Source of the DNA: Microbacterium maritypicum
GTDB lineage: Bacteria > Actinomycetota > Actinomycetes > Actinomycetales > Microbacteriaceae
Reading direction: 5' to 3'
Length of the DNA: 64,000 bases
Assembly: GCF_008868125.1 (NCBI RefSeq)
Contig: NZ_WAAQ01000002.1
Location: 434,001 to 498,000 of the forward strand
The notes under the pieces are model-generated. The model was given only the letters and a program-made list of their open reading frames with translations. It had not been told where the DNA came from and searched no databases. This document shows, one piece after another, positions 1-64,000 of the stretch. Each line of letters opens with the position of its first letter. Position 1 is the first letter of the stretch. The position numbers and the translations under genes were made by a program.

Positions 1-27
1 GACGAGCTTCGACATGATGCAACACCG

Positions 28-1884
28 GTGCCTAGCGACACTTCAGGTCTGCTGAACCTTTCTCTGCAGGTGCAGGACATCACACCGGACATGGATCCGT
101 GGCTGCAATCGTGCATACGCATCGAGGCGACCCGAGAAGAGATCGGGGTCGGGAAGGCTGTTGAAGCAGAGCGCGAGTGGCTGGAGGTGCGCCTAAGTAG
201 AACTGTCTCCACGCGCGCCGTGGAGCGTCGGCTTAAAGCGTTCCGAGAGCAGGGGACGACCACTGCAGGCAAAGGCTCCCCACGCAAGAGCACATGGGAT
301 CCACGCCTCGTCGAGGCCATCAACCACGTACTCGGAGGAAAGAGCCGCGCCTCGACTGTGAGTCGAACTACAGCGATCGAACAAATCATGAGGCGCGTCG
401 AACGTCTCCACGGCGATGCGGTGAAGCTGCCGAGCCGAGCGACGTTCTTCCGACTTCTCGAAGCAGACGAGCACGGGCAATTCACCTTCGGTTCGGCCAA
501 GACTCGCGAGTCGCTTGCGCTTCAACCCGACGGCACATTCGGCACTCGCACCGCACTGCGTCCCGGCGAACTGGTCGAGATGGACTCCACGCGGATCGAT
601 GTCATGTTGCGGATCGATGACGAAACCGTCGGCCGGCCCGAACTGACGATTCTCCTTGACGTCGCAACTCGCTCGATTCTTGCCGCGATGCTGCGCCCCG
701 AAGGGACGAAGAGCGTCGACCTGGTGGCTGTCCTTGCACGGGCCCTGGTGCCCTATGGCCGGCGTATGGAAGGGGTTCGCGAGACCCGACAGCTGATTTC
801 GACGGCATGGGCTGACGATCAACTGATCGATCAGGAGCGATTTGAGCGATTGCGTCTCGCGCAGCCGTATGTGTTTCCCGACACGATCACCACCGACCGC
901 GGACGAAACTATTTGTCGCGGCATTTCCGCGCTGCGTGTGAAACCTTGAATATCTCGCTGATCACCTCGGCGCCGCACACACCAACGGACAAACCGCACG
1001 TAGAGCGAGCGTTCGGGGCAATCAACTCAATGCTGCTGCAGCACGTGAAGGGATATGTCGGCCGCAGCGTCGAACATCGCGGTCGCGACACAGACACGGA
1101 ATCCGACGAACTACTGACGATCGCACAGGCCCAGGAGCTCCTAGAGGACTGGATCGCGGTCGAGTGGCAGAATCGTCCGCATGACGGACTGCGGGACCCG
1201 TTGCATCCGCGTATCAAGTTGTCGCCGAACGAGATGTGTCGCGCGTTCCGTGCTTACGTGCCCGAACTCCACGTACCGCTGACGCGAGACGACTACATCG
1301 CGCTGCTACCTGTGGACTACCGAGTTCTGAACCGCTACGGCGTGCGCATCGATAACCGCGTCTACAACTCCGAGCGGCTCAAAGGCCTGTGGAGGCGCAA
1401 GTCTCCTGACAAAGCGCGGAACGGCCGATGGCCGATCCGCGTAGACCCCTACAATCTGCACGTCGTCTGGCTCGAGCGGGACGGCGAGTTCATCCCTCTG
1501 AGATGGTCCAATCAGGTCCATGAACTCCCGATGCTGGGTGATGTCTGGCGGTACGCCCGCACGTCGCGCTCCGGTGATGTCGCTGAGCTCGATGCTGAAC
1601 GTCGCGAGCTTGCGATGGCGATCAAGGCGTTCGCCGGTCAAGGGAATCCGGCCCCTCGAAGCAACGGTCAGAAGCGAAGCGGGCGAGAGCGCGCTCGATT
1701 GGCAGCGATCGCTGAAGATCCGATGAACTTCACCAGTGTGAAGAGCATCGAGGACGAGAAACGACCTGCTGACGGTGACAACTCGTCCATCGAGACCACC
1801 TCTACCGAGGAATGGCCTAACAGCGGTGGCTTCCCTCTCATCGGAGACAGGCTCGACGAGGTGCGGCGGAGGATCGACGAATGA
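28..1884 (+). CDS. tniA: TniA/TnsB-like DDE transposase
   Basis: This is the catalytic transposase that cuts and joins the transposon ends. The integrase-type core shows Asp186 (in EMDSTRIDV), Asp290 (TTDRGRNYL) and Glu326 (PHVERAF). Asp290 and Glu326 are 36 residues apart, the D(35)E spacing of the Mu/TnsB/TniA family. N-terminal helices that probably bind the end repeats precede the core, and a Mu-type beta-barrel region follows around residues 410-480. The start given is GTG, but the frame is open to base 1, so the true start may lie outside the window. The 618 aa are within the family range. tniB overlaps by 4 bp. Confidence 0.9.
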   Translation: MPSDTSGLLNLSLQVQDITPDMDPWLQSCIRIEATREEIGVGKAVEAEREWLEVRLSRTVSTRAVERRLKAFREQGTTTAGKGSPRKSTWDPRLVEAINHVLGGKSRASTVSRTTAIEQIMRRVERLHGDAVKLPSRATFFRLLEADEHGQFTFGSAKTRESLALQPDGTFGTRTALRPGELVEMDSTRIDVMLRIDDETVGRPELTILLDVATRSILAAMLRPEGTKSVDLVAVLARALVPYGRRMEGVRETRQLISTAWADDQLIDQERFERLRLAQPYVFPDTITTDRGRNYLSRHFRAACETLNISLITSAPHTPTDKPHVERAFGAINSMLLQHVKGYVGRSVEHRGRDTDTESDELLTIAQAQELLEDWIAVEWQNRPHDGLRDPLHPRIKLSPNEMCRAFRAYVPELHVPLTRDDYIALLPVDYRVLNRYGVRIDNRVYNSERLKGLWRRKSPDKARNGRWPIRVDPYNLHVVWLERDGEFIPLRWSNQVHELPMLGDVWRYARTSRSGDVAELDAERRELAMAIKAFAGQGNPAPRSNGQKRSGRERARLAAIAEDPMNFTSVKSIEDEKRPADGDNSSIETTSTEEWPNSGGFPLIGDRLDEVRRRIDE

Positions 1885-2909
1885 TCGAGATCGCGACCAA
1901 GGAAGGCTGGCGCGAGCACGTTGACACCGCGTATGAGCGCCCGGCGCCGGTCACATCCGAGGAGCTTCGGGCCATGAGCTTCGGGGACCGCGCGTTATAC
2001 AACCAGGGACGAGCTCAATACTCGCAGGCAGGCGCCTTCGTGCGGACACCGCAGTTCGAAGCCTTCCAGCGAGCCGTTCGGGATCGCGTCATGCTCAACG
2101 CCTACCGACGAGTCGGGAAGCTAGGCCTGATCCTCTCGGGGGAGCCAGGCCAGGGCAAGACCACTTCGCTAGTCGAGATCGGTAGAGCACACGAACGCAG
2201 GCGGCGAGACACCGGCCACCCGGCTGCGGGGCCGGGCATGCTCCCAGTCGTGTATGTCGCGGTACCCGCCCAGTGCTCAGCCAAAGCTCTGATGCATGAG
2301 TTCGCCCGATTCCTTGGTCTCCCGGTTCTCGGCAGGATGACCTACGGGGACCTGCTGGAAGCGGTCTCGAACGCCCTGCGCAGATGCTCCACCGAACTCG
2401 TCTTGGTCGATGACGTGCATCACCTCGATCTGAAGTACCGGCAGAACGTCGAGGCATCCGACATGCTCAAGCAGCTTTCTGAGCGATGTGGAGGCACGTT
2501 CGTCTACGCCGGAATCGCAGTTGAGGGGACCGGACTTCTCGACGGCTCACGTGGTGGGCAGATCGGGAAGCGATTCGAAGTGCACGTGGCCTTACCATTT
2601 CCTTTGATCTCGACCGCGGAGAAGGCTCGCTGGGGTGATCTGCTTCTCGCCATGGAGAGCTCACTGTGTCTAGCAGAGCAACGGCCAGGATCGATTCTGT
2701 CCGCGGCGCCGACACTGCACGCGCTGACGGGCGGGGAGATCGGACTGCTCAAGGACCTCTTGCAGTTCGCTGCCCTGAGCGCGATGGACGACGGAACCGA
2801 GAAGCTCGATGCGGCCGCATTCGAACGCGACCTTGCCCGCCGTCAGACGGCCGCAACGCTCCACACAAGCAAGCCGCGACGATCGCGAACGCCTGCGAGT
2901 GCGGCATGA
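1881..2909 (+). CDS. tniB: TniB/TnsC-like AAA+ ATPase of transposition
   Basis: This ATPase couples target selection by TniQ to the transposase. A Walker A motif GEPGQGKT sits at residues 87-94 and a Walker B VLVDD at 174-178, followed by HH. An N-terminal segment of about 80 residues precedes the P-loop, as in TniB and TnsC, and the 342 aa fit TniB. The ATG overlaps the tniA stop (ATGA), and its own stop overlaps the tniQ start the same way, so the three are translationally coupled. The family role is known; activity here is inferred from the intact motifs. Confidence 0.9.
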   Translation: MIEIATKEGWREHVDTAYERPAPVTSEELRAMSFGDRALYNQGRAQYSQAGAFVRTPQFEAFQRAVRDRVMLNAYRRVGKLGLILSGEPGQGKTTSLVEIGRAHERRRRDTGHPAAGPGMLPVVYVAVPAQCSAKALMHEFARFLGLPVLGRMTYGDLLEAVSNALRRCSTELVLVDDVHHLDLKYRQNVEASDMLKQLSERCGGTFVYAGIAVEGTGLLDGSRGGQIGKRFEVHVALPFPLISTAEKARWGDLLLAMESSLCLAEQRPGSILSAAPTLHALTGGEIGLLKDLLQFAALSAMDDGTEKLDAAAFERDLARRQTAATLHTSKPRRSRTPASAA

Positions 2910-3808
2910 CCTCGCGTCTCGGGCTTCCGATTTCCGTTCGCCTGTATCCGGGGGAAACGGCGGCGAGCTACTGGGCGCGGCTTTGCGCCGCAAATGCAAT
3001 CGGCGAAAAGGACCTCTGGTTGGCGTTGCGACGCGAGGATCGAACCCTCCCAATTCGGGTGACACCGAGAAGCGCCCTCTGGAAGATCGAGGCGTTAGGT
3101 GGGCTTCCGGATGGTGCATTGTTCCGCGAAGCCGGCGGTCGCGCCTGTGGACATGGTGGCGCCACGCGTCAAGTCGAATGCCCGAGTTGTCGCATGATTC
3201 CGGCAGCTGTGGCTCTCTGCAGACGGTGCGCCGGAGGCGATCAGGTCACAGTCGCGCGTATGCACGGTCCGGTCTGCGTGCGACACCGGAGGTGGCACGG
3301 AAGCGGTCGAGATATTCCCCTGCCGGGGAGGCACAAGCACCTGCTCGCGCAACGCCTGCTGAATGGAACTCTCACTCTTCGAGGTGTGCCGTATCGGTCA
3401 CCCGAAGTTGATGCGGCCGCGGAGTTGCTGCGACTGCGAAATCTCGAAGGTGGGTGCGCAGCTGAACTTCTGGATGACGAGATTCCTCAATTTCCGCGGC
3501 GAATCGCGCTCACTGCGCGGCTCACTGACGCTCGTCTCGCGAACGTTCTGATGTCGCAGGGTCTCGGTGGGTACGCACTGGCAATGCTGTTCGATCGCGT
3601 AGTCGCCGCGCACTCTCTAGGGCATCGCGCCGTGGACGGCATCTTCGACAGCCTGAGGATTCAGGGACGGGAACTCTGGATCGGCAGGTCCGCGGTCGCT
3701 ACGCAAGGCGGCTGCGTGCTTACGCCCGCTGCCAGGCGCATGCTTCCGAGGGTCAAGGCGATCAGGGCGCATGTGCTGAACCATCGTGTGGAACTGAGGT
3801 CGAGGTAG
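2906..3808 (+). CDS. tniQ: TniQ family target-selection protein, copy 1
   Basis: TniQ proteins choose the target site and recruit the TniB ATPase. The ATG at 2906 overlaps the tniB stop, giving 300 aa. The N-terminus has the family-like stretch YPGETAASYWARL. A zinc-binding arrangement follows with Cys92, Cys95, Cys105, Cys108, Cys124 and His127 (CVRHRRWH). A longer in-frame extension upstream overlaps tniB and was rejected in favour of the coupled start. The next gene is a second TniQ-like protein whose metal ligands fall at the same residue numbers. Confidence 0.85.
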   Translation: MTSRLGLPISVRLYPGETAASYWARLCAANAIGEKDLWLALRREDRTLPIRVTPRSALWKIEALGGLPDGALFREAGGRACGHGGATRQVECPSCRMIPAAVALCRRCAGGDQVTVARMHGPVCVRHRRWHGSGRDIPLPGRHKHLLAQRLLNGTLTLRGVPYRSPEVDAAAELLRLRNLEGGCAAELLDDEIPQFPRRIALTARLTDARLANVLMSQGLGGYALAMLFDRVVAAHSLGHRAVDGIFDSLRIQGRELWIGRSAVATQGGCVLTPAARRMLPRVKAIRAHVLNHRVELRSR

Positions 3809-3810
3809 GC

Positions 3811-4953
3811 ATGCGAACTTTTCCCTGTCGTGTGATTCCGCTGCCCGGGGAGACGCCTACCGGTTTCCTAGCTAGGTTGGCCGTCGCCAACTCCCTCGAT
3901 CTCAGCGCGCTCACCCACTATTTGGAGCGGACGGTTGGTGCCAACAGGTCGAGCTCGACCAACGCTCGATTCACATCTGCGACTGAGGCAATCGGTGCGC
4001 TGCCTCCCGGATACTTCGCCAAGGAGCGCGCACGCTTCCGTCTGTATCGGCGCTGCCACCACGTTCGGTGGATGCTTCGACGCTGCGCCACGTGCGAAGT
4101 TGTTGATCGCGCTCGCTCCGCGTGCTTGGTATGCAGCGACGGAAACCCGACTGAGGTGTTCAGTAGGGGAGGTGGGTTTTGCATTCGCCACCGTCGATGG
4201 CACTTCCTCGGTGAAGATGAACTCCTGTCCACCCCGTCGGCGTGCCATCGCGCCGAACAGTCGATTTCAGGAATCCTTTGGAGACGCGGGGTGACGATGC
4301 ACACGGGCGAATACGACCTTGCCCTGCGCTTGATCATCGACAGCTGGCAAGAGCGACCTGACGCGCGCTGGCTCCGAGCCTCGTGCTCGTATGCGCCGGC
4401 AGTTGACCTGCTCGTGACGCTAACGCACCCTGACGTCACGCTCAGCTTGTTTGCACTCGCCGAGAGCGACTCCCAGCAGGTCGAAGGGCTTATCGGGCTC
4501 GTCGTAGGCATTGGAGGTGGAAGCCGGACGGCGGAACTGGAATCGACCGCAGCCACGGTCGTAGCGGTTCACCGCGCCGCGATGTACACCGCGATCCGAA
4601 TGCCGAAATCGAGCGGGGCGACGGTATCGAAAACGCCATTTGAGAAGGGGGTCGCGGAAGCGTCCTACCGTGAGAAAGCGGTTCTCCTGCGCCACGTCAC
4701 GCGCTCCGGCAGAAGAGCGGACATCGTGGAGCGTGCTGTGCGTGCGGCACCTGCATCTCGGGTCGTATCCCGGCGCATCGTTCCCGGCTGGGCTGACGAT
4801 GCACCGTGGGTCACGCAGGGGACTGAACAGCGCTCAGCGACTTCGAAGATCGGGAGCGTTCCCCGGGACCAGATCGGTCAAGGTGATGCCGAGCACCTGG
4901 GTGAGAGCCAGGAGAGTTCGCAACGTCGGGTTAGCCGAGTGGCCGGGGCGTGA
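3811..4953 (+). CDS. TniQ family protein, copy 2 (divergent)
   Basis: This second TniQ-like protein of 380 aa begins 3 nt after the first and is probably in the same transcript. It shares the N-terminal pattern LPGETPTGFLARLAVAN. Its zinc ligands Cys92, Cys95, Cys105, Cys108, Cys124 and His127 match copy 1 exactly in position. Beyond about residue 140 the two proteins differ, so this is an old duplication or a separately acquired selector. Two TniQ proteins in one element are known from some Tn7-like systems, where each serves a different target pathway; that role here is inference. The last 40 residues are antisense to the next gene and look poorly constrained. Confidence 0.8.
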   Translation: MRTFPCRVIPLPGETPTGFLARLAVANSLDLSALTHYLERTVGANRSSSTNARFTSATEAIGALPPGYFAKERARFRLYRRCHHVRWMLRRCATCEVVDRARSACLVCSDGNPTEVFSRGGGFCIRHRRWHFLGEDELLSTPSACHRAEQSISGILWRRGVTMHTGEYDLALRLIIDSWQERPDARWLRASCSYAPAVDLLVTLTHPDVTLSLFALAESDSQQVEGLIGLVVGIGGGSRTAELESTAATVVAVHRAAMYTAIRMPKSSGATVSKTPFEKGVAEASYREKAVLLRHVTRSGRRADIVERAVRAAPASRVVSRRIVPGWADDAPWVTQGTEQRSATSKIGSVPRDQIGQGDAEHLGESQESSQRRVSRVAGA

Positions 4954-5118
4954 TTCGCCCTTCTCGTACTTCTGATACGTGTACCGGGTCAGCCCGGCGC
5001 GGTAGGCCACGTCTTCCTGGCTCAGATTGGCTTTGTGGCGAGCAGTGCGAAGGGAAGTGGCGAAGCGCTGCGCGAACGCAGCCCAATCTGCTTCCAAGTC
5101 GTCGTTCCGCTGGCGCAC
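4834..5118 (-). CDS. XRE-family helix-turn-helix regulator
   Basis: This is a 94-aa DNA-binding protein. Residues 17-75 form a Cro/C1-type helix-turn-helix domain, with LSQEDVAYRAGLTRYTYQKYE holding the two recognition helices. The start is GTG at 5118. Its 3' end overlaps the end of the second tniQ by 120 bp in antisense, which is unusual. It is divergent from the hypothetical gene at 5285, and an inverted repeat at 5162-5187 lies between them. Such small regulators often control cargo or transposition genes in mobile elements; its target here is unknown. Confidence 0.75.
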   Translation of the reverse strand: MRQRNDDLEADWAAFAQRFATSLRTARHKANLSQEDVAYRAGLTRYTYQKYEKGESRPGHSANPTLRTLLALTQVLGITLTDLVPGNAPDLRSR

Positions 5119-5161
5119 CTTCCAAGCGTCTAGATCCGGGCGCTCATGTTTGGCCTAATCG

Positions 5162-5187
5162 GTATGGCATAATTTGGGAGGCCATAC
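5162..5187. promoter_or_regulatory. Inverted repeat, possible XRE operator
   Basis: The arms GTATGGC (5162-5168) and GCCATAC (5181-5187) are a perfect 7-bp inverted repeat with a 12-nt AT-rich spacer containing ATAATTT. It lies between the divergent XRE gene and the hypothetical gene. Position and symmetry suggest an operator, but there is no direct evidence. Confidence 0.35.
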
Positions 5188-5284
5188 GAAACAATCATCA
5201 TCTTCGTCGGATTGCTCCGCTACTCCCTGCACGTGTGCTGCCCATCCCGGTGACTGGCGGTCGCGCCGCGGGATCGGCCCGTGC

Positions 5285-5803
5285 ATGCGACCGCGAAATG
5301 TGATGGTGTGCGTCATGTGTGAGGCGTTCCCGATCTGGTGGCAGGACATCACGAGTCCGCCGCCTACAGAATGGGTGTACATGTTCGAAGAGTTCACCGG
5401 CGATGACACCGCGGAGGAATGGGCACTGGCTGCCGCCATCTTCATCGCGCAGACTCGACGCCGCACGGGCCTCGGTCCGACGTTCGCCGAACTCTTCACC
5501 CACCTGCTGCCCGACACCGGTGGATTGCCGGGTCCTTTCCCAGAACTCGAGTTCATGGAGCGCCGACGGGCGGTCACGGGATTTCGAGGTCACGCCGCTA
5601 TCGAGTGGCGTCGTCGAGGAATGATTAGCTTCGACAGGGCCGTGATGCGCAGTCTGCGCGTAGGGCGCGCGTTCCGTGAGCATTCTCGACTGCGGCAACA
5701 GTCCCGAGCGTCCCTAGTTGCCCGTAACGGTTCGAAGCATTCCAGACTGGTACTGCCTGAGGAACCGCTAGAGGTGGCTGACGAAACGAACGAAGGTACG
5801 TAG
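5285..5803 (+). CDS. Hypothetical protein, transposon cargo
   Basis: I do not recognise this protein. It has about 172 aa from the ATG at 5285. The frame is open upstream to a TTG at 5174, but that stretch looks non-coding, so the later start was preferred; ATG codons at 5303 and 5315 are also possible. The middle (FTGDDTAEEWALAAAIFIAQTR) looks like a folded helical domain, and EWRRRGMISFDRA is a well-formed basic segment suggestive of nucleic-acid contact. The C-terminus is low in order. It is divergent from the XRE gene and may be regulated by it. Confidence 0.5.
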   Translation: MRPRNVMVCVMCEAFPIWWQDITSPPPTEWVYMFEEFTGDDTAEEWALAAAIFIAQTRRRTGLGPTFAELFTHLLPDTGGLPGPFPELEFMERRRAVTGFRGHAAIEWRRRGMISFDRAVMRSLRVGRAFREHSRLRQQSRASLVARNGSKHSRLVLPEEPLEVADETNEGT

Positions 5804-5889
5804 GCTCCCATTGAGCCGAGGTACCCGTGAGCCACCACTAGCCCATTCGAGTCGTCTAGAGCGGAGAACGTCAATCAGGAGGGGACGAT

Positions 5890-6267
5890 ATGACTGAGGA
5901 CGCTCCGCCGGGGCTTCGGCGGATCATTGCTCGCATCGAACCTGGCTGGCCTGAGCTCATCGATGTGAGCTCCGGCTGGTACCCGCTTCTCGACCGGCTT
6001 GACAGAAAGCTCGCGGCGATCGCTCCGGGCTACGTTGTTCAGCAGGTCAAATCGAAGTTCGGCTCTCTCAGTTTTTACGCTCGGGCATCCGAAGACGTCT
6101 ACGACTACAACCAAGAGTTCAGCGAAGCCATCCTTGCCGCTGAGTGGGAGAGCACGACGACCTGCGAAGAATGCGGGGCGCCGGCGAGGACCTACACGAT
6201 CCGAATGTGGGTGTGGGCACTCTGCGCATCTCACGCCCGTGCCAAGGCCGAGGAAGCCGCCGAATGA
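5890..6267 (+). CDS. Small zinc-ribbon-like hypothetical protein
   Basis: This 125-aa protein has a strong ribosome site (AGGAGGGGA) 4 nt before its ATG. The first 85 residues form an alpha/beta domain (SGWYPLLDRLDRKL, VKSKFGSLSFYA). Near the C-terminus CEECG, followed by CASH about 20 residues later, makes a likely zinc-binding site. The family is a commonly seen unknown in bacteria and phages; I cannot give it a function. It ends convergently with the HAD gene, and both stop codons sit in one shared stem-loop. Confidence 0.75.
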   Translation: MTEDAPPGLRRIIARIEPGWPELIDVSSGWYPLLDRLDRKLAAIAPGYVVQQVKSKFGSLSFYARASEDVYDYNQEFSEAILAAEWESTTTCEECGAPARTYTIRMWVWALCASHARAKAEEAAE

Positions 6268-6294
6268 ACGCCCGCAGTGCCCGGCGGGCGTTCA
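6265..6294. terminator. Bidirectional stem-loop formed by both stop codons
   Basis: The 11-bp arms at 6265-6275 and 6284-6294 are perfectly complementary around an 8-nt loop. The left arm begins with the TGA of the zinc-ribbon gene, and the right arm ends with the TCA that is the stop of the HAD gene. A single hairpin thus serves two convergent genes. There is no clear T-run, as is common in actinobacteria. Confidence 0.7.
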
Positions 6295-6804
6295 GAGTCC
6301 GAGCTGCTCGGCTAGAAACTGATCAATTCCCCCAATATCGGCAAGGGTGACGCCCACGAACTTGTTGGGGCGGACGACCAGCGACGGGACCTCCGTCATC
6401 GCGGTTAGCCGTTGCTCAGCCTCCTCGGGAGCTTGATCGTCTACCCACACGACTGCGTTTGGGCTCGTCTGCCGGATGTACGATGTCAGGCTCGCCGTCC
6501 GCCATCCACGCTTGGGCCAGTTCTGCCAGGGCACGTACGGGCCGATGAGCTTGCCTCGCAACGGCTCGCGGATCAACCAGCCGACCTGATCACGCGGCCA
6601 CGTCGTCAGCCAGGCGACCTGCACGCCGGGTCGCTGGGCGAGGTCGTCAAGTGCGTCCACCATGTCATCGTCGACCGTCATCCAGGAGCGCCAGCCTTCA
6701 TCGTTCTGATGCGGCGCGGGCTCTTCGTCGCGGTAGATCCGGGAGATTGTGCCATCGACATCGAGCGCAAGCAGTGCAGTGCGCTGATGAGAACGCCTAT
6801 CCAC
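6292..6804 (-). CDS. HAD-like hydrolase
   Basis: This is a 170-aa haloacid-dehalogenase-like phosphatase. The catalytic motif LDVDGT has Asp15 and Asp17, a middle motif reads VAWLTTW, and VVWVDDQ near residue 120 is the acidic motif that binds magnesium. The GTG start at 6804 is chosen because AGAGG lies 9 nt upstream and because the nuclease-free frame before it is arginine-rich and unlikely to be coding. It is larger than a bare HAD core but has no cap domain that I can see. The substrate is unknown. As transposon cargo it may act in nucleotide or nucleic-acid end metabolism, which is speculation. Confidence 0.75.
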   Translation of the reverse strand: MDRRSHQRTALLALDVDGTISRIYRDEEPAPHQNDEGWRSWMTVDDDMVDALDDLAQRPGVQVAWLTTWPRDQVGWLIREPLRGKLIGPYVPWQNWPKRGWRTASLTSYIRQTSPNAVVWVDDQAPEEAEQRLTAMTEVPSLVVRPNKFVGVTLADIGGIDQFLAEQLGL

Positions 6805-7094
6805 GATCAGACACCTCTGCGCGAGTTTGCGGTGTTCGGGCTGGCCGGGTATTCGGCCGCGTTGGCGTGACGAACGGGGGCTCCGAGATGGCCATAGCGC
6901 GAGCCTAGGACCACTGTGGCTCGGGTGCGAGTCGCTCCTAGTCATGGAGTACGACGGTCGCCGCATAGGCCAGGAGGCGACAGTCATCGCGCGCAGTTGC
7001 ACGGCATCGGCAACGGCAATGGGTGCATGACTCCGTCTTCACGCGGTCTGGGGTGTTATCCCGCGGAGACGTTCCTACCCCTACGCTTAGCGCT

Positions 7095-9119
7095 ATGTCG
7101 CGGGTGAAGATCTATCCATGGGATGCAACACGCGGCCAGGCGGACCAAGAGTACGCACGCGTAATCGAACTGCACCGCAAGAACCGCACGACGCTCGGCC
7201 ATCTTCCTTTCGCCGCGTTTGAGGAGGCGGGAGCGCGGCGACGACTCATTCTCGGTACGGTCGACAATGTTGTTCAGGGCTATCTCCTCTACAGCACGCC
7301 GCGCCAGCAGACACTGAAACTTGTACATGTCTGTGTTGATGCGCTCGCACGTGGGACCGGCCTCGCCAAGGCAATGGTCAACGCAGCGATCGCTGCGAAT
7401 CTCGATCGTGCAGTGATCACCGCGCACTGTCGGTCGGACTACGACATGGACGGCTTCTGGCGATCGCTGGACATGGCGCCGACTGCTGAACGCCCTGGCA
7501 GAGCAGCTAAAGGCTCGACGCTCACGATCTGGACACGCAAGATCGGGCAACTCGACCTGCTTGAGAGCGCCCTCTACGACTCCTTGCGCCCCATCGCCGT
7601 GCTCGATTCGAACGTCGTGATTGACCTGTATGCCTCGAACCAGATGGAGCGCCCAGACCGAGAGGAGTCGAAGGGGCTGGCCGCGGACTGGTTGGTGGAT
7701 GTGGTTGAGCTCGCGGTGTCACCAGAGGTGTCCGTCGAAGTCAATCATTTGGAACCGCCCGTCGAACGGCAACGGGTGCAACGCAGTCTCCAGGGACTGG
7801 TCGCGCTGCGACGACGCGAGACAATGAGGCCGCTCGCAGCAGAGTTCGTCGCGCGCATGTCTACCGCGGCGATACAGCGAGACTCCAGCCTCCGAAATGA
7901 CGCTAAACACCTCGCGGACGCCGTGCTTGCTGGTGCCGACTACTTTGTTACACGGGACGAGAGCTTTCTCGCAGCCACGGCGGAGTGGGCGCGAGAACAG
8001 TACGCCATCGACGTGCTCCGTCCAGTGGATTTGCTTCGTGCGTTTATCCCCCCGTCCGCGCCGACTGAGTTCCGCTCTGGGCAGTTGGAATCGGCCGGCC
8101 TGCGCTGGCAGCCCGTAGATCAAGTCACCGCGGATCTAGAAGACGAGTTTGTCGACATCCGCAACGGCGAGAAGGGGACAGTGTTCCGGAAGCAGCTTCG
8201 TGCGGTGCTTGCGAGACCGGCCACGGCGCGCCTTGAGGTTCTCCTCGATGATCGCGGGCGGCGTTGGGCTCTTCTCGGAACGGAATCTACCGACGATACG
8301 CTCCGCGTTTCGGTGATGCGGGTCGCGCGAGGTTCGCTCGGCGGAACTATCGCCTTCCAACTGACTAGGTACCTCCGTGCCCTGGCGTTGGAGCGAGCCG
8401 CGGGCGCCGTGTCGATCGTGGAAGGGGCTCTGAACCCGGTGTTGCGAGCCGCACTTGTCACCGACGGCTTCCAATCCGAGCCACCTACCGCCCGGCTTGC
8501 ACGCCACCCGGATCCGTCACAGACCGCCTCCCTTACCACCCCGGCGGAAGTGACGGAGTATGAGCGACGGCACTGGCCGCAACTCCTGCTTGGGACGGAT
8601 GTCCCCGTGAGGGTCGTGCCGATCCAGCCGCGCTATGCCCGCGAACTCCTTGGCTTCAACGACACTCTTATCCAGGTCCGTGATCGACCCGCCCTTGGGC
8701 TCGCTCGCGAGTTCGTGTACTTCGCGGCGCCAAAGATGAAACACTGGGAGATCCCAACCCGGGTGCTGTGGTATGTCACCAAGGACCCGACTGCCCCTGA
8801 ACACCGCGCAGTTCGCGCCGTCGTCGCACACTCTCGTGTGGTCGACGCCGAAGTGATGCATGTGCAGGACGCAGTTGACCGGTACCGAACCCTGGGGGTC
8901 CTCCGGGGCGGGGAGATCCAAGGGCACGCAAAAGACGGGAAGGTGCTGGTGCTGAGATTCGAGGACACACACGTGCTTGACGCGCCGCTGGGGCGAAAAT
9001 CACTCGATGCGCTACTACGCAAGCACGGTGTCACCACCTCACTCATCACGACACGCACTGGAACACCCGGGCTCTTCGATGACGTCATTCGAACTCAGGC
9101 TGGATGGGAGGGACGATGA
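7095..9119 (+). CDS. GNAT acetyltransferase-PIN nuclease fusion protein
   Basis: This is a 674-aa multidomain protein. Residues 1-150 resemble a GNAT acetyltransferase, with ARGTGLAKAM as the acetyl-CoA loop. Residues 165-320 form a PIN ribonuclease domain with the expected acidic set: Asp171 (VLDSN), Glu215, Asp275 and Asp288 (TRDESF). The C-terminal half contains a second acetyltransferase-like fold around residues 370-470 and an unassigned region. ATG 7095 was chosen over an upstream ATG at 7023 because the domain begins here. Its stop overlaps the ASCH gene start (ATGA), so the two are coupled. All four PIN residues are intact. The likely job is RNA cleavage, perhaps of tRNA or modified RNA. 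Confidence 0.8.
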   Translation: MSRVKIYPWDATRGQADQEYARVIELHRKNRTTLGHLPFAAFEEAGARRRLILGTVDNVVQGYLLYSTPRQQTLKLVHVCVDALARGTGLAKAMVNAAIAANLDRAVITAHCRSDYDMDGFWRSLDMAPTAERPGRAAKGSTLTIWTRKIGQLDLLESALYDSLRPIAVLDSNVVIDLYASNQMERPDREESKGLAADWLVDVVELAVSPEVSVEVNHLEPPVERQRVQRSLQGLVALRRRETMRPLAAEFVARMSTAAIQRDSSLRNDAKHLADAVLAGADYFVTRDESFLAATAEWAREQYAIDVLRPVDLLRAFIPPSAPTEFRSGQLESAGLRWQPVDQVTADLEDEFVDIRNGEKGTVFRKQLRAVLARPATARLEVLLDDRGRRWALLGTESTDDTLRVSVMRVARGSLGGTIAFQLTRYLRALALERAAGAVSIVEGALNPVLRAALVTDGFQSEPPTARLARHPDPSQTASLTTPAEVTEYERRHWPQLLLGTDVPVRVVPIQPRYARELLGFNDTLIQVRDRPALGLAREFVYFAAPKMKHWEIPTRVLWYVTKDPTAPEHRAVRAVVAHSRVVDAEVMHVQDAVDRYRTLGVLRGGEIQGHAKDGKVLVLRFEDTHVLDAPLGRKSLDALLRKHGVTTSLITTRTGTPGLFDDVIRTQAGWEGR

Positions 9120-9550
9120 CCCGCGCTCTGTTCCTGTCGATAAAGCCGCGGTACGCGAGGTCAATCCTCGAAGGACGCAAGACGGTCGAAGTCAGACGCA
9201 AGTTCCCCGACCTCCCCGCCGGCACAACCATCGTGCTTTACTCGAGCTCGCCGGAGCGTGCGATCGTGGGCACGGTGCGCCTCAAGCAGGCAAGCAAACT
9301 GCCACCAGACCGTGTCTGGGAGCTGCACTCGGACGCGATCGATATCGCAGAAGAGGCCCTCGGTGAATACCTCGAAGGCGCTGACGCCTCCACCCTTCTC
9401 GAAGTTGAGCACCCGAGAGCGTGGGAGCGGCCAGTCTCCCTCGCTTCGCTCCGAGCTCTGCTGGGATTTGGGCCCCCACAGAGCTTCCGCTACCTCGATT
9501 CACTGCAGGTCGAGCTGATCGCCAGCAGCGGTTCGTCCGAAACCTACTGA
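9116..9550 (+). CDS. ASCH-domain protein
   Basis: This 144-aa protein begins with the signature of the ASCH fold, related to PUA RNA-binding domains: LSIKPRYARSIL at residues 7-18, then KTVEVRR at 22-28. The domain fills most of the protein. ASCH proteins bind RNA or modified nucleosides, and a few are hydrolases of modified cytidine. A GGGAGG ribosome site and the 4-bp overlap with the GNAT-PIN gene indicate co-translation. The partners plausibly act on the same RNA, with ASCH as recognition or antidote module and PIN as effector; that link is inference. Confidence 0.8.
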   Translation: MTRALFLSIKPRYARSILEGRKTVEVRRKFPDLPAGTTIVLYSSSPERAIVGTVRLKQASKLPPDRVWELHSDAIDIAEEALGEYLEGADASTLLEVEHPRAWERPVSLASLRALLGFGPPQSFRYLDSLQVELIASSGSSETY

Positions 9551-9645
9551 CGTCAGCGGAGCAGGCGGGCTTCTCGGCGTTCGGCGTTGATGGGCACCAC
9601 CGTGTATACGCGTCGTTGTCCTAGGGTCGCGGTATCGTCACCAAC

Positions 9646-10281
9646 GTGGATATCGACAACGCCCTGAACGAGCTTCGATGGAACGGGTGGACCACGGTGA
9701 CAGGGAAACCGATCGAACTTACGACTGCGTTGATCATCAATGGTTACTCGAGGGCGGCAACGCAACGTGGCGCGACGCGGCAGACCTTAAAGCCCGTTTC
9801 GAAGAGTGATGCGCCGCGTCTCACGATGAGTGCTCAAGTCGGCTTCGGCGCACAACCCCTGCACACCGACGGCGCACATCTCAGGGAACCACCCGACGTC
9901 ATCGCTCTCTATTCCGCGGAGCCCAACAACACACCGACGTACGTGTGGTCAGCGACAACAAAGAACGGGACGCCCTGGCATCCCGAGTTCGCCCAGTTCG
10001 GCTTGTTCACCGTCCGCAACGGGAGAAACTCTTTCCTCGCGGCTGCCGCCGAGGGGGCGACCGTTCGCTTCGATCCAACGTGCATGAGCCCCGCAGACGG
10101 GTACGCGCGGCAGGCAGCGGAGCATTTCTCGAGTCTCAAGCCGGTGGCGCATCATTGGGATGAAGCGGACACGATCCTTCTCATCGACAACCGGCATTGC
10201 CTACACGCCCGGGGCGAGGTCTCCGCGGGAGACGCTGAGCGTGTGTTAGAACGACGCACCTTCCAGTGGAGCCGGCCATGA
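9646..10281 (+). CDS. TauD-like Fe(II)/2-oxoglutarate dioxygenase
   Basis: This 211-aa protein resembles the TauD/TfdA oxygenase fold. HTDGAH gives the metal-binding His73 and Asp75, and LIDNRHCLHARG near the C-terminus supplies the distal His (His187) and a following Arg region for 2-oxoglutarate. It is shorter than TauD itself (about 280 aa). The start is GTG at 9646 with little ribosome site, so the message may be leaderless. Its stop overlaps the next gene (ATGA). The substrate is unknown. Such enzymes hydroxylate small molecules, amino acids or nucleic-acid bases. Confidence 0.75.
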   Translation: MDIDNALNELRWNGWTTVTGKPIELTTALIINGYSRAATQRGATRQTLKPVSKSDAPRLTMSAQVGFGAQPLHTDGAHLREPPDVIALYSAEPNNTPTYVWSATTKNGTPWHPEFAQFGLFTVRNGRNSFLAAAAEGATVRFDPTCMSPADGYARQAAEHFSSLKPVAHHWDEADTILLIDNRHCLHARGEVSAGDAERVLERRTFQWSRP

Positions 10282-11195
10282 CGCGATTGATGCCATATGA
10301 CAGCGAAGGGCTGTGGCTCAAGAGCAGGCTCTTCATCAACCGTGCCATGGACGCCGCTGTCGAGTTTGAGGAAGCAGCCTTCTGGGCATGTTGTGCGCTC
10401 GAGCTGCTGGGCAAGAGCGCGCTCTCTCGAGTCAGTCCCTTACTGATCGCACTCCCAACGGACGACGGCACTAGCCTGCTCGTCGCGAGTGGTGCGGTCG
10501 AAGGTGCCGATAGCTTCGTCACGATTCAGGCGAAAGCGGTGTGGGCGCGCTGTGGTCGAGCGTTCAAGCAGTTCAACGTCCCGGAGGCGAAAGTGCTCTC
10601 GCTCGGCAGGAATGCATACATCCATTCGGCGGATATTGGCTTCGACGTCATTCCTCCGGCAGACTGGTGGCCACGGTTCTGGGCCCTCGCTCACGTACTC
10701 ATTGCTCACTGTGACAAGGTCGTGGAGGACTACGTCGGGGCGGCGCGCGCCGTTGTGGTCGAGGAGCATTTGGAGACGAACAGAGCCAATCGGGATCGAC
10801 GGCTGAAGTCCCTGATCGAGAACGCGCAACTGCGTCTTCGTCTGCACCTGTCGAACAGTATGGCGGGACGTATGCAGATCGACTGGGATCGATTCGAGAA
10901 CACCGCCAGTGGCTGGAGTTATCGCTCTTCGCATGAATGCCCTGCTTGCGGTAATGGGGCTGATATCGGAGGCGAAGAGATCCTGGATCGCGAGCTCGTG
11001 CGAGCGTCCTACGATGACCCAGATCCGCACGTCACCCTAGTCATTGCTACGGAGGAACTAGCCTGCGAATCCTGTCACCTTATCCTTGGCGAAGCAGATC
11101 TTCTTGAGCGGGCCGAAGTCGATCTTTCGTTTGAGGCAGAAGGATCCCTGGAGGACGTCGCCGAGCTGTTCGAAGAGGAGTACAACAATGAGTGA
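10278..11195 (+). CDS. Hypothetical protein with C-terminal zinc ribbon
   Basis: This 305-aa protein is coupled by a 4-bp overlap to the dioxygenase gene. The first 190 residues are helical (FEEAAFWACCALELLGKSAL) and resemble the helical domains seen in unknown proteins of defence and mobile regions. At about residues 218-265, CPACG and CESC form a split zinc ribbon. The C-terminus is acidic (EDVAELFEEEYNNE). I cannot name a family. It most likely works with the dioxygenase, for example by binding its substrate. Confidence 0.7.
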   Translation: MTRLMPYDSEGLWLKSRLFINRAMDAAVEFEEAAFWACCALELLGKSALSRVSPLLIALPTDDGTSLLVASGAVEGADSFVTIQAKAVWARCGRAFKQFNVPEAKVLSLGRNAYIHSADIGFDVIPPADWWPRFWALAHVLIAHCDKVVEDYVGAARAVVVEEHLETNRANRDRRLKSLIENAQLRLRLHLSNSMAGRMQIDWDRFENTASGWSYRSSHECPACGNGADIGGEEILDRELVRASYDDPDPHVTLVIATEELACESCHLILGEADLLERAEVDLSFEAEGSLEDVAELFEEEYNNE

Positions 11196-11595
11196 GTCTC
11201 GGAGCGCGCGCACACGTTGACCTCGCCCGGTTTGGACGACGACGCTCCTTCGCTCAATCCGGTGCTTTTCTGATCATCGAGGACGTCGAGACCTTCTTCG
11301 CGATAGCCCGTGCGGCCAGATACTTCTCGGTGAAGATGTGCGGGCGCTTGGGCTTCGTGGCTCCCCATGGCGTCGAGTCTTTCAGAGCCTCGTAGCGCTA
11401 CTCTGCCGATCGCAGAAGACAAGGCTCTACGAAGAGCGCTGAAATGATTACCAGCTTGACTGGTCGTTGCTGCGGACTCGCAGGGACCTCCAGGCAGAAC
11501 AGTTTCAGCATCGCGCGCCCGCGTCGGTCTCCGGCAGTTTCGGGAGAAGGGTATCTTCACGCGCTCGGCGCGAATCGCGGAATTCGAGGGAACTC
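11196..11595. other. Intergenic stretch, mostly unexplained
   Basis: These 400 bp have no convincing gene. On the minus strand, about 11250-11395 reads in an open frame of some 46 residues with protein-like composition (KPKRPHIFTEKYLAARAIAKK), bounded by stops and lacking a good start, so it may be the tail of a lost gene. The remainder shows nothing I recognise apart from a ribosome-site-like GAGGG just before the nuclease gene. Confidence 0.3.
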
Positions 11596-13170
11596 GTGGT
11601 CCCGATCCGCACCCGCACCCAGGTCTTAGCGAGAATCAATCGAGCTCTCGGGCGGAAGGGGGGACCCATACGCACCGCGGGAGCCTCACTCGCTACGCTT
11701 ACTCGGGACGAGCGCTGGGCTGACGACGCTCGTCTGATTGATTGGAGGCACATGCTTGTTCTTGGGGTCAACGCTGACGATAAGGGTGCGCAGCTGGAGG
11801 CGCTCGTGCGAACGATCTTGCGCGGCCAGGGCTTCGAGGACGTCCGCCTTAATGTGATTCGTGCTGGGGGAAACGAGCTCGACATTGTGGCGAACCTTTC
11901 GACGCAGGTTGCAAATTCCACGCACCGAACGCCGTTGGTCGGTGAGGCGAAGGCCTACGCGACCCCGATCAACATGCCGATGTGGCAGCGATTTCTTGGA
12001 AAGGTGTTCATCGAGCGCCTCAGTGCCCCGCAAACGATCGGCGTGATGATCGCTTTGAATGGAGTCAATGGGAACGTCTACGGCAGTTACCGGACCCTTC
12101 AGGAACACTCCATAATGCTCCTAGTCGGAGACGACCTCATCGAACATGCGCTCTCCACATCCGAGATCTCACCTATGGCGGTGGCAAGAGAGAATGTGAA
12201 GCAGCAGTTCAGGGCCGAGCCGATCGACCTTGACATTGCCTACTATGGCGGTGCCTACAGATGGGTTGTTCGATGGTCGGTGGACAGTTACTCGGTGGTC
12301 GACGGTCATGGGCATCTGCTTTCGTCAGAGGCACTAGAGAGTCTTCGGGGGGCGCTCCTAAGCGAAGTCAGCGGCGAACTGACGGCGACTGAGGAGGCGC
12401 TGGCGCTAGCGGAGGTGTTGCATGACGTGCATGTTGAAACCATCGGAAGGCTTCTCTCGGGAGAAGTTGTACTGACGAGCGCGCAGGGCAACGAGGAGAT
12501 CCATCAATGGCTCGCGCAACGGCCGTACTGTCGTCTCGACCATGATCGCCTGACGCTGATTGACCCAACCGACCTTGACGCTCAAGGGGTCTCAAGCTTG
12601 TTCCTTGACCTATTCGAGAACAAGGTAAGCGTGCGACGATTGCAGTTTATGGTCGATGGACATCACTTGCCGTATCTCACTCGCATGATAGAACTGCTCC
12701 CCGATCTCCAGGAAGGTTTCGCCCTCGCAGCCGAAGACCGGGCCAAGTTACTCAGCATCTCGGCACCGTTTCCATCTGCCTGGGTTGCTATCGCCCGTCC
12801 CAACCCATTGATCACGGTGCACCGCGCGGACGAGACGGAAGCGCCAGACGCTAACGTGGAAGCTTCAGATCTTTCGGCCTTCTGGGAATCAGTATCCGGT
12901 GCGATTCGCGCTGATTTCAGCAACCCGATGTTACGAGGATTCCTCTACGACCATCTCGGGGTGGCGGAGATTGAGCAGGCCACCTCATATCGATACAAGT
13001 CCAAGACGAGTGTCCTTGGAGAACTGGAGATCCTCGTTCGCGACAAGATCGGGCGACTGGAGGATGGCCTCGCGGGGGAGGCCGGTACGCGCCACCTGCT
13101 CATTCGAGCACTGGCTTCAGCTCCAGAGCCCTGGGATCACGATCATCCTGAACCGCTACCGCTCACATGA
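11596..13170 (+). CDS. PD-(D/E)XK nuclease-like protein
   Basis: This 524-aa protein carries a restriction-endonuclease-like core at residues 60-150. GNELDIVA contains Asp96, and VGEAKAY contains Glu117 and Lys119, which is the PD-(D/E)XK metal site of Mrr-like nucleases. A helix KGAQLEALVRTIL precedes it, as expected. The remaining 370 residues are unassigned alpha/beta sequence. The start is GTG 11596, preceded by GAGGG 5 nt upstream; an ATG at 11752 is an alternative that keeps the core. No methyltransferase or helicase is adjacent, so it is not a normal restriction system. It may be a standalone defence nuclease carried as cargo. Confidence 0.75.
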   Translation: MVPIRTRTQVLARINRALGRKGGPIRTAGASLATLTRDERWADDARLIDWRHMLVLGVNADDKGAQLEALVRTILRGQGFEDVRLNVIRAGGNELDIVANLSTQVANSTHRTPLVGEAKAYATPINMPMWQRFLGKVFIERLSAPQTIGVMIALNGVNGNVYGSYRTLQEHSIMLLVGDDLIEHALSTSEISPMAVARENVKQQFRAEPIDLDIAYYGGAYRWVVRWSVDSYSVVDGHGHLLSSEALESLRGALLSEVSGELTATEEALALAEVLHDVHVETIGRLLSGEVVLTSAQGNEEIHQWLAQRPYCRLDHDRLTLIDPTDLDAQGVSSLFLDLFENKVSVRRLQFMVDGHHLPYLTRMIELLPDLQEGFALAAEDRAKLLSISAPFPSAWVAIARPNPLITVHRADETEAPDANVEASDLSAFWESVSGAIRADFSNPMLRGFLYDHLGVAEIEQATSYRYKSKTSVLGELEILVRDKIGRLEDGLAGEAGTRHLLIRALASAPEPWDHDHPEPLPLT

Positions 13171-13397
13171 TGATCCGAGGTGAGCCTGGTGGGGTCAGAC
13201 GGAGAAATATCTGCTCGTTACGACGGAAGTGGATACGGACTTTTGCTCATAGTAGTGAGGGGGGACCCGAACCTCGCAACAGCAGCTGAATACGACCGCT
13301 CTCTCGTGCTGAAAGTCTGATAACTCTCTTGAGACGAACCGCCTCGTGAGCCGCACGTGACCGACGCGGAATTCTGCGGCAGTCGTGTCTCGCGTCA

Positions 13398-13422
13398 TGA
13401 CAACTGTCGTGAGATCGGACAA
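13398..13422 (-). repeat. Terminal repeat, right end of the upstream element
   Basis: Read on the minus strand it begins TTGTCCGATCTCACGA, the same 16 nt that begin the end at 37210. The next bases (CAGTTGTC) diverge slightly. It marks the end of the tni-carrying element. Confidence 0.65.
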
Positions 13423-13447
13423 TTGTCGTTTCTCACGAAACCTGTCG
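13423..13447 (+). repeat. Terminal repeat, left end of the metal island
   Basis: It begins TTGTCGTTTCTCACGAAA and continues with CCTGTCG. It matches the reverse complement of 37186-37210 at 21 of 25 positions by hand alignment. It starts on the base after the neighbouring end. Confidence 0.65.
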
Positions 13448-13639
13448 CTGTTCTCATGAAAGGTGGCGGATTCTCGCGGATGTTGTCACACGGTCTTCCG
13501 GGATCGACACCTGTGTCAGCAACGCCGAGGTCGCCTACACATCAACTAGCTCTGGAGAAGCGTCGGAAGCGGCAAGCGATTTCGACAGTGCGGTGGCGTG
13601 GTTCGGCGGACGCATAGGGGATCTGCGTACAGTGCGAAT

Positions 13640-14257
13640 GTGCCTCGAGACCCACGCTTTCGTACCGTTCGTGGTGCGGCGGGAATCATGCTCGCTGCGG
13701 TGTTCGCGATCGGTCTGAGCGGGTGTGCGCCGGATCCGGTCAGCGATTCCTTCCTCAAGGGTGAGAACACCGGGTATGTGGCGGCCGACGGCGCGATCGT
13801 CGAGATCCCGATCGCCGAGCGGAGCGAACCGGTCGCCTTCAGCGGCATCACTGAAACTGGTGATGATTTCGACAGTGCGGACAACGCCGGCAAGGTCACG
13901 GTGGTGAACTTCTGGTACGCGGGGTGCGCGCCGTGCCGCATCGAGGCGAAGGATCTCGAAAGCGTTTGGCAGGAATACGGCGGCGAGGATGTAGCTTTCA
14001 TCGGCATCAACACCCGCGACCAGGCCGACACTGCCCTAGCTTTCTCTGACGAGTTCGGCATCACCTACCCGAGCCTGATCGACGTGAACACGGCCGAGGC
14101 GAAACTCGCTTTCTCCGAGGCTGTGCCGATCCAGGCGACGCCGACGACTCTCGTGCTCGACAGACAGGGCCGTGTCGCCGCCCGCATCATCGGACCCATC
14201 GACGGCACCTCGATCCTTTCGACGCTCGTCAAGGACGCCCTAGCGGAGACACCGTGA
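13640..14257 (+). CDS. TlpA/ResA-like thioredoxin lipoprotein
   Basis: This 205-aa extracytoplasmic thiol-disulfide oxidoreductase has a signal peptide (residues 10-30) ending in the lipobox LSGC, so it is probably lipid-anchored. Its redox motif is NFWYAGCAPCR (CAPC), and it has the cis-proline segment QATPTT. GTG 13640 was chosen because TACAGT lies 6 nt before it as a -10 element, pointing to a leaderless message; the frame continues upstream to 13598. The ccdA gene follows with a GTGA overlap, and CcdA supplies electrons to such proteins. Together they maintain reduced cysteines for cytochrome or copper-protein assembly. Confidence 0.85.
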   Translation: MPRDPRFRTVRGAAGIMLAAVFAIGLSGCAPDPVSDSFLKGENTGYVAADGAIVEIPIAERSEPVAFSGITETGDDFDSADNAGKVTVVNFWYAGCAPCRIEAKDLESVWQEYGGEDVAFIGINTRDQADTALAFSDEFGITYPSLIDVNTAEAKLAFSEAVPIQATPTTLVLDRQGRVAARIIGPIDGTSILSTLVKDALAETP

Positions 14258-15015
14258 ACGCCGACTCCATCATCGGGTCCGGTGCGCTTTGGCTCGCAGT
14301 CCCCGTCGCGATGCTTGCTGGCCTCGTGTCGTTCTTGTCGCCCTGCGTGCTCCCGCTGGTCCCCGGCTACCTCGGCTTCCTCGGCGGAGCGGTCGCGCCG
14401 CGGACGAAGGGGGACGCGACGAACGCAGTCGCGCCTGAGCGCCGTCAGCTCGTGGTTGGCGTGCTGCTGTTCATCCTCGGCTTCAGTGTCGTATTTGTTC
14501 TCATTACTGCGCTGGGCGGGACGGCCGGCGTGTTCTTCCTGCGCTGGGGTGACCTGGTCACGCGTATCCTCGGCGCCGTCGTCATCCTGATGGGGCTTGT
14601 CTTCCTCGGGGTGTTCAGTTTCGCCCAGCGGGAGGTCCGCTTCCACGTCGGCTCCCGGGCCGGGGTCGTCGGGGCGCCGCTACTTGGAGTGGCACTCGGT
14701 ATCGGCTGGGCGCCGTGTATGGGTCCGACGCTTGCCGCGATCATCGCGCTTTCGTTCAACGCCGGCGACCCTGTCCGGGCTGGCTTCCTCGGCCTCGCGT
14801 ATTCGCTCGGCCTGGGCATCCCGTTCCTGTTGGTCGCGTTCGGGTTCGGTTGGGCGGCGAAGACGGTCGAGTTTCTCCGCCATCACATCCGGGTGCTGAA
14901 TGTTTGCGGCGGTATCCTGCTGATCGTCCTCGGCCTCCTGATGGTGACCGGGCTGTGGACCGACATCATGTCGCGGCTGACGGCGGTGATGGGCAGCGTC
15001 ATCCTCCCTCTCTGA
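14254..15015 (+). CDS. ccdA: CcdA-type thiol-disulfide transmembrane transporter
   Basis: This 253-aa membrane protein passes reducing power from cytoplasmic thioredoxin across the membrane. It shows about six membrane segments and the paired motifs SFLSPCVLPLVPGY and GIGWAPCMGPT, whose cysteines form the redox couple. The GTG start overlaps the stop of the TlpA-like gene, its likely substrate. Length and motifs are typical for CcdA. In this island it most likely supports maturation of extracytoplasmic redox or copper proteins. Confidence 0.9.
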   Translation: MNADSIIGSGALWLAVPVAMLAGLVSFLSPCVLPLVPGYLGFLGGAVAPRTKGDATNAVAPERRQLVVGVLLFILGFSVVFVLITALGGTAGVFFLRWGDLVTRILGAVVILMGLVFLGVFSFAQREVRFHVGSRAGVVGAPLLGVALGIGWAPCMGPTLAAIIALSFNAGDPVRAGFLGLAYSLGLGIPFLLVAFGFGWAAKTVEFLRHHIRVLNVCGGILLIVLGLLMVTGLWTDIMSRLTAVMGSVILPL

Positions 15016-15016
15016 G

Positions 15017-15075
15017 ATCCCTAGCAGGGATGTCCGCGAGTGACGACTGGAGCAGTCCTCTCTACCCGACTGCTC
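15017..15075. terminator. Two stem-loops between convergent genes
   Basis: ATCCCT-AGC-AGGGAT at 15017-15031 lies directly after the ccdA stop. A second hairpin with 8-bp arms GAGCAGTC/GACTGCTC occupies 15050-15075. They separate ccdA from the convergent peptidase gene and are likely terminators for both strands. Confidence 0.6.
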
Positions 15076-15113
15076 ATTTCGACGGCGCCACTTCGTGATC
15101 CCGTTTCGGAGCC

Positions 15114-16472
15114 TTAGATGTAGACGCCGCGGTCTTCCATGAATCGGACGGGGTTGGTGTAACCACCGTTGATGTACACCTCGAAATGCAGATGGCAACC
15201 GAAGGATCGGCCGGTGTCGCCGGCGTAGGCGATGACCTGGCCGGAATTGACCCACTGCCCTCGACCGACGGCGATGCCACCGGGTTTGATGTGGGCGTAA
15301 CCGGTGCTGACCCCTCCGCCGTGTTGGATGCGGACGTAGTTGCCGTAGTTGCCGTTGGCGCCGGCGTAGTCCACGGTTCCGGAGTTGGCGGCGTAGATCG
15401 CCGCTCCGCAGCCGTTGGCCATGTCCGCGCCGTAGTGGTAGCTCGAGGAGCAGCCCTGCGACCCGCAGATGGGGGTCCGCGGGCCGTAGCTTGAACTTCG
15501 GCCGCCTCCGTGGGGTCGAACCCAGCCGCCGCTCCCGGCGGAGCCTCCGCCGCCACCGTTGCCGCCTCCGTTGGCTGCGGCTTCGGCGGCTTCACGTTCG
15601 CGACGGGCTCGCTCTTCGGCCGCGCGTGCGGCTACACCCGCCTGGTAGCCAGCGACTGTCTGCGTGGTGGTGTCTTTCAGCGCGGCGAGCTGCGCCTGCA
15701 TCGTCTCGAGGTTCGCGGCTTGCTCGTCGAGCGCGGCTTGCGCGGCGTCGGCTGCTTCTTGTGCGGCAATCATCTTCTGCTCTGCGACCTGCTGTAGTCG
15801 GTCCCGTTCGTCGCGGGCGACCGTGGCCTGATCGGTCAGCGATTGGGCGGTGTTGCGCGCCGAGATTGCGTCATCGTAGACCGACCGGTTGTACTCGAGC
15901 AGCTTGTCCATGGTGCCCAGCCGGGACAGGAGCTCATCGGCGTTGTCCGCGGAACCGGAGAAGAACAGTTGCAGTGCTGAATCGTCTCCACCGTTGCGGT
16001 ACAGCTGTGCCGCAACTTGACCGGCCCTGCGGGCCGAGGTTTCGGCAATCGCTGATTGTTCGTCCGCCTGCGCCTGCAGGCTCTCGGCTTCCGTGATCGC
16101 AGCGAAGTATTCCTGTTGTGCTGCGTAGAACTCGTCGGAGGCTGTGTCAGCGGCAGCCTGGGTCTCGGCGACTTTCTGCGTCAAGGATTGGATCAGCCCT
16201 TCGATCCGGGTGATCTCGGCGGCCTTGGCAGCTTCGTTGCTCTTGGCGCGTTGGACATCGTCCCAGCTCGGGTAGGACGCAGCGTGCGCCGCTGAGACGC
16301 CGGAGCCGATACCGAATGCAGCGAATGCAGCGACGCCGAGCGCGCCGAGTCCAAAAGCGCCACGTCGAGTCACACTCAGCTTCCAGAATGAGTCGCGTTC
16401 GGCGGGCGTGGGTGCACACCCGCATTCTTCAGCCGCCTCCGTAGCAGCCGCGGAGACGCGTCGTTCGTTCAC
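15114..16472 (-). CDS. M23-family peptidoglycan peptidase with coiled coil
   Basis: This secreted cell-wall endopeptidase has 452 aa. The signal region has a twin-arginine motif (TRRGAF) and a hydrophobic stretch ending in AHA near residue 70. Residues 75-310 are a long coiled coil, a glycine-rich linker follows, and the C-terminal 120 residues form the LytM/M23 domain with HYGADMA and HLHFEVY, which supply the zinc ligands and catalytic His. GTG 16472 has a strong GAGGAGAGGG upstream; the frame extends to 16622 without better support. It resembles NlpD/RipA-like hydrolases. It is last in the long minus-strand block, and its link with copper is unclear. Confidence 0.85.
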   Translation of the reverse strand: MNERRVSAAATEAAEECGCAPTPAERDSFWKLSVTRRGAFGLGALGVAAFAAFGIGSGVSAAHAASYPSWDDVQRAKSNEAAKAAEITRIEGLIQSLTQKVAETQAAADTASDEFYAAQQEYFAAITEAESLQAQADEQSAIAETSARRAGQVAAQLYRNGGDDSALQLFFSGSADNADELLSRLGTMDKLLEYNRSVYDDAISARNTAQSLTDQATVARDERDRLQQVAEQKMIAAQEAADAAQAALDEQAANLETMQAQLAALKDTTTQTVAGYQAGVAARAAEERARREREAAEAAANGGGNGGGGGSAGSGGWVRPHGGGRSSSYGPRTPICGSQGCSSSYHYGADMANGCGAAIYAANSGTVDYAGANGNYGNYVRIQHGGGVSTGYAHIKPGGIAVGRGQWVNSGQVIAYAGDTGRSFGCHLHFEVYINGGYTNPVRFMEDRGVYI

Positions 16473-16665
16473 TGTGCCCTCTCCTCGAGCTCGGCTTCGT
16501 GGATTCTGCTGCCATGGGCGTGCAGATTGGCCATGCTCGCGTTGCCCGCCGTCTGGTCTATCGTCCGTTCGTGGGGGCCGAAGTCGCGCCGACTCGCCCG
16601 TGATCTCTGATCTGTGGCCCATATCTGACGCATCGAACTTGAGTTCGACTGCCCTGACACGAAGC

Positions 16666-17349
16666 TCACGCTTTCGGGTCCGTGTGGCCGTCGGCGCTCA
16701 ACCGGTTGTGTTTTTTCTTCTTCACTTGCCGTACAACAACGGTGGCGGTGATCACCGCGGCACCTATGACAGCAACGGCGATGATGAGCGGGATCGCGAT
16801 CGAAGCCACCTCGTCCTCGCCTGCGGATACCACCGGGGCAGGTGTGTCCGCTGCTGGCGGTTCGGTGGTTGGCGCGGCGGAGGGCGACGCCTTTGCCGGT
16901 TGGATCCGTGATTGTTCGTTCCCGCATGCTGGTTTGTCCCATCCCAGCCCTGGCTCGATGCCGGTGGGAGCGTACGTGAACGTGAAGCTCTCGGATATGG
17001 GGTGACCGTCGCTGGAGACGGCGTTCCACAGCACGGTGTAGACGCCCGGTTCCCCGAGTGCGACCGGGGTGGTGAGGATATTGCGGTCGATGGTGGAGCA
17101 GCTGGATTCGTAGAAGAGGCCGTCGGGTCCTTGCACTTGGGCGAAGCTGGCCTGGCTGAAGTCAATGAGTTCCCCGCTGAACGTGAGAGCGACGTCGTCA
17201 AGTTGGGTGACGGTTTCGTCTGCCCCGGGCACGGTGTCCAGGAGGTTGTCGTGCGCGAGAGCTGCGGGGGCCGGTGCGGCCACGATTCCCAGTGTGATGA
17301 GGGCTAGAAGTGTGCTGGCGAGCCAGCGGGTGCGGTGGGTGGAGGTCAC
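16666..17349 (-). CDS. copC: CopC-domain copper resistance protein (copy 1)
   Basis: This 227-aa protein has an N-terminal signal peptide ending in ALA, after which the mature chain starts with His (HDNLL), the copper ligand of CopC. A CopC beta-barrel follows to about residue 125 and includes SSDGHPIS with the second His. A proline-rich linker and a single membrane helix (residues 185-208) tether it, and the tail is lysine-rich. Its start overlaps the CopD stop by 4 bp. It binds periplasmic copper and likely hands it to CopD. Confidence 0.9.
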   Translation of the reverse strand: MTSTHRTRWLASTLLALITLGIVAAPAPAALAHDNLLDTVPGADETVTQLDDVALTFSGELIDFSQASFAQVQGPDGLFYESSCSTIDRNILTTPVALGEPGVYTVLWNAVSSDGHPISESFTFTYAPTGIEPGLGWDKPACGNEQSRIQPAKASPSAAPTTEPPAADTPAPVVSAGEDEVASIAIPLIIAVAVIGAAVITATVVVRQVKKKKHNRLSADGHTDPKA

Positions 17350-19244
17350 AGGTGCGGGTCCTTTCGTACGGTGGGCACGGGGGTGCTACCGGTAGGTCGG
17401 TTGTTGCGTTTCGTGTGGAGGACGGAGAAGCCGGTGAGGATTGCGAGCGTTCCGGCGATCATCAAGGTGGCGCCTCCGGCGAGGGCCTGGTCCTGGAGAG
17501 GGGTGGGTCCCCACGTCCGCCCCATGGCGCCAAACCACTCCGCGACGATGAGGTCGGAGCGAGTGCTAGTGGCGATGCCGAAGAACGCTGCCACGCCTGT
17601 GAGTGCAGTGAGTGAAGCCCACCGCCACCGCCCCTCGGGACTCGTGGACGCGTTCAGGGAAAGCGATCGCACGAAGAGGCACCCGGTGACGAGGAGCTGG
17701 CTGATCATCCATTCCGCTCCGAGCTGGTCGTAGAGCGACCATCGGAACAGGTCGGAGTAGTGGAACAACCACAGCGACGTGGCGAAAAGAGCCGCGGAGA
17801 CGACGGGGCGCAGAGTAAATCTGGCCAGCGGGCTGTGGGCGGCCCAGAGAAGCCATTCGCGCGGTCCTCGGCTTCCATCGTCCCGTGGATGGATGACCAA
17901 GGTTGCGAGGGTGATCGGCGTCGCGAAGACAAGGAGCAAGGGGATCGCGAGACTGAGGAGAGCGAAGGAGAGGAATCGCATACTGATGAGCGCGTCGTCG
18001 TAGGCTGCGATCGGCCCACTGGTCGTCCACAGAAGCGCCCCCATCCCCGCAATCCAGCTGATCGTCCGCCTGGCTGTCCACGGATACCCGCGGCGCCGTG
18101 CGCGTCGGACGCCGACGAGGTAGAAGACGATTCCGAAACCCGCGACGAGCACCCAGAGGAGGTCGGGGCTCCACGCCGTGAACCATCTCTGCAGGGTGAG
18201 TTCGATCGGGACGGGTGCGTCGGTGAGGATCTCTGCGGCGGTGGTCTGCGGGAGTGTGATCGTGTCGGCGGGGGCGGCGGTGCGGGCGAGGGCGGCGGCG
18301 GCCCCGCTCGCGATACCCATGAAACCGAGTTCGACGCTCACGATCATCCAGAAGGCGCCACGGCCCTCGTTGGCCTTTGCGATGAGTCGACGGCGGTAGG
18401 CGGCACCCAGGACGCCCATGACCAGAAGAGCGCCGATCTTTGTGAGAAGGATGATGCCGTACGGTGAGGCCAACTCCTCCCACCGGCCGAGGGCAGTGAG
18501 CGCCCGCACATATCCCGAGACGGCGACGCCGATGAACGCGATGAGTGCCACCGTCGAGTACCGGCGGAGCAGGTTCTCGAGTTCGTGCGGAGAGCTGATC
18601 GGTCGCGCGACGACGAGCAGGATGAGACCTCCGAGCCATATTGCCGCTGAAATGACGTGCAGGACGAGGGACATGACCGCGGGATCGTGGTTGGCGAGCT
18701 CACCCGAATGGCCTTGGGTGGCCATGGGTATCAGGCTGATGATCGCGAGCACGGTTGTGATCAGCACCGCCCCATAGCTGCGTACAGCGAATGCGAGGAC
18801 TGTCACGACCGAGGCGAGGATCGCGGTGATGAGCCATGATCGTCCCAGCTCGGTGTCGAGGAGGAAGCGGCCGAGCTGCGTGCCGAACTCGGCGCTCAGG
18901 CTCACTTGCGGATTGAATGAGGACAGGAAGGTGAGGAAAGCCACCACCCCGCTTGCGATGGTGAGGATGGCGGCGGCGGCGGAGGCTATATCGAGCGCGA
19001 CGGTGAACGGTTTCTCTCCCAAGGGGAGAGCGAACACCGCCAGCACCAGAGGCCCGAGCATCGCCGCACCGGAAAGATTGACGAACAGCTTCGCGGCTGG
19101 GAGTCCCCATCGCACGAGCGCTCCAGGGTCACTGGTGAGTCTCGGTGCAGCTCCTCCACCGATCGCAAGCCCGACCACCACCGCGATGAGTGCGGCGACA
19201 ACGAGAATCGTCGGCCCAACGATCCGGAGAACGACGGGATTCAT
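17346..19244 (-). CDS. copD: CopD-CtaG fusion membrane protein
   Basis: This 632-aa membrane protein combines an N-terminal CopD copper-import-like domain (about residues 1-320) with a C-terminal CtaG/caa3 cytochrome oxidase assembly domain (from about 330). This fusion is typical of actinobacteria. I count around fifteen hydrophobic helices. It likely moves copper across the membrane to copper enzymes such as cytochrome oxidase. The gene overlaps copC by 4 bp downstream and the DUF3515 gene by 4 bp upstream, so the three are coupled. Confidence 0.9.
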   Translation of the reverse strand: MNPVVLRIVGPTILVVAALIAVVVGLAIGGGAAPRLTSDPGALVRWGLPAAKLFVNLSGAAMLGPLVLAVFALPLGEKPFTVALDIASAAAAILTIASGVVAFLTFLSSFNPQVSLSAEFGTQLGRFLLDTELGRSWLITAILASVVTVLAFAVRSYGAVLITTVLAIISLIPMATQGHSGELANHDPAVMSLVLHVISAAIWLGGLILLVVARPISSPHELENLLRRYSTVALIAFIGVAVSGYVRALTALGRWEELASPYGIILLTKIGALLVMGVLGAAYRRRLIAKANEGRGAFWMIVSVELGFMGIASGAAAALARTAAPADTITLPQTTAAEILTDAPVPIELTLQRWFTAWSPDLLWVLVAGFGIVFYLVGVRRARRRGYPWTARRTISWIAGMGALLWTTSGPIAAYDDALISMRFLSFALLSLAIPLLLVFATPITLATLVIHPRDDGSRGPREWLLWAAHSPLARFTLRPVVSAALFATSLWLFHYSDLFRWSLYDQLGAEWMISQLLVTGCLFVRSLSLNASTSPEGRWRWASLTALTGVAAFFGIATSTRSDLIVAEWFGAMGRTWGPTPLQDQALAGGATLMIAGTLAILTGFSVLHTKRNNRPTGSTPVPTVRKDPHL

Positions 19245-19744
19245 GGAGCGGTGTCTCCCGTCTCAGCGTCCGCGACGTCTGGGTCTTCGGTCACAGGCGC
19301 CGTGCATTCACCGGTCTTGGGGAGTTGCTGGATCGCTCCGGCGAGAGATTCAAGAACCGCGTCTGCAGACAGGGTGGTCGTGTCTACGTACACCTGGGCA
19401 GCTGGATCTCGGCCGTAGGTTGTGAGCCGCAGATTCGGGGTCTCCTCCTCGTCGACGATCCAGTCGACGCCCCCCAAGCTGACACATTGCAGCGTGGTGG
19501 GGGCCGGGGGCTCCACCCCGCAGGTGAGGAGCACGCTGCTGGGGGTGCCCCATGCTGCGGTGGCCTGAGCGTCCGTCCAGACGCGAGCCTGGTCGCCAAT
19601 CGAGTCCGGTAGGCGTACGGCGACCTCTGCGCACAGCGGGTCATTCGCGTTTGCTGCGGGCTCGAGGTGGACGGTGGGTGCGCAGCTGCTGAGTAGAAGC
19701 AGTGCGCACAGTGCCGCGACGGAGGTCAGAATCTTGAGTTTCAC
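19241..19744 (-). CDS. DUF3515 lipoprotein
   Basis: This is a 167-aa lipoprotein. The hydrophobic signal ends in the lipobox LSSC. The mature part has the pattern of DUF3515 (CAEVAVRLPDSIG, AWGTPSSVLLTCG and GVDWIVDEEE), a family of unknown function found across actinobacteria. GTG 19744 overlaps the lnt stop by 4 bp and was preferred; an ATG at 19756 in the same frame is possible. It lies between lnt and copD, and lipidation would be carried out by enzymes encoded in the same operon. Confidence 0.8.
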   Translation of the reverse strand: MKLKILTSVAALCALLLLSSCAPTVHLEPAANANDPLCAEVAVRLPDSIGDQARVWTDAQATAAWGTPSSVLLTCGVEPPAPTTLQCVSLGGVDWIVDEEETPNLRLTTYGRDPAAQVYVDTTTLSADAVLESLAGAIQQLPKTGECTAPVTEDPDVADAETGDTAP

Positions 19745-21345
19745 AACTTCGTCCATCCGTCTTCTGGGGAGTCAGCATCCGCTGGCCGCTGTCGGATCGA
19801 CATGACGAGCAGCGCCAGTACGGTTCCGGTACTGAGCGTCCAGCCGAGCCAGGGCATCAAAACGACAGCGAGGGTCGTGCCGGTGTGGAGGGGGACCTCG
19901 GTGATCTTCGCCGCGGTCGTGTCCACCGCAACCTGAGCCAACACCTGCCCGTCGCTGCCGATGACTTGACTGGTCCCGGTGGTGGAGACGTTCACGGCAG
20001 TTCTCCCTGTTTCGATCGCGCGCATGCGGGCGATGGCCAGCTGTTGGAGGTTCTCGTCGGTGCCTCTGAAGTCCGCGTTGTTGGTTTGAAACACGAACAT
20101 CTGCGCGCCAGAGGCCGCGCTTTGGTGGATGACGTCGTCGTAGATGACGTCGAAACATATCGCCAGACCGATGGGCACATCGCCAACATTCACGAGGGGC
20201 GTGTTGGAGCCGGGCGTGTACTCCCGTTGTATCAATCCGATGAGGTCGGGGGCGATCGCTTCGTAGAACCAACGGTCCGGGACGTATTCGCCGAAAGGGA
20301 CGGGGTTGGCCTTGTCGTGGAGCTGCTGCGGCCCGGCGCTCGTCCACAGCATCGAGGTGTTGAACGTGTCGGCTCCACGAGTGGTCGCCGCATTCACCAG
20401 CGCCGGAGCGCCAGCACCCTGCACGAGTCGATCAAGGCGGCCTGCGACGGCGACATCGCGCAGGGGATCGGCGTCGACGGACCCTTCCGGCCAGACGATG
20501 AGGTCCATTTCACGCCCCAGAAGAGGAGCGGTCGCTTCTTCCTGCGCGCGCAGGATGTCACCTGTTGTCCTGGTGTCGAAGTAGCCGCTGGGCCCGTTGC
20601 CCTGCACCCATCCGACGCGCATCATTCCCGCTTGCTCGGTGGGGAACAGAGGGACGGCTATCGCGGCAACGACGATGACTGCCGCTGCTGCTGCTGGCTC
20701 CCATCGACGGAGGATGAGGGCCTCCACGACGCTCGCGCAGACGAGAACCGTCAGGAAGGACAGCCCGGTGGTCCCCACCCATGATGCGGCCTCCGCGAGC
20801 GGGCTCTCGGCAAGGCTGAAACCGACGCGCGCCCACGGGAACCCGGTGTATGGCGTACTCCCCATCAGCGTTTCCCGCAGCACCCACACCCCGGCGACGA
20901 GCACGGGAGTGATCGCGCGATACCCGTGTCGCGCCCGGGTGGTGGCGACACGATAGGCGAGTGCGATCAGTGCGCCGCCGGCACCGAATAGCAGGGATTC
21001 CAAGCCAGCCAGCGCGACCCACGGGATGGGCCCCAGATACCGTGAAACCCATACCAGGTGGGTGAAGTAGAAGGTCGCGCCGTAGACGAGGGAGATCAGG
21101 AACGCCTTGGGGAGAGAACGTCCGCGGAGCGTCCACAGCCCGATGGTGACGCTTACGAACGTGGCAGGCCACCACCCGTTTGCGGGGTAGCCGAGATCCA
21201 GCATTCCTCCTGCGATGGCGGACGCGACGATCGCTACGGGGAAGGGCGCCGCGGCTGGCAGGCGCGCGTTGTGCTCTCTGGGGTTGCCGCGCTTTGATTG
21301 GACGGAGAGGGCGTGTCTCACCAGCGGGTCAGCGGTCACGGTCAT
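19741..21345 (-). CDS. lnt: Apolipoprotein N-acyltransferase
   Basis: This 534-aa enzyme adds the third acyl chain to lipoproteins. The N-terminal 220 residues hold about six membrane helices. The nitrilase-like domain follows with the catalytic triad visible in VWPEGS (Glu), LHDKANPVPFGEYVP (Lys) and ICFDVIYDD (Cys). Its start overlaps the ctaG-like gene by 17 bp and its stop overlaps the DUF3515 gene. It sits in the same block as lspA, an unusual grouping of lipoprotein maturation with copper handling. Length is normal. Confidence 0.9.
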   Translation of the reverse strand: MTVTADPLVRHALSVQSKRGNPREHNARLPAAAPFPVAIVASAIAGGMLDLGYPANGWWPATFVSVTIGLWTLRGRSLPKAFLISLVYGATFYFTHLVWVSRYLGPIPWVALAGLESLLFGAGGALIALAYRVATTRARHGYRAITPVLVAGVWVLRETLMGSTPYTGFPWARVGFSLAESPLAEAASWVGTTGLSFLTVLVCASVVEALILRRWEPAAAAAVIVVAAIAVPLFPTEQAGMMRVGWVQGNGPSGYFDTRTTGDILRAQEEATAPLLGREMDLIVWPEGSVDADPLRDVAVAGRLDRLVQGAGAPALVNAATTRGADTFNTSMLWTSAGPQQLHDKANPVPFGEYVPDRWFYEAIAPDLIGLIQREYTPGSNTPLVNVGDVPIGLAICFDVIYDDVIHQSAASGAQMFVFQTNNADFRGTDENLQQLAIARMRAIETGRTAVNVSTTGTSQVIGSDGQVLAQVAVDTTAAKITEVPLHTGTTLAVVLMPWLGWTLSTGTVLALLVMSIRQRPADADSPEDGWTKL

Positions 21346-22279
21346 GAGAGCTCAGTTTTTTGAGGTAGGCGTTGTACGTGTCGAGGTCGGCGTTCCCGTG
21401 CGCGTCGGCGTACCGGTCGGCCGCGGCAGCACGAGCGGTGTCGCTGCGGAACCAACGATGCATCACGTAGATCAACATCAGCACGGTCGGGGCTTCACCG
21501 TAGGACCATGCCAGAGCGCCGGCTAGCTGCTGATCGGCGAGGGGATCGATGCCTAGCGCCTCTGTGGGGGCGACGAATGAGCCGACCAGGATCGTGCTGG
21601 CCATCATGAGGAACACCCCGAAGAACGCGTGCAGTGCGGCTTCAGCAAACACGTCCAGTGCGCGCGCACCATGGCCCAACCTGATCGGCAGAGGATCGGA
21701 GGACAAGATGGGGATGGTGAACAGCATGCCGGCGAGGAGGAATCCGACCTCGAGCGCGACGTGACCCCCGGCGAGAGCGAGGATGGCATCGGCAGCACCC
21801 GCAAGGTAGATGCCGTAGAACGCGAACAGGTAGAGCGGGACAGTGGCCCACGGGCTGAGTACCCATCTCGCGACCGGGCTTCGAAGAGCACTGTGGGCCG
21901 CTGTGAGGACTACCCGTCCCGCTCCGTGATGCGGCGTTGCTCGCAGAAGAAGGGTTCCGGGTGAGCCGAGGACCAGTAGCGGCGGCACCATCATCATCAG
22001 AGTGAGCTGCTGGAACATGAAAACGGACACCAGCGCCTGGCCGTAGGTTTCAACGCCCAGACCGGTGACCGCCGCGAGGAGAACGCATCCAAGCAGAAAG
22101 CTGATCGTCCGCCACACGGGCCAACGACGCCCGTGCGTCCACAATCGGATCGCTCCGACGAGATACAGCGCAGCGAGGATCCCCGCGACGATGGGTAGCA
22201 CCGGAAGCGGGATGTCGGCCGGTGCGAGGAACGTCTGCAGAGACGGGGGACTGCTGGGGATCTCGCCGCTCACACGCAT
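21329..22279 (-). CDS. CtaG-like cytochrome c oxidase assembly protein
   Basis: This 316-aa integral membrane protein of the caa3/CtaG family has about eight hydrophobic helices and motifs such as FMFQQLTLMMMVPPLLVLG and AFYGIYL. It inserts or delivers copper during cytochrome oxidase assembly in related Gram-positive bacteria. It overlaps lnt by 17 bp. The tail is charged and cytosolic. A separate CtaG domain is fused to CopD nearby, so the operon encodes two. The direct role in copper resistance is inferred. Confidence 0.85.
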   Translation of the reverse strand: MRVSGEIPSSPPSLQTFLAPADIPLPVLPIVAGILAALYLVGAIRLWTHGRRWPVWRTISFLLGCVLLAAVTGLGVETYGQALVSVFMFQQLTLMMMVPPLLVLGSPGTLLLRATPHHGAGRVVLTAAHSALRSPVARWVLSPWATVPLYLFAFYGIYLAGAADAILALAGGHVALEVGFLLAGMLFTIPILSSDPLPIRLGHGARALDVFAEAALHAFFGVFLMMASTILVGSFVAPTEALGIDPLADQQLAGALAWSYGEAPTVLMLIYVMHRWFRSDTARAAAADRYADAHGNADLDTYNAYLKKLSSHDRDR

Positions 22280-22304
22280 GGTCGTGACACGAAGCTCACG
22301 CCGC

Positions 22305-22640
22305 TCACTTCCGGATCACCTTGATCGTCGCACCCGCTACCAGGAACACCACGGCCGCGATGGGCTGTGCTGTGGTCCACACGACACCGGAGAAGGGGAA
22401 TGGCATCACCGGATTCCAGAGCACGGCGATCGCGAGGAAGACCGGGATCCACCACCAGTGACGCGCCTGCAGCGCAAACCACGCGACGATCAGCCCGAAA
22501 ATTGAGGCGATGAAGAGGACGAGGGGTGCCCAGTTCGCCTGGAAGAGCGCCGGGGCAAGGAACAGGATCGCGGCGGCGACGAGGCTGGGGGCCAGGGCGT
22601 TCCGCTGGTACGTGGAGGGGACGCGTTCTTTGGGACTCAT
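22305..22640 (-). CDS. DUF6804 small membrane protein
   Basis: This 111-aa protein has three or four membrane helices and the characteristic ARHWWWIPVFLAIAVLWNPVMPF segment of the actinobacterial DUF6804 family, whose function is unknown. ATG 22640 overlaps the lspA stop by 4 bp, so it is translated with lspA. A frame reaching to 22982 exists only because it is antisense or out of frame to lspA and was not used. Confidence 0.75.
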   Translation of the reverse strand: MSPKERVPSTYQRNALAPSLVAAAILFLAPALFQANWAPLVLFIASIFGLIVAWFALQARHWWWIPVFLAIAVLWNPVMPFPFSGVVWTTAQPIAAVVFLVAGATIKVIRK

Positions 22641-23176
22641 GGGTGAACCGTTTCTTCGGCGGGTACAGGGTCGACGGGATCGGGGCGGGACGCGGGGTCT
22701 GGCCGGCGACGGCTTGTGCGCAGACCCGCGACGATGAGGAATACGGCACCGATGCCGAGAGCGACGTCGGCAAGGTTGCCGATGAACAGGTTCCCGTAGG
22801 CGAGGAAGTCGGTGACGTGCCCGATCCCGAACGCGGGCGGCGAGAATAAACGGTCGATGAGGTTTCCGATCGCACCGCCCACGATGAAACCGAAACCAAC
22901 CGCCGACCACACGTCCCGGGCTCGGGTGGCGGCACCGATCAGGACCGCGGTGACAGCGACCCCGATGACGGTGATGACCCACGTGGAGCCTTCCCCGAGC
23001 GAGAAGATCGCCCCGGGGTTGAAGGCCAGTTGAAGACCGAGCCAGTCACCGATCAGCGGTATACGCGCATCTTGCCGCAACGTATTCAGGGCAAGAGTCT
23101 TGGTGCCTTGATCGATCAGGATGACGATGGCGGCGACGATGAGCACCACGGCCAACCGGCGGACTCGATCACGCAT
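22637..23176 (-). CDS. lspA: Lipoprotein signal peptidase (copy 1)
   Basis: This 179-aa aspartyl protease cleaves lipoprotein signal peptides in the membrane. It has four membrane helices and the conserved blocks LIDQGTK, AFNPGAIFSLG, GGAIGNLIDR and DFLAYGNLFIGNLAD, whose two aspartates (in LIDR and NLAD) are the catalytic pair. ATG 23176 overlaps the upstream copC stop by 8 bp. The C-terminal tail is proline-rich. A second, more divergent lspA lies at 35610 in the same island. Both may process lipoproteins encoded here. Confidence 0.9.
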   Translation of the reverse strand: MRDRVRRLAVVLIVAAIVILIDQGTKTLALNTLRQDARIPLIGDWLGLQLAFNPGAIFSLGEGSTWVITVIGVAVTAVLIGAATRARDVWSAVGFGFIVGGAIGNLIDRLFSPPAFGIGHVTDFLAYGNLFIGNLADVALGIGAVFLIVAGLRTSRRRPDPASRPDPVDPVPAEETVHP

Positions 23177-23843
23177 CGGCGTCTTTCTCCGTAGCTGCGG
23201 CATCCTTGGCGGCCTGGGCGCGGTCGCGCCGGTGACGCTGGCGCCCAGCCATAACCACGCCCACAACGCCGATCCCCAGAATCAGTGCCAGACCCGAGAG
23301 GAAGAACAAGGGCAGCAGTTCGAAAGCACCGCCGCCGGATGCCGTGCCACCGTATGTTTGCGCGGGTCGAGCCGCTTCCGGCTCCTCCGTGCTTTCTGGG
23401 GAGGTTTCAGGGGTGGGGCTTGTGGTCGGAGTGCTGGGTTCCGTGTCCATCGCGGGCGTGACGGTATACACATACTCCCCGGCGATCGGGTGTCCGTCGG
23501 CAGAGACGGTTTTCCAGCGGACGGTGAAGATGCCAGTTGCGGCGTCGGGGGAGAGGTGTTGAGTGATCGAGTCACCGCTCACCGTTGGCGGGTCGACGGC
23601 GACGTTTGCTCCGCTTTCATCGACAACCTCAACGACCGTTGCGTCGTCACCACCGGTGAGGGTCCCGGTGAACATCAGAGAGATCTCGTCGGGAGAGCCG
23701 TTGATGGTCGAATCGGCGGTGGGGTACGACGAAACGAAGTCGTCATGAGCGGCGGCCGGAGATGCAGTCCCAAATACGACGGATGCCGACAACAACAGGG
23801 TGGTGAGGACGGCAGTGGTGCGTGCCGAGAGGCGTTTATGCAT
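23169..23843 (-). CDS. CopC-domain protein (copy 2)
   Basis: This 224-aa CopC-like protein has a signal peptide ending in AAA, a mature start at HDDF, and the second copper-site segment SADGHPIAG. An acidic, threonine- and proline-rich linker follows, then one membrane helix (residues 170-195) and a basic tail. The design matches copy 1, but the sequence is divergent. It overlaps the cation-efflux gene upstream and lspA downstream by 8 bp each. It is a copper-binding protein of the cell surface. Confidence 0.85.
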   Translation of the reverse strand: MHKRLSARTTAVLTTLLLSASVVFGTASPAAAHDDFVSSYPTADSTINGSPDEISLMFTGTLTGGDDATVVEVVDESGANVAVDPPTVSGDSITQHLSPDAATGIFTVRWKTVSADGHPIAGEYVYTVTPAMDTEPSTPTTSPTPETSPESTEEPEAARPAQTYGGTASGGGAFELLPLFFLSGLALILGIGVVGVVMAGRQRHRRDRAQAAKDAAATEKDADA

Positions 23844-24750
23844 GGGTGTCGTGCTCTCCGGGGTGGGATTCGGGTTCGATCTGAAACGTGGAGTGTTCGA
23901 TGCTCACGGCGAAATGTTCGCTGACGCATTGCTGAAGTGATGTCAGCAATGCGGCGGAAGCTTCCATCGTGACGGTGTCATCGACCACAACATGGGCGGT
24001 GAGCGTGGGGAGGTCGGTCGAGACCTGGGTCGCGTGGAGGTCGTGCACAGCGACCACGTGCGGAAGGGCGAGGATGTGGCGGCGGACATCCTCGAGGTCG
24101 AGGCCGGCGGGTGTGGACTCCAACAGCACCCGACCGGATGCTCGTAACAGGATGAGGGTGCGGGGGATGATGAGCAGCGCGATCAAGACACCCGCGAGGG
24201 CGTCTGCCTGATACCAACCGAAAACGGCGATGAGGATGGCGCTGGCGATGACGCCAACGGAACCGAGGGCATCGTTGACGACCTCGAGGAACGCGGCGCG
24301 CATGTTGAGATTGCGTCCGCGGCCGCTGAACAACACGAGCATGGAGGCGATGTTGGCGACGAGACCGACGATGCCGAAGAACAGCAGACTCCCCGAAGCG
24401 ATCTCAGGGGGCTCGAACAGCCGCCGTACGCCTTCCACGAGCGCGAAGATGCCCACTCCGAGCAGCAGAGCTGCTTGAGCGAGCGCACCGAGCACCTCCG
24501 TGCGTTGAAGACCGAAGGTGTATTTGGGAGTCGGGGGACGGTTCATCAGATGCGCAGCGGTGACGGCCATCGCCAACCCGATGACATCGGTGAGCATGTG
24601 TGCAGCATCAACGAGCAGTGCGAGGCTACCTGTGATGATCGCGCCGATCACTTCGACGATGAAGACCGAGGAGGTGATCGCGAACGCGATGACCAGGCGA
24701 TTGCGGGGAGTGGCGTCACCAATACCGTGACTGTGCCCTGTTTCTGTCAT
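23836..24750 (-). CDS. Cation diffusion facilitator (CzcD-like efflux)
   Basis: This 304-aa metal/proton antiporter has an N-terminal His segment (GHSHG) and six membrane helices. The metal site in helix 2 reads DAAHMLTD. In helix 5 the site reads VVNDALGS, with Asn where zinc transporters often have His, which may alter metal preference. The cytosolic C-terminal domain (residues 210-304) ends in His-rich EHDTHA. It overlaps copC copy 2. The substrate is probably zinc, cobalt or cadmium. Confidence 0.88.
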   Translation of the reverse strand: MTETGHSHGIGDATPRNRLVIAFAITSSVFIVEVIGAIITGSLALLVDAAHMLTDVIGLAMAVTAAHLMNRPPTPKYTFGLQRTEVLGALAQAALLLGVGIFALVEGVRRLFEPPEIASGSLLFFGIVGLVANIASMLVLFSGRGRNLNMRAAFLEVVNDALGSVGVIASAILIAVFGWYQADALAGVLIALLIIPRTLILLRASGRVLLESTPAGLDLEDVRRHILALPHVVAVHDLHATQVSTDLPTLTAHVVVDDTVTMEASAALLTSLQQCVSEHFAVSIEHSTFQIEPESHPGEHDTHA

Positions 24751-24759
24751 GGTGCTCCT

Positions 24760-25749
24760 TTACGGCCGTCCAACGATGAGCCGGGCGACGGTCGCCGCAT
24801 CGCGACTCGCCCCAGCGAGGGTGTCAGCGTCCGCGCGGGAGTATCGCGGCATGCCAACAGTGAACAGTCCGGGGATGCGTGCACTGACGTGCAATGGCTG
24901 CCCGGGCGGCTCCGAATCGGGCAGCCATGTGTCTGCCGGCCTGTATCCGGTCGCAAGGACCACGGAATACGGCTTCATGGACGCCCCATCGGCGAACATC
25001 ACGGTGTCTCCGCGAATCTCCGTTACGGCGGCGGCATGAGTGACGTCTGTCGAAGCTACGCGGGGGCGTGCCTCGGACATCGGACCCTTACGCCGCAGCC
25101 TTGACCAGATGGGCCGCTCTGATACTCGTGAGGGTTCCGCTCGAGTGGAGAGGGTGACGTCGTGGGAGGACGCGAGTTCCTCAGCAATCTCCACTCCGCT
25201 GTATCCGCCGCCAACAACCAACACGGGGCCGGGGGGTACCTGCGCGGGGTAGAGGTACTGGCTGGAATGCAGCACAAAACCGGGTACTGCTAGTTCCTGG
25301 CGCCACCCCGGTATGCGCGGCACGGCGGCAGCTCCCGTTGCGCAGACCACATTTCGGGTTTGCACTTCCCCGGCGGAGGTCGACAGATGCAGCGTGGATC
25401 CGTCGCCCAACCGGTTGACTCCAAGAGCTCGTGTGCTCCACACGGTTTTCACACCGATGGCTTTCTCCACCGAAGACAGGTAGTCGGACATCTCATCCGC
25501 ACTCGGATGACGGTCTTCATCGCCCGGGAAAGGGAACCCGCGGACGACACTGTGGCGTGCCGCACTGCGTAGTTTCATCGACTGCCGCCGTGTGACCCAG
25601 CTTCGTTGACCGGGGGTTGCAGAATCGATGATCACGAAGTCTTTCTGTGGCTCAAACCCGGAGGACCTGAGCGCGGCGGCTGTCGCCAATCCGGAGTGCC
25701 CGGCGCCAACGATGATGACGCGACGGTGCGATAGCGAATGCGCCATCAT
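24760..25749 (-). CDS. FAD/NAD(P)-dependent oxidoreductase
   Basis: This 329-aa flavoprotein of the monooxygenase/thioredoxin-reductase-like class has an N-terminal FAD-binding GAGHSGLATA, an NAD(P)-binding GGGYSGVEIAEEL around residues 180-192, and an ATGYRP motif late in the chain. It lacks a CxxC redox pair, so it is not a thioredoxin or mercuric reductase. The ATG overlaps the DsbA-like gene stop. The substrate is unknown. In this operon it could keep copper or thiols reduced. Confidence 0.8.
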   Translation of the reverse strand: MMAHSLSHRRVIIVGAGHSGLATAAALRSSGFEPQKDFVIIDSATPGQRSWVTRRQSMKLRSAARHSVVRGFPFPGDEDRHPSADEMSDYLSSVEKAIGVKTVWSTRALGVNRLGDGSTLHLSTSAGEVQTRNVVCATGAAAVPRIPGWRQELAVPGFVLHSSQYLYPAQVPPGPVLVVGGGYSGVEIAEELASSHDVTLSTRAEPSRVSERPIWSRLRRKGPMSEARPRVASTDVTHAAAVTEIRGDTVMFADGASMKPYSVVLATGYRPADTWLPDSEPPGQPLHVSARIPGLFTVGMPRYSRADADTLAGASRDAATVARLIVGRP

Positions 25750-26411
25750 TCAGCACCGTTCACCGCGGCTTCAATGCTGTCCTCCAGATCGGTCCACGTC
25801 TCCAGTACGACAGGCTCCCCATCGATGAAGAACGAGGGGGTACTGCTGACACCGAGCTGCTCACCCTCGTCTAGATCAAATTGAACCCGTTCTGCTGTCG
25901 CAGGATCAGCGACAGCCTCATCGAACGCGGCCATGTCCAATCCGAGTTCCTCCGCAAACCCCCGGAACAGGTCCGCCCGCGACTCTTGAGCCTCACCCCA
26001 TTGAGGCTGCGTCTCGAACAGGCGGTGATACATGTCTTCGAGGCGGCCCTGCTGCGCTGCGGCTTCGGCAGCGATCGCGGCGTTCTTCGAGTTGAGGTGA
26101 CCCGGCAGCGGGAAGTAGCGGATCACGTAAGTGATCTCGCCATCGAACTTGCCGCGGAGATCCTCGACGAGGGGATAGAAAGCACCGCAGGCCTCGCACT
26201 CGAAATCGAGGAACTCGACAACCGTCACCGCCCCTTCCCCTCCGTCATCGAGGACATGCGAGTTCTCACGGACGACCTGTGGACCATCAGCGGGCCCCGT
26301 CTCGGGTGCGGCAGCTTGATTCTGATTGATGAGGACGAAGACCAGCGCGACGACCAGCAACACCACGGCAAAAGCCACGGTGACAAGTACCGCTTTCACG
26401 GAAGATTTCAT
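25746..26411 (-). CDS. DsbA-like membrane-anchored thioredoxin
   Basis: This 221-aa protein has an N-terminal membrane anchor (residues 5-28) followed by a DsbA-type thioredoxin fold. The redox motif is FECEAC, and the cis-proline loop is SSTPSFFIDG. It catalyses disulfide formation or exchange outside the membrane. The ATG has GGAG 9 nt upstream, and it is first in the long overlapping minus-strand block down to the M23 gene. A longer in-frame extension to 26663 has no signal and was rejected. Confidence 0.85.
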   Translation of the reverse strand: MKSSVKAVLVTVAFAVVLLVVALVFVLINQNQAAAPETGPADGPQVVRENSHVLDDGGEGAVTVVEFLDFECEACGAFYPLVEDLRGKFDGEITYVIRYFPLPGHLNSKNAAIAAEAAAQQGRLEDMYHRLFETQPQWGEAQESRADLFRGFAEELGLDMAAFDEAVADPATAERVQFDLDEGEQLGVSSTPSFFIDGEPVVLETWTDLEDSIEAAVNGAE

Positions 26412-26453
26412 AGACACTCCAAACACACACAACGAACGAGGACGACCAGTGGA

Positions 26454-26474
26454 GCGCCATCGAAAAGATGGCGC
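26454..26474 (-). terminator. Stem-loop between DUF6153-like gene and DsbA-like gene
   Basis: Perfect 8-bp arms GCGCCATC/GATGGCGC enclose a GAAAA loop. It follows the stop of the gene ending at 26483 and precedes the DsbA-like operon. It is likely a terminator or attenuator. Confidence 0.55.
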
Positions 26475-26482
26475 CGCCAGGG

Positions 26483-26956
26483 TCAGGTCCGCGACAGAGA
26501 AAGCTGTGTGAGAGAAGGAGGCAATGCGAACAGGCGCCCCGTCATGGCCGCCAGTGATGGTGCGCGCGGCAAACGTTCGCGAATGCGAGAAGAGGGGACG
26601 TGACGGAGGAAGGTCCGCGTGACGATGAGCACCAAGAAGCAGCAGATGATACCCAAGAGGCACCCGGCAACACCGATCATGATGTCGTTTGCTGTGTCCC
26701 CGGTCACGAATTGTTCGGCGGTCGCGCCGGCAACGCTTTCACCCGAACCCGCCGAGACATGGCCGGCGGAAGGCGTTCCTAGTGACGACGAGGATGTCGT
26801 GCTCAGATACGGAGTCGCGTCCGTCGCGTCACGGTGGCCGCCCGGCCATGCTCCGACAACGAGAAGAAGCGCCAGCCCGAGGGCTGTAATGATCTTCGTT
26901 ATCAGGAAATCGTCGGCGCGGCTGGCGCAGTTGCGAGTGCGACCGTAGACGACCAT
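26483..26956 (-). CDS. DUF6153-like small membrane protein
   Basis: This 157-aa protein has an N-terminal hydrophobic segment (residues 20-37), a serine/threonine-rich extracellular stretch, and a second helix (residues 90-113). It ends in ALPPSLTQLSLSRT, which resembles the tail PPPSLTVLCISRT of the DUF6153 protein at 29181, so the two are probably related. DUF6153 proteins sit near copper and DUF305 genes in actinobacteria, with unknown function. Confidence 0.65.
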   Translation of the reverse strand: MVVYGRTRNCASRADDFLITKIITALGLALLLVVGAWPGGHRDATDATPYLSTTSSSSLGTPSAGHVSAGSGESVAGATAEQFVTGDTANDIMIGVAGCLLGIICCFLVLIVTRTFLRHVPSSRIRERLPRAPSLAAMTGRLFALPPSLTQLSLSRT

Positions 26957-27022
26957 GACCTCAGGATGCTACCAGCCCCACCAATCAAGATTCCTTGCGA
27001 ACTCGTGAGCCACGCGCTGGTT

Positions 27023-27262
27023 CTACCGGCGAAACGAGGAAGTCTTGGGACGTCCGCTGAGCCAGCCCATCGCCCATTCAACTGGGCCAGTTCCGGCGAA
27101 GCGCCACCACAGCCAACCCACCACGATCATGCCCGGAACGATCACCAGCCAGCCCAAGTAGAAGTTCTCTGCAGAGCGGCCATACGCGTTACTCCAGAGC
27201 GCGATGAGGCCGCCATGCAGCAAGTACAGGGACAACGCCACCCGACCGCACGCGCACAGGGG
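27023..27262 (-). pseudogene. 3' remnant of a DUF418-type membrane protein
   Basis: On the minus strand this stretch encodes GRVALSLYLLHGGLIALW and a further helix ending in WWRFAGTGPVEWAMGWLSGR, which matches the C-terminal two helices of DUF418/acyltransferase-like membrane proteins. The 5' part is missing. Upstream the frame runs into sequence belonging to an oppositely oriented oxidoreductase fragment, so the gene is broken at about 27265-27280. Confidence 0.6.
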
Positions 27263-27280
27263 AACAAAAGGGGTCTGCTG

Positions 27281-27487
27281 CTCGGCGCGCAGCTCGTCGG
27301 CACCCGCGGTGCGGAGATCTCCAAGCGCGTCGACACCTACGCCACGGCTCTGCACCACGGCATGACCGTCGCAACGATGAGTGACCTCGACCTCTCCTGC
27401 ACGCCCCCGCTCGGCTCCCCATGGGACGCCGTGCAGCTCGCAACGCAGGCATGGGAGCGCCAAACTCGGACGAGCACTTTGGTGTAA
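27281..27487 (+). pseudogene. 3' remnant of a FAD-dependent oxidoreductase (copy 1)
   Basis: Only the C-terminal dimerisation part is left. It reads QLVGTRGAEISKRVDTY, then MSDLDLSCTPPLGSPWD, as in NADH oxidase/CoA-disulfide reductase-like enzymes. It ends at a TAA at 27485. It lacks the FAD and NAD domains. It starts at TGCTCGGCGCG, the same base pattern at which a second copy begins at 36195, and the two are highly similar over about 185 bp. Confidence 0.75.
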
Positions 27488-27504
27488 GTAACCCCTGGGA
27501 TCGG

Positions 27505-27568
27505 CTACCTCAGCCCAAGTCGTTGCTGCGATCCGAACCCGGGAAAGATTGTGACCGTTCGGGGCGGC
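27505..27568 (-). pseudogene. Remnant of a thioredoxin-like gene
   Basis: The minus strand reads TVTIFPGFGSQQRLGLR, similar to ITVDGNDLFPGSDRSSELACR of the intact protein at 36583. Order and orientation relative to the oxidoreductase fragment match the copy at 36.2-36.9 kb. It is too short to be functional. Confidence 0.45.
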
Positions 27569-28435
27569 CTAGCGGGGCAGCGCAGTGAGTCCGCTCTGAT
27601 CGAAGACCAAGATGTCGCCGCCGTTCGTGATGGTGATCGCTTGTGCGGAGCCGTGGGTTGTGCCGGCGGGAACCCACTCCGCGCCTGATGCGGGTCTGAC
27701 CCAGATCTGTCCGCCGTTGCCGACACCGACGAGGCGCTTGCTATCGGGTGAAGCGGCGAGGAGGTAGAGCAGCGGTGCATCGTTCACGGTGGTGAACGTG
27801 GCGCCCTCATCCGCGCTGACTTGCAGCCCGTCGGGTGTGGCGGCGAACAGTTGCCCTGCGGCGTCGATGGCGAGGTTGACCGCGACGACTTCCCCGGCGG
27901 GCGACCATGTCTGTCCGGTGTCGTCGCTGCGGAGCAGTTCGATGGAGTCTGACGCAAGCCCGTACAGGCTCTCGTCCGGGCCGGCGGCGAGAGCGTGGAA
28001 GTCCTTCTCTCCGGTGAGCGAGACCGGTGACCAGGATCGGGCGCTGTCGTCGCTTCGGATGATTCCGAGGTTGGGGGAACCGAGTTCGGGGGCAGTCGTT
28101 CGCCCGGGGTGTCCAGACGCGATGAGGGTATCCCCGATGGCGGTGAGGCCCATCGCGTCAAAGTCGGTGTTCTGGACGCGGTCGCCAATTTCGCCGTCAA
28201 GCGTGGCCGTGTAGATCCCGTCGTGGGCGCCCAGTAGGTAGCCGTCTCCTGAGGGGTCAGGCACGATCGCGTGGACGTGTTCGATGGTGGTGGCGTGGTC
28301 GTGTCCGGTGGTCGGCTCGGCAGGTGCTGTGCACCCGGCGAGCACGATGCTGGCCGCGATTGTCGTAGCGATCGTGAGTGCTCCGCGACGTCGCAGGCGG
28401 GAAGTAGGCAGGGTGAAGTTCTTGAGGGTTCGCAT
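27569..28435 (-). CDS. F510_1955-like BNR-repeat lipoprotein
   Basis: This is a 288-aa lipoprotein. The basic N-terminus and hydrophobic signal end in the lipobox LAGC. The mature protein resembles the F510_1955 family of sialidase-like beta-propellers, with repeated Asp-box-like units such as SDDSARSWSP, SDDTGQTWSP and SADEGATF. No sialidase catalytic set is visible, so hydrolase activity is doubtful. The family is often linked with DUF305 and copper genes, as here. ATG 28435 was chosen for its lysine-rich signal start. Confidence 0.75.
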   Translation of the reverse strand: MRTLKNFTLPTSRLRRRGALTIATTIAASIVLAGCTAPAEPTTGHDHATTIEHVHAIVPDPSGDGYLLGAHDGIYTATLDGEIGDRVQNTDFDAMGLTAIGDTLIASGHPGRTTAPELGSPNLGIIRSDDSARSWSPVSLTGEKDFHALAAGPDESLYGLASDSIELLRSDDTGQTWSPAGEVVAVNLAIDAAGQLFAATPDGLQVSADEGATFTTVNDAPLLYLLAASPDSKRLVGVGNGGQIWVRPASGAEWVPAGTTHGSAQAITITNGGDILVFDQSGLTALPR

Positions 28436-28459
28436 GATGGTGTCCGCAAACAGATCTAT

Positions 28460-28490
28460 GGGTGGGGTGCGGGAGTCCCGCACCCCACCC
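28460..28490 (-). terminator. Strong stem-loop after the DUF305 gene
   Basis: The 14-bp arms at 28460-28473 and 28477-28490 are perfectly complementary around a 3-nt loop. The hairpin lies just past the DUF305 stop and before the BNR lipoprotein gene on the minus strand. It is a likely terminator or a strong attenuator between the two. Confidence 0.7.
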
Positions 28491-28495
28491 GTGGA

Positions 28496-29095
28496 TCACG
28501 GAGTTGCGAGGATCTCCTTCATGGTGGCGATCTCTTCCGTTTGCGTGTCGATGATGGTCTCGGCCAGTGCGACGGCGTCGCTGTTCTGACCGTTGTCGAC
28601 TTCGTCTTGCGCCATGTCGACGGCACCCTCGTGGTGCTGGATCATCTGCTCGAGGAACAGACGCCCCGCATCGGGACCGGCGGCATCTTCGAGGGCCTGC
28701 ATGTCCTCTTCGGACATCATGCCGCTGCCGTGATCCATGCCCTCCATGCTGTCCATCTCCGCGCCCCAGTCTTCGAGCCACTGGTCCATCTGCTGGATCT
28801 CGGGCTCCTGAGCGGCTTTGATTTCTTCGGCGAGAGAGACGACGCGCTCGTCAACGCCGTCCTTGCTGAGGAGGACGTCGGACATCTCGATGGCCTGTGC
28901 GTGGTGTTCCTTCATCATGCTGGCGAACATGATGTCGGCGTCATTCGCATCTGCTGTCTCTGCGGGCGCGGACGAGCTGCCGCCGTGGTCCATGCCTTCC
29001 ATGCCGTTGTCGGATCCGGTGGTTCCCGCGCAGCCGGCGAGGGCGAGCAGTGCGGTGAGGGTGAGTGCGGCGATCGCCGCGGGTCGAATCTTCAT
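28496..29095 (-). CDS. DUF305 lipoprotein (ferritin-like, copper-associated)
   Basis: This is a 199-aa lipoprotein with lipobox LAGC. The DUF305 helical bundle has the paired metal-like motifs MKEHHAQAIEM and MIQHHEGAVDM. Methionine- and histidine-rich linkers (MEGMDHG) suggest copper binding outside the cell. ATG 29095 begins the signal peptide; the frame runs further upstream without coding character. It lies between the DUF6153 and BNR lipoprotein genes, the usual company of this family. Confidence 0.88.
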   Translation of the reverse strand: MKIRPAAIAALTLTALLALAGCAGTTGSDNGMEGMDHGGSSSAPAETADANDADIMFASMMKEHHAQAIEMSDVLLSKDGVDERVVSLAEEIKAAQEPEIQQMDQWLEDWGAEMDSMEGMDHGSGMMSEEDMQALEDAAGPDAGRLFLEQMIQHHEGAVDMAQDEVDNGQNSDAVALAETIIDTQTEEIATMKEILATP

Positions 29096-29154
29096 GAGGG
29101 TTCTCCAAGGGTCAGTGATGGGGCCCGGCGGCTGCCGGTGCCCGAGGGTGCGTT

Positions 29155-29170
29155 GCCCGCCAGAGCGGGC
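29155..29170 (-). terminator. Short stem-loop between DUF6153 and DUF305 genes
   Basis: GCCCGC-CAGA-GCGGGC is a perfect 6-bp hairpin. It lies 11 nt past the DUF6153 stop and could reduce read-through to the DUF305 gene. Confidence 0.4.
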
Positions 29171-29180
29171 TAGCGCGTGA

Positions 29181-29642
29181 TCACGTGCGACTGATGCAGA
29201 GAACCGTGAGAGATGGAGGCGGGGGAAGGGCGTGAGCGCGGGCGGGCCCGCGTGTTGTCGCGGGCGCGCGGGTCGCAACCAAGAGGGTGTGCCGCCAGCC
29301 GAGCCCGATCCGCCTGAGAAGGATGGTGGCCACCAGGAGCGCGAGGACGCACGCCATCCACGTCATCGAATCTCCGGCCCCACACGTCGCGCATCCCGCC
29401 TCCTGTGTCGGCGCGGCTGGCACGAGGGCGGTCGCGGAGGCGTCGGGGTGATGGGCGGATACTTCGGCCTGAGTGCTGACGGTGACGGTGTCATGGTGAC
29501 CGGCGGCCGTCGCATGCGAGTTGAAGGAGTGCATCGCCAGTAGGCCGGCGATAATGCCCACGGCGATCGCGAGGACGGCCAGGACGGTGTGGGTGAGCGT
29601 GCGCGGTCCGCGCACCTGTTGTGAGACCTTGATCAGCGACAT
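29181..29642 (-). CDS. DUF6153 family membrane protein
   Basis: This 153-aa protein has a first helix (LAVLAIAVGIIAGLLAMHSF), a histidine-containing extracellular segment (HHDTVTVS), and a CATCG pair. A second helix (MACVLALLVATILL) and a tail PPPSLTVLCISRT follow. It fits DUF6153, which is unknown in function and found with copper genes. ATG 29642 has GGGAGG 5 nt before it; the GTG at 29648 is less favoured. Confidence 0.75.
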   Translation of the reverse strand: MSLIKVSQQVRGPRTLTHTVLAVLAIAVGIIAGLLAMHSFNSHATAAGHHDTVTVSTQAEVSAHHPDASATALVPAAPTQEAGCATCGAGDSMTWMACVLALLVATILLRRIGLGWRHTLLVATRAPATTRGPARAHALPPPPSLTVLCISRT

Positions 29643-29693
29643 ACTCACCTCCCGTTCGCCCCAGCCTACGTCCGTCGACCTAACTGTTTCTCG

Positions 29694-31805
29694 CTACTTA
29701 CCGGCCACGGCGTCCGGGCGCAGATCCAGTCGGCGCAGCAGCTGCGCGTTGAGCGCGACGACGATGGTTGACAGGGACATCAGCAGCGCGCCCACGGACA
29801 TCGGGAGCACGAACCCGATCGGGGCGAGCACTCCGGCGGCGAGGGGGACGGAGAGCAGGTTGTAGCCGGCGGCCCACCAGAGGTTCTGCTTCATCTTCCG
29901 GTAGCTGGCCCGCGACAGTTCGATCACCGAGAGCACCGACCGGGGGTCGTCGCTGGCGAGGATGACGCCCGCGGACGCGATCGCAACATCCGTCCCGGCG
30001 CCGATGGCGATGCCGACGTCGGCCTGCGCGAGCGCGGGGGCGTCGTTGACACCGTCTCCGACCATCGCGACCTTGCGCCCTTCGCCTTGCAGCTCTTTCA
30101 CCTTCGAGGCCTTGTCTTCGGGTCGGACCCCGGCGAAGTACCGGTCGATGCCGAGCTCGCCCGCGACGGAGGCTGCGACCGCGTCGGCGTCACCGGTGAT
30201 CATGACCACCTGCACGCCACGCTCGTGGAGGGCCTCGACGGCGTGACGCGACTCCGAGCGGATCTCATCCGCCAAGCGCAGGGCACCCGCGACCTGTCCG
30301 TCGACGAGCACGTGGAGGATGATCGCACCCTCACGGCGCCACTCGTCGGCGACCGGTAGCTCGGAGGCGTGTTCCTGCTCGAGCATGTACGGGCCACCGA
30401 CCTGCACCACGCGCCCATCGACACGTGCACGGACCCCGACCGCCGGGGACGATTCGAAATCGGCTGACGAGGGGACCGTGAGGGTCTTCTCTTTCGCCGC
30501 GTTGACGATCGCGCGGGCGAGGGGGTGTTCGGAGTCTGCTTCCGCGGCCGCGGCCCAGGCCAGCAGCTGGTCAGGGTCGGTCCCGGAGACGGGGTCGATC
30601 GCGGTCACGGCGGGGGTGCCCTTGGTGAGCGTGCCGGTCTTGTCGAACAGGACGGTGTCGACGGTGCGCATGCTCTCCAGCGCGAGACGGTCCTTGATCA
30701 GCACGCCTCCGCGAGCGGCACGCTCGGTGGCGATCGACACGACGAGCGGGATCGCCAGACCGAGCGCGTGCGGGCAGGCGATCACCAGCACGGTGATCGT
30801 GCGGATCACGGCGGCGTCGGGCATGCCGACGATCGTCCAGACGATGGCGGTGATCGCGGCGGCGCCGAGCGCGAACCAGAACAGCCACCCGGCGGCCTTG
30901 TCTGCGAGCCGCTGCGCGCGCGAGGATGAATTCTGCGCTTCGGTCACCAGCTTTTGGATCCCCGCGAGAGCGGTGTCGTCGCCGATCGCGGTGATCTCGA
31001 CCCGCACCCCGGAATCGGTGGCGACGGTGCCGGCGATGACCTGGTCGCCGTCGCTGCGGCGCACGGGCCGGGACTCGCCGGTGATCATCGACTCGTCCAT
31101 GCTGGCCGAGCCCTGCACGATCCGCCCGTCAGCGGGCACCCGCCCGCCTGGGCGCACCACCACCACGTCACCCACCAGCAGATCGGACGGGGCGACCGTC
31201 ACGGTCGTGTCGCCTTCGATCTTTTCCGCCTCGTCGGGCAGCAGTGCAGCGAGGGAATCCAGTGCTGAGGTGGTCTGTGCGAGGGAGCGCATCTCGATCC
31301 AGTGGCCGAGCAGCATGATCACGATCAGCAGCGCCAGCTCCCACCAGAAGTCCAGCTCATGATGGAGGAGGCCGAGGCTCGCGCCCCAGGATGCGAGGAA
31401 CGCGACCGTGATCGCGAGGGCGATCAGGAGCATCATTCCGGGCTTGCGGGCACGAAGTTCACTCACCGCGCCGGTGAGGAACGGGGCCCCACCCCAGATG
31501 TACATGACCGTCCCGAGAACCGGGGACACCCACCCAACCCAGGCGGCTTCCGGCAACGGGTACCCGAGCAGCATCGAGAACATCCCCGAGAACCCGACAA
31601 CCGGGACCGCAAGGACCAGCATGATCCAGAACAACCGCCGGAACTGGCCCACGTGATCGCCGTGGCCCGCGTGACCGCCGTGGCCCGCGTGACCTTGAGG
31701 AGCGCCGTGGTCGTGGCTCATCGCCGCGTGGTCATGCTGCGCCGTCGGCGCGGTGCCGGGATTCTCGTGTGCGATGTGATGGGTGTGCTCGTCGTGCTGG
31801 CTCAT
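29694..31805 (-). CDS. copB: CopB-type copper-exporting P-type ATPase
   Basis: This 703-aa pump has a histidine-rich N-terminus (repeated HAGHGGHAGHGDH) and eight membrane helices. The transport motif is Cys344-Pro345-His346 (ACPHALG), the CPH signature of P1B-3 ATPases. Asp388 in DKTGTLTKG is phosphorylated during the cycle. SEHPLARAI carries the ATP-binding HP, and GDGVNDAPALAQAD is the hinge motif. CPH pumps export Cu(II) or Cu(I)/Ag(I). It lies downstream of the CopZ-like and csoR genes on the same strand and is probably under CsoR control. Confidence 0.92.
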   Translation of the reverse strand: MSQHDEHTHHIAHENPGTAPTAQHDHAAMSHDHGAPQGHAGHGGHAGHGDHVGQFRRLFWIMLVLAVPVVGFSGMFSMLLGYPLPEAAWVGWVSPVLGTVMYIWGGAPFLTGAVSELRARKPGMMLLIALAITVAFLASWGASLGLLHHELDFWWELALLIVIMLLGHWIEMRSLAQTTSALDSLAALLPDEAEKIEGDTTVTVAPSDLLVGDVVVVRPGGRVPADGRIVQGSASMDESMITGESRPVRRSDGDQVIAGTVATDSGVRVEITAIGDDTALAGIQKLVTEAQNSSSRAQRLADKAAGWLFWFALGAAAITAIVWTIVGMPDAAVIRTITVLVIACPHALGLAIPLVVSIATERAARGGVLIKDRLALESMRTVDTVLFDKTGTLTKGTPAVTAIDPVSGTDPDQLLAWAAAAEADSEHPLARAIVNAAKEKTLTVPSSADFESSPAVGVRARVDGRVVQVGGPYMLEQEHASELPVADEWRREGAIILHVLVDGQVAGALRLADEIRSESRHAVEALHERGVQVVMITGDADAVAASVAGELGIDRYFAGVRPEDKASKVKELQGEGRKVAMVGDGVNDAPALAQADVGIAIGAGTDVAIASAGVILASDDPRSVLSVIELSRASYRKMKQNLWWAAGYNLLSVPLAAGVLAPIGFVLPMSVGALLMSLSTIVVALNAQLLRRLDLRPDAVAGK

Positions 31806-31861
31806 CAGAACTCCTTGTTCGATGCGCCCGGGGTCGAGCCGGGTGCGGACGGATAAGTGAA

Positions 31862-32185
31862 TCAGGCCTGGCTGGTCGCGAGGCTGTAACCGGCCTCTTC
31901 GACCGCAGCCCTCACGGCAGCGGGATCGACAGGGGCTGCGCTGTGGATCGTCACGCGGGACGAGCCGCCGGCGTTCAGGTCGACAGCGACGAACGCGACA
32001 CCGTCAAGCGCGCTCAGTTCCTCACTGACGCTCGACACACAGTGCGAGCACGTCATTCCCGTGACCAGTACCTCTTCCGAGACCGGGGCCGCCACAGGAG
32101 CGGATGCCTCGATGTTCGATGGGGCTGCGCAGCATGCGCAACCAGCGTTTGCGTCCTTCAGTCCGAGTTCGATGCGGTCAGTCAT
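31862..32185 (-). CDS. copZ: CopZ-like heavy-metal-binding chaperone
   Basis: This 107-aa protein carries one heavy-metal-associated domain with the copper site GMTCSHC. An N-terminal extension holds GCACCAAP, three extra cysteines that may bind metal too, and is longer than in classical 68-aa CopZ. ATG 32185 was chosen; the frame upstream enters csoR. It probably delivers Cu(I) to the CopB pump encoded after it. Confidence 0.88.
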   Translation of the reverse strand: MTDRIELGLKDANAGCACCAAPSNIEASAPVAAPVSEEVLVTGMTCSHCVSSVSEELSALDGVAFVAVDLNAGGSSRVTIHSAAPVDPAAVRAAVEEAGYSLATSQA

Positions 32186-32216
32186 AGTGAATTTCTCCAG
32201 ATCGTTAGACGTGTGG

Positions 32217-32498
32217 TTATGAACGGACCAGGCGAGCGATGGCGTCGTTAGCTTCGCGGACCTTCTCCGCCGCAACCTCGCCACCCTCAGCGCTTGCCTG
32301 AGCGACGCAATGGCTCAGATGGTCACCCAGGAGCGACAAGGCCACCGTTTCGAGCGCCTTCGTGGCCGCAGCGACCTGCGTCAGGATGTCGATGCAGTAC
32401 TTGTCCTCATCGACCATCCGCGAGATACCTCGCACCTGACCCTCAACCCGACTCAATCGCTTGCGCAGATCCGCCTTGTTGTCGGTGTAACCGTTCAT
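32217..32498 (-). CDS. csoR: CsoR-type copper-sensing repressor
   Basis: This 93-aa helical repressor has the Cu(I)-binding set Cys35, His60 and Cys64, matching the C-H-C arrangement of CsoR. It dissociates from DNA on binding Cu(I). A perfect 21-bp GC-rich dyad lies 8 nt before its ATG and is the likely operator. The CopZ-like and CopB genes follow on the same strand, which makes this a complete copper-response unit. Confidence 0.92.
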   Translation of the reverse strand: MNGYTDNKADLRKRLSRVEGQVRGISRMVDEDKYCIDILTQVAAATKALETVALSLLGDHLSHCVAQASAEGGEVAAEKVREANDAIARLVRS

Positions 32499-32505
32499 AC
32501 CCACA

Positions 32506-32526
32506 ACATACCCCCTGGGGGTATGT
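32506..32526. promoter_or_regulatory. CsoR operator
   Basis: The arms ACATACCCCC and GGGGGTATGT are perfect 10-bp inverted repeats around one T. CsoR sites have the form TACCC-GGGTA, so this placement just upstream of csoR points to autoregulation and control of the CopZ-like/CopB genes. Confidence 0.8.
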
Positions 32527-32695
32527 AACTCAACAGGCACCGGCCTATTCCCGAACGACAGCCTCCGGCTGCAGTTTCGCGGGACGATCGCTATCGAGCG
32601 CCCGGCGGCATGCGGCGTCGTCCACCACAGCAGGATCGCGCACCTCACGACTGGTTGACGCGGCGACGAACAGAACGCCATAACATTCGATCGAA

Positions 32696-32731
32696 TTGAT
32701 AACCAGTCAGCGGTCACTGTATAGTTCAGTG
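32696..32731 (+). promoter_or_regulatory. Promoter with overlapping dyad for the cmtR operon
   Basis: TTGATA (32696-32701) and TATAGT (32720-32725) are separated by 18 nt, a good sigma-70 promoter. CACTG-TATAGTT-CAGTG (32715-32731) is a dyad over the -10 element, a natural place for the repressor. A second palindrome ATTCGATCGAAT (32685-32696) abuts the -35. The ATG is 7 nt past the -10, so the message is nearly leaderless. Confidence 0.7.
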
Positions 32732-32732
32732 C

Positions 32733-33092
32733 ATGCTGACCATTGCTTCCCGTCTTGATGTGATGAACCGACTCGGCCGGGCCATGGCTGATCCGACCCG
32801 TTCCCGGATCTTAATGACGTTGCTCGACGGACCGAGCTATCCCGCTGTGCTCTCGCGCGAACTGGAGCTGACGCGCTCGAACGTGTCGAACCACCTCACC
32901 TGCCTGCGCGATTGCGGCATCGTCGTTGCCGAGCCGGAGGGCCGTCAGACCCGATACGAAATCGCCGACCCGCACCTAGCTGCTGCCCTCGTCGCACTGG
33001 TGGACGTGACGCTGGCTGTCGACGTGCACGCCCCGTGCGTGGACTCGGCGTGCACGGTGGCGGGCTGCTGCGGAGCGGGGGCTGGCGCGTGA
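32733..33092 (+). CDS. cmtR: CmtR-like ArsR-family Cd/Pb sensor
   Basis: This 119-aa winged-helix repressor has Cys57 and Cys61 (LTCLRDC) and Cys102 (HAPC). These are the same positions as the metal ligands of Mycobacterium tuberculosis CmtR, a Cd(II)/Pb(II) sensor. Extra cysteines lie at the C-terminus (CTVAGCC). It releases DNA on metal binding and derepresses the downstream pump. The GTGA overlap with the ATPase gene supports one operon of cmtR, ATPase, cadD and lspA. Confidence 0.9.
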   Translation: MLTIASRLDVMNRLGRAMADPTRSRILMTLLDGPSYPAVLSRELELTRSNVSNHLTCLRDCGIVVAEPEGRQTRYEIADPHLAAALVALVDVTLAVDVHAPCVDSACTVAGCCGAGAGA

Positions 33093-35005
33093 GCGAGGCG
33101 TGTGGTTGCGAGCATGAGCCTGCCGCCACGGCGGGAGAGGAACACGAAGAGGCTGAGCGGCCCTGGTGGAAAGACCGCGGGATCATGGTGCCGATCTTCT
33201 CGGGTGTCGCGTTCCTGGGGGGTCTGATCCTCGAGTGGTCCGGCTTAGAGATCCCGGCGTTGGTGCTGTTCTGGGTCGGACTACTGCTGGGCGCGTCGAC
33301 GTTCACGCCGGGCGCGATCCGGAAACTATTCAAGGGCAAGCTCGGCATCGGGTTGCTGATGACGATCAGCGCGATCGGCGCAGTCATCCTCGGGTACGTG
33401 GAGGAGGCTGCAGCTCTGGCGTTCTTGTACTCGATCGCTGAGGCGCTCGAGGACAAGGCGATGGACCGCGCCCGCGGCGGGCTAAGGGCACTGCTGAAGC
33501 TCGTGCCGGAGACAGCGACGGTGCTGCAGGGCGGTGTCTCCGCGCAGGTACCGGCGAGAGAGTTGACGGTTGGCCAGGTCATGGTGGTCCGCCCGGGTGA
33601 GCGGATCGCGACCGATGGGATCGTCCGATCCGGGCGCTCCAGCCTGGACACATCGGCGATCACCGGGGAGTCGATCCCGGTCGAGGTCGAGCCTGGCGAT
33701 GTTGTGTCGGCCGGTGCGATCAACAGTGCCGGCGCGCTGGAGGTTGAGGCGACGGCTGCGGGCACCGATAACTCGCTCACGACGATCGTGGAGCTGGTCG
33801 AGAAAGCGCAGACCGACAAGGGCGAGCGTGCCCGTCTGGCGGACAGGATCGCCCGCCCACTGGTGCCCGGCGTTCTGATCCTCGCGGCGCTCGTCGCGAT
33901 CATCGGTTCGCTGCTGGGTGACCCGGAGGTGTGGATCACCCGCGCGCTCGTCGTGCTGGTCGCGGCGTCTCCGTGTGCGCTGGCGATCTCGGTCCCGCTG
34001 ACGGTCGTCGCTGCGATCGGCGCCGCGAGCAAGTTCGGTGTGATCATCAAGTCCGGCGCCGTTTTCGAGCGCTTCGGTACGGTCCGGCACGTCGCCGTCG
34101 ACAAGACCGGAACCCTTACCCGCAACGAACCCGTGGTCACCGCCGTACTCACCGCGAACGGTGTAACCGAGGTCCAGGCGTTGGCGTGGGCGGCTGCGCT
34201 GGAGCAGCACAGCACACATCCTCTTGCCTCAGCGATCACCGCCGCAGCTCCGGGGACACCGGCAGCTGCAGATGTGACCGAGCAGGCCGGCCACGGTATT
34301 GACGGCACCGTCGACGGATCGAGAATCACCGTCGGCAGTCCCCGCTGGCTGGACGCCGGCGACCTCGTTGAGCGGGTCGCAACGCTGGAAGAGCAGGGCA
34401 TGACCGTCGTCATCGTGCACCGAGACGGGTCACCGGTCGCCGCGATCGGCGTCCGCGACGAGCTGCGCCCTGAAGTCCCCCAGGTAGTCCGGACACTCAC
34501 CGGCCAGGGCGTCGGGGTGACGATGCTCACCGGCGACAACGCCCGGACCGCTCGTGCCCTGGCTGCGCAGGCCGGGATCAGCGATGTGCGCGCGGAGCTG
34601 CGCCCGGAGGACAAGGCGACCGCGATCGGGGAACTGTCGAAGGCGGGACCGGTCGCGATGATCGGCGATGGCATCAACGATGCCCCCGCCCTCGCGGGCG
34701 CAGACGTCGGCATCGCGATGGGCGCGACCGGCTCCGACGCAGCGATCGAATCCGCGGACGTGGCCTTCACCGGCCATGATCTACGCCTCATCCCGCGGGC
34801 GTTCGATCACGCCCGGCGCGGTCGACGGATCATCAACCAGAACATCATCCTGTCGCTGCTGATCATCACCGCCCTGCTCCCGCTCGCGCTCTTCGGCGTC
34901 CTGGGGCTCGCGGCTGTCGTCCTGGTCCACGAGGTCGCCGAGGTCATCGTGATCCTCAACGGCCTGCGGGCCGCCCGCACCCGCACGCCACGACTGGGAC
35001 GCTGA
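33089..35005 (+). CDS. P1B-4-type heavy-metal P-type ATPase
   Basis: This 638-aa pump has a short cysteine/histidine N-terminus (CGCEHEP). The transport motif is Ser294-Pro295-Cys296 (ASPCALAIS) in place of CPC, and a late helix contains VHEVAEV (His614, Glu615). The SPC/HE pair defines P1B-4 ATPases, which export Co, Zn, Cd or Fe. Asp338 lies in DKTGTLTRN, and GDGINDAPALAGAD is intact. GTG 33089 overlaps cmtR by 4 bp; a frame upstream of it is a shadow of cmtR. Given CmtR control it most likely exports cadmium, lead or zinc. Confidence 0.88.
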   Translation: MSEACGCEHEPAATAGEEHEEAERPWWKDRGIMVPIFSGVAFLGGLILEWSGLEIPALVLFWVGLLLGASTFTPGAIRKLFKGKLGIGLLMTISAIGAVILGYVEEAAALAFLYSIAEALEDKAMDRARGGLRALLKLVPETATVLQGGVSAQVPARELTVGQVMVVRPGERIATDGIVRSGRSSLDTSAITGESIPVEVEPGDVVSAGAINSAGALEVEATAAGTDNSLTTIVELVEKAQTDKGERARLADRIARPLVPGVLILAALVAIIGSLLGDPEVWITRALVVLVAASPCALAISVPLTVVAAIGAASKFGVIIKSGAVFERFGTVRHVAVDKTGTLTRNEPVVTAVLTANGVTEVQALAWAAALEQHSTHPLASAITAAAPGTPAAADVTEQAGHGIDGTVDGSRITVGSPRWLDAGDLVERVATLEEQGMTVVIVHRDGSPVAAIGVRDELRPEVPQVVRTLTGQGVGVTMLTGDNARTARALAAQAGISDVRAELRPEDKATAIGELSKAGPVAMIGDGINDAPALAGADVGIAMGATGSDAAIESADVAFTGHDLRLIPRAFDHARRGRRIINQNIILSLLIITALLPLALFGVLGLAAVVLVHEVAEVIVILNGLRAARTRTPRLGR

Positions 35006-35613
35006 TGCTCGCCACCATTGGATCAGCGATCGGCCTGTTCGCGGCAACCAACATCGACGACATCGTCGTGCTCACCGTGCTTTTCCTCGCCTCCAGCCGA
35101 GGGAAACCCCGGCCGTGGCAGATCGTCGCAGGCCAGTACCTCGGGTTCATCACCCTCGTCGTCATCAGCGTGATCGCCGCGCTCGGCCTCACCATCGTCC
35201 CGGACGAATGGGTCGGCTTCCTTGGCCTGATCCCGCTCGGCATCGGCATCTGGACGCTCATTCGCGGCCTGCGCCGCAACGGCGATGACGATGACGACGA
35301 CTCCAAGATCACCGCGGTCGGACTGTGGGGCGTCGCTGGTATCACGATCGCCAACGGGGCGGACAACATCTCCCTCTACACGCCGATCTTCCGCACCAGC
35401 ACGCCCGGCGACGTCGCGATCATGATCGTCGTGTTCCTCATCCTCGTTGCCGTCTGGTGCGCGGCGGGCCGGCTCATCGGCACTAACAAGGCAGTCACCG
35501 AGGGGTTGGAGCGCGTCGAGCACTGGCTTGTACCGGCAGTTTTCATCGGTCTGGGCCTGTTCATCCTGATCGAATCCGGGGTCATCGTCCGTCTGATCGA
35601 GGTCCTCGCATGA
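35005..35613 (+). CDS. cadD: CadD-family cadmium resistance transporter
   Basis: This 202-aa membrane protein has about five helices and a CadD-like start (ATNIDDIVVLTVLF). It has a charged loop DDDDDDS, and ANGADNISLYTPIF carries a second acidic site. CadD confers cadmium resistance in Gram-positive bacteria. Its ATG overlaps the ATPase stop by 1 bp (TGATG), and its stop overlaps lspA by 4 bp. It probably contributes to cadmium efflux beside the ATPase. Confidence 0.88.
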   Translation: MLATIGSAIGLFAATNIDDIVVLTVLFLASSRGKPRPWQIVAGQYLGFITLVVISVIAALGLTIVPDEWVGFLGLIPLGIGIWTLIRGLRRNGDDDDDDSKITAVGLWGVAGITIANGADNISLYTPIFRTSTPGDVAIMIVVFLILVAVWCAAGRLIGTNKAVTEGLERVEHWLVPAVFIGLGLFILIESGVIVRLIEVLA

Positions 35614-36143
35614 TCCCTTCCGAAACAGAAGCTCACCCGCCCGCTGTGCGCGAGCGGTCGTCGGCGCGGCGGTGGCAGCTCACTGGTGGAGCGCTCCTGA
35701 TCGCCGTGATTGTCGTGTTGATTGATCAGGGAACGAAGGTGTGGGCTGAAGCGGCCCTCACTGAGCGTGAGCGCGTCCCCCTAATCGGTGACCTGTTGGG
35801 TTTGCAGCTCGCCTACAACCCCGGAGCGGCATTCTCCTTCGGGGAAGGCTTCACCTGGGTGTTCGCGCTGCTAGCCGTCGCCGCCACCGTCACAGCAATC
35901 GTGTTCGCGTTCCGAGTACAACGCCTGGGATGGGCAATCGTCATCGGCGCGCTCGGAGGAGCTGCCGCCTCACACGCAGGCGACCGCCTTTTCCGCGATC
36001 CGGGATTCGCCCGCGGACACGTCGTGGACTTTCTCGCCTACGGAAATTGGTTCATCGGGAACATCGCCGACATCGTGATCTTCGCCGCAGCGGTCACCGG
36101 AGCGCTCCTCATGATCCGCGCCGGCGATGAGGCCACAAAGTGA
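35610..36143 (+). CDS. lspA: Lipoprotein signal peptidase homologue (copy 2)
   Basis: This 177-aa LspA-like protein has four membrane helices and the blocks LIDQGTK and AYNPGAAFSFG. The catalytic aspartates are present in GDRLFRD and NIAD. The usual GGxxGNLIDR is replaced by GGAAASHAGDR, so the Asn that normally precedes the first Asp is absent. It overlaps cadD by 4 bp. LspA genes frequently accompany cadmium operons. Whether this one is active, or works on particular substrates, cannot be told. Confidence 0.85.
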   Translation: MIPSETEAHPPAVRERSSARRWQLTGGALLIAVIVVLIDQGTKVWAEAALTERERVPLIGDLLGLQLAYNPGAAFSFGEGFTWVFALLAVAATVTAIVFAFRVQRLGWAIVIGALGGAAASHAGDRLFRDPGFARGHVVDFLAYGNWFIGNIADIVIFAAAVTGALLMIRAGDEATK

Positions 36144-36145
36144 AA

Positions 36146-36161
36146 CCGCTTTGAGAAGCGG
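36146..36161 (+). terminator. Stem-loop after lspA copy 2
   Basis: CCGCTT-TGAG-AAGCGG begins 3 nt past the lspA stop and would end the cmtR operon. The arms are perfect 6-bp complements. Confidence 0.6.
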
Positions 36162-36194
36162 GGACAACCCATCAACTCGCCCTCTACATCGGCG

Positions 36195-36407
36195 CTATTG
36201 CTCGGCGCGCAGCTCGTCGGCACCCGCGGTGCGGAAATTTCCAAGCGCATCGACACCTACGCGGCAGCGCTGCACCACAGCATGACGATCGCCGCAATGA
36301 GCGACCTCGACCTCTCCTACACGCCCCCGCTCGGCTCCCCCTGGGATGCCGTGCAGGTCGCAACCCAGGCATGGGAGCGCGAAGTTCGGACAATCGCCGT
36401 GGTGTAG
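36195..36407 (+). pseudogene. 3' remnant of a FAD-dependent oxidoreductase (copy 2)
   Basis: This encodes QLVGTRGAEISKRIDTYA and MSDLDLSYTPPLGSPWD, the C-terminal dimerisation segment of a NADH oxidase-like flavoprotein. The FAD and NAD domains are absent, and homology starts abruptly at TGCTCGGCGCG, the same point as copy 1 at 27281. It ends in TAG. The Tyr before TPP is conserved here but Cys in copy 1, so this copy is the less decayed. Confidence 0.8.
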
Positions 36408-36440
36408 CTCGCCCGTGCGTGCGGCTTCTGAGTGTGGGGA

Positions 36441-36593
36441 CTACGTAGGCGGGCGGTCACGTCGTAAGCGAAGCGCGACCCACAAACCGCATCGTCGACA
36501 GATGAACGCACCGTCGTTTCCGAGGGCGTGCAGCTTCCTTCGTGGTAGATGCCGGCCGCAGCACGTGCAGGCGACATCGAGCTCAGTCTCCAT
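36441..36593 (-). CDS. 50-aa zinc-ribbon protein
   Basis: This small gene encodes Cys9, Cys11, Cys12, then Cys32 and Cys35 (ACTCCGRHLP and FICRRCG), a compact zinc ribbon, with a basic C-terminus (LRLRRDRPPT). Its ATG overlaps the stop of the thioredoxin-like gene by 11 bp, consistent with coupling. Function is unknown; metal binding is the likely feature. It is short, but the coupled start and paired cysteines argue that it is real. Confidence 0.6.
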   Translation of the reverse strand: METELDVACTCCGRHLPRRKLHALGNDGAFICRRCGLWVALRLRRDRPPT

Positions 36594-36894
36594 AGGCCCT
36601 CATTGCCTCTCGGATCTGTTCAACCGTTGGCATCCCGGCCAACCCAGCAGGTGTGCTGTAGATGCGGCAAGCCAACTCACTACTACGATCCGACCCCGGG
36701 AAGAGATCGTTTCCGTCCACCGTGATCGTCGGGGAGCCCGCAAATTGAACCCCGGCGGCGTCTTCCTCTGTTCGGATGAGTCGATAACGCAGGCTCAATC
36801 CGTCGTGGCCTGTTTCGCTAAGCGCCTCGGCAACACGACGACTGGCCTCAACCCAGCTAGGGCAATCAGCGATATGCAGCAGCTCAATCTCCAC
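36583..36894 (-). CDS. Thioredoxin-like protein (alkylmercury-lyase-annotated family)
   Basis: This 103-aa protein has a thioredoxin-like fold. LLHIADCPSW has a single N-terminal cysteine (Cys11), the cis-proline loop is GSPTITVDG, and a second cysteine lies in ELACRIY. Proteins of this type sit near mercury and arsenic genes and are sometimes labelled alkylmercury lyase, but the residues of MerB are not visible. A decayed copy of the same gene lies at 27505. It is divergent from the metal operon. Confidence 0.7.
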   Translation of the reverse strand: MEIELLHIADCPSWVEASRRVAEALSETGHDGLSLRYRLIRTEEDAAGVQFAGSPTITVDGNDLFPGSDRSSELACRIYSTPAGLAGMPTVEQIREAMRAYGD

Positions 36895-37185
36895 GACTCA
36901 ATCATCCTCGATTCTCTGCTGATGTCGTGACCCATTTGTGGTGGAGGGCTATCACCGAAAACGATCGTTTCCGGCCGACGTACCGAGGTCGCCGGCCGAT
37001 TGTGCGACACGCCGGTCGCGCACCTGCCGAAAACCCCTGCCCGAACCTGTTGCGCCGAAACGGCCCGCCCGACCCTTTAGGCAATGTGAAAGCGGCCGCG
37101 ATTTCCGACAAGTTTCGTGAGACAACCGGCAGTTTCCGCAGCGCACCACTCACCCGTCTTTCCGGGGGTGCTCCGTCTCACCAAC

Positions 37186-37210
37186 CGACAAGTTTCGTGA
37201 GATCGGACAA
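37186..37210 (-). repeat. Terminal repeat, right end of the metal island
   Basis: On the minus strand it begins TTGTCCGATCTCACGAAA and continues CTTGTCG. It is the inverted partner of 13423-13447, and its first 16 nt are identical to the end at 13422. Confidence 0.65.
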
Positions 37211-37258
37211 CGGCGCCATCCCGGAGTTCCGCTTCGCAGGTGCTCCGAGACGACGCGG

Positions 37259-37273
37259 CGGCTTCCGAAGCCG
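37259..37273 (-). terminator. Stem-loop abutting the WYL gene stop
   Basis: CGGCTT-CCG-AAGCCG lies immediately past the stop codon of the WYL regulator. It is likely its terminator. The island end is 48 bp further out. Confidence 0.55.
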
Positions 37274-38248
37274 TCACGTGAGTCGCTCGCGGTCGACGAG
37301 GTGGGTGGCGAGCCGCTCGACGGCGCTCGCGAGCTCGGCCGGCTCGATGACAGATACCGGAGCAGTGAGCGCTATCTCGGCGATCGTCATCGCGAGCCTT
37401 CCGAGATCTTCGCTGCGGATTCCGATGACGCAGTGCTCTGCGTGATCCTCCCGCAGAGTGTGGTCGGCCCACCGGAGGACGCCCTCGATCTCGGCGTACG
37501 GCATGTGGATGACGAGGGTCGCAGCGTGATCGCGGGCGGTGCGGCCGATCGATCTCGCGACGAACTCGGCGGCGTCTCCTCCGGGAACCGTTCGGAGCGG
37601 GAAACGAGTGCCGACGGGTCGCGGCGCCTGGATGCGGTCGAGTCGGAACGTTCTCCAGTCGCCACGATCTCGGTCCCACGCGACGAGATACCAGCGACGC
37701 CCGGCTGTGACGAGCTGATGCGGCTCGACGTGCCGCCTGCTGCTCTCTTCCCGGGCTGGCCGATAGTCGAACCGCACATGCTCGTGGTCGCGACATGCTG
37801 CGGCGAATACGCTCAGCGACTCCGGATGGATGACGTCGTCGTCGACCGCCCGCCTCAGGGAGGCGACGCTCGAGTGCAGCGCCGACACCCGTCGACGAAG
37901 CCGGTGAGGCAGAAGCGCTTCGATCTTCGCCAGAGCGCGCAGTGATGTCTCCTCGATCCCACTGATGGCGGCTTCCGCGGCATAGCGCAAGCCGATCGCC
38001 ACCGCGACGGCCTCCTCGTCGTCGAGGATCAGCGGCGGCACATGCGCTCCCGTCGCGAGCCGGTAGCCGCCGTACCTCCCCGAGGTGGAATCGACCGGGT
38101 AGCCGAGCTCGCGAAGGCGGTCGAGGTCTCGCCGCACCGTTCGTTCGGTCACCCCGAGCCGAGCCGCCAGTTCCGCACAGGGCCAGAAGCGGTTGGTCTG
38201 CAGAAGCGACAACAACTGCAGGGCTCTGCCCGTGGGATTGGTTCTCAT
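37274..38248 (-). CDS. WYL-domain transcriptional regulator
   Basis: This 324-aa regulator has an N-terminal helix-turn-helix of the HTH-11 kind (CAELAARLGVTERTVRRDL, residues 18-36). A YGGYRL wing and a WYL domain at about residues 135-210 follow (RRWYLVAWDRDRGDWRTFRLDRI). WYL proteins sense ligands or nucleic acids and often control the neighbouring gene. It is divergent from the epoxide hydrolase gene with 109 bp between starts, so it may regulate it. Confidence 0.85.
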   Translation of the reverse strand: MRTNPTGRALQLLSLLQTNRFWPCAELAARLGVTERTVRRDLDRLRELGYPVDSTSGRYGGYRLATGAHVPPLILDDEEAVAVAIGLRYAAEAAISGIEETSLRALAKIEALLPHRLRRRVSALHSSVASLRRAVDDDVIHPESLSVFAAACRDHEHVRFDYRPAREESSRRHVEPHQLVTAGRRWYLVAWDRDRGDWRTFRLDRIQAPRPVGTRFPLRTVPGGDAAEFVARSIGRTARDHAATLVIHMPYAEIEGVLRWADHTLREDHAEHCVIGIRSEDLGRLAMTIAEIALTAPVSVIEPAELASAVERLATHLVDRERLT

Positions 38249-38357
38249 GATCTCAGCCTGCCGAGGATGCAGGACATCAGGTGTCCAGAATGCTCCGTAC
38301 GGTCCGAGTAGCCGCCGATCCAGACCCGCGATCGGTGCCGAACTCAGAGGAGCATCC

Positions 38358-39332
38358 ATGAAGCTGTCCGACTTCCCCGACCCCACCCTTATCCCGGTCA
38401 ACGGCGTCGAGCTCGAAGTCTTCGAGGCCGGGCGAGAGAATGCCGGGAACCCTGTCGTGCTCTGCCACGGATGGCCCGGGCATGCCTCCGTCTGGCGGCA
38501 TCAGGTGCCAGCGCTCGTCGCTGCGGGGTACCACGTCATCGTCCCGAACCAGCGCGGCTACGGCAACTCCTCGCGGCCGGCTGACGTGACGGCCTACGAC
38601 ATCGGACACCTCTCGGGCGACCTCGTCGCACTTCTCGATCACTTCGGATACGACAGGGCGGTCTTCGTCGGTCACGACTGGGGCGCGAGCGTCGTCTGGG
38701 GGCTGACGCTGCTGCATCCTGACCGTGTGGACAAGGTGATCAATCTGAGCCTGCCCTATCAGGAACGTGGAGAGGTTCCGTGGATCGAACTCATGGAAGC
38801 CGTGCTCGGTGGTGACTTCTACTTCGTCCACTTCAATCGACAGCCCGGCGTCGCAGACGCCGTCTTCGATGAGAACACGTTCCCGTTCCTTCGCAACCTG
38901 TACCGGAAGAACGAACCCCCGCGGCAGCCTCAGCCGGGGATGGCGTTCATCGATCTCGCCCGAGCGGAGGTACCACTCGGCGATCCCGTCATGAGCGACG
39001 AGGAACTCGACGTTCTCGTCTCGGCTTTCGAAACCTCGGGATTCACGGGCGGCGTGAACTGGTACAGGAACCTCGACCGCAACTGGCACCTGCTCGCCGA
39101 TGTGGACCCGATCATCCTCCACCCCGCACTCATGATCTACGGCGACAGAGACATGGTGCAGAAATCCGAAACCCTGGCGGACTTCGTGCCGAACGTCGAC
39201 GTCCTCAGCCTCGACTGCGGGCACTGGATCCAGCAGGAAAAGCCCGCCGAACTCAACGAGGCGATCGTGAGTTGGCTGCGACGACAGGACGCGACGCGCT
39301 CCTCCGGGTCGTGGTCAGGGTCAGCATCCTGA
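38358..39332 (+). CDS. Epoxide hydrolase-like alpha/beta hydrolase
   Basis: This 324-aa hydrolase has the oxyanion motif CHGWPGHASVWRHQ and the nucleophile elbow VGHDWGAS, with Asp as nucleophile as in epoxide hydrolases and dehalogenases. The catalytic His is in DCGHWIQQEKP near residue 295. GAGGAG lies 5 nt before the ATG. It may detoxify epoxides. It is divergent from the WYL regulator. Confidence 0.85.
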   Translation: MKLSDFPDPTLIPVNGVELEVFEAGRENAGNPVVLCHGWPGHASVWRHQVPALVAAGYHVIVPNQRGYGNSSRPADVTAYDIGHLSGDLVALLDHFGYDRAVFVGHDWGASVVWGLTLLHPDRVDKVINLSLPYQERGEVPWIELMEAVLGGDFYFVHFNRQPGVADAVFDENTFPFLRNLYRKNEPPRQPQPGMAFIDLARAEVPLGDPVMSDEELDVLVSAFETSGFTGGVNWYRNLDRNWHLLADVDPIILHPALMIYGDRDMVQKSETLADFVPNVDVLSLDCGHWIQQEKPAELNEAIVSWLRRQDATRSSGSWSGSAS

Positions 39333-39351
39333 GCGCCGGAAGGCCGACGAG

Positions 39352-40272
39352 TCAGGGCTTCGAGAGCATCCCGGTCTGCAGTGCCGTCCGGATGGTGGCG
39401 GGGTCGGCCAGGGCATCGATCTGGACGACTTTCCCCGCGCCGACGGTCAACACGTAGAGCGCGACGATCTCTTTCCGGTCGCGCCAATACGCGATCGCCG
39501 CGAGCCCTGCGAACTCCACGATGATCGCTTCATCGATGCGTCCGGACAGGGCATCGCCGACGGCGTCGGAGCCGGTGATCTTCGGCGTGAGGGCGGGAGC
39601 GTTCTCGGCCTGACGCGATGCGGCCAGGGCGATCGCATCCGCATCGGCGCGCAGGGTGACATCGGGATCCAGAAGGGCGATCAGATCGTGCATCTCGCCG
39701 CTGCGCGCGGCGGCGAGGAAGGCGACCACCTCGCGGCGCTGCTCCTGTCTGATCGCGTCCCAGTCGCGATCGCGCAGTCGCTGGCGAGCGCGTGACGCGC
39801 GCTTTTTGACCACGTCGACCGTCGAGCCGGCGATCTCGGCGATCTCGGCGAAGGGATAGCCGAAGACGTCGTGGAGCATGTAGCTCAGACGATCCACCGG
39901 CGAGAGCTCTCGCAGCACGATCGTGAATGCCATCGCCACCTGCTCGTCCTTCAGGATGAGCCGTTCCGGGTCCGCACGGGGATCGTCGATGGGGGTCGCG
40001 GGTTCTGCGATGTCGTCGACTGGCAGCGTCTGGTGCGTGCGTCGGCGCCGCGTCACGTCGATCGCCGCACGCGACACCACGGTGGTCAGCCAGGCGTCGA
40101 CGTCGTTGATCGTGCTCAGGTCGGTCTCGGCGAACCGGAGCCAGGCGTTCTGCACCGCATCTTCCGCGTCCCACATGTCGCCGAGGATTCGGTATGCCAG
40201 GACACGCAACCGGGCTCGCTGTGCGCCGAAGACCTCTGCGTTCGACACAGAGCTGCTGCGAGGTGCGGTCAC
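39352..40272 (-). CDS. ECF sigma factor with SnoaL-like C-terminus (SigJ/ECF41-like)
   Basis: This 306-aa sigma factor has region 2 (AYRILGDMWDAEDAVQNAWLR) and region 4 (LSPVDRLSYMLHDVFGYPFAEIAEI). They are followed by a SnoaL-like domain (residues 185-300) that modulates activity in this group. GTG 40272 is preferred over the frame start at 40335. It is divergent from a FAD-dependent oxidoreductase gene, the kind of partner such sigma factors usually control. No anti-sigma gene is present. Confidence 0.85.
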   Translation of the reverse strand: MTAPRSSSVSNAEVFGAQRARLRVLAYRILGDMWDAEDAVQNAWLRFAETDLSTINDVDAWLTTVVSRAAIDVTRRRRTHQTLPVDDIAEPATPIDDPRADPERLILKDEQVAMAFTIVLRELSPVDRLSYMLHDVFGYPFAEIAEIAGSTVDVVKKRASRARQRLRDRDWDAIRQEQRREVVAFLAAARSGEMHDLIALLDPDVTLRADADAIALAASRQAENAPALTPKITGSDAVGDALSGRIDEAIIVEFAGLAAIAYWRDRKEIVALYVLTVGAGKVVQIDALADPATIRTALQTGMLSKP

Positions 40273-40353
40273 CTTTCGAACACTACCTGCGTCATATAGG
40301 TAGCGGCTCGCTGCGCAAGCGTGGCCCACCGACAACTGGGGAAGGAACTACCT

Positions 40354-41661
40354 GTGACGCAAGAGACCGAGAATCTCATCGAGCTGCGGACCGTCGTGCG
40401 AGGAGAGGTGGTGCTTCCGGGCGACGCCGGCTTCGACGAGCGCTCGACGCCGTGGAACATCGCCGTCGATCAGCGACCGATCGCCGTCGTCGACGCGGCC
40501 GATGCGGAAGACGTCGCCGCTCTCGTCGCCTTCGCGGCGCGCAACGGTCTCCCGATCATCGTGCAGCCCGGTGGACATGGTGCCACCGGTGCGGCGACGG
40601 GGGCCATCGTCCTGCGGACGTCGCACCTGACGACACTGTCGGTGAACGCGTTCGACGGTATCGCGCGGGTGGGGGCGGGGATCTCGGCCGGTGCCCTGCA
40701 GGAGGCCGCAGCGGCGGCGGGCTTCACTGCGCTCGCGGGGAGCAGCCCGATCGTCAACGTCGTCGCGCTCGCGCTCGGGGGCGGACTGAGCTGGTTCGGA
40801 CGCAAGTACGGATGGGTTGCCGATTCCATCCGTGCGCTCGAGGTCGTCACGCCGCAGGGCGAACACCGACGTGTGACCGAAGAGTCCGATGCGGACCTGT
40901 TCTGGGCGCTGCGCGGTGGTGGTGGGCACGCAGCCGTCGTCACACTCGTCGAGCTCCAGCTGCATGAGGCGGCGCAGTTCGCCGGCGGGCGGATCATGTG
41001 GTCGGGAGAGCACACGGCCGCCGTGGTCGACGCCTTCGCTTCGCTGACGAGTGACGCCCCGGACGAGTTGACGATCTGGCTCGAGATCCTGAGCTTCCCA
41101 GGCGCGCCGCCGTTCGTGGCTCTGGACGTGGCGTACCTCGGCTCGAACACGGAGCTCCGAGAGCTGTTGCGGCTCGATGCCCTGCCTGCACCGCTGCGCG
41201 ATGGGGTCCGCGACATGCCCCTGGCTGACATCGGGACCATCGCCGATGAGCCCACCGACCCGTCTCCGGGAATCACACAGGTCGAACTGCTGCGCACCCT
41301 CGACAGCGACGTGCGAGAGGCCCTTGCGTCGGCCTCGCCCGCACCGGCGATGATCGTGCAGGTGCGACCGCTCGGCGGAGCTTTCGCCGCGCCGTCGAAC
41401 ACCCCCTTGGGGGCGCTGACGGAGCCCTACCTGATCAGCCTGTTCTCCTCCCCGCGCGATGAGGACGCGGCTGCGGCCATCCAGGAGTCGCACGCGCGAC
41501 TCGTCGCTCAGCTGCCGGTGACCGGACGCAAGGTCCCTACCTTCCTCCAGGGCGGCGACAGCCTCGACAACGTCTACGACGGTGAAGCGCTCGAACGCCT
41601 CCGACGCATCGTCGAGCAGCGCGACCCCCAGGTGCTGATTCGCACCGAACACGCCCTGTAG
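40354..41661 (+). CDS. FAD-binding oxidoreductase (PCMH/BBE type)
   Basis: This 435-aa flavoenzyme has the FAD-binding PCMH fold. PGGHGATGA contains the His that is covalently flavinylated in related enzymes. ALGGGLSWFGRKYGW and LFWALRGGGG are also family blocks, and the C-terminal part includes DNVYDGE of the BBE region. GTG 40354 has GGAAGGA 7 nt upstream. It oxidises an unknown sugar or alkaloid-like substrate. It is divergent from an ECF sigma factor that may activate it. Confidence 0.85.
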   Translation: MTQETENLIELRTVVRGEVVLPGDAGFDERSTPWNIAVDQRPIAVVDAADAEDVAALVAFAARNGLPIIVQPGGHGATGAATGAIVLRTSHLTTLSVNAFDGIARVGAGISAGALQEAAAAAGFTALAGSSPIVNVVALALGGGLSWFGRKYGWVADSIRALEVVTPQGEHRRVTEESDADLFWALRGGGGHAAVVTLVELQLHEAAQFAGGRIMWSGEHTAAVVDAFASLTSDAPDELTIWLEILSFPGAPPFVALDVAYLGSNTELRELLRLDALPAPLRDGVRDMPLADIGTIADEPTDPSPGITQVELLRTLDSDVREALASASPAPAMIVQVRPLGGAFAAPSNTPLGALTEPYLISLFSSPRDEDAAAAIQESHARLVAQLPVTGRKVPTFLQGGDSLDNVYDGEALERLRRIVEQRDPQVLIRTEHAL

Positions 41662-41834
41662 GCAGTGCCTGTGCGGAGCCGCCCGTCCTGGTGGCTCCGC
41701 ACAGCCCGAGTCGATCCTGATCCCGACCGGCATGGTCCCGCACCCGTCGTCATCCCGCATGGATGGCGACGGCGGCCGTATGGGTTCCGTCTGCACGGGT
41801 GCTTCCCGCGCGCGGCCGGAGCAACGTGGGAGGC

Positions 41835-42380
41835 ATGTCCGTCATCTCCCGTCCTCCCTTCCCCTCAGGCTCAACGGCATCGAGGGCAGCGCGCCCTCCG
41901 CGGTGGGGATACCTGTCGAGGTCTGTGAGCCATTACGGCACCGTCGCGTGCGTGCTCGCGGTCTATCCGCCGGATTCCACAGACGAAGAACTCCGCCTCG
42001 CGGAGGCCCACCGCTGGTACACGCCGCTGTCGCTCGGCGGCGGGGTCGTGGCGTGGGTGGTGCTGTGTGCTGTGGGGGTCTCTCCGTTGCTCGCGGCCGC
42101 GCTCCTGCTGGCCGCCCTGCTTCCGATCGGCATCGTGCTCTCTCGGCGGTCGCGCGACATCCGCCACCGCACGGTCACCGTCTCCGCATGCAGAGCGGGC
42201 CTCGGCGAAGACACCGAGGGAGAGCGCGCCCAGCAGCTTCGCCTCGACAGCCTTGCCGAGGCGCTGGGCGATGCCGCACTCGCGTGCCGCCAGGGCGTGA
42301 TCGACCGCGACCGCTTCGACCGCATCTGGGCGGCGGCATATGCGCAGGCCGCGGCCATCGCCGCCGCCTCCGCGCGGTGA
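41835..42380 (+). CDS. DUF6611-like membrane protein
   Basis: This 181-aa protein has two membrane helices (residues 63-100) after a soluble start containing SHYGTVACVLAVYPP, and a charged helical C-terminal part. This resembles the actinobacterial DUF6611 family of unknown function; the match is by eye. ATG 41835 has GGGAGG only 1 nt away, so a later start is possible. Confidence 0.6.
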   Translation: MSVISRPPFPSGSTASRAARPPRWGYLSRSVSHYGTVACVLAVYPPDSTDEELRLAEAHRWYTPLSLGGGVVAWVVLCAVGVSPLLAAALLLAALLPIGIVLSRRSRDIRHRTVTVSACRAGLGEDTEGERAQQLRLDSLAEALGDAALACRQGVIDRDRFDRIWAAAYAQAAAIAAASAR

Positions 42381-42417
42381 CGCTCACCGGGCAGAGGACG
42401 AGCCCGCCGGCGGCCGA

Positions 42418-43011
42418 TCAGTCGACGCCCGCGTCGCTCTGATACTTGCGGCACGCCCTGCCCGTCGCCTCGGTCTCCTCGGCGTCGTCTCTCTCTGCGC
42501 CAGGGTTCTCGCGGGGGACGACCTGGCTGAGCGAGAGAGTGCCCGTGCAGGTGAAGACGACGAGGTCGCCGGGCGCACAGGCCTGCGGAAGTCGTGCCTT
42601 CAGCCGGGTGTCGTCACTCGCCGTCTGCAGAGTCGTCGGCGCGAGATCTCGGGCACGTGGAGAGTGCAGAAGGTCGATGTGGGTGACCAGAGGCGCGAGC
42701 GCATGCAGGGCGCAGTCGACCGTCACCACGACCTCGCGGTGCCAACCGTGGGGCTCTTCGCGAGCGATGATCCGCGCCACCACCAGCGTCACGTGCGCAT
42801 CGGCCTCGGGGTGGACGGCGGACGGGCCCGTCGGTGCGATCAGCACGCAGGGGGTGCGCCGCTCTCGTGCGAGATCGGTCAGCGAACGTCCGGCGACCAC
42901 GATGTCGTGTGCACCGACCTCCGTATCGGTCGGCCACAGCTTCCGCACGTCGCGTTGTGGGTCGTTCCACACGAAGGCCGTCGAATGCAGGACGGTGTGC
43001 AGCACGGTCAT
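42418..43011 (-). CDS. Hypothetical protein, paralogue A
   Basis: This 197-aa protein of unknown family has the pattern LWPTDTEVGAHDIVVAG and near the end GDLVVFTCTGTLSLSQV. The same order appears in the gene at 43008 (RWPTHSEPTTTDVVVGG and GDLLVVPCIGAVTL), so the two are paralogues. The ATG overlaps the upstream gene's stop by 4 bp. No signal peptide or membrane helix is seen. Frames running far upstream are antisense shadows. Confidence 0.65.
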   Translation of the reverse strand: MTVLHTVLHSTAFVWNDPQRDVRKLWPTDTEVGAHDIVVAGRSLTDLARERRTPCVLIAPTGPSAVHPEADAHVTLVVARIIAREEPHGWHREVVVTVDCALHALAPLVTHIDLLHSPRARDLAPTTLQTASDDTRLKARLPQACAPGDLVVFTCTGTLSLSQVVPRENPGAERDDAEETEATGRACRKYQSDAGVD

Positions 43012-43535
43012 CGCGACGCCCCCACCCGGAGCGCCGCCGCGCCCACAGCGCGCGGCCGCACGTTTCGCAGCGTGACGGCGCCGATGCAGGGGACGACCAG
43101 GAGATCGCCCTCTCGAACGTCGGACGGAAGGACGGCGACCGGATGCGGCCATGCCACGCCGCCCTCCTCTCCGGGGATCAGCTCGATACTCGTCGTCTTC
43201 GCCGAAGAAGCCCTGCCGATGAGGCGGCATTCCTCCCACGCCGCATCGACGCCGTCGAAGGAGCAGTCCGTCAGGGCGATGCGCTTGTCCTCCTGGGTGT
43301 CGACACGCAGGGTGATACGGAACAGCAGCACGGTCACGTCGGTGCCCGTGCCGGGTATCGGCAGGTCTCCGGTGAGCACGGCGGGTGAGCCGCTGATCTC
43401 GAACAGACGCATCAGCGAGATGCCGCCCACCACGACATCGGTGGTCGTGGGCTCCGAATGGGTCGGCCACCTCCAGCGGTCGAGGGGAGTGGGGATGCTC
43501 CGTCGCAGCGTGGGAAGGATCTCGGTGAGGGTCAT
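43008..43535 (-). CDS. Hypothetical protein, paralogue B
   Basis: This 175-aa soluble protein shares two segments with its coupled neighbour (see paralogue A). Between them are WEECRLIG and SIELIPGEEGG, and the fold looks beta-rich. GGAG lies close before the ATG. Function is unknown. A tandem coupled duplication points to a heteromer or two related ligands. Confidence 0.65.
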   Translation of the reverse strand: MTLTEILPTLRRSIPTPLDRWRWPTHSEPTTTDVVVGGISLMRLFEISGSPAVLTGDLPIPGTGTDVTVLLFRITLRVDTQEDKRIALTDCSFDGVDAAWEECRLIGRASSAKTTSIELIPGEEGGVAWPHPVAVLPSDVREGDLLVVPCIGAVTLRNVRPRAVGAAALRVGASR

Positions 43536-43674
43536 GTCTCCGTCCTACGCTTCCGTGATCGTGCCGATGAAGGAGCCTGACGGAACGCATGCGCCTCCGC
43601 CCCGTTCGCTCACGAAGTCCGCACCTCGTCGACACGGCGGCGACCTGTCGAGGCCGGCATGACAGGATCGGGAC

Positions 43675-44664
43675 ATGAGCGCACAGGACATCCTCTTCGT
43701 CGGCGGCAGCGGCGTCATCAGCGCGGCATCCGTGGAGCGTGCGGTGGAACTCGGGCATCGGGTCGCCGTGCTCAACCGTGGGCGGTCCGAGGAGAGGCCG
43801 CTGCCGGAAGAAGTCGAGCTGCTGCAGGGCGACATCCGCGACACGGAATCGGTGCAGGCTGCGCTCGGAGATCGGGAGTTCGACGTCGTGGCGCAGTTCA
43901 CGGCCTTCACGCCCGCCCACGTGCAGGCCGACATCGACCGCTTCGCCGGCCGGACGGGGCAGTACATCTTCATCAGCTCCGCATCGGCGTATCAGAAGCC
44001 GCCGCTGCGCTTCCCGATCACGGAATCAACCCCGCTCCGCAACCCGTTCTCCGGGTATGCGCGAAACAAGATCGCCTGCGAGGCCGCCCTCACGACCGCC
44101 TATCGCGATCAAGGATTCCCCGTCACGATCGTGCGCCCGTCGCATACCTACGACCGCACGAGCATGCCCACGCTGGCGGGATGGAACGACGTGGCGCGGA
44201 TGCGCGCGGGGCGACCCGTCGTCGTGCACGGAGACGGCACTTCGCCGTGGACGATCACTCACACGACCGACTTCGCTGTGGGCTTCGTGGGGCTCTTCGG
44301 GCGTCGCGATGTGCTCGGCGAGGCCTTCCACATCATGGGAGACCACGCACCGACGTGGGATCAGATCTACACGTGGCTGGGCGAGGCCGCGGGAGTCCGT
44401 CCCGAGCTGGTACATGTGTCCTCCGACACGATCGCCGCCGTCAGGCCCTCACTTGCGGCGGACCTGCACGGCGACAGAGCGCATCCGATGGTCTTCGACA
44501 CCACCAAGATCCGCCGCATCGTCCCCGAGCTCCGCACCCGTGTGCCCTTCTGGGCCGGTGCGGAGGAGATCATCGCCTACCACGACGCCACGCCCGCCCG
44601 GCAGGTCATCGATGCCGGGCTCGACGCCGACCTGGACCGGATGATCGCGACGGTACGCGTCTAG
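43675..44664 (+). CDS. NAD(P)-dependent epimerase/dehydratase (extended SDR)
   Basis: This 329-aa Rossmann enzyme has the dinucleotide motif FVGGSGVIS near the start. QGDIRD follows, and YARNKI carries the catalytic Tyr-x3-Lys with FISSASAY before it. It belongs to the extended SDR family, close to plant-type CSP41 or isoflavone-reductase-like enzymes. Substrate unknown. It stands alone between the paralogue pair and a small ORF. Confidence 0.85.
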   Translation: MSAQDILFVGGSGVISAASVERAVELGHRVAVLNRGRSEERPLPEEVELLQGDIRDTESVQAALGDREFDVVAQFTAFTPAHVQADIDRFAGRTGQYIFISSASAYQKPPLRFPITESTPLRNPFSGYARNKIACEAALTTAYRDQGFPVTIVRPSHTYDRTSMPTLAGWNDVARMRAGRPVVVHGDGTSPWTITHTTDFAVGFVGLFGRRDVLGEAFHIMGDHAPTWDQIYTWLGEAAGVRPELVHVSSDTIAAVRPSLAADLHGDRAHPMVFDTTKIRRIVPELRTRVPFWAGAEEIIAYHDATPARQVIDAGLDADLDRMIATVRV

Positions 44665-44674
44665 CCATCGACGT

Positions 44675-44833
44675 TCAGGGCTGGATCGCCACTCCGATCG
44701 CGACCCGTTGCTCGGCGAGCGGACAGCGGAAGACGTCGCGCTCGCCGAGTCCGACCCGATCGATGTAGCGCACCACGATCGCGTAGGAGGTGAGCAGGCC
44801 GGCGCGGTATCTCCGGACGCCCTCGGGCGTCAT
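44675..44833 (-). CDS. Possible small protein
   Basis: A 52-residue frame (SYAIVVRYIDRVG, then AEQRVAIGVAIQP) has plausible composition and lies divergent from the GntR gene. No clear ribosome site was found and I recognise no family. It may be chance or a remnant. Confidence 0.25.
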   Translation of the reverse strand: MTPEGVRRYRAGLLTSYAIVVRYIDRVGLGERDVFRCPLAEQRVAIGVAIQP

Positions 44834-44910
44834 GCCGGATGCGATACATTGCAGTGCAGGTAAGATTTCAGGCTTTACTGCGTCGACGTGCTCGAGTGGA
44901 GGACAAAGCG

Positions 44911-45600
44911 GTGGCACTCTCAGGTGGACCCCTCGAACGCAGGTCGATGAGCGATGAAGCGTACAACCGGTTGCAGGAAGCGATCATCAGCGGCGAGCTG
45001 CGTCCGGGAGAGCGGCTGCGCGACTACGAGCTCGCGGAACGCCTCGGCACCTCGAAGACCCCGATCCGCCATGCCCTCGACCGCCTGGCCGACCACGGCC
45101 TCGTCGAGATGCAGCGCAACCGCTACACCCGGGTCGCGCCGATCGATCTGGATCAGGTCCGCAATGCCGTCGACCTCTTCGGCGACATCTGGATCGGCGC
45201 GGTGCGTCATGTGATGCCTCGGATCCAGGACGACGACACCGCGTACCTCGCCGAGCTCGCCGGGGAGATGTCGACAGCGGTGAAGGACCGCGACGTCGTC
45301 GGCTTCGGGATCGCACTTCGTGCGACCGCGACGGGTTTCGCGCGCATCGAGGGCAACGCCTCGCGCGCCGTCGTCATCGACCGCCTCGGGCCGCAGATCC
45401 GTCGGTTCAGTCAGCATGCGAAGGGCGCGTTCGACTGGGATGTCGTCGGCGCCTTCGTCGTCTCCCTCCGAGAGGCGATCCTCGAGCGCGATGCGAGCAA
45501 GACCCGCGCCGTCCTGGTCGCCTTCTTCGACGACGCGCTCCCCGCCATCATCGATCGCGCCGAGGAGCAGGACCTCACCCCCTCCGACGCCCCGGAGTAG
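44911..45600 (+). CDS. GntR-family transcriptional regulator (FCD-like)
   Basis: This 229-aa regulator has an N-terminal winged helix (AIISGELRPGERLRDYELAERLGTSKTPIRHAL in pieces, residues 17-50) followed by a helical effector domain of the FCD type. GTG 44911 has GGAGG 8 nt before it; the frame upstream reads through non-coding sequence. Its target and ligand are unknown. It is followed by a 200-bp leader of the TerC gene. Confidence 0.8.
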   Translation: MALSGGPLERRSMSDEAYNRLQEAIISGELRPGERLRDYELAERLGTSKTPIRHALDRLADHGLVEMQRNRYTRVAPIDLDQVRNAVDLFGDIWIGAVRHVMPRIQDDDTAYLAELAGEMSTAVKDRDVVGFGIALRATATGFARIEGNASRAVVIDRLGPQIRRFSQHAKGAFDWDVVGAFVVSLREAILERDASKTRAVLVAFFDDALPAIIDRAEEQDLTPSDAPE

Positions 45601-45657
45601 CGGACCGCCTGCATGGCACTTTCGGCAGATCCACAGGAATCGCAGAGGGACTTCTTC

Positions 45658-45663
45658 TAATCT
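45658..45663 (+). promoter_or_regulatory. -10 element before the TerC leader
   Basis: TAATCT lies about 5-7 nt before the predicted start of the riboswitch. The -35 is not clear. It fits a transcript starting near 45669. Confidence 0.4.
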
Positions 45664-45667
45664 GGGA

Positions 45668-45785
45668 GATCCCAAGGGGAGTACTCCGACACGGTGGGGT
45701 CGTCATTACGGATGCATGTCGCATCCCGGGCCACCGGTTCCATGTCTCATGGAATGGAGAAGACTTTGGCGGTACTGTCGTACCC
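45668..45785 (+). ncRNA. yybP-ykoY (Mn2+) riboswitch candidate
   Basis: The leader of the TerC gene contains AAGGGGAGTACTCC near its 5' end, the conserved core of the yybP-ykoY manganese riboswitch. CCCGGGCCACC comes in the middle, and GGAGAAGACTTTGGC on the 3' side closes the aptamer. GGTAC-TGTC-GTACC follows as a small hairpin that may be part of the switch. TerC-family exporters are regulated this way in other bacteria. The assignment rests on the motif and position. Confidence 0.75.
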
Positions 45786-45803
45786 CGAGTCTGGAGCCCT
45801 CAT

Positions 45804-46823
45804 TTGGATATCACGCCGCTGATCTGGGTCATCACGATCGCGATCACGATCGCCTTCTTCGTCTACGAGTTCTTCGCCCACGTGCGCACCCCGCACGAGC
45901 CGACGATCGCGGAGTCGGCGCGCTGGTCGATCTTCTACATCAGCCTTGCGCTGTTGTTCGGCGTCGGCATCGGCGTCTTCTCCGGATGGACGTTCGGTGG
46001 GGAGTACTTCGCCGGGTATCTGACCGAGAAGGCGCTGTCGATCGACAACCTCTTCGTGTTCCTCATCGTCATGACCGGCTTCGCCGTGCCGAAGAAGTAC
46101 CAGCAGAAGGTGCTGATGATCGGCATCGTCATCGCGCTGATCCTCCGCGGAATCTTCATCGCCGTCGGCGCGACGCTCATCGAGAACTTCTCGTGGATCT
46201 TCTACCTGTTCGGTGCACTGCTGCTCGTGCTCGCCTACCGTCAGGCATTCAGCAACCACGAGAGCAACCCGGCCAACGGACGATTCATGACGTTCGTGCG
46301 CCGTCACCTCCCCGTCAGCGACGAGTACAACGGCGACCGCCTCACCGTGGTGAAGAACGGCAAGCGCTTCGTCACGCCGATGCTCCTCACGATCATCGCG
46401 ATCGGGTTCATCGACCTGGTGTTCGCCGTGGACTCGATCCCTGCGATCTACGGTCTCACCGACCAGGCCTACATCGTCTTCACGGCGAACGCCTTCGCGC
46501 TGATGGGTCTGCGCCAGCTGTACTTCCTCATCGGCGGACTGCTCGAGCGCCTCGTCTACCTGGCTCAGGGGCTCGCGGTCATCCTCGCCTTCATCGGCGT
46601 CAAGCTCGTGCTGCACGCGATGCACGTCAACGAGCTTCCGTTCATCAACGGCGGCGAGCCGATGCTGTGGGCTCCCGAGATCCCGATCTGGTTCTCGCTG
46701 CTGTTCATCGCCGCCACCATCACGATCGCGACCGTGGCCAGCCTTCTCAAGACGCGTCGGGCACCGGATTCCGTTCCGGCCGGCGCCGACACCACCACCC
46801 GCAACGACAAGGAGCACTCTTGA
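45804..46823 (+). CDS. TerC-family membrane protein (probable Mn2+ exporter)
   Basis: This 339-aa integral membrane protein has about nine helices. The acidic metal-site motifs are TEKALSIDNLFVF and LVFAVDSIPAI, conserved in TerC, Alx and MeeY proteins. The start is TTG 45804 with GGAG 8 nt upstream; there is no suitable ATG nearby. The upstream riboswitch candidate suggests induction by manganese, so export of Mn2+ is likely. It may also load metal onto secreted enzymes. Confidence 0.88.
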   Translation: MDITPLIWVITIAITIAFFVYEFFAHVRTPHEPTIAESARWSIFYISLALLFGVGIGVFSGWTFGGEYFAGYLTEKALSIDNLFVFLIVMTGFAVPKKYQQKVLMIGIVIALILRGIFIAVGATLIENFSWIFYLFGALLLVLAYRQAFSNHESNPANGRFMTFVRRHLPVSDEYNGDRLTVVKNGKRFVTPMLLTIIAIGFIDLVFAVDSIPAIYGLTDQAYIVFTANAFALMGLRQLYFLIGGLLERLVYLAQGLAVILAFIGVKLVLHAMHVNELPFINGGEPMLWAPEIPIWFSLLFIAATITIATVASLLKTRRAPDSVPAGADTTTRNDKEHS

Positions 46824-46863
46824 GCGCGCAGCGCTGTTCTGACTCTTCGGACTCTGACAGTAC

Positions 46864-46889
46864 GAGCGCCCGGTTCATCCCGGGCGCTC
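46864..46889 (+). terminator. Stem-loop between TerC and CNNM genes
   Basis: GAGCGCCCGG/CCGGGCGCTC form a perfect 10-bp stem with a 6-nt loop, 41 nt after the TerC stop. No T-run follows. Confidence 0.65.
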
Positions 46890-46917
46890 ACCCCACCACA
46901 GACGAGGCGGCCCTCTG

Positions 46918-48198
46918 ATGGGCGACCTGCTCTGGAACATCGCCCTCGTCTTCGCGTTCGTGCTGATCGGCGGTGTCTTCGCTGCGACGGAGATGGCGCT
47001 GGTCACGCTGCGTGAGAGTCAGATCAACGCCATCGGTCAGCGCGGGCGCCGCGGGGCGAAGGTCGCCGCCCTCGCCCGCAATCCCAACACCTTCCTGTCG
47101 GCGGTGCAGATCGGTGTGACCGTCGCCGGGTTCGCCTCGGCGGCGTACGGTGCGACATCGATCGCGCCGTCGCTGGCACCGGTGCTGGAGTCGTGGGGCC
47201 TCGCCCCTGCTCTCGCGCTCACGGTCGCCACGCTCGTGCTCACCCTCGTGATCGCCTATCTGTCGCTGGTGCTCGGCGAGCTCGTGCCCAAGCGCCTCGC
47301 GATCCAGCGCAATGCGCAGTTCGCCTACGCGGTCGCTCCCGCACTCAACGGGTTCGCGACGGTCATGCGCCCGGTGATCTGGTTGTTGTCGGTGTCCACG
47401 AACGCCCTCGTCCGGCTGCTCGGCGGCGATCCGCACAAGACCAGCGACGAGATGACGGATGAGGAGGTGCGCGACATCGTGGCCAGCCATCAGGGGCTGC
47501 CCGATGACGAACGGCGCATCCTCGACGACGTGCTGTCCCTCCGTGGGCGCCAGGTCAGCGAGGTCATGCGACCGCGGCCCGAGGTCGTCGCCCTCGACGA
47601 GGCCGCGAGCGTCGGCGAGGTGATGGCGCAGGTGCGCGACCTTCCGTTCTCGCGCTACCCCGTCTCGGAGACCTCGATCGACGACATCACCGGGTTCGTG
47701 CACGTGCGCGATCTCTTCGAGGCCGCATCCGACGATCCGACGCGTCCGCTGAGCGCGCTCATGCGCGACATCCCCTACATCCCCTCGACCGCACGTGTGC
47801 TGCCGACTCTGACCCGCATGCGCGCAGAGGGGCACCACATCGCGGTGGTCGTCGACGAGTACGGCGGGACCGACGGCCTGGTCACTCTGGAAGACCTCGT
47901 GGAGGAGGTCGTCGGTGAGATCTTCGACGAGTACGACGCCGAGGTGTTCATCTCGGCGGACGACGGTATCGACGGACGACTCAACCTGCAGGACTTCGAG
48001 GAGCTCACCGGGTTGGCGATGCCGCGCGGTTCGTCCGACACGATCGCCGGATTCGTGACGGAGCAGCTGGGGCGTCTCGCCGTCGTCGGCGACGTCGTGG
48101 AGGTGCCAGGCGCCACGATCCAGGTCGCGGAGCTCGATCGACGACGCATCGCCCGGGTGCGAGTCGTGACCGAACAGGTCGCCGAACCGGAGGCCTGA
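46918..48198 (+). CDS. CNNM/CorC-like (hemolysin-type) transport-associated protein
   Basis: This 426-aa protein has an N-terminal DUF21/CNNM domain with four helices (residues 1-150), in which AYLSLVLGELVPKRLA is typical. A pair of CBS domains lies around residues 195-320, with SRYPV and VVVDEYGGTDGLVTLEDLVEE. A C-terminal CorC/HlyC domain follows. Proteins of this group transport or sense magnesium and related ions. It follows TerC with a terminator between. Confidence 0.88.
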   Translation: MGDLLWNIALVFAFVLIGGVFAATEMALVTLRESQINAIGQRGRRGAKVAALARNPNTFLSAVQIGVTVAGFASAAYGATSIAPSLAPVLESWGLAPALALTVATLVLTLVIAYLSLVLGELVPKRLAIQRNAQFAYAVAPALNGFATVMRPVIWLLSVSTNALVRLLGGDPHKTSDEMTDEEVRDIVASHQGLPDDERRILDDVLSLRGRQVSEVMRPRPEVVALDEAASVGEVMAQVRDLPFSRYPVSETSIDDITGFVHVRDLFEAASDDPTRPLSALMRDIPYIPSTARVLPTLTRMRAEGHHIAVVVDEYGGTDGLVTLEDLVEEVVGEIFDEYDAEVFISADDGIDGRLNLQDFEELTGLAMPRGSSDTIAGFVTEQLGRLAVVGDVVEVPGATIQVAELDRRRIARVRVVTEQVAEPEA

Positions 48199-48241
48199 GC
48201 TCGAAAGTCGGCGGCGGTGACGCTCTCGGTACCGACCGGGA

Positions 48242-49147
48242 TCAGGCCGGGAAGCGCACCCCGGTGATGCTCTCCGCCGCCGACCACAGAGCCGACCCGA
48301 TGTCCGCGGAGCGCACCTCGTCGGAGGCTGCCACCCGTGCCGGCGCCCCGCGGAACTCGAGCAGTCCGCCAGGACCCCAGTAGTCCCCGCCGGCCACATC
48401 GCCCGCCGTGGCCGCATGCACGATCGGCAGCGCGCCGCCGTCCTTGCCCTGCACGAGCACGCGTGTCGGCGCGGCCAGAGCGCGGACGACGCCGGACACC
48501 GGGGCGAGACCCGCACGCGGCGGGGTGAGCGGATCGACCGCGTAACCGGGGTGCGCGCACACCGCCGAGCGCGAGGAACCGGACCAGCGTCGCGCCAGCT
48601 CGAACGCGAAGGCCATCAGGGACGCCTTCGATCGTCCGTACTGCCGGAGTGAGGGGCCGCTCCACGGGTCGTCGAGGGTGTCGGGATCGAGGTGCGCGAA
48701 GCGATGGGCGATCGAGCCGACGGCGACCACACGCGCATCCGGTGAGAGGAGCGGCTCGAGCTGCGCGACGAGGGCGAAGTGGCCGAGGAAGTTGGTGCCC
48801 ACCATGAGGTCGAATCCGTCGCTCGTGCGCGCCGACCGATCGGCAGCCTTCACCCCGGCGTTGCCGATGACCGCGTCGAGCTTCTCGTCCACCTCTGCGG
48901 CCGCCCTGGCCACGCTGTCGAGGGAGCCGAGGTCGAGCGTCAGCACGCTCAGGTCGGCGCCGGGCACCTGGCCCCGGATCGCGGTGAACGCGGTCCGGGC
49001 GCGCTCGGGGGAGCGGCACCCCAGCAGCACGCGTGCCCCTCGGGTGGAGAGCTGCTCCGCGCACCAGTAGCCGATGCCCGCGTTCGCGCCGGTGACGAGC
49101 ACCGTGCGTCCGAGCAGGTCTCCGGGTGGTGGAGGAGCGGCATCCAT
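48242..49147 (-). CDS. SDR-family oxidoreductase
   Basis: This 301-aa short-chain dehydrogenase has VLVTGANAGIGYW for NADP binding, IGNAGV for the NAG motif and YGRSKASL as the active-site Tyr-x3-Lys. The size and motifs resemble retinol-dehydrogenase/WW-oxidoreductase-like enzymes. Substrate unknown. It is convergent with the CNNM gene. Confidence 0.85.
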   Translation of the reverse strand: MDAAPPPPGDLLGRTVLVTGANAGIGYWCAEQLSTRGARVLLGCRSPERARTAFTAIRGQVPGADLSVLTLDLGSLDSVARAAAEVDEKLDAVIGNAGVKAADRSARTSDGFDLMVGTNFLGHFALVAQLEPLLSPDARVVAVGSIAHRFAHLDPDTLDDPWSGPSLRQYGRSKASLMAFAFELARRWSGSSRSAVCAHPGYAVDPLTPPRAGLAPVSGVVRALAAPTRVLVQGKDGGALPIVHAATAGDVAGGDYWGPGGLLEFRGAPARVAASDEVRSADIGSALWSAAESITGVRFPA

Positions 49148-49181
49148 CTCCCCAACCTAGGTGCAGGTCGCGCTGCTCGCC

Positions 49182-49841
49182 TCAGCGATCGCTCTCGTGC
49201 TGGTCGTCGTCTTCGAGGAGCATGCCGACCGAGGTCGCGCAGGCGTCGCCCTTCCACGCCTCGATGCCCTCGCGCACCGCGAACGCGGCGATCACGAGCC
49301 CGGCGACCGCATCGGCCCACCACCATCCGAGCAGGGAGTTGGCGACCAGGCCGACCAGCACCGCGGCGGAGAGATACGCGCAGAGGAGCGTCTGCTTCGA
49401 GTCGGCGACCGCCGTGGCCGAGCCGAGCTCGCGACCCGCGCGGCGCTCGGCGAACGACAGGAAGGGCATGACGACGACGCTCGCGGCGGTCAGGAGGATG
49501 CCGATCGTGCTGTGCTCCGGGCGTTCGGTGGTGACGAGAGCCGTCACGGACGTCGTCGTCACGTAGATCGCGAGGGCGAAGAATGCCACGGCGATCACGC
49601 GCAGCGTCGGCTTCTCCCAGCGCGCGGGATCGCGGCGGGTGAACTGCCAGGCGACGGCGGCTGCGGAGAGGACCTCGATCGTCGAGTCGAGGCCGAAACC
49701 GATGAGCGCTGCCGACGACGCGACGGATCCCGCACCGATCGCGATGACCGCCTCGATCAGGTTGTAGCCGATGGTGACGCCGACGATCAGACGGATGCGG
49801 CGGTGCAGGATGTCGCGTCGCGATGCGGTGGACGTGGTCAT
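49182..49841 (-). CDS. Cation-efflux-like transporter
   Basis: This 219-aa membrane protein has six helices and an N-terminal CDF-like domain (FGLDSTIEVLSAAAVAW, VADSKQTLLCAYLSA), with an aspartate in each of the two membrane segments expected to bind metal. The cytosolic C-terminal domain of larger CDFs is missing. The ATG overlaps the ArsR stop by 1 bp, so it is controlled with the sensor. It probably exports a divalent metal. Confidence 0.85.
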   Translation of the reverse strand: MTTSTASRRDILHRRIRLIVGVTIGYNLIEAVIAIGAGSVASSAALIGFGLDSTIEVLSAAAVAWQFTRRDPARWEKPTLRVIAVAFFALAIYVTTTSVTALVTTERPEHSTIGILLTAASVVVMPFLSFAERRAGRELGSATAVADSKQTLLCAYLSAAVLVGLVANSLLGWWWADAVAGLVIAAFAVREGIEAWKGDACATSVGMLLEDDDQHESDR

Positions 49842-50185
49842 CAGCAGGTGCAGCCGTCGCCCGCGCAGCAGTCCGGCTCGACGATGAGCATGACGCGCAT
49901 GAGCATGTCGAGGGCCGGTGCGAGGTGGCGGTCCGCGAGCCGATAGCTGCTGCGTCGACCGTCGGGGACGCTCTCGACGAGTCCGCATCCGCGCAGACAC
50001 GCGAGGTGGTTCGACATCGCCTGGCGTGAGACGCCGAGGGCGTCGGCGAGGTCGGCGGGATAGCGGGGCGCTTCGCGCAGTGCGAGCAGAACTCCGGCGC
50101 GGGTGGGATCCGAGAGCGCGTGCCCGAGTCGGGCGACGGCGGCCGTGTGGGTGAGCGAGGCGAGAGCGGTGGTCACGCACCCCAC
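49841..50185 (-). CDS. CmtR-type ArsR-family metal sensor
   Basis: This 114-aa winged helix has Cys63 and Cys67 (LACLRGC) and cysteines at the C-terminus (CCAGDGCTC). This is the CmtR-like arrangement seen also in the island's sensor. It has two possible GTG starts (50185 and 50176). It is coupled to the cation transporter. A perfect 13-bp-arm dyad begins 12 nt upstream of the start. Confidence 0.85.
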   Translation of the reverse strand: MGCVTTALASLTHTAAVARLGHALSDPTRAGVLLALREAPRYPADLADALGVSRQAMSNHLACLRGCGLVESVPDGRRSSYRLADRHLAPALDMLMRVMLIVEPDCCAGDGCTC

Positions 50186-50197
50186 TGTACAGAAAAG

Positions 50198-50225
50198 GCT
50201 GAATTCAAGAGATCTTGAATTCAGC
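50198..50225. promoter_or_regulatory. Perfect dyad upstream of the ArsR gene
   Basis: The 13-bp arms (GCTGAATTCAAGA and TCTTGAATTCAGC) are perfectly inverted around GA. This is the kind of AT-containing dyad that ArsR proteins bind. It also lies 15 nt past the stop of the small multidrug-export-like gene and could end its transcript. A short palindrome CTGTACAG (50185-50192) follows. Confidence 0.7.
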
Positions 50226-50239
50226 TCTTCCGTGACGGA

Positions 50240-50788
50240 TCAGCGGATGGCGTACACCGCGCTTCCGACGATGACGGCGACGACGGTGGTCCATCCGATG
50301 ATCGCCACCGCCTGCCAGAACAGGATGCGCGCCCTGCCGATGCCGGACGCGGCGAGCATCGTCGCGGTGAACTGCGTCGGCAGCAGGAGCGGTCCGAGCA
50401 GGCTGACCCCCGGCACGCCGTAGCGTTCGAAAGCCCGCTGGAACTTCTCGCGTCGGGCGCTTCCACGGCCCGTGTCCGAGACCTCCGCGGCCGGCTCCTC
50501 GACCGTGCCCCCGCCGGCACCCGCGAGCGCTGCGGTCTTGGCGCGCGAACGGTTCACGACGGCCTGGCGCGCTCCCGAGCTCACCAGCACCACCACCAGG
50601 ACGCAGAGGAAGTTGCCCACGATCGCGGCGATCGCGGCGATCACCGGGGAGATGCCGCCGAGGATGCCGATGCTCACCGCGCCCTCGCCCTCGATGAAGG
50701 GGACCGCGCCGGCGAGGGCGACGATGAGCGGCTGCACGAGGTCGGGGACCTGGGCCACCAGGTTCTGGAAGTTCTCGATGAGGTTCAT
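50240..50788 (-). CDS. Small multidrug export protein family membrane protein
   Basis: This 182-aa membrane protein has four helices and an acidic motif PFIEGEGAVSIGI near residue 33 that is typical of the Sm_multidrug_ex family. A cytosolic loop of about 50 residues lies in the middle. LLGPLLLPTQFT is also conserved. Substrates are not well established for the family. It stands alone, and a dyad at its 3' end probably terminates it. Confidence 0.8.
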   Translation of the reverse strand: MNLIENFQNLVAQVPDLVQPLIVALAGAVPFIEGEGAVSIGILGGISPVIAAIAAIVGNFLCVLVVVLVSSGARQAVVNRSRAKTAALAGAGGGTVEEPAAEVSDTGRGSARREKFQRAFERYGVPGVSLLGPLLLPTQFTATMLAASGIGRARILFWQAVAIIGWTTVVAVIVGSAVYAIR

Positions 50789-50943
50789 GGGATGCTCCCG
50801 GTCGTCGGTGCGAACGGAGTCTCCGCCGCGATGACTCCAGTCCAGCCGAGCACGCCCTTCCGCGGCAGTGTCGACCCGTCACCGCTTCCCGGGCGGATCG
50901 CACGACGAGACCGTGACAACTGTCACGGCTCTATCGTGGGAGC

Positions 50944-52143
50944 GTGACCCGCGTTCCCTCCGCCCTCGCCGCTGCACCGGCGCCAGGCTCCCGTCAGCTC
51001 GCGCGAGGCATCACCGCGACCTGGTGGTACACGGTGACGGCCGTGCTGTTCATCGAGCTGATGCTCGTCGGAGCGTGGACGGGCATCGCCGCCGCGGTCG
51101 ATCTGAGCGGAGGCATCCTGCTGTTCATCGGTCTCGGTGGTCTGCTCTGGTGCGCGTCGACGCTGATGCTGCTCCTGGACTATCGCGACCGCCTCGATGC
51201 GGAACCCGGCGTCGCCTGGGGGCGGCTGGCCGTGCCGTTCGTCGTCGCGGTGGGCTACGGAGTGACGGCTGGTCTCCTCGTCGGCAGCTGGCAACTCGCC
51301 GCCATGCCGGTGGTGCAGTTCTTCGTCTTGCTGAGCTGGCCTCGCGGCGTGCGGGTGCGGGTCGTCGCCGCGGCGACCTTCCTCCTGATCGCGCTCGCCC
51401 TGGTCGATTCGGCGACGAGCGGGGTGGGAGTCGGGCTTCCCTGGTGGATGCCGGTCATCTACGGGGCGATGCTGCCCGGAATGAGCGTGAGCTCGCTGTG
51501 GTGGTGGGATGTGCTGGTGACCCTCGACCGCGCCAGGGCGTCTGAGGCCCGGCTCGCCGCGACCCAGGAGCGCCTGCGCGTGGCGACCGATGTGCACGAC
51601 CTGCAAGGGCACCATCTCCAGGTCGTCGCGTTGCAGCTGGAACTCGCCGAGCGTCTGCTGCCGGACGACCCGGAGGCGGGGATGCAGCAGCTGCACGCGG
51701 CGCGGATCAGCGTCGACGAGGCGCGCCAGGGCACCAGAGACCTCGCGATGCGGTTCCGCTCTGTCCCGCTCGGAGACGAACTGGCCAACGCCCGTGATCT
51801 GCTGACCGCGGCCGGACTGCAGGTGGATGCCGCGATCGATGCGGATGCCGATGCGGCGCCGGCGTCGGCTCTCGGACCCGTCATCCGAGAGACGACCACG
51901 AACGTCCTGCGGCACGGCGGCGGGGTGCATGCGCGCCTCGTGCTGACCCGGACCGCCGATGCGTGGCGCTACGAGATCGCGAACGACGTGGCGATCGGCG
52001 CCGAGATCGAACATGACGGCTCGGGTCTCGAGGGCGTGCGGCGGCGGATCGAGGAGGCGCACGGCTCCCTCGACGTGCGGCGCGATGCCGATGAGTTCGT
52101 CGTGGCCGTGACCGTGCCCTCGACCTCGGAGGAGGCGCGATGA
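50944..52143 (+). CDS. Two-component sensor histidine kinase (DesK-like)
   Basis: This 399-aa kinase has five or six N-terminal membrane helices. The HisKA_3 segment follows with His218 in DVHDLQGHHLQ, and the C-terminal ATPase domain has the N-box IRETTTNVLRHG and GSGLEGVRRRIEEA. It lacks a separate sensor domain, so it likely senses membrane state. GTG 50944. The response regulator overlaps by 4 bp. Confidence 0.88.
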   Translation: MTRVPSALAAAPAPGSRQLARGITATWWYTVTAVLFIELMLVGAWTGIAAAVDLSGGILLFIGLGGLLWCASTLMLLLDYRDRLDAEPGVAWGRLAVPFVVAVGYGVTAGLLVGSWQLAAMPVVQFFVLLSWPRGVRVRVVAAATFLLIALALVDSATSGVGVGLPWWMPVIYGAMLPGMSVSSLWWWDVLVTLDRARASEARLAATQERLRVATDVHDLQGHHLQVVALQLELAERLLPDDPEAGMQQLHAARISVDEARQGTRDLAMRFRSVPLGDELANARDLLTAAGLQVDAAIDADADAAPASALGPVIRETTTNVLRHGGGVHARLVLTRTADAWRYEIANDVAIGAEIEHDGSGLEGVRRRIEEAHGSLDVRRDADEFVVAVTVPSTSEEAR

Positions 52144-52742
52144 TCCGGGTGCTGCTCGCCGATGACGAAGGGATGATCCGCTCGGCCCTCGCGGCCCTGC
52201 TGCGGCTGGAGCCCGACATCGACGTCGTCGCAGAGTGCGCCGACGGCGAGCAGGCGGTCGCCGAGGCGCTGCGGCTGCGGCCCGACGTGTGTCTGCTCGA
52301 CCTGGAGATGCCGGGCCTCGACGGCGTGCAGGTGGCCGAGAAGGTGAACAGGGCGATCGCGACGCGTTGCGTGGTCGTCACCCGTCATGCGCGTCCGGGG
52401 GTGCTGCGCCGTGCCCTGGCCTCCGGCGTGGCAGGCTTCCTGCCGAAGTCCCGCGGGGCAGACGAGGTCGCAGCGGTCATCCGCCGTGTCGCGGCCGGAG
52501 CCCGCTATGTCGACCCGGAGATCGCTGCGGACGCTCTGAGCGATGAGCGCTCGCCGCTGACGGATCGCGAGCTCGACGTGCTGCGGGCGGGCCGTCGTGG
52601 AGAGACGACCGGGCAGATCGCGCGGGCACTCTCGCTCGCTCCCGGGACCGTCCGCAACCACATCTCCGTCATCCTCGGGAAGCTCTCGGTCGGCACGCGT
52701 CAGCAGGCCGTGCTCATCGCCGAGGAACGCGGCTGGATCTGA
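52140..52742 (+). CDS. NarL/DesR-like response regulator
   Basis: This 200-aa regulator has a receiver domain with Asp54 (LLDLEMPG) as phosphoacceptor and a C-terminal LuxR-type helix-turn-helix (SLAPGTVRNHISVILGKL). It is phosphorylated by the coupled kinase. It could control membrane lipid genes as in DesK/DesR, but no target is visible here. Confidence 0.88.
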   Translation: MIRVLLADDEGMIRSALAALLRLEPDIDVVAECADGEQAVAEALRLRPDVCLLDLEMPGLDGVQVAEKVNRAIATRCVVVTRHARPGVLRRALASGVAGFLPKSRGADEVAAVIRRVAAGARYVDPEIAADALSDERSPLTDRELDVLRAGRRGETTGQIARALSLAPGTVRNHISVILGKLSVGTRQQAVLIAEERGWI

Positions 52743-52762
52743 CGGCCGATAGGCTGACGGGC

Positions 52763-52828
52763 ATGGGAACTATATGCGCTGCGCCCATGATGGGGCGCAC
52801 CTTCGTCGTACGCGACCGCCGCGCCTGA
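52763..52828 (+). CDS. Leader peptide of the erm gene
   Basis: A 21-aa reading frame (MGTICAAPMMGRTFVVRD, then RRA) starts at ATG 52763, 20 nt after the regulator stop, and ends at TGA 52828. It contains Arg-Asp-Arg, a +X+ motif of the kind that stalls ribosomes with macrolides in Erm leader peptides. The stop lies in the loop of a stem that can switch with another, as in attenuation. It is too short for ordinary gene finding. Its role is inferred from sequence and position. Confidence 0.6.
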   Translation: MGTICAAPMMGRTFVVRDRRA

Positions 52829-52862
52829 CGGCGCGCTCGCTCTTCGCACGCATCTGCGCGCC
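52820..52862 (+). promoter_or_regulatory. Mutually exclusive hairpins upstream of erm
   Basis: CGCGCC (52820-52825) can pair with GGCGCG (52830-52835). The same GGCGCGC (52830-52836) can instead pair with GCGCGCC (52856-52862). A ribosome stalled in the leader would block the first pairing and free the second. A third stem TGCGCCC/GGGCGCA lies inside the leader frame itself (52779-52799). Confidence 0.55.
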
Positions 52863-52965
52863 GTCCACCGAGATGTCATCGCACCTCGGGACGGGCAGTC
52901 CTCACTGACGCTCTCCGCGTCCTCCCTCCTTCGGGGTGCTCCGATTCTTCTTCTGGAGCGCACTC

Positions 52966-53730
52966 ATGCCTCGTTCAATCCATGGCGGCCGTCACGAACT
53001 CGGCCAGAACTTCCTCACCCACCGTCCGACCCTCGCCCGCCTCTCCACTCTCGTCGGTTGCACCTCCGGCTCGATCCTGGAACTGGGCTGCGGTGACGGC
53101 GCGCTGACCCGCGCACTCGCGCAACTGGGCAGGCCGCTCACCGCGATCGACATCGACGAGCACCGCGTGCACCGACTGCGCAGGGCGCTGCCCGGAGTGC
53201 GCGTCGAGGTCGCCGATGCCACGCGGCACCCGTTCGATGCCGAGGTCGTCGTCGGCAACATCCCCTTCCACCTGACGACGCCGATCCTCCGGCGGCTGCT
53301 GTCGAGCGGGCGTTGGAATGACGCGGTACTCCTGACGCAATGGGAGGTGGCGCGCAAGCGGGCAGGCGTCGGCGGAGGCACGATGATGACCGCGCAATCG
53401 GCGCCGTGGTTCGAGTTCTCCCTCGAGGGCCGGGTGCCCGCGTGGGGGTTCTCGCCGCAGCCGAGCGTGGACGGCGGTCTGCTCGCGATCACCCGTCGTG
53501 GTTCACCCCTCGTGCCGGACGCCGACCGACGGGCGTACGACGCGTTCGTCCGGGCCATGTTCACGGGGCGCGGAGGCGGTCTCCCCGCGATCGTGGCGAC
53601 AGCCGCTCGCCTCCCGATGCCGCGGGCGCGACGTGCGGTGGCGGCCTCCGGCGCGGGGGAGCGTCGCCTTCCGCGCGATCTGCGTCCGCAGGACTGGGCA
53701 GCGCTCTGGCATCAGGTCGCTCGAGGGTGA
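52966..53730 (+). CDS. erm: 23S rRNA adenine N6-methyltransferase (Erm)
   Basis: This 254-aa Erm-type enzyme methylates the macrolide site A2058 of 23S rRNA. HELGQNFL is the amino-terminal signature, LELGCGDGALT binds SAM, and VVGNIPFHLTTP contains the catalytic NIPF motif. SPQPSVDGGL is also typical. The ATG has GGAG 7 nt upstream, and longer N-terminal frames are rejected. Actinobacterial Erm proteins like this give macrolide, lincosamide and streptogramin B resistance, often induced via a leader. Confidence 0.88.
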   Translation: MPRSIHGGRHELGQNFLTHRPTLARLSTLVGCTSGSILELGCGDGALTRALAQLGRPLTAIDIDEHRVHRLRRALPGVRVEVADATRHPFDAEVVVGNIPFHLTTPILRRLLSSGRWNDAVLLTQWEVARKRAGVGGGTMMTAQSAPWFEFSLEGRVPAWGFSPQPSVDGGLLAITRRGSPLVPDADRRAYDAFVRAMFTGRGGGLPAIVATAARLPMPRARRAVAASGAGERRLPRDLRPQDWAALWHQVARG

Positions 53731-53771
53731 CACAGCTGTCGGGGGCCGGGAGTCGGAGGTAGCCTCGACGC

Positions 53772-54278
53772 ATGTCGGCCTTCGGAACGGTCTCGACTCC
53801 CGTCGGTGTCATCGGCGTGGTCAGCGACGGTGCGGCGATCACCCGCGTCATGTGGCGGTCGACTCCGCCCGAGGGCGTAGTCGTCCCGCCGGACCCTGCC
53901 GCCGATCCCCTGCTCGTCGAAGCGCTGGCGCAGCTCACCGCCTACTTCGACGGCACACTGCGTCGCTTCGACGTTCCCATCGATCTCGGCGAGCAGACCG
54001 CGGCGACGAGGGCGGTGCTCACGGCCCTCCACGAGACGGTCGGGCAGGGGGAGACGATCACCTACGGCGGACTCGCGGCGCGCAGCGGCACGGAGGTGCC
54101 GGCCAGGGGCATCGGATCGATCATGGGCGCGAATCCCGTTCCGCTGATCGTGCCCTGCCATCGGGTCGTCGCGGGCGACGGACTCGGCGGATACTCCGGC
54201 GGTGACGAGGGGCGGGGACTCGAGACCAAGCGCTGGCTGCTGGAGCATGAGGGGGCTCTGCCGACTTCTCTGTTCTGA
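53772..54278 (+). CDS. ogt: Methylated-DNA-protein cysteine methyltransferase
   Basis: This 168-aa DNA-repair protein removes O6-alkyl groups from guanine by transferring them to itself. The reactive cysteine is in VPCHRVV, followed by GGYSGG, and an N-terminal domain of about 75 aa precedes the helix-turn-helix (GLAARSGTEVPARGIG). It has the Ogt layout. It stands between erm and thrC. Confidence 0.9.
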   Translation: MSAFGTVSTPVGVIGVVSDGAAITRVMWRSTPPEGVVVPPDPAADPLLVEALAQLTAYFDGTLRRFDVPIDLGEQTAATRAVLTALHETVGQGETITYGGLAARSGTEVPARGIGSIMGANPVPLIVPCHRVVAGDGLGGYSGGDEGRGLETKRWLLEHEGALPTSLF

Positions 54279-54366
54279 GCCGACGCCGGGCATCCGTCAT
54301 CGCGTCATCTCGGAAGCGAACACCCTGCGAGAATGGACGGGCCGAGTCCCGAGCCGAGGAGCCAAC

Positions 54367-55770
54367 GTGCAGTTCATCTCCACCCGCGGCGGCATGCAGC
54401 CGCAGTCGTTCAGCGAGACGCTGCTGGAGGGCCTCGCGCCCGACGGCGGCCTGGCTGTGCCCGAGGTCATGCCGACCGTCGACGGCGAGACGCTCGAGCG
54501 CTGGCGTGCGCTGACCTACCCGCAGCTCGCGACCGAGGTGCTCGGGCTGTTCGCGACCGACATCCCGCGCGCGGACCTGGCGCGGATGACGGATGCGGCC
54601 TACGCCGACTTCCCCGACGGTGTGGTGCCGCTGCGGGCGATCGATGACGATCTGACTCTGGTCGGTCTGTCCGAAGGCCCCACCCTGGCGTTCAAGGACA
54701 TGGCCATGCAGTTCCTCGGCCAGGTGCTCGAATACACGCTGGAGCGCAACGACTCCGTGCTCAACATCCTCGGCGCCACCTCGGGAGACACCGGCTCGGC
54801 GGCCGAGCACGCCCTGCGCGGCAAGGAGCGCGTCGCCGTGTTCATGCTGTCGCCGCAGGGGCGCATGAGCGCATTCCAGCGGGCGCAGATGTTCTCGCTC
54901 GACGACGCGAACGTGCACAACATCTCGGTCGAGGGGGTCTTCGACGACTGCCAGAACCTGGTCAAGAAGCTCGCGGGAGATCTCGACTTCAAGCGGGCGC
55001 AGCACCTCGGCGCGGTGAACTCCATCAACCTGGCGCGCATCACGGCGCAGACCGTCTACTACTTCTGGGCCTGGCTGCGCGCCACGGATGCCGGCGGCTG
55101 GACCGAGCTGTCGTTCACCGTGCCCTCCGGGAACTTCGGCAACATCCTCTCCGGGTTCTTCGCCAAGCAGATGGGGCTGCCGATCCGTCGCCTCGTGCTC
55201 GCCGCGAACGAGAACAACGTGCTGGACGAGTTCTTCCGCACCGGCGTCTACCGCCCGCGCAGCGCCGCCCAGACGCTCGCGACCTCCAGCCCCTCGATGG
55301 ACATCTCCAAGGCATCGAACCTCGAGCGCTTCATCTTCGAGCTGGTCGACCGCGATCCTGCCCGCGTCGTCGGCGCCTGGGACGACCTCGAGGCACAGGG
55401 CCACTTCGACTTCTCCTCCGAGCAGGAGCGCTTCCTCGAGGAGTTCGGCATCGTCAGCGGCACGTCGACCCACGAGGACCGACTGGCGACCATCCGCTCG
55501 GTGTACGAGACGACCGGTGAAGTCATCGACCCGCACACGGCCGACGGCGTCAAGGTCGCGCGCGAGTATGTCGAGCCCGGCGTACCGATGCTGGTGCTCG
55601 AGACCGCCAAGCCGGAGAAGTTCGCCGAGACCATCCACGAGGCCATCGGCGTCGAGCTCGGCTATGCGCCGGAGCTGCAGGAGATGCTCGATGCCCCGCA
55701 GCATGTGACCGAGATGGCCGATGACGAGCACGCGCTCCGCGCCTTCATCCAGGCGAACGCGCTGCACTGA
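54367..55770 (+). CDS. thrC: Threonine synthase
   Basis: This 467-aa PLP enzyme converts O-phosphohomoserine to threonine. The N-terminus FISTRGGMQPQSFSETLLEG, the PLP lysine in LAFKDMAMQFLG and GATSGDTGSAA belong to the longer, yeast-like class. GTG 54367 has GAGGAG 7 nt upstream. The chain length fits. It ends before a palindromic region shared with the convergent thioredoxin gene. Confidence 0.92.
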   Translation: MQFISTRGGMQPQSFSETLLEGLAPDGGLAVPEVMPTVDGETLERWRALTYPQLATEVLGLFATDIPRADLARMTDAAYADFPDGVVPLRAIDDDLTLVGLSEGPTLAFKDMAMQFLGQVLEYTLERNDSVLNILGATSGDTGSAAEHALRGKERVAVFMLSPQGRMSAFQRAQMFSLDDANVHNISVEGVFDDCQNLVKKLAGDLDFKRAQHLGAVNSINLARITAQTVYYFWAWLRATDAGGWTELSFTVPSGNFGNILSGFFAKQMGLPIRRLVLAANENNVLDEFFRTGVYRPRSAAQTLATSSPSMDISKASNLERFIFELVDRDPARVVGAWDDLEAQGHFDFSSEQERFLEEFGIVSGTSTHEDRLATIRSVYETTGEVIDPHTADGVKVAREYVEPGVPMLVLETAKPEKFAETIHEAIGVELGYAPELQEMLDAPQHVTEMADDEHALRAFIQANALH

Positions 55771-55784
55771 TTCCGCGGTCGCCC

Positions 55785-55858
55785 AGACCCACGCTTCGAA
55801 TCGAGACCCACTCCCGCCGGCGTCGGCGCGAGTGGGTCTCGGCGTAGAACGTGGGTCT
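55785..55858. repeat. Nested inverted repeats of GAGACCCAC
   Basis: An outer pair AGACCCACG (55785-55793) and CGTGGGTCT (55850-55858) encloses an inner pair with perfect 11-bp arms, GAGACCCACTC (55803-55813) and GAGTGGGTCTC (55830-55840). The unit thus has four related arms in mirror symmetry. It lies between convergent genes and may be a REP-like element or terminator. Confidence 0.65.
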
Positions 55859-55958
55859 CGCCCGATCGCGGAGGCGGTGCGGATGTGCGACCTGCACATC
55901 CGTGGGCGATCCTCGTGCGATATGCACTCGACCGGTCGACGAGCAGGATCTCGATGCG

Positions 55959-56225
55959 TCAGGCCGGGAGGGCCTTCACCGCGGCGGTGAGCACCTGCGG
56001 GACCGTCGGCACACCGGTGGCGCGGAACACCTCCGCACCGGCATCATCGCGGATGATCACGGTGGGCGTGAACTCGATGTCGAGCTCCTCTGCCGCATCC
56101 GGGCTCTGTGCCACGTCGATCTCGATGACGGTCGCTTCGGGGAGGAACCGCGCGGCCTCGGCGAGCACGGTCCGCGTGCGTGCGCAGGCGCCGCAGAACG
56201 ACGACGACACCAGGGTCAGTTCCAT
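55959..56225 (-). CDS. Thioredoxin-family protein
   Basis: This 88-aa protein is short for thioredoxin but has the redox motif SFCGACARTR and the cis-proline EFTPTVIIRD. GGAGG lies 5 nt before ATG 56225. It is probably a cytosolic thiol reductase or thiol-based stress protein. It is convergent with thrC. Confidence 0.85.
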   Translation of the reverse strand: MELTLVSSSFCGACARTRTVLAEAARFLPEATVIEIDVAQSPDAAEELDIEFTPTVIIRDDAGAEVFRATGVPTVPQVLTAAVKALPA

Positions 56226-56318
56226 GTACACCTCCTCGGACGCGGCTCGCACCACGCAGAGATGCAACCATCATCCTGCTCGCCCTGTTCCCCAGGGACA
56301 GAGCCGAGCGGGGGATCG

Positions 56319-57059
56319 CTAGTCTGCAGCGAGCCACTCCGCGAAGCTCTGACGTCCGAGCTCGGCGTCGGGACCGGGGAGACCGAGCCCTGCCCTCATG
56401 CCGGCCATCTGCGGCCCCGGCACGTTCAGCGTCGGCACCCAGCCACGGTATCCCTCGCGCCGGGCGTACGCGCGGACCATGTCCGCCAGCTGCTCCTCGC
56501 GAGGCCCGGCGAGGTCCCGTGCACGGCCTTGGGGTGGCGCTGCTGCGAGGGCGGCGAGGCGTGAACCCACCTTGCGGGCGGCCACGGGCTGTGTCCGGGC
56601 CTTGGGAGCCATGTGGAGCGGGCCCAACTTCGCCCGTCTGAACATCTGCGCCGCGAACTCGTGGAACTGCGTCGCTCGCAGGGTCGTCCACGGAACGCGC
56701 GACGCCTCGACGACCTTCTCCTGGGCGATCTTGCCGGCGTAATAGTCGTAGGGCATGCGGTCGATCCCGACGATCGACAACAGCACGAAGTGTCCGACCC
56801 CCGCGTCGGCGGCTGCCGCGGCCAGGTTCCCTGTCGCCGCGGTGAAGAACTCGATCGCTTCGCTGGCTTTGCGCGTCTCGATGCTCGTGACGTCGATCAC
56901 CGCGTCCGCGCCGGCCAGGGCGTGGCCCAGGCCCTCTCCGGTCACCAGGTCGACTCCCCGTGACCGGCTCAGGACGACGGCGTCGTGCCCCGCGGCCCGC
57001 ACCGCCTCGACGGTGTGCCGCCCGACGGTTCCGGTTCCTCCTGCGACGACGATCCTCAT
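56319..57059 (-). CDS. NAD(P)H-binding atypical SDR (NmrA-like)
   Basis: This 246-aa Rossmann protein has IVVAGGTGTVGRH for cofactor binding. The body follows NmrA/SDR-a5-like order, with LLSIVGIDRM and YYAGKIAQEKVVE. GAAGGAG lies 9 nt before ATG 57059. It is divergent from an ECF41-like sigma factor, and such sigma factors usually control a single adjacent oxidoreductase or epimerase gene, so this is its likely target. Confidence 0.85.
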   Translation of the reverse strand: MRIVVAGGTGTVGRHTVEAVRAAGHDAVVLSRSRGVDLVTGEGLGHALAGADAVIDVTSIETRKASEAIEFFTAATGNLAAAAADAGVGHFVLLSIVGIDRMPYDYYAGKIAQEKVVEASRVPWTTLRATQFHEFAAQMFRRAKLGPLHMAPKARTQPVAARKVGSRLAALAAAPPQGRARDLAGPREEQLADMVRAYARREGYRGWVPTLNVPGPQMAGMRAGLGLPGPDAELGRQSFAEWLAAD

Positions 57060-57181
57060 ATGTGTTCTCCTTCGTCTCGGTACATCCTTCTCCTTGTACG
57101 ACGACGCAGGCGAACGAAACGTGAGGCGCCTGTCGAGAGCGGCATCGACATGGCGTCGGCAGGAGGCCGAGACGGACCAAG

Positions 57182-58069
57182 ATGGAGGCGATGGATGATC
57201 TCGTTGTGGTCGAAGCCGAACGCCGTACCCTGCTCGCTCTCGCGTATCGGCTGCTCGGCACGGTCGCTGATGCCGAGGACGCGGTGCAGGAGACCTACGT
57301 GCGCTGGGTGCGGCTGACCGACGCGGAGCGCGCACGGATCGTCAATCCGGGTGCGTGGCTGACGCGCGTCGCCGGACGCATCTGCCTGGATGCCCTGGGC
57401 TCGGCGCGAGCGCGGAGGGAGAGCTATGTCGGTCAGTGGCTTCCGGAGCCCGTGCCGCAGGACTCGCTGTTCGTCACCCCAGTTCCGGACCCGCTCGACA
57501 GCGTGTCCCTCGACGAGTCGGTCGGGATGGCGCTGCTCGTGCTCCTGGAATCGCTCACTCCCCCCGAGCGTGTGGCTTTCGTGCTGCACGACGTGTTCGG
57601 CGTCCCGTTCGCGGAGATCGCCGAGACAGTCGGAAGGAGCACGGACGCCGTGAGACAGCTCGCGTCGCAGGGACGTCGACGGGTGCGAGAGCGGCGTGCG
57701 CGCCTGGCGACACGGGAGCAGCACGATGCCGTCGCCCGCGCATTCCTCGAAGCCGCAGCGACCGGACGACTCGATCGCCTTATCACTGTGCTCGATCCCG
57801 ATGTCGTGCTCATCTCCGACGCGGGCGGGAGGAAATCGGCGGCGCTGCGACCGGTCGTCGGGGCCGATCGCGTGGCACGTTTCCTGCAGGGCATCGCTCG
57901 GCGCCACCCCGGCGCGGAGGTCATCCTCGTCCCCACCGCGGACGGGCTGGCCGCGCTTGCCACGCTCGACGGCTGCCCCGATGCGGTGTTCTCCTTCGTC
58001 GTCGAGGGCGAGCGGATCACCGAGGTGCTCGCCGTGCGCAATCCCGACAAGCTCACTCAGTGGTCCTGA
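57182..58069 (+). CDS. sigJ: ECF41-like sigma factor with SnoaL domain
   Basis: This 295-aa sigma factor has region 2 (AYRLLGTVADAEDAVQETYVRWVR) and region 4 (TPPERVAFVLHDVFGVPFAEIAE) followed by a SnoaL-like C-terminal domain. VLISDAGGRKSAAL is a variant of the DGGGK motif that regulates ECF41 activity. There is no anti-sigma factor; the C-terminal domain takes that role in this group. The divergent SDR gene is the likely target. A second sigma factor of similar design lies at 39352. Confidence 0.85.
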   Translation: MEAMDDLVVVEAERRTLLALAYRLLGTVADAEDAVQETYVRWVRLTDAERARIVNPGAWLTRVAGRICLDALGSARARRESYVGQWLPEPVPQDSLFVTPVPDPLDSVSLDESVGMALLVLLESLTPPERVAFVLHDVFGVPFAEIAETVGRSTDAVRQLASQGRRRVRERRARLATREQHDAVARAFLEAAATGRLDRLITVLDPDVVLISDAGGRKSAALRPVVGADRVARFLQGIARRHPGAEVILVPTADGLAALATLDGCPDAVFSFVVEGERITEVLAVRNPDKLTQWS

Positions 58070-58084
58070 GAACCGCTGAGTACG

Positions 58085-59434
58085 ATGGCGGGTGTGACCA
58101 CACCGACCGTGCGCCCGGGCATCGCCGAGCGGCTTTCGCAGATGATCCGGATCCCGACGGTCTCGGCCGAGCTCGACGAGCGCGGCTCGGCTCCGTTCGA
58201 GGAGTTCGTCGCGCTCATCGCGGAGCTCTACCCGCTGACGCACGAGAAGCTGGCGCTCGAACGGCACACCGACTTCGGGCTGCTGTTCCACTGGCAGGGG
58301 GCCGGTGCGGCCTCCGACCGCCCGGTCGTGCTGATGGCGCACTACGACGTCGTCCCGGTGGATGAGAGCGACGCGTGGACGCACCCGCCTTTCGCGGGGG
58401 TGATCGCCGACGGCTCGGTCTACGGACGAGGTGCCCTCGATGACAAGGGCCCGCTGATCGTGGTGCTCGAGGCGGTTGAGAATCTGCTCGCCGACGGGTT
58501 CGTGCCTCCTCAGGACGTGTATCTCTCCTTCGGCGGCAACGAGGAGACCTATGGGCGCGCGGCCGAGGAGATCGCCCGCGTGCTGCGCGGGCGTGGCATC
58601 GTCCCCTGGCTCGTGCTCGACGAGGGGGGTGCCGTCGTCGACGCGCCCCTGCCCTTCGTCCCCGGTCGCGCAGCGATGATCGGTGTCGGCGAGAAGGGCG
58701 TGATGACGCTCCGGCTGACCGCGCGGGGTGACGGCGGACACGCCTCCGCACCGCCGCCGCTCACCGCGGTCCGGCGCGTCGCCAGGGCCGTGGACCGGCT
58801 CGGACCCACCACCTTCCGCCCTCGTGCCTCGAAGGCCATCCTGCGGATGCTGTCGCAGCTGGCCACGCAGACTCCGGGCCCGGCCCGTCACCTGCTGCGA
58901 CTGCTCGGCTCGGCGCCGCTGCTGACGGCGCAGGTCTTCGCCGCGCTCGGTGGCGAGCCGGCGGCCCTCGTGCGCACCACCGTCGCCCCGACCATGCAGT
59001 CCGGTGGCACGGCGGCGAACGTGCTGCCGTCGCAAGCCTCTGCCACCGTCAATCTGCGCATCGCGCTCGGAGAGACGACGCAGCAGACCGTGTTCCGGGT
59101 GCGCAGGCGCATCCGCGATCCGCTGGTCGAGGTCGAGGTGATCGAGGCGAGCGAGCCCTCGCCGGAGTCGCCGACCGACAACGCCCCGTTCGCTCTGCTG
59201 GCCGAGGCCCTCGACACGGCGTTCCCCGGCGTCCCCGCCGTGCCGTACGTGATGATGGCGGCCACCGATTCGCGGCATTTCCATCGCTTCTCACCTGCCG
59301 TCTACCGCTTCGCGCCGCTGGAGATGTCCAACGCGCAACGCGCGTCGATCCATGGCGTCGACGAGAGCGTGGAGATCGCCTCTCTCGAGCGCGGAGAGCG
59401 ATTCCATCGGGCGCTGCTCGAACGGCTAGGGTGA
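58085..59434 (+). CDS. M20-family metallopeptidase (dipeptidase-like)
   Basis: This 449-aa peptidase has LMAHYDVVPV (first metal His/Asp), GRGALDDKG (bridging Asp), GGNEETYG (catalytic Glu pair) and a late His in TDSRHFHRF. Together they form the dinuclear zinc site of the M20/carboxypeptidase S group. A lid/dimerisation domain lies around residues 210-330. It hydrolyses peptides or N-acyl amino acids. It starts 15 nt after sigJ. Confidence 0.88.
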   Translation: MAGVTTPTVRPGIAERLSQMIRIPTVSAELDERGSAPFEEFVALIAELYPLTHEKLALERHTDFGLLFHWQGAGAASDRPVVLMAHYDVVPVDESDAWTHPPFAGVIADGSVYGRGALDDKGPLIVVLEAVENLLADGFVPPQDVYLSFGGNEETYGRAAEEIARVLRGRGIVPWLVLDEGGAVVDAPLPFVPGRAAMIGVGEKGVMTLRLTARGDGGHASAPPPLTAVRRVARAVDRLGPTTFRPRASKAILRMLSQLATQTPGPARHLLRLLGSAPLLTAQVFAALGGEPAALVRTTVAPTMQSGGTAANVLPSQASATVNLRIALGETTQQTVFRVRRRIRDPLVEVEVIEASEPSPESPTDNAPFALLAEALDTAFPGVPAVPYVMMAATDSRHFHRFSPAVYRFAPLEMSNAQRASIHGVDESVEIASLERGERFHRALLERLG

Positions 59435-59489
59435 TCTCACCCTTCTCTCGGATCGTGCCGGGGGACCCGATGCAGAAGCAGGAGACGCG

Positions 59490-60950
59490 ATGACGCGCAC
59501 CCGCACCTTGGGCACTCTCGCCGTCGTGGTCGGCTTCCTCGCCTTCGTCGAGTTCACCAGTGGCGTGCTGCAGGGCTACTACACCCCGATGCTCACCGAC
59601 ATCGCCCGTCATCTGGGCATCCACGATGCCGACGTGAACTGGCTCGAGGGTGCGCAGCTCATGCTGTCGGCGCTCGTCGTGCCGGCTTTCGCGAAGCTCG
59701 GCGACATGGTCGGGCACAAACGGATGCTGCTGATCTCGACCGCGGTCACCGCGGCGGCGGCCCTGGTCCTGCCCTTCACCGATTCGTTCCCGGTCTTCCT
59801 CGCGGCGTGGGCGTTGATGGGCTTCTACGTCGTCTGGCTCCCTCTCGAGATCGCCCTGATCTGGTCGAGGTCGCGCCGGATGGAGGGGCGCTCCTCGATC
59901 ACTGCCAAGGCGGCGGGCCTTCTCGTCGCCGCGCTCGAAGGCGGTGCGATCATCGGTGCGCTCGTCGGTGGCGCGCTCATCGACGTGCTGCCCCTCACCA
60001 TCGTGCTGTTGATCCCGGCCGTGCTGATCGTGGTGTGCTTCTTCGTGATCCTGTTCGGGGTCAAGGAGTCTCCCGATCCCACGGGCGGCATCTTCGACAC
60101 GATCGGTCTCGTGCTCATCTCGCTCGCCCTCCTGTGCTTCACCGGCGGTCTCAGCCTGCTCCGCCTCGAGGGTGGCCTGACCAATCCCTGGTCCTGGGCA
60201 GTCGTGATCCTCGGTGTCCTGCTCGTGATCCCATTTGTGCTGTGGGAGCTGCGCTGCGCCGACCCGCTCATCGACGTGCGCATGTTTCGCTCGCCCGCGC
60301 TCGGCCCGGTCTTCCTCACAGCAGGCCTCTTCGGGGTCAGCGTGCTGGGCGCGCAGGCTCCGCTGTCGACGTTCGCCCGCACCGATCCGACGGTCTACGG
60401 ATACGGTCTGGGTACGAGCGGGTTCGCGACCTCGCTGATCATCGGCGTCTACCTGATCGCCATGATCACGGGCGCTCTCCTGTTCTCGACGGTCGCACGG
60501 TGGGCGACGCCTCGTCTGACCCTGATGGGGGCCTCGGTGCTGGTGGGCATCGGGTTCCTGTTGTTCCTGCCGTTCCACGACACCTACGCACAGGTGATCA
60601 TGAACATGGTCGTCGTGGGACTGGGCTCCGGCGCGCTGGTCGCGGCGCTCCCTGCCGCTGCGGCATCCGCGGCTCCGGCCACGCAGACGGGGGTGGCGAC
60701 GGGGCTGACCAACTCGGTCAAGACCGTGGGCGGTGCGATCGCCTCGTGCGTGTTCGGCATCGCGCTGTTGCACGGAGTCGCGAGCACCGCGGGGGCGAAC
60801 GAGGGGACCGCCGGTTCGCTCGCCGGCTACTTCACGGTGTGGATCGTCTGCGGAGTGACTGCGCTCGTCGCTGCTGTGATCCTCGTCTTCGTTCCGAAGA
60901 CCGCGTTCACCGATCGGACGGCGGAGGCAGAGGTCGCTCCGGCGCTCTGA
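59490..60950 (+). CDS. MFS transporter
   Basis: This 486-aa transporter has twelve to fourteen helices and the MFS loop motif KLGDMVGHKRML after helix 2. The size and the segment LIDVRMFRSPALGPVF resemble the DHA2 (14-helix) drug exporter family. Substrates unknown. AGGAG lies 6 nt before the ATG. Confidence 0.88.
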   Translation: MTRTRTLGTLAVVVGFLAFVEFTSGVLQGYYTPMLTDIARHLGIHDADVNWLEGAQLMLSALVVPAFAKLGDMVGHKRMLLISTAVTAAAALVLPFTDSFPVFLAAWALMGFYVVWLPLEIALIWSRSRRMEGRSSITAKAAGLLVAALEGGAIIGALVGGALIDVLPLTIVLLIPAVLIVVCFFVILFGVKESPDPTGGIFDTIGLVLISLALLCFTGGLSLLRLEGGLTNPWSWAVVILGVLLVIPFVLWELRCADPLIDVRMFRSPALGPVFLTAGLFGVSVLGAQAPLSTFARTDPTVYGYGLGTSGFATSLIIGVYLIAMITGALLFSTVARWATPRLTLMGASVLVGIGFLLFLPFHDTYAQVIMNMVVVGLGSGALVAALPAAAASAAPATQTGVATGLTNSVKTVGGAIASCVFGIALLHGVASTAGANEGTAGSLAGYFTVWIVCGVTALVAAVILVFVPKTAFTDRTAEAEVAPAL

Positions 60951-60953
60951 TCC

Positions 60954-61784
60954 TCAGACCCGCAGGTCGAGGGCGTGCACGATCTGCGGCCACGCGAGCG
61001 CGCCGAGTTCCGCGTCAGCGGAAGGAGACCCACCGCGCGCCATCGTCACTCCGCCGGCCGCGACCGTCTCACCGGGTAAGACCATCCTGTGCCCCGCAGC
61101 AGGGTGAGTGACCACCGTCGTCTCCCGTCCGTGCGCACTCCGGCGCGCGGAGATCTCGGCGGCGAATCGGCCACTCGGCCAGACGCGGTCGTCGCCTCCC
61201 GCGATCAGCACGACGACACCGGTGATGTACTCCGTGCGGATCGCTGCGGCCGCGGCCGCGTCAGGAGCGCGATCGATGCTCGCCTCGTACAGGGATCGGT
61301 ACTCGGGCGGCACGGTCGACGACACCCAGGACGGATCGAACGACACGGCGGGCAGCGGCGTGCCCCGGCTGGTCCAGTGCGACGACCAGTCTCCGTCGGT
61401 GAGCCCGGCCCAGACGACGGATGACGGAGCGACGGCCACCGTCGCGTCGACCGGGTGAAGGGAGGCGGTCACCAGGGCCGCCTCCGCTCCGAACGACGTT
61501 CCGAAGATCGCGACGCGATCGGCGTCGCGGCGCAGGAGATCGAGCTGATCGATGAACAGCTCGATCGGCACCTCGTGCGGTGCGGGGCGCTGGCCCATGC
61601 CGCCGAACCAGCGGATGGCGCGCACCCGTGCACCGTGCCGTGCGAGCAGGTCGGCCCGCTGGGACTCGACCCGACCGCTGGACCCGGCGAGGAGCAGCAC
61701 GGCTGTGCCGCAGGGAACTTCCGGAAAGGCATCGTGCCGGTCGGCATGCGGTACCGAGGCGTGACGGCGAGGCGTCATCATCAC
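60954..61784 (-). CDS. Alpha/beta hydrolase (BAAT C-terminal-like)
   Basis: This 276-aa hydrolase has GTSFGAEAAL with a Ser nucleophile, AGGDDRVWPS for the acid and PAAGHRMVLPG for the catalytic His. It resembles the C-terminal domain of bile acid-CoA/acyl-CoA thioesterases. The ATG overlaps the upstream coiled-coil gene by 4 bp. Confidence 0.8.
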   Translation of the reverse strand: MMMTPRRHASVPHADRHDAFPEVPCGTAVLLLAGSSGRVESQRADLLARHGARVRAIRWFGGMGQRPAPHEVPIELFIDQLDLLRRDADRVAIFGTSFGAEAALVTASLHPVDATVAVAPSSVVWAGLTDGDWSSHWTSRGTPLPAVSFDPSWVSSTVPPEYRSLYEASIDRAPDAAAAAAIRTEYITGVVVLIAGGDDRVWPSGRFAAEISARRSAHGRETTVVTHPAAGHRMVLPGETVAAGGVTMARGGSPSADAELGALAWPQIVHALDLRV

Positions 61785-62059
61785 TCGCGGTCGAGGCCGA
61801 AGGTGCGCTTCACGATGGCCTGCACGTCGCGGTCGAGACCGTCGATGCGGGTGTTCACGGAATCGAAGCGGGTGTTCACGGAATCGAAGCGGGCGTTCAT
61901 CTCGATGCGCAGCCCGTCGATCTGGCCGTTCATCTCGGTACGCAGGCCGCCGATCTCGCTGCGGAGGATCCGGACGAACAAGGTCGACACCACAGTGAGC
62001 GTGCTGAACATCAGCACGGTGAACGACCCGATCATGGTCCAGATCTGCGCGTCATTCAT
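61781..62059 (-). CDS. Small membrane-anchored coiled-coil protein
   Basis: This 92-aa protein has one N-terminal membrane helix (MIGSFTVLMFSTLTVVSTLFV) and a C-terminal heptad-like coiled coil with the tandem NARFDSVNTRFDSVNTRID. The function is unknown. It is coupled by overlap to the hydrolase gene after it. Confidence 0.7.
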   Translation of the reverse strand: MNDAQIWTMIGSFTVLMFSTLTVVSTLFVRILRSEIGGLRTEMNGQIDGLRIEMNARFDSVNTRFDSVNTRIDGLDRDVQAIVKRTFGLDRE

Positions 62060-62190
62060 GAATCCCACTCCCTCATCGTCGCATCGATTCGGCACGCCTG
62101 CCAGAGCGCGGGAGGCGAAGATATCGGTCGTCTGAAAGATGCGCACAAGGTGCTTCTCTGCGCGCTTGTGGAGGATAGGTCGCCCGGGCG

Positions 62191-62595
62191 TCAAGCCTTC
62201 TCGCGGGGAGGGTTGTACATGAACTCGACCCGGATGCCGTCGACGTCTTCGACGAACGAGGCGTAGTAGCGCTCCGAATAGCGCGGGTACTCCTTGGGCT
62301 CGCGGATCGCTGTCCACCCGGCCTCGAGCGCGACGGCATGAAGGTGCTCGACCTGCTCGCGCGTCGGCACGGCGAAGGCGATGTGCTGCCAGCCGATACG
62401 ACCATGACGGTGCGGGGTGGAGTCGTCATCCCAGGTGTAGAGGATGATCTCGGTCTCGTCGCCGTTGTGCCACGAGATGGAGTGGTCGTCCGCACCCCCG
62501 CTCTGATATCCGAGAGCGGCGAGGACGGGGTGGAACTGTGCCCGGCCGCGCTCGAGGTCGCCGACGGTGATGCCCAGGTGATCCAGAAGAGCCAT
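62191..62595 (-). CDS. VOC/glyoxalase-family protein
   Basis: This 134-aa protein has the paired beta-alpha-beta modules of the vicinal oxygen chelate fold: LDHLGITVGDLERG in the first module, and HIAFAVPTREQVEH with VEFMYNPP in the second. Metal ligands may be His6, His and Glu near the end. The substrate is unknown. Confidence 0.8.
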   Translation of the reverse strand: MALLDHLGITVGDLERGRAQFHPVLAALGYQSGGADDHSISWHNGDETEIILYTWDDDSTPHRHGRIGWQHIAFAVPTREQVEHLHAVALEAGWTAIREPKEYPRYSERYYASFVEDVDGIRVEFMYNPPREKA

Positions 62596-62628
62596 GCGCC
62601 GAGTCTTCCAGGTGCCGCCGACGTCGCA

Positions 62629-63396
62629 CTAGTGCGGCGCGTGGTACTCGGCTTCGTCGCGCTTCCAGTAGCCCTTCACGACGGCGTTCGCGGTGTCGAC
62701 ACCCCAGCGCTCGAGGAGCGCCCTGCCGGGTTTGACGATCGACTGCTCGGCGGCGATGAAGACGAAGGGGTCGGGCCCGACCACGTCTTCGGCGGTCAGC
62801 GTCTCGATGAGGGCGATGAGTGCGGAACCGGAGGGAGCCTCCCCGCGGTGCAGCCACTCGACGTCGACCGGTGCCTCGATGTCGATCTCGCGCCCCTGGT
62901 TCACGGTCTCCACCACGATGCGTGCCGGGGTGCCTGACGGGATGAGCGCGGCGAAGCGGCGGATGGCGGGGATGGCGGTCTCGTCGCCGACCAGCAGCCA
63001 GGAGCCGGGGTCGCCGGCCAGGACGGCCGATCCGCGCGGACCGCCGACGCCGATCGTGGATCCGATCGGTGCCGTCGCAGCCCAGGGGGCCGCGACGCCC
63101 TGGTCGCCGTGCACGGCGAACTCGACGTCGAGCCAGTCCTCGCCCCACGCGAGCGGGGTGTACTCGCGGCTCGGGGATGCTCGCAGCTCTTCGACGGACC
63201 CGGTCGGGCCTGCGGGGAAGAACAGGCGCATGTGGTCGTCGGAGCCGGGGGAGTCGAAGCCCGCGAGGTCTGAACCGGTCAGCCGCACGCGCACGAAGTC
63301 CGGTGCCAGCCATTCGCGGGCACTCAGCGTGACGTTGCGGAAGCGCAGCTCCAGGCCGCGACGCTCGATCGAGAAACCGGATTTCGTATCGCTCAT
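62629..63396 (-). CDS. Siderophore-interacting protein (ferric reductase)
   Basis: This 255-aa SIP-family flavin reductase releases iron from ferric siderophores. It has the FAD-binding SREYTPLAW-type segment, a NAD(P)H-binding VGDETAIPAIRRF, and KGYWKRDEAEYHAPH at the C-terminus, which is typical of the family. Its ATG abuts the DtxR box. It is divergent from a siderophore-binding protein. Confidence 0.9.
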   Translation of the reverse strand: MSDTKSGFSIERRGLELRFRNVTLSAREWLAPDFVRVRLTGSDLAGFDSPGSDDHMRLFFPAGPTGSVEELRASPSREYTPLAWGEDWLDVEFAVHGDQGVAAPWAATAPIGSTIGVGGPRGSAVLAGDPGSWLLVGDETAIPAIRRFAALIPSGTPARIVVETVNQGREIDIEAPVDVEWLHRGEAPSGSALIALIETLTAEDVVGPDPFVFIAAEQSIVKPGRALLERWGVDTANAVVKGYWKRDEAEYHAPH

Positions 63397-63414
63397 AAAG
63401 TAAGGCTAACCTAA
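63396..63414. promoter_or_regulatory. DtxR/IdeR iron box
   Basis: On the minus strand the sequence reads TTAGGTTAGCCTTACTTTA, an excellent match to the 19-bp DtxR consensus. It starts at the first base of the SIP start codon and lies 83 bp before the divergent gene, so both are probably repressed in iron-rich conditions. Confidence 0.88.
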
Positions 63415-63496
63415 AAGTGACGGGCGAAGGTGATCCCTGCTCGTCACCCCGGCGCCCATCGTGTGCGCACCGATCCCGCAGAACAGGAGTCTCTCC

Positions 63497-64000
63497 ATGT
63501 CCGTGCCCAGAACCCTCACCGCCACGAGCGTCGCTCTCGTCGGCCTCCTCGCCCTCGCCGGGTGCGCTTCCGGCGGCTCGGCGGAACCGGAGAAGACCGA
63601 ACCCGCGGCAGCATCCGTCACGATCGAGGACAACACCGGCACGCACGAGATCCCGACGCCTCCCGCGTCTGTCGTGGCCCTCGACAACCGCACATTCCAG
63701 ACGCTCTCCGACTGGGGCGTCGAACTCTCCGCCGCCGCCGTCGCGCTCATGCCGGAGACCGTGTCGTACGTGAAGGACGACGCGATCGTCGACATCGGAC
63801 TCCACAGCGAGCCCGACCTCGAAGCGGTCGTCGCCGTCGAGCCCGACCTGATCATCAGCGGCCAGCGGTTCACGCAGCACAACACGGCGATCGCCGACCT
63901 CGTGCCCGACGCCACGATCATCGACCTCGAGCCGCGCGAGGGTGAGCCCTTCGACGAGGAGCTCAAGCGTCAGGTCACCGTGCTCGGTGAGATCTTCGGC
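63497..64000 (+). CDS. Iron-siderophore ABC transporter substrate-binding protein (partial)
   Basis: This is the first 168 residues of a lipoprotein that binds ferric siderophore. The signal peptide ends in the lipobox LAGC. The mature part has IEDNTGTHEIP and EPDLIISGQ, as in the FepB/BtuF-like class III binding proteins. CAGGAG lies 7 nt before the ATG. The gene continues beyond the window. It is under the iron box and would feed an ABC permease further downstream. Confidence 0.88.
   Translation, partial: MSVPRTLTATSVALVGLLALAGCASGGSAEPEKTEPAAASVTIEDNTGTHEIPTPPASVVALDNRTFQTLSDWGVELSAAAVALMPETVSYVKDDAIVDIGLHSEPDLEAVVAVEPDLIISGQRFTQHNTAIADLVPDATIIDLEPREGEPFDEELKRQVTVLGEIFG

Follow-up and report, generated by a model that had tools for sequence, protein, structure and literature searches.

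Two tandem Tn7-like modules in Microbacterium maritypicum appear to have fused and then moved as a single transposon

In this study we find that two transposon ends lying head to head in a 64,000-bp stretch of Microbacterium maritypicum DNA (the window, G000:C2:434001-498000) are internal to a 38,320-bp Tn7-like transposon made of two modules, A with the transposition genes and B with a metal island (Table 1). Judging from the sequence comparisons below, this composite very probably arose by accretion of one module beside another, followed by en bloc movement of the tandem by its outermost ends.

Table 1. Features of the composite; positions are those of the window, or of locus L009 for features upstream of it
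Feature	Position	Strand	Evidence or remark
Small-RNA-like gene	L009:5716-5845	-	about 45-175 bp upstream of the outer left end
Left target duplication copy, ACGGC	L009:5885-5889		flank comparison
Outer left end of composite	L009:5890		upstream of window; one-mismatch genome scan
tnsA-like	L009:6144-6881		upstream of window; NF033179 TnsA_like_Actin 167.5 bits (cut-off 110); PF08722
tniA (TnsB-like DDE transposase), 618 aa	28..1884	+	Mu-transpos_C above cut-off; rve sub-threshold
tniB (TnsC-like AAA ATPase), 342 aa	1881..2909	+	PF05621 TniB, PF13401 AAA_22
tniQ-like 1	2666..3808	+	PF06527 TniQ above cut-off
tniQ-like 2	3811..4953	+	PF06527 sub-threshold; 31% to tniQ-like 1 over 178 aa
Module A cargo	4950..13170		HAD, GNAT, ASCH, TauD-like, unknown ORFs
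Internal right end, module A	13319..13421	-	terminal site 13407-13421, decayed inner site 13319-13336
Seam spacer AT	13422..13423		2 bp; end position set by target duplications
Internal left end, module B	13424..13490	+	TGTC...TCTCA(C/T)GA repeat array, type TGTCGTTT
Module B cargo	13598..36927		copper/cadmium island and related envelope genes
Outer right end of composite	37107..37209	-	terminal site 37195-37209, intact inner site 37107-37124
Right target duplication copy, ACGGC	37210..37214		flank comparison

Results

Four ends and one target duplication

The sequence TGTCNNNTCTCACGA occurs exactly three times in the window, at 13407-13421 (-), 13424-13438 (+) and 37195-37209 (-), against 0.01 copies expected from shuffles, and a one-mismatch scan of the whole genome (C2:432889/90) located a fourth end, TGTCCGATCTCACGAAAAG, at G000:C2:432890, 1,111 bp upstream of the first base of the window. 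Along the DNA the ends follow in the order left (L009:5890), right (13421), left (13424) and right (37209). A nested insertion predicts left-left-right-right and was rejected on the left-right-left-right order found. Left and right are used here as drawn; the formal names would be swapped under the convention, described in the accessible text of PMC11406308, by which the right end is the one that lies upstream of the transposition genes. From the sequence alone, the sites in every end form an array with a spacing of about 19-21 bp, and in the right ends a conserved inner site lies 85 bp inwards.

A perfect 5-bp target duplication, ACGGC, flanks both outer ends of the composite. Taken alone, module A (14,532 bp) has the unequal flanks ACGGC and ATTGT, and module B (23,786 bp) the unequal flanks ACAAT and ACGGC. 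Since a single duplication surrounds the whole and the modules' own flanks are unequal, the unit inserted at this site was the full 38,320 bp. The element ends were set as TGT...ACA because the outer flanking 5-mers are identical only with that choice; ends starting TTGTC were rejected, since a C precedes the outer left end and only TGT makes the outer 5-mers match. The seam reads GGACA-AT-TGTCG. The initial annotation had placed the head-to-head ends correctly, TGTCNNNTCTCACGA being present three times in the window, and its match of the right end at 13422 with the far end at 37210 over 16 nt is confirmed, and its reading of two elements placed back to back is supported. Its claim that the ends share one junction with no spacer fails, since the leading T belongs to the flank and AT separates the ends. 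The left end, described as the inverted partner of the right end, is so only in part, the island's left end being TGTCGTTT and the other three ends TGTCCGAT.

Genes of the two modules

The rve match of TniA scored 30.2 bits, just under the cut-off of 32.6. The true start of the first tniQ-like gene, whose ORF overlaps tniB, probably lies near 2909, and the two consecutive tniQ-like genes (2666-4953) may serve two target pathways. The module A cargo is present whole in G467 and in part in G657, and the other close relatives have mostly different DNA there. It includes a 567-aa protein (11467-13170) with a sub-threshold Mrr-type nuclease match as well as GNAT and ASCH proteins (7023-9550), which are possibly products of defence genes. 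A resolvase domain was found in none of the subset of module A ORFs scanned. A second, distant TniA-like gene (30%) of the same genome, at G000:C3:367668-369155, is a possible source of transposase in trans.

Module B encodes a redoxin, a CcdA/DsbD-like protein, an M23 peptidase, two CopC proteins, CopD/CtaG, CtaG, Lnt, a CDF transporter, a DsbA-like protein, a P-type ATPase, a CadD-like protein and LspA. The five core proteins had no tblastn match (E 1e-4) in module B of this genome, which bears out the earlier view that the seam has the tni module on one side and, on the other, a metal island lacking tni genes. The first 8 kb of module B had no near match on plasmids, and a distant search with 10001-17500 gave gene-level matches only, none covering 80% of the query. 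Direct repeats of 208 bp (about 87%) inside module B, at 27279-27486 and 36199-36406, adjoin points where the match to module B breaks off in relatives; they are likely a recombination point for cargo exchange.

In G549, module B is found without module A, its left end at 24270 and its right end at 58528 of a joined stretch (34.3 kb), and no core match was detected in the 60 kb around it. This copy lies away from the usual site and interrupts an ORF of unknown function; its flanks, ACGCG and ACTCG, are equal at four of five bases, and no empty site for it was found in 197 genomes. The initial annotation had suggested that the island may move in trans. For its arrival here this does not hold: the whole 38 kb lies inside one target duplication, so the island came to this site in cis with the tni module. 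Module B may nevertheless move in trans, given that it lies apart from A in G549.

Composites in related genomes

Among 366 genus genomes TniA has matches at E <=1e-40 in 94 and at least 84% identity in 11, this genome included; G536, whose TniA is in two pieces of 87% and 71%, is counted among the 11 by the longer piece. We compared the loci of these 11 genomes and further, more distant ones. Seven of the 11 are composites mapped end to end, with outer flanks equal at 5/5 bases: ACGGC here, GATGT in G467, GCCAT in G657, TGTCG in G487, ATGTC in G466, TCCAC in G551 and GGCGG in G258, the last spread over three contigs that we take to be continuous. The remaining 20 inward-facing left-right spans of these composites all have unequal flanks. 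Those on one contig measure 38 to 64 kb, and G657 and G466 have three modules. The composite of G467 is the same as ours (96.7%) and has the same AT seam with a different duplication, so that one seam is met at two insertion points. The five-protein core occupies the left-most module here and in G467, G657, G487, G466 and G551; the sole other core match found by tblastn is a TniA-like stretch of 24% identity in the second module of G551, and in G258 there was no core match on the contigs holding the seam and the right end. Cargo has been exchanged among the composites between the core and the seam. Some cores look damaged, with tniB split in G487 and tniA split in G536, G544 and G589.

The other four close genomes are not proven composites. 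G400 has a single element with CCGAC on both sides, G470 a single element with unequal flanks (GGACT/GACTG), G556 an element cut by contig ends, and in G536 the right end was not found. Among the more distant loci, G553 holds a single element at another site with CCGGT on both sides, and the flanks in G592 (AGGGT/AAGGG) are a one-base shift apart. The end pattern did not find the right ends of G586, G496, G544 and G589 or the left ends of G514, G496, G544 and G589.

The 300 bp from 13424 have matches somewhere in 35 of the 366 genus genomes, and only 13 match rows, from 11 genomes, extend into the left-end array. In a collection of 84,980 species, which may lack records close to this genome, the seam pattern occurs at seven places in five genomes, all Microbacterium. 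The few array-reaching matches and this restriction to Microbacterium rule out the seam as a widespread intergenic repeat, a possibility that the initial annotation had itself raised. It had also allowed that relatives might carry 1-37 kb only as one unit; in fact each of the two parts is found in relatives apart from the other.

In the seven composites, TGTCCGAT starts all 16 right ends and also the outer left ends, and eight of the nine internal left ends begin TGTCGTTT, this genome and G467 sharing one; the ninth, in G657, is TGTCCGATTTC. The inner site scores 16-18 of 18 at the outer right ends of all seven composites and 10-16 of 18 at the nine internal right ends, a range that touches the outer one, on a scale that favours our own outer right end, from which the motif was taken, and with several rows sharing ancestry. 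We hypothesize that internal ends are skipped through mismatch or decay. Module B of G549 has a TGTCGTTT left end and a TGTCCGAT right end, a pair that counts against a strict mismatch rule.

Seams and insertion beside residents

We found ten distinct right-left seams, with spacers of 1, 2, 2, 2, 2, 4, 5, 7, 13 and 21 bp. The 1-bp spacer lies between G466 and its resident; 2-bp spacers occur in this genome and G467 as one seam, between G467 and its resident, in G657, and between G705 and its resident; spacers of 4, 5 and 7 bp occur in G657, G646 and G551, respectively, that of 13 bp in G258 and G466, and that of 21 bp in G487 and G466. Seams inside the seven composites have spacers of 2-21 bp. 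A new insertion near an old one should leave a spacer equal to the difference between their positions plus 5, and most spacers fit one-site insertion with small jitter, 13 and 21 being at or beyond the edge. Under a jitter model from 12 elements, the finding of 2-bp spacers in four of ten seams has a P of about 0.007; as this value is post hoc, we claim no excess of that length.

In G467, G466 and G705 the newcomer sits 1-2 bp from an older left end, and its duplication includes the first 3-4 bases of that resident end (GATGT, ATGTC and GTTGT, respectively). Our own AT seam followed by TGT is the expected trace of A inserting beside B, with ATTGT as target; the pair would have moved later. The second internal right end of G466 equals the outer right ends of G487 and G551 at 130/130 bases, and G466 resembles a two-module unit of the G487 kind with B joined on. 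G258 and G466 have the 13-bp spacer beside B in common, though the right ends on its left differ.

Two further observations concern how seams are made. In G646:C31 (L269-L270) two right ends 180 bp apart are followed by a left end, an arrangement probably left by the insertion of one module into another's right-end region. The 21-base spacer of G487 and G466 agrees over 19 bases with G612:C11:58271-58289 (L276), near a parA-like gene on a plasmid-like contig, where the stretch adjoins sequence resembling the left end at the G435 site; other matches to this spacer are a 17-base exact one in G565 and one-mismatch ones in G497 and G662. Plasmid searches with the surrounding sequence yielded no match. 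As a lead, this plasmid-like contig may be the place where the G487/G466 tandem was built.

The insertion site

In the 11 close relatives the insertions lie upstream of a small-RNA-like block that is conserved across the genus and on the minus strand has a TATACAGT-like -10, a hairpin and a strong terminator (RNAalifold on an alignment of 22 distinct block sequences). In G556 the hairpin stem is altered on both sides, the -10 and the stem change being read by eye. Rfam gave one weak match to the block, under the gathering score. A query of the neighbouring MarR-family gene plus the block matched in 57 of 59 genus genomes, often with gene and block apart, and in several genomes the block is present twice. 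The outer left end lies 119 bp from the site motif here and 113-121 bp from it across the 14 elements measured (119 bp in G705, 118 bp in G592), the insertion points differing by a few bases. The motif is also held by G514, G496 and G589, whose left ends are not fixed; the more distant G553 and G544 are without motif and flank, and G280 (L071) adjoins a similar site. In the 59 genus genomes, the flank search showed no empty site for our own element, and the right flank next to the composite had scattered gene-level matches only. The block that relatives have in this position begins near 44834, and 41745-44801 was matched in G536 only.

Discussion

We propose that a Tn7-like module A, with tnsA-like, tniA, tniB and tniQ-like genes, landed 2 bp beyond the left end of a resident module B, which is now without tni genes, and that the fused pair then moved as a single cut-and-paste transposon. 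TniA would have acted on A's left end and B's right end, skipping the two internal ends, and the TniQ and TniB proteins would have placed the unit 119 bp from the motif inside the small-RNA-like gene.

A simpler history is that A inserted next to B right here, with no joint movement of the pair afterwards. One-site insertion beside a resident does occur, as in G467, G466 and G705, and the insertion points are only a few bases apart, but such a history predicts ATTGT on both sides of A, and what we see is ACGGC on the left, ATTGT on the right and equal outer flanks. It is contradicted likewise by the same seam with a different duplication in G467 and by the flanks in all seven composites, and we regard it as very unlikely. 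It may also be argued that homologous recombination through shared right-end sequence made the mosaics and that the outer flanks stem from one older insertion. The cargo exchanged between core and seam, the 13-bp spacer that G258 and G466 share despite differing right ends, and the 208-bp repeats inside B all speak for recombination. However, recombination swaps cargo, and alone it accounts neither for right-end/left-end seams that have new spacers nor for the seven distinct outer duplications, which makes it quite unlikely as the explanation of the composites; it probably acts alongside accretion, not in its place.

In IS30- and IS21-type transposition an element's two ends become linked across a few bp, and the 2-bp spacing in four of ten seams would suit a circle or tandem-dimer junction of this kind. 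The two modules are, however, different elements, the spacers vary from 1 to 21 bp, and overlapping duplications explain three of the 1-2-bp cases, so that we consider such a junction extremely unlikely.

Accretion followed by en bloc movement could be the working of a self-accreting cargo system, although we hold this extension to be doubtful. Flush targeting would place newcomers 1-2 bp from the resident's left end, which, being of the TGTCGTTT type, would neither block insertion nor be used, and the resident's right end, of the same TGTCCGAT type as the newcomer's, would become the new outer end. Transposase-less modules would thus be collected serially, possibly on plasmids too, and delivered together to the chromosomal site. 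Insertion beside relatives suggests that target immunity does not act between diverged ends.

The composite shares with Tn7-like islands the TnsA-like, TnsB-like, TnsC-like and TniQ proteins, arrays of sites of about 20 bp, a 5-bp duplication, and a fixed offset and orientation at one attachment site, and it encodes the predicted TnsA-like endonuclease, DDE transposase with Mu-type C-terminal domain, AAA regulator and TniQ-type selector of this group. It differs from them in that the tandem, by the evidence of the target duplications, moved as one element more than once. In the accessible parts of the sources, insertion inside or next to an existing element is described as giving multiple left and right ends (PMC8649781, citing Peters 2014), other mobile elements are said to accrete in the cargo (PMC8649781), tandem tniQ/tnsD genes are reported in 1,048 loci (PMC10293859), and a 5-bp duplication and target immunity are described (PMC11406308). 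Our literature search, which covered few subscription papers and is weak evidence, found no title or abstract opening on en bloc transposition of tandem Tn7-like elements. Adjacent Tn7-like insertion is known; what may be new is repeated en bloc movement backed by target duplications.

The class name Tni (Tn402/Tn5053) used in the initial annotation fits the TniA-TniB-TniQ set, which is common to both, but it is imprecise, since a TnsA-like endonuclease gene is present here, whereas that class is marked by the lack of TnsA and by TniR resolution at res. Tn402/Tn5053 elements insert in res sites; the insertion here is beside a small-RNA-like gene. Like IS-flanked composite transposons, the present composite is a two-element unit moving as one, but its modules stand left-right, left-right in the same orientation and together form the whole unit. 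The same logic of fusing and then leaving is seen in the accretion of ICEs and IMEs and the cis-mobilisation of CIMEs, in which, as the accessible text of PMC7563491 describes, an active element joins a resident whose mobility genes have been lost, and the resulting composite leaves in one piece. Those systems use integrase att sites and conjugation, whereas here there are transposase-site arrays and 5-bp duplications; our units end in TniA-type arrays and are not flanked by integrase att sites.

Large modular Tn7-like islands are commonly ascribed to recombination and nested insertions. This locus is a sequence record of another route, in which an element would fuse with its neighbour and the two would jump together. 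Transposase-less modules, such as those with metal-resistance genes, can then spread in cis, and the seams keep a few bases of the place of fusion, so that part of an island's history becomes readable. Annotation that stops at the first pair of ends would halve such elements. As a minor observation near the ends, the palindrome GGAAACGATCGTTTCC occurs in three loci (L135, L177 and L080), lying about 135 bp away from the resident left end in G467, and a one-base variant of it lies at 36957-36972 of the window, near the outer right end.
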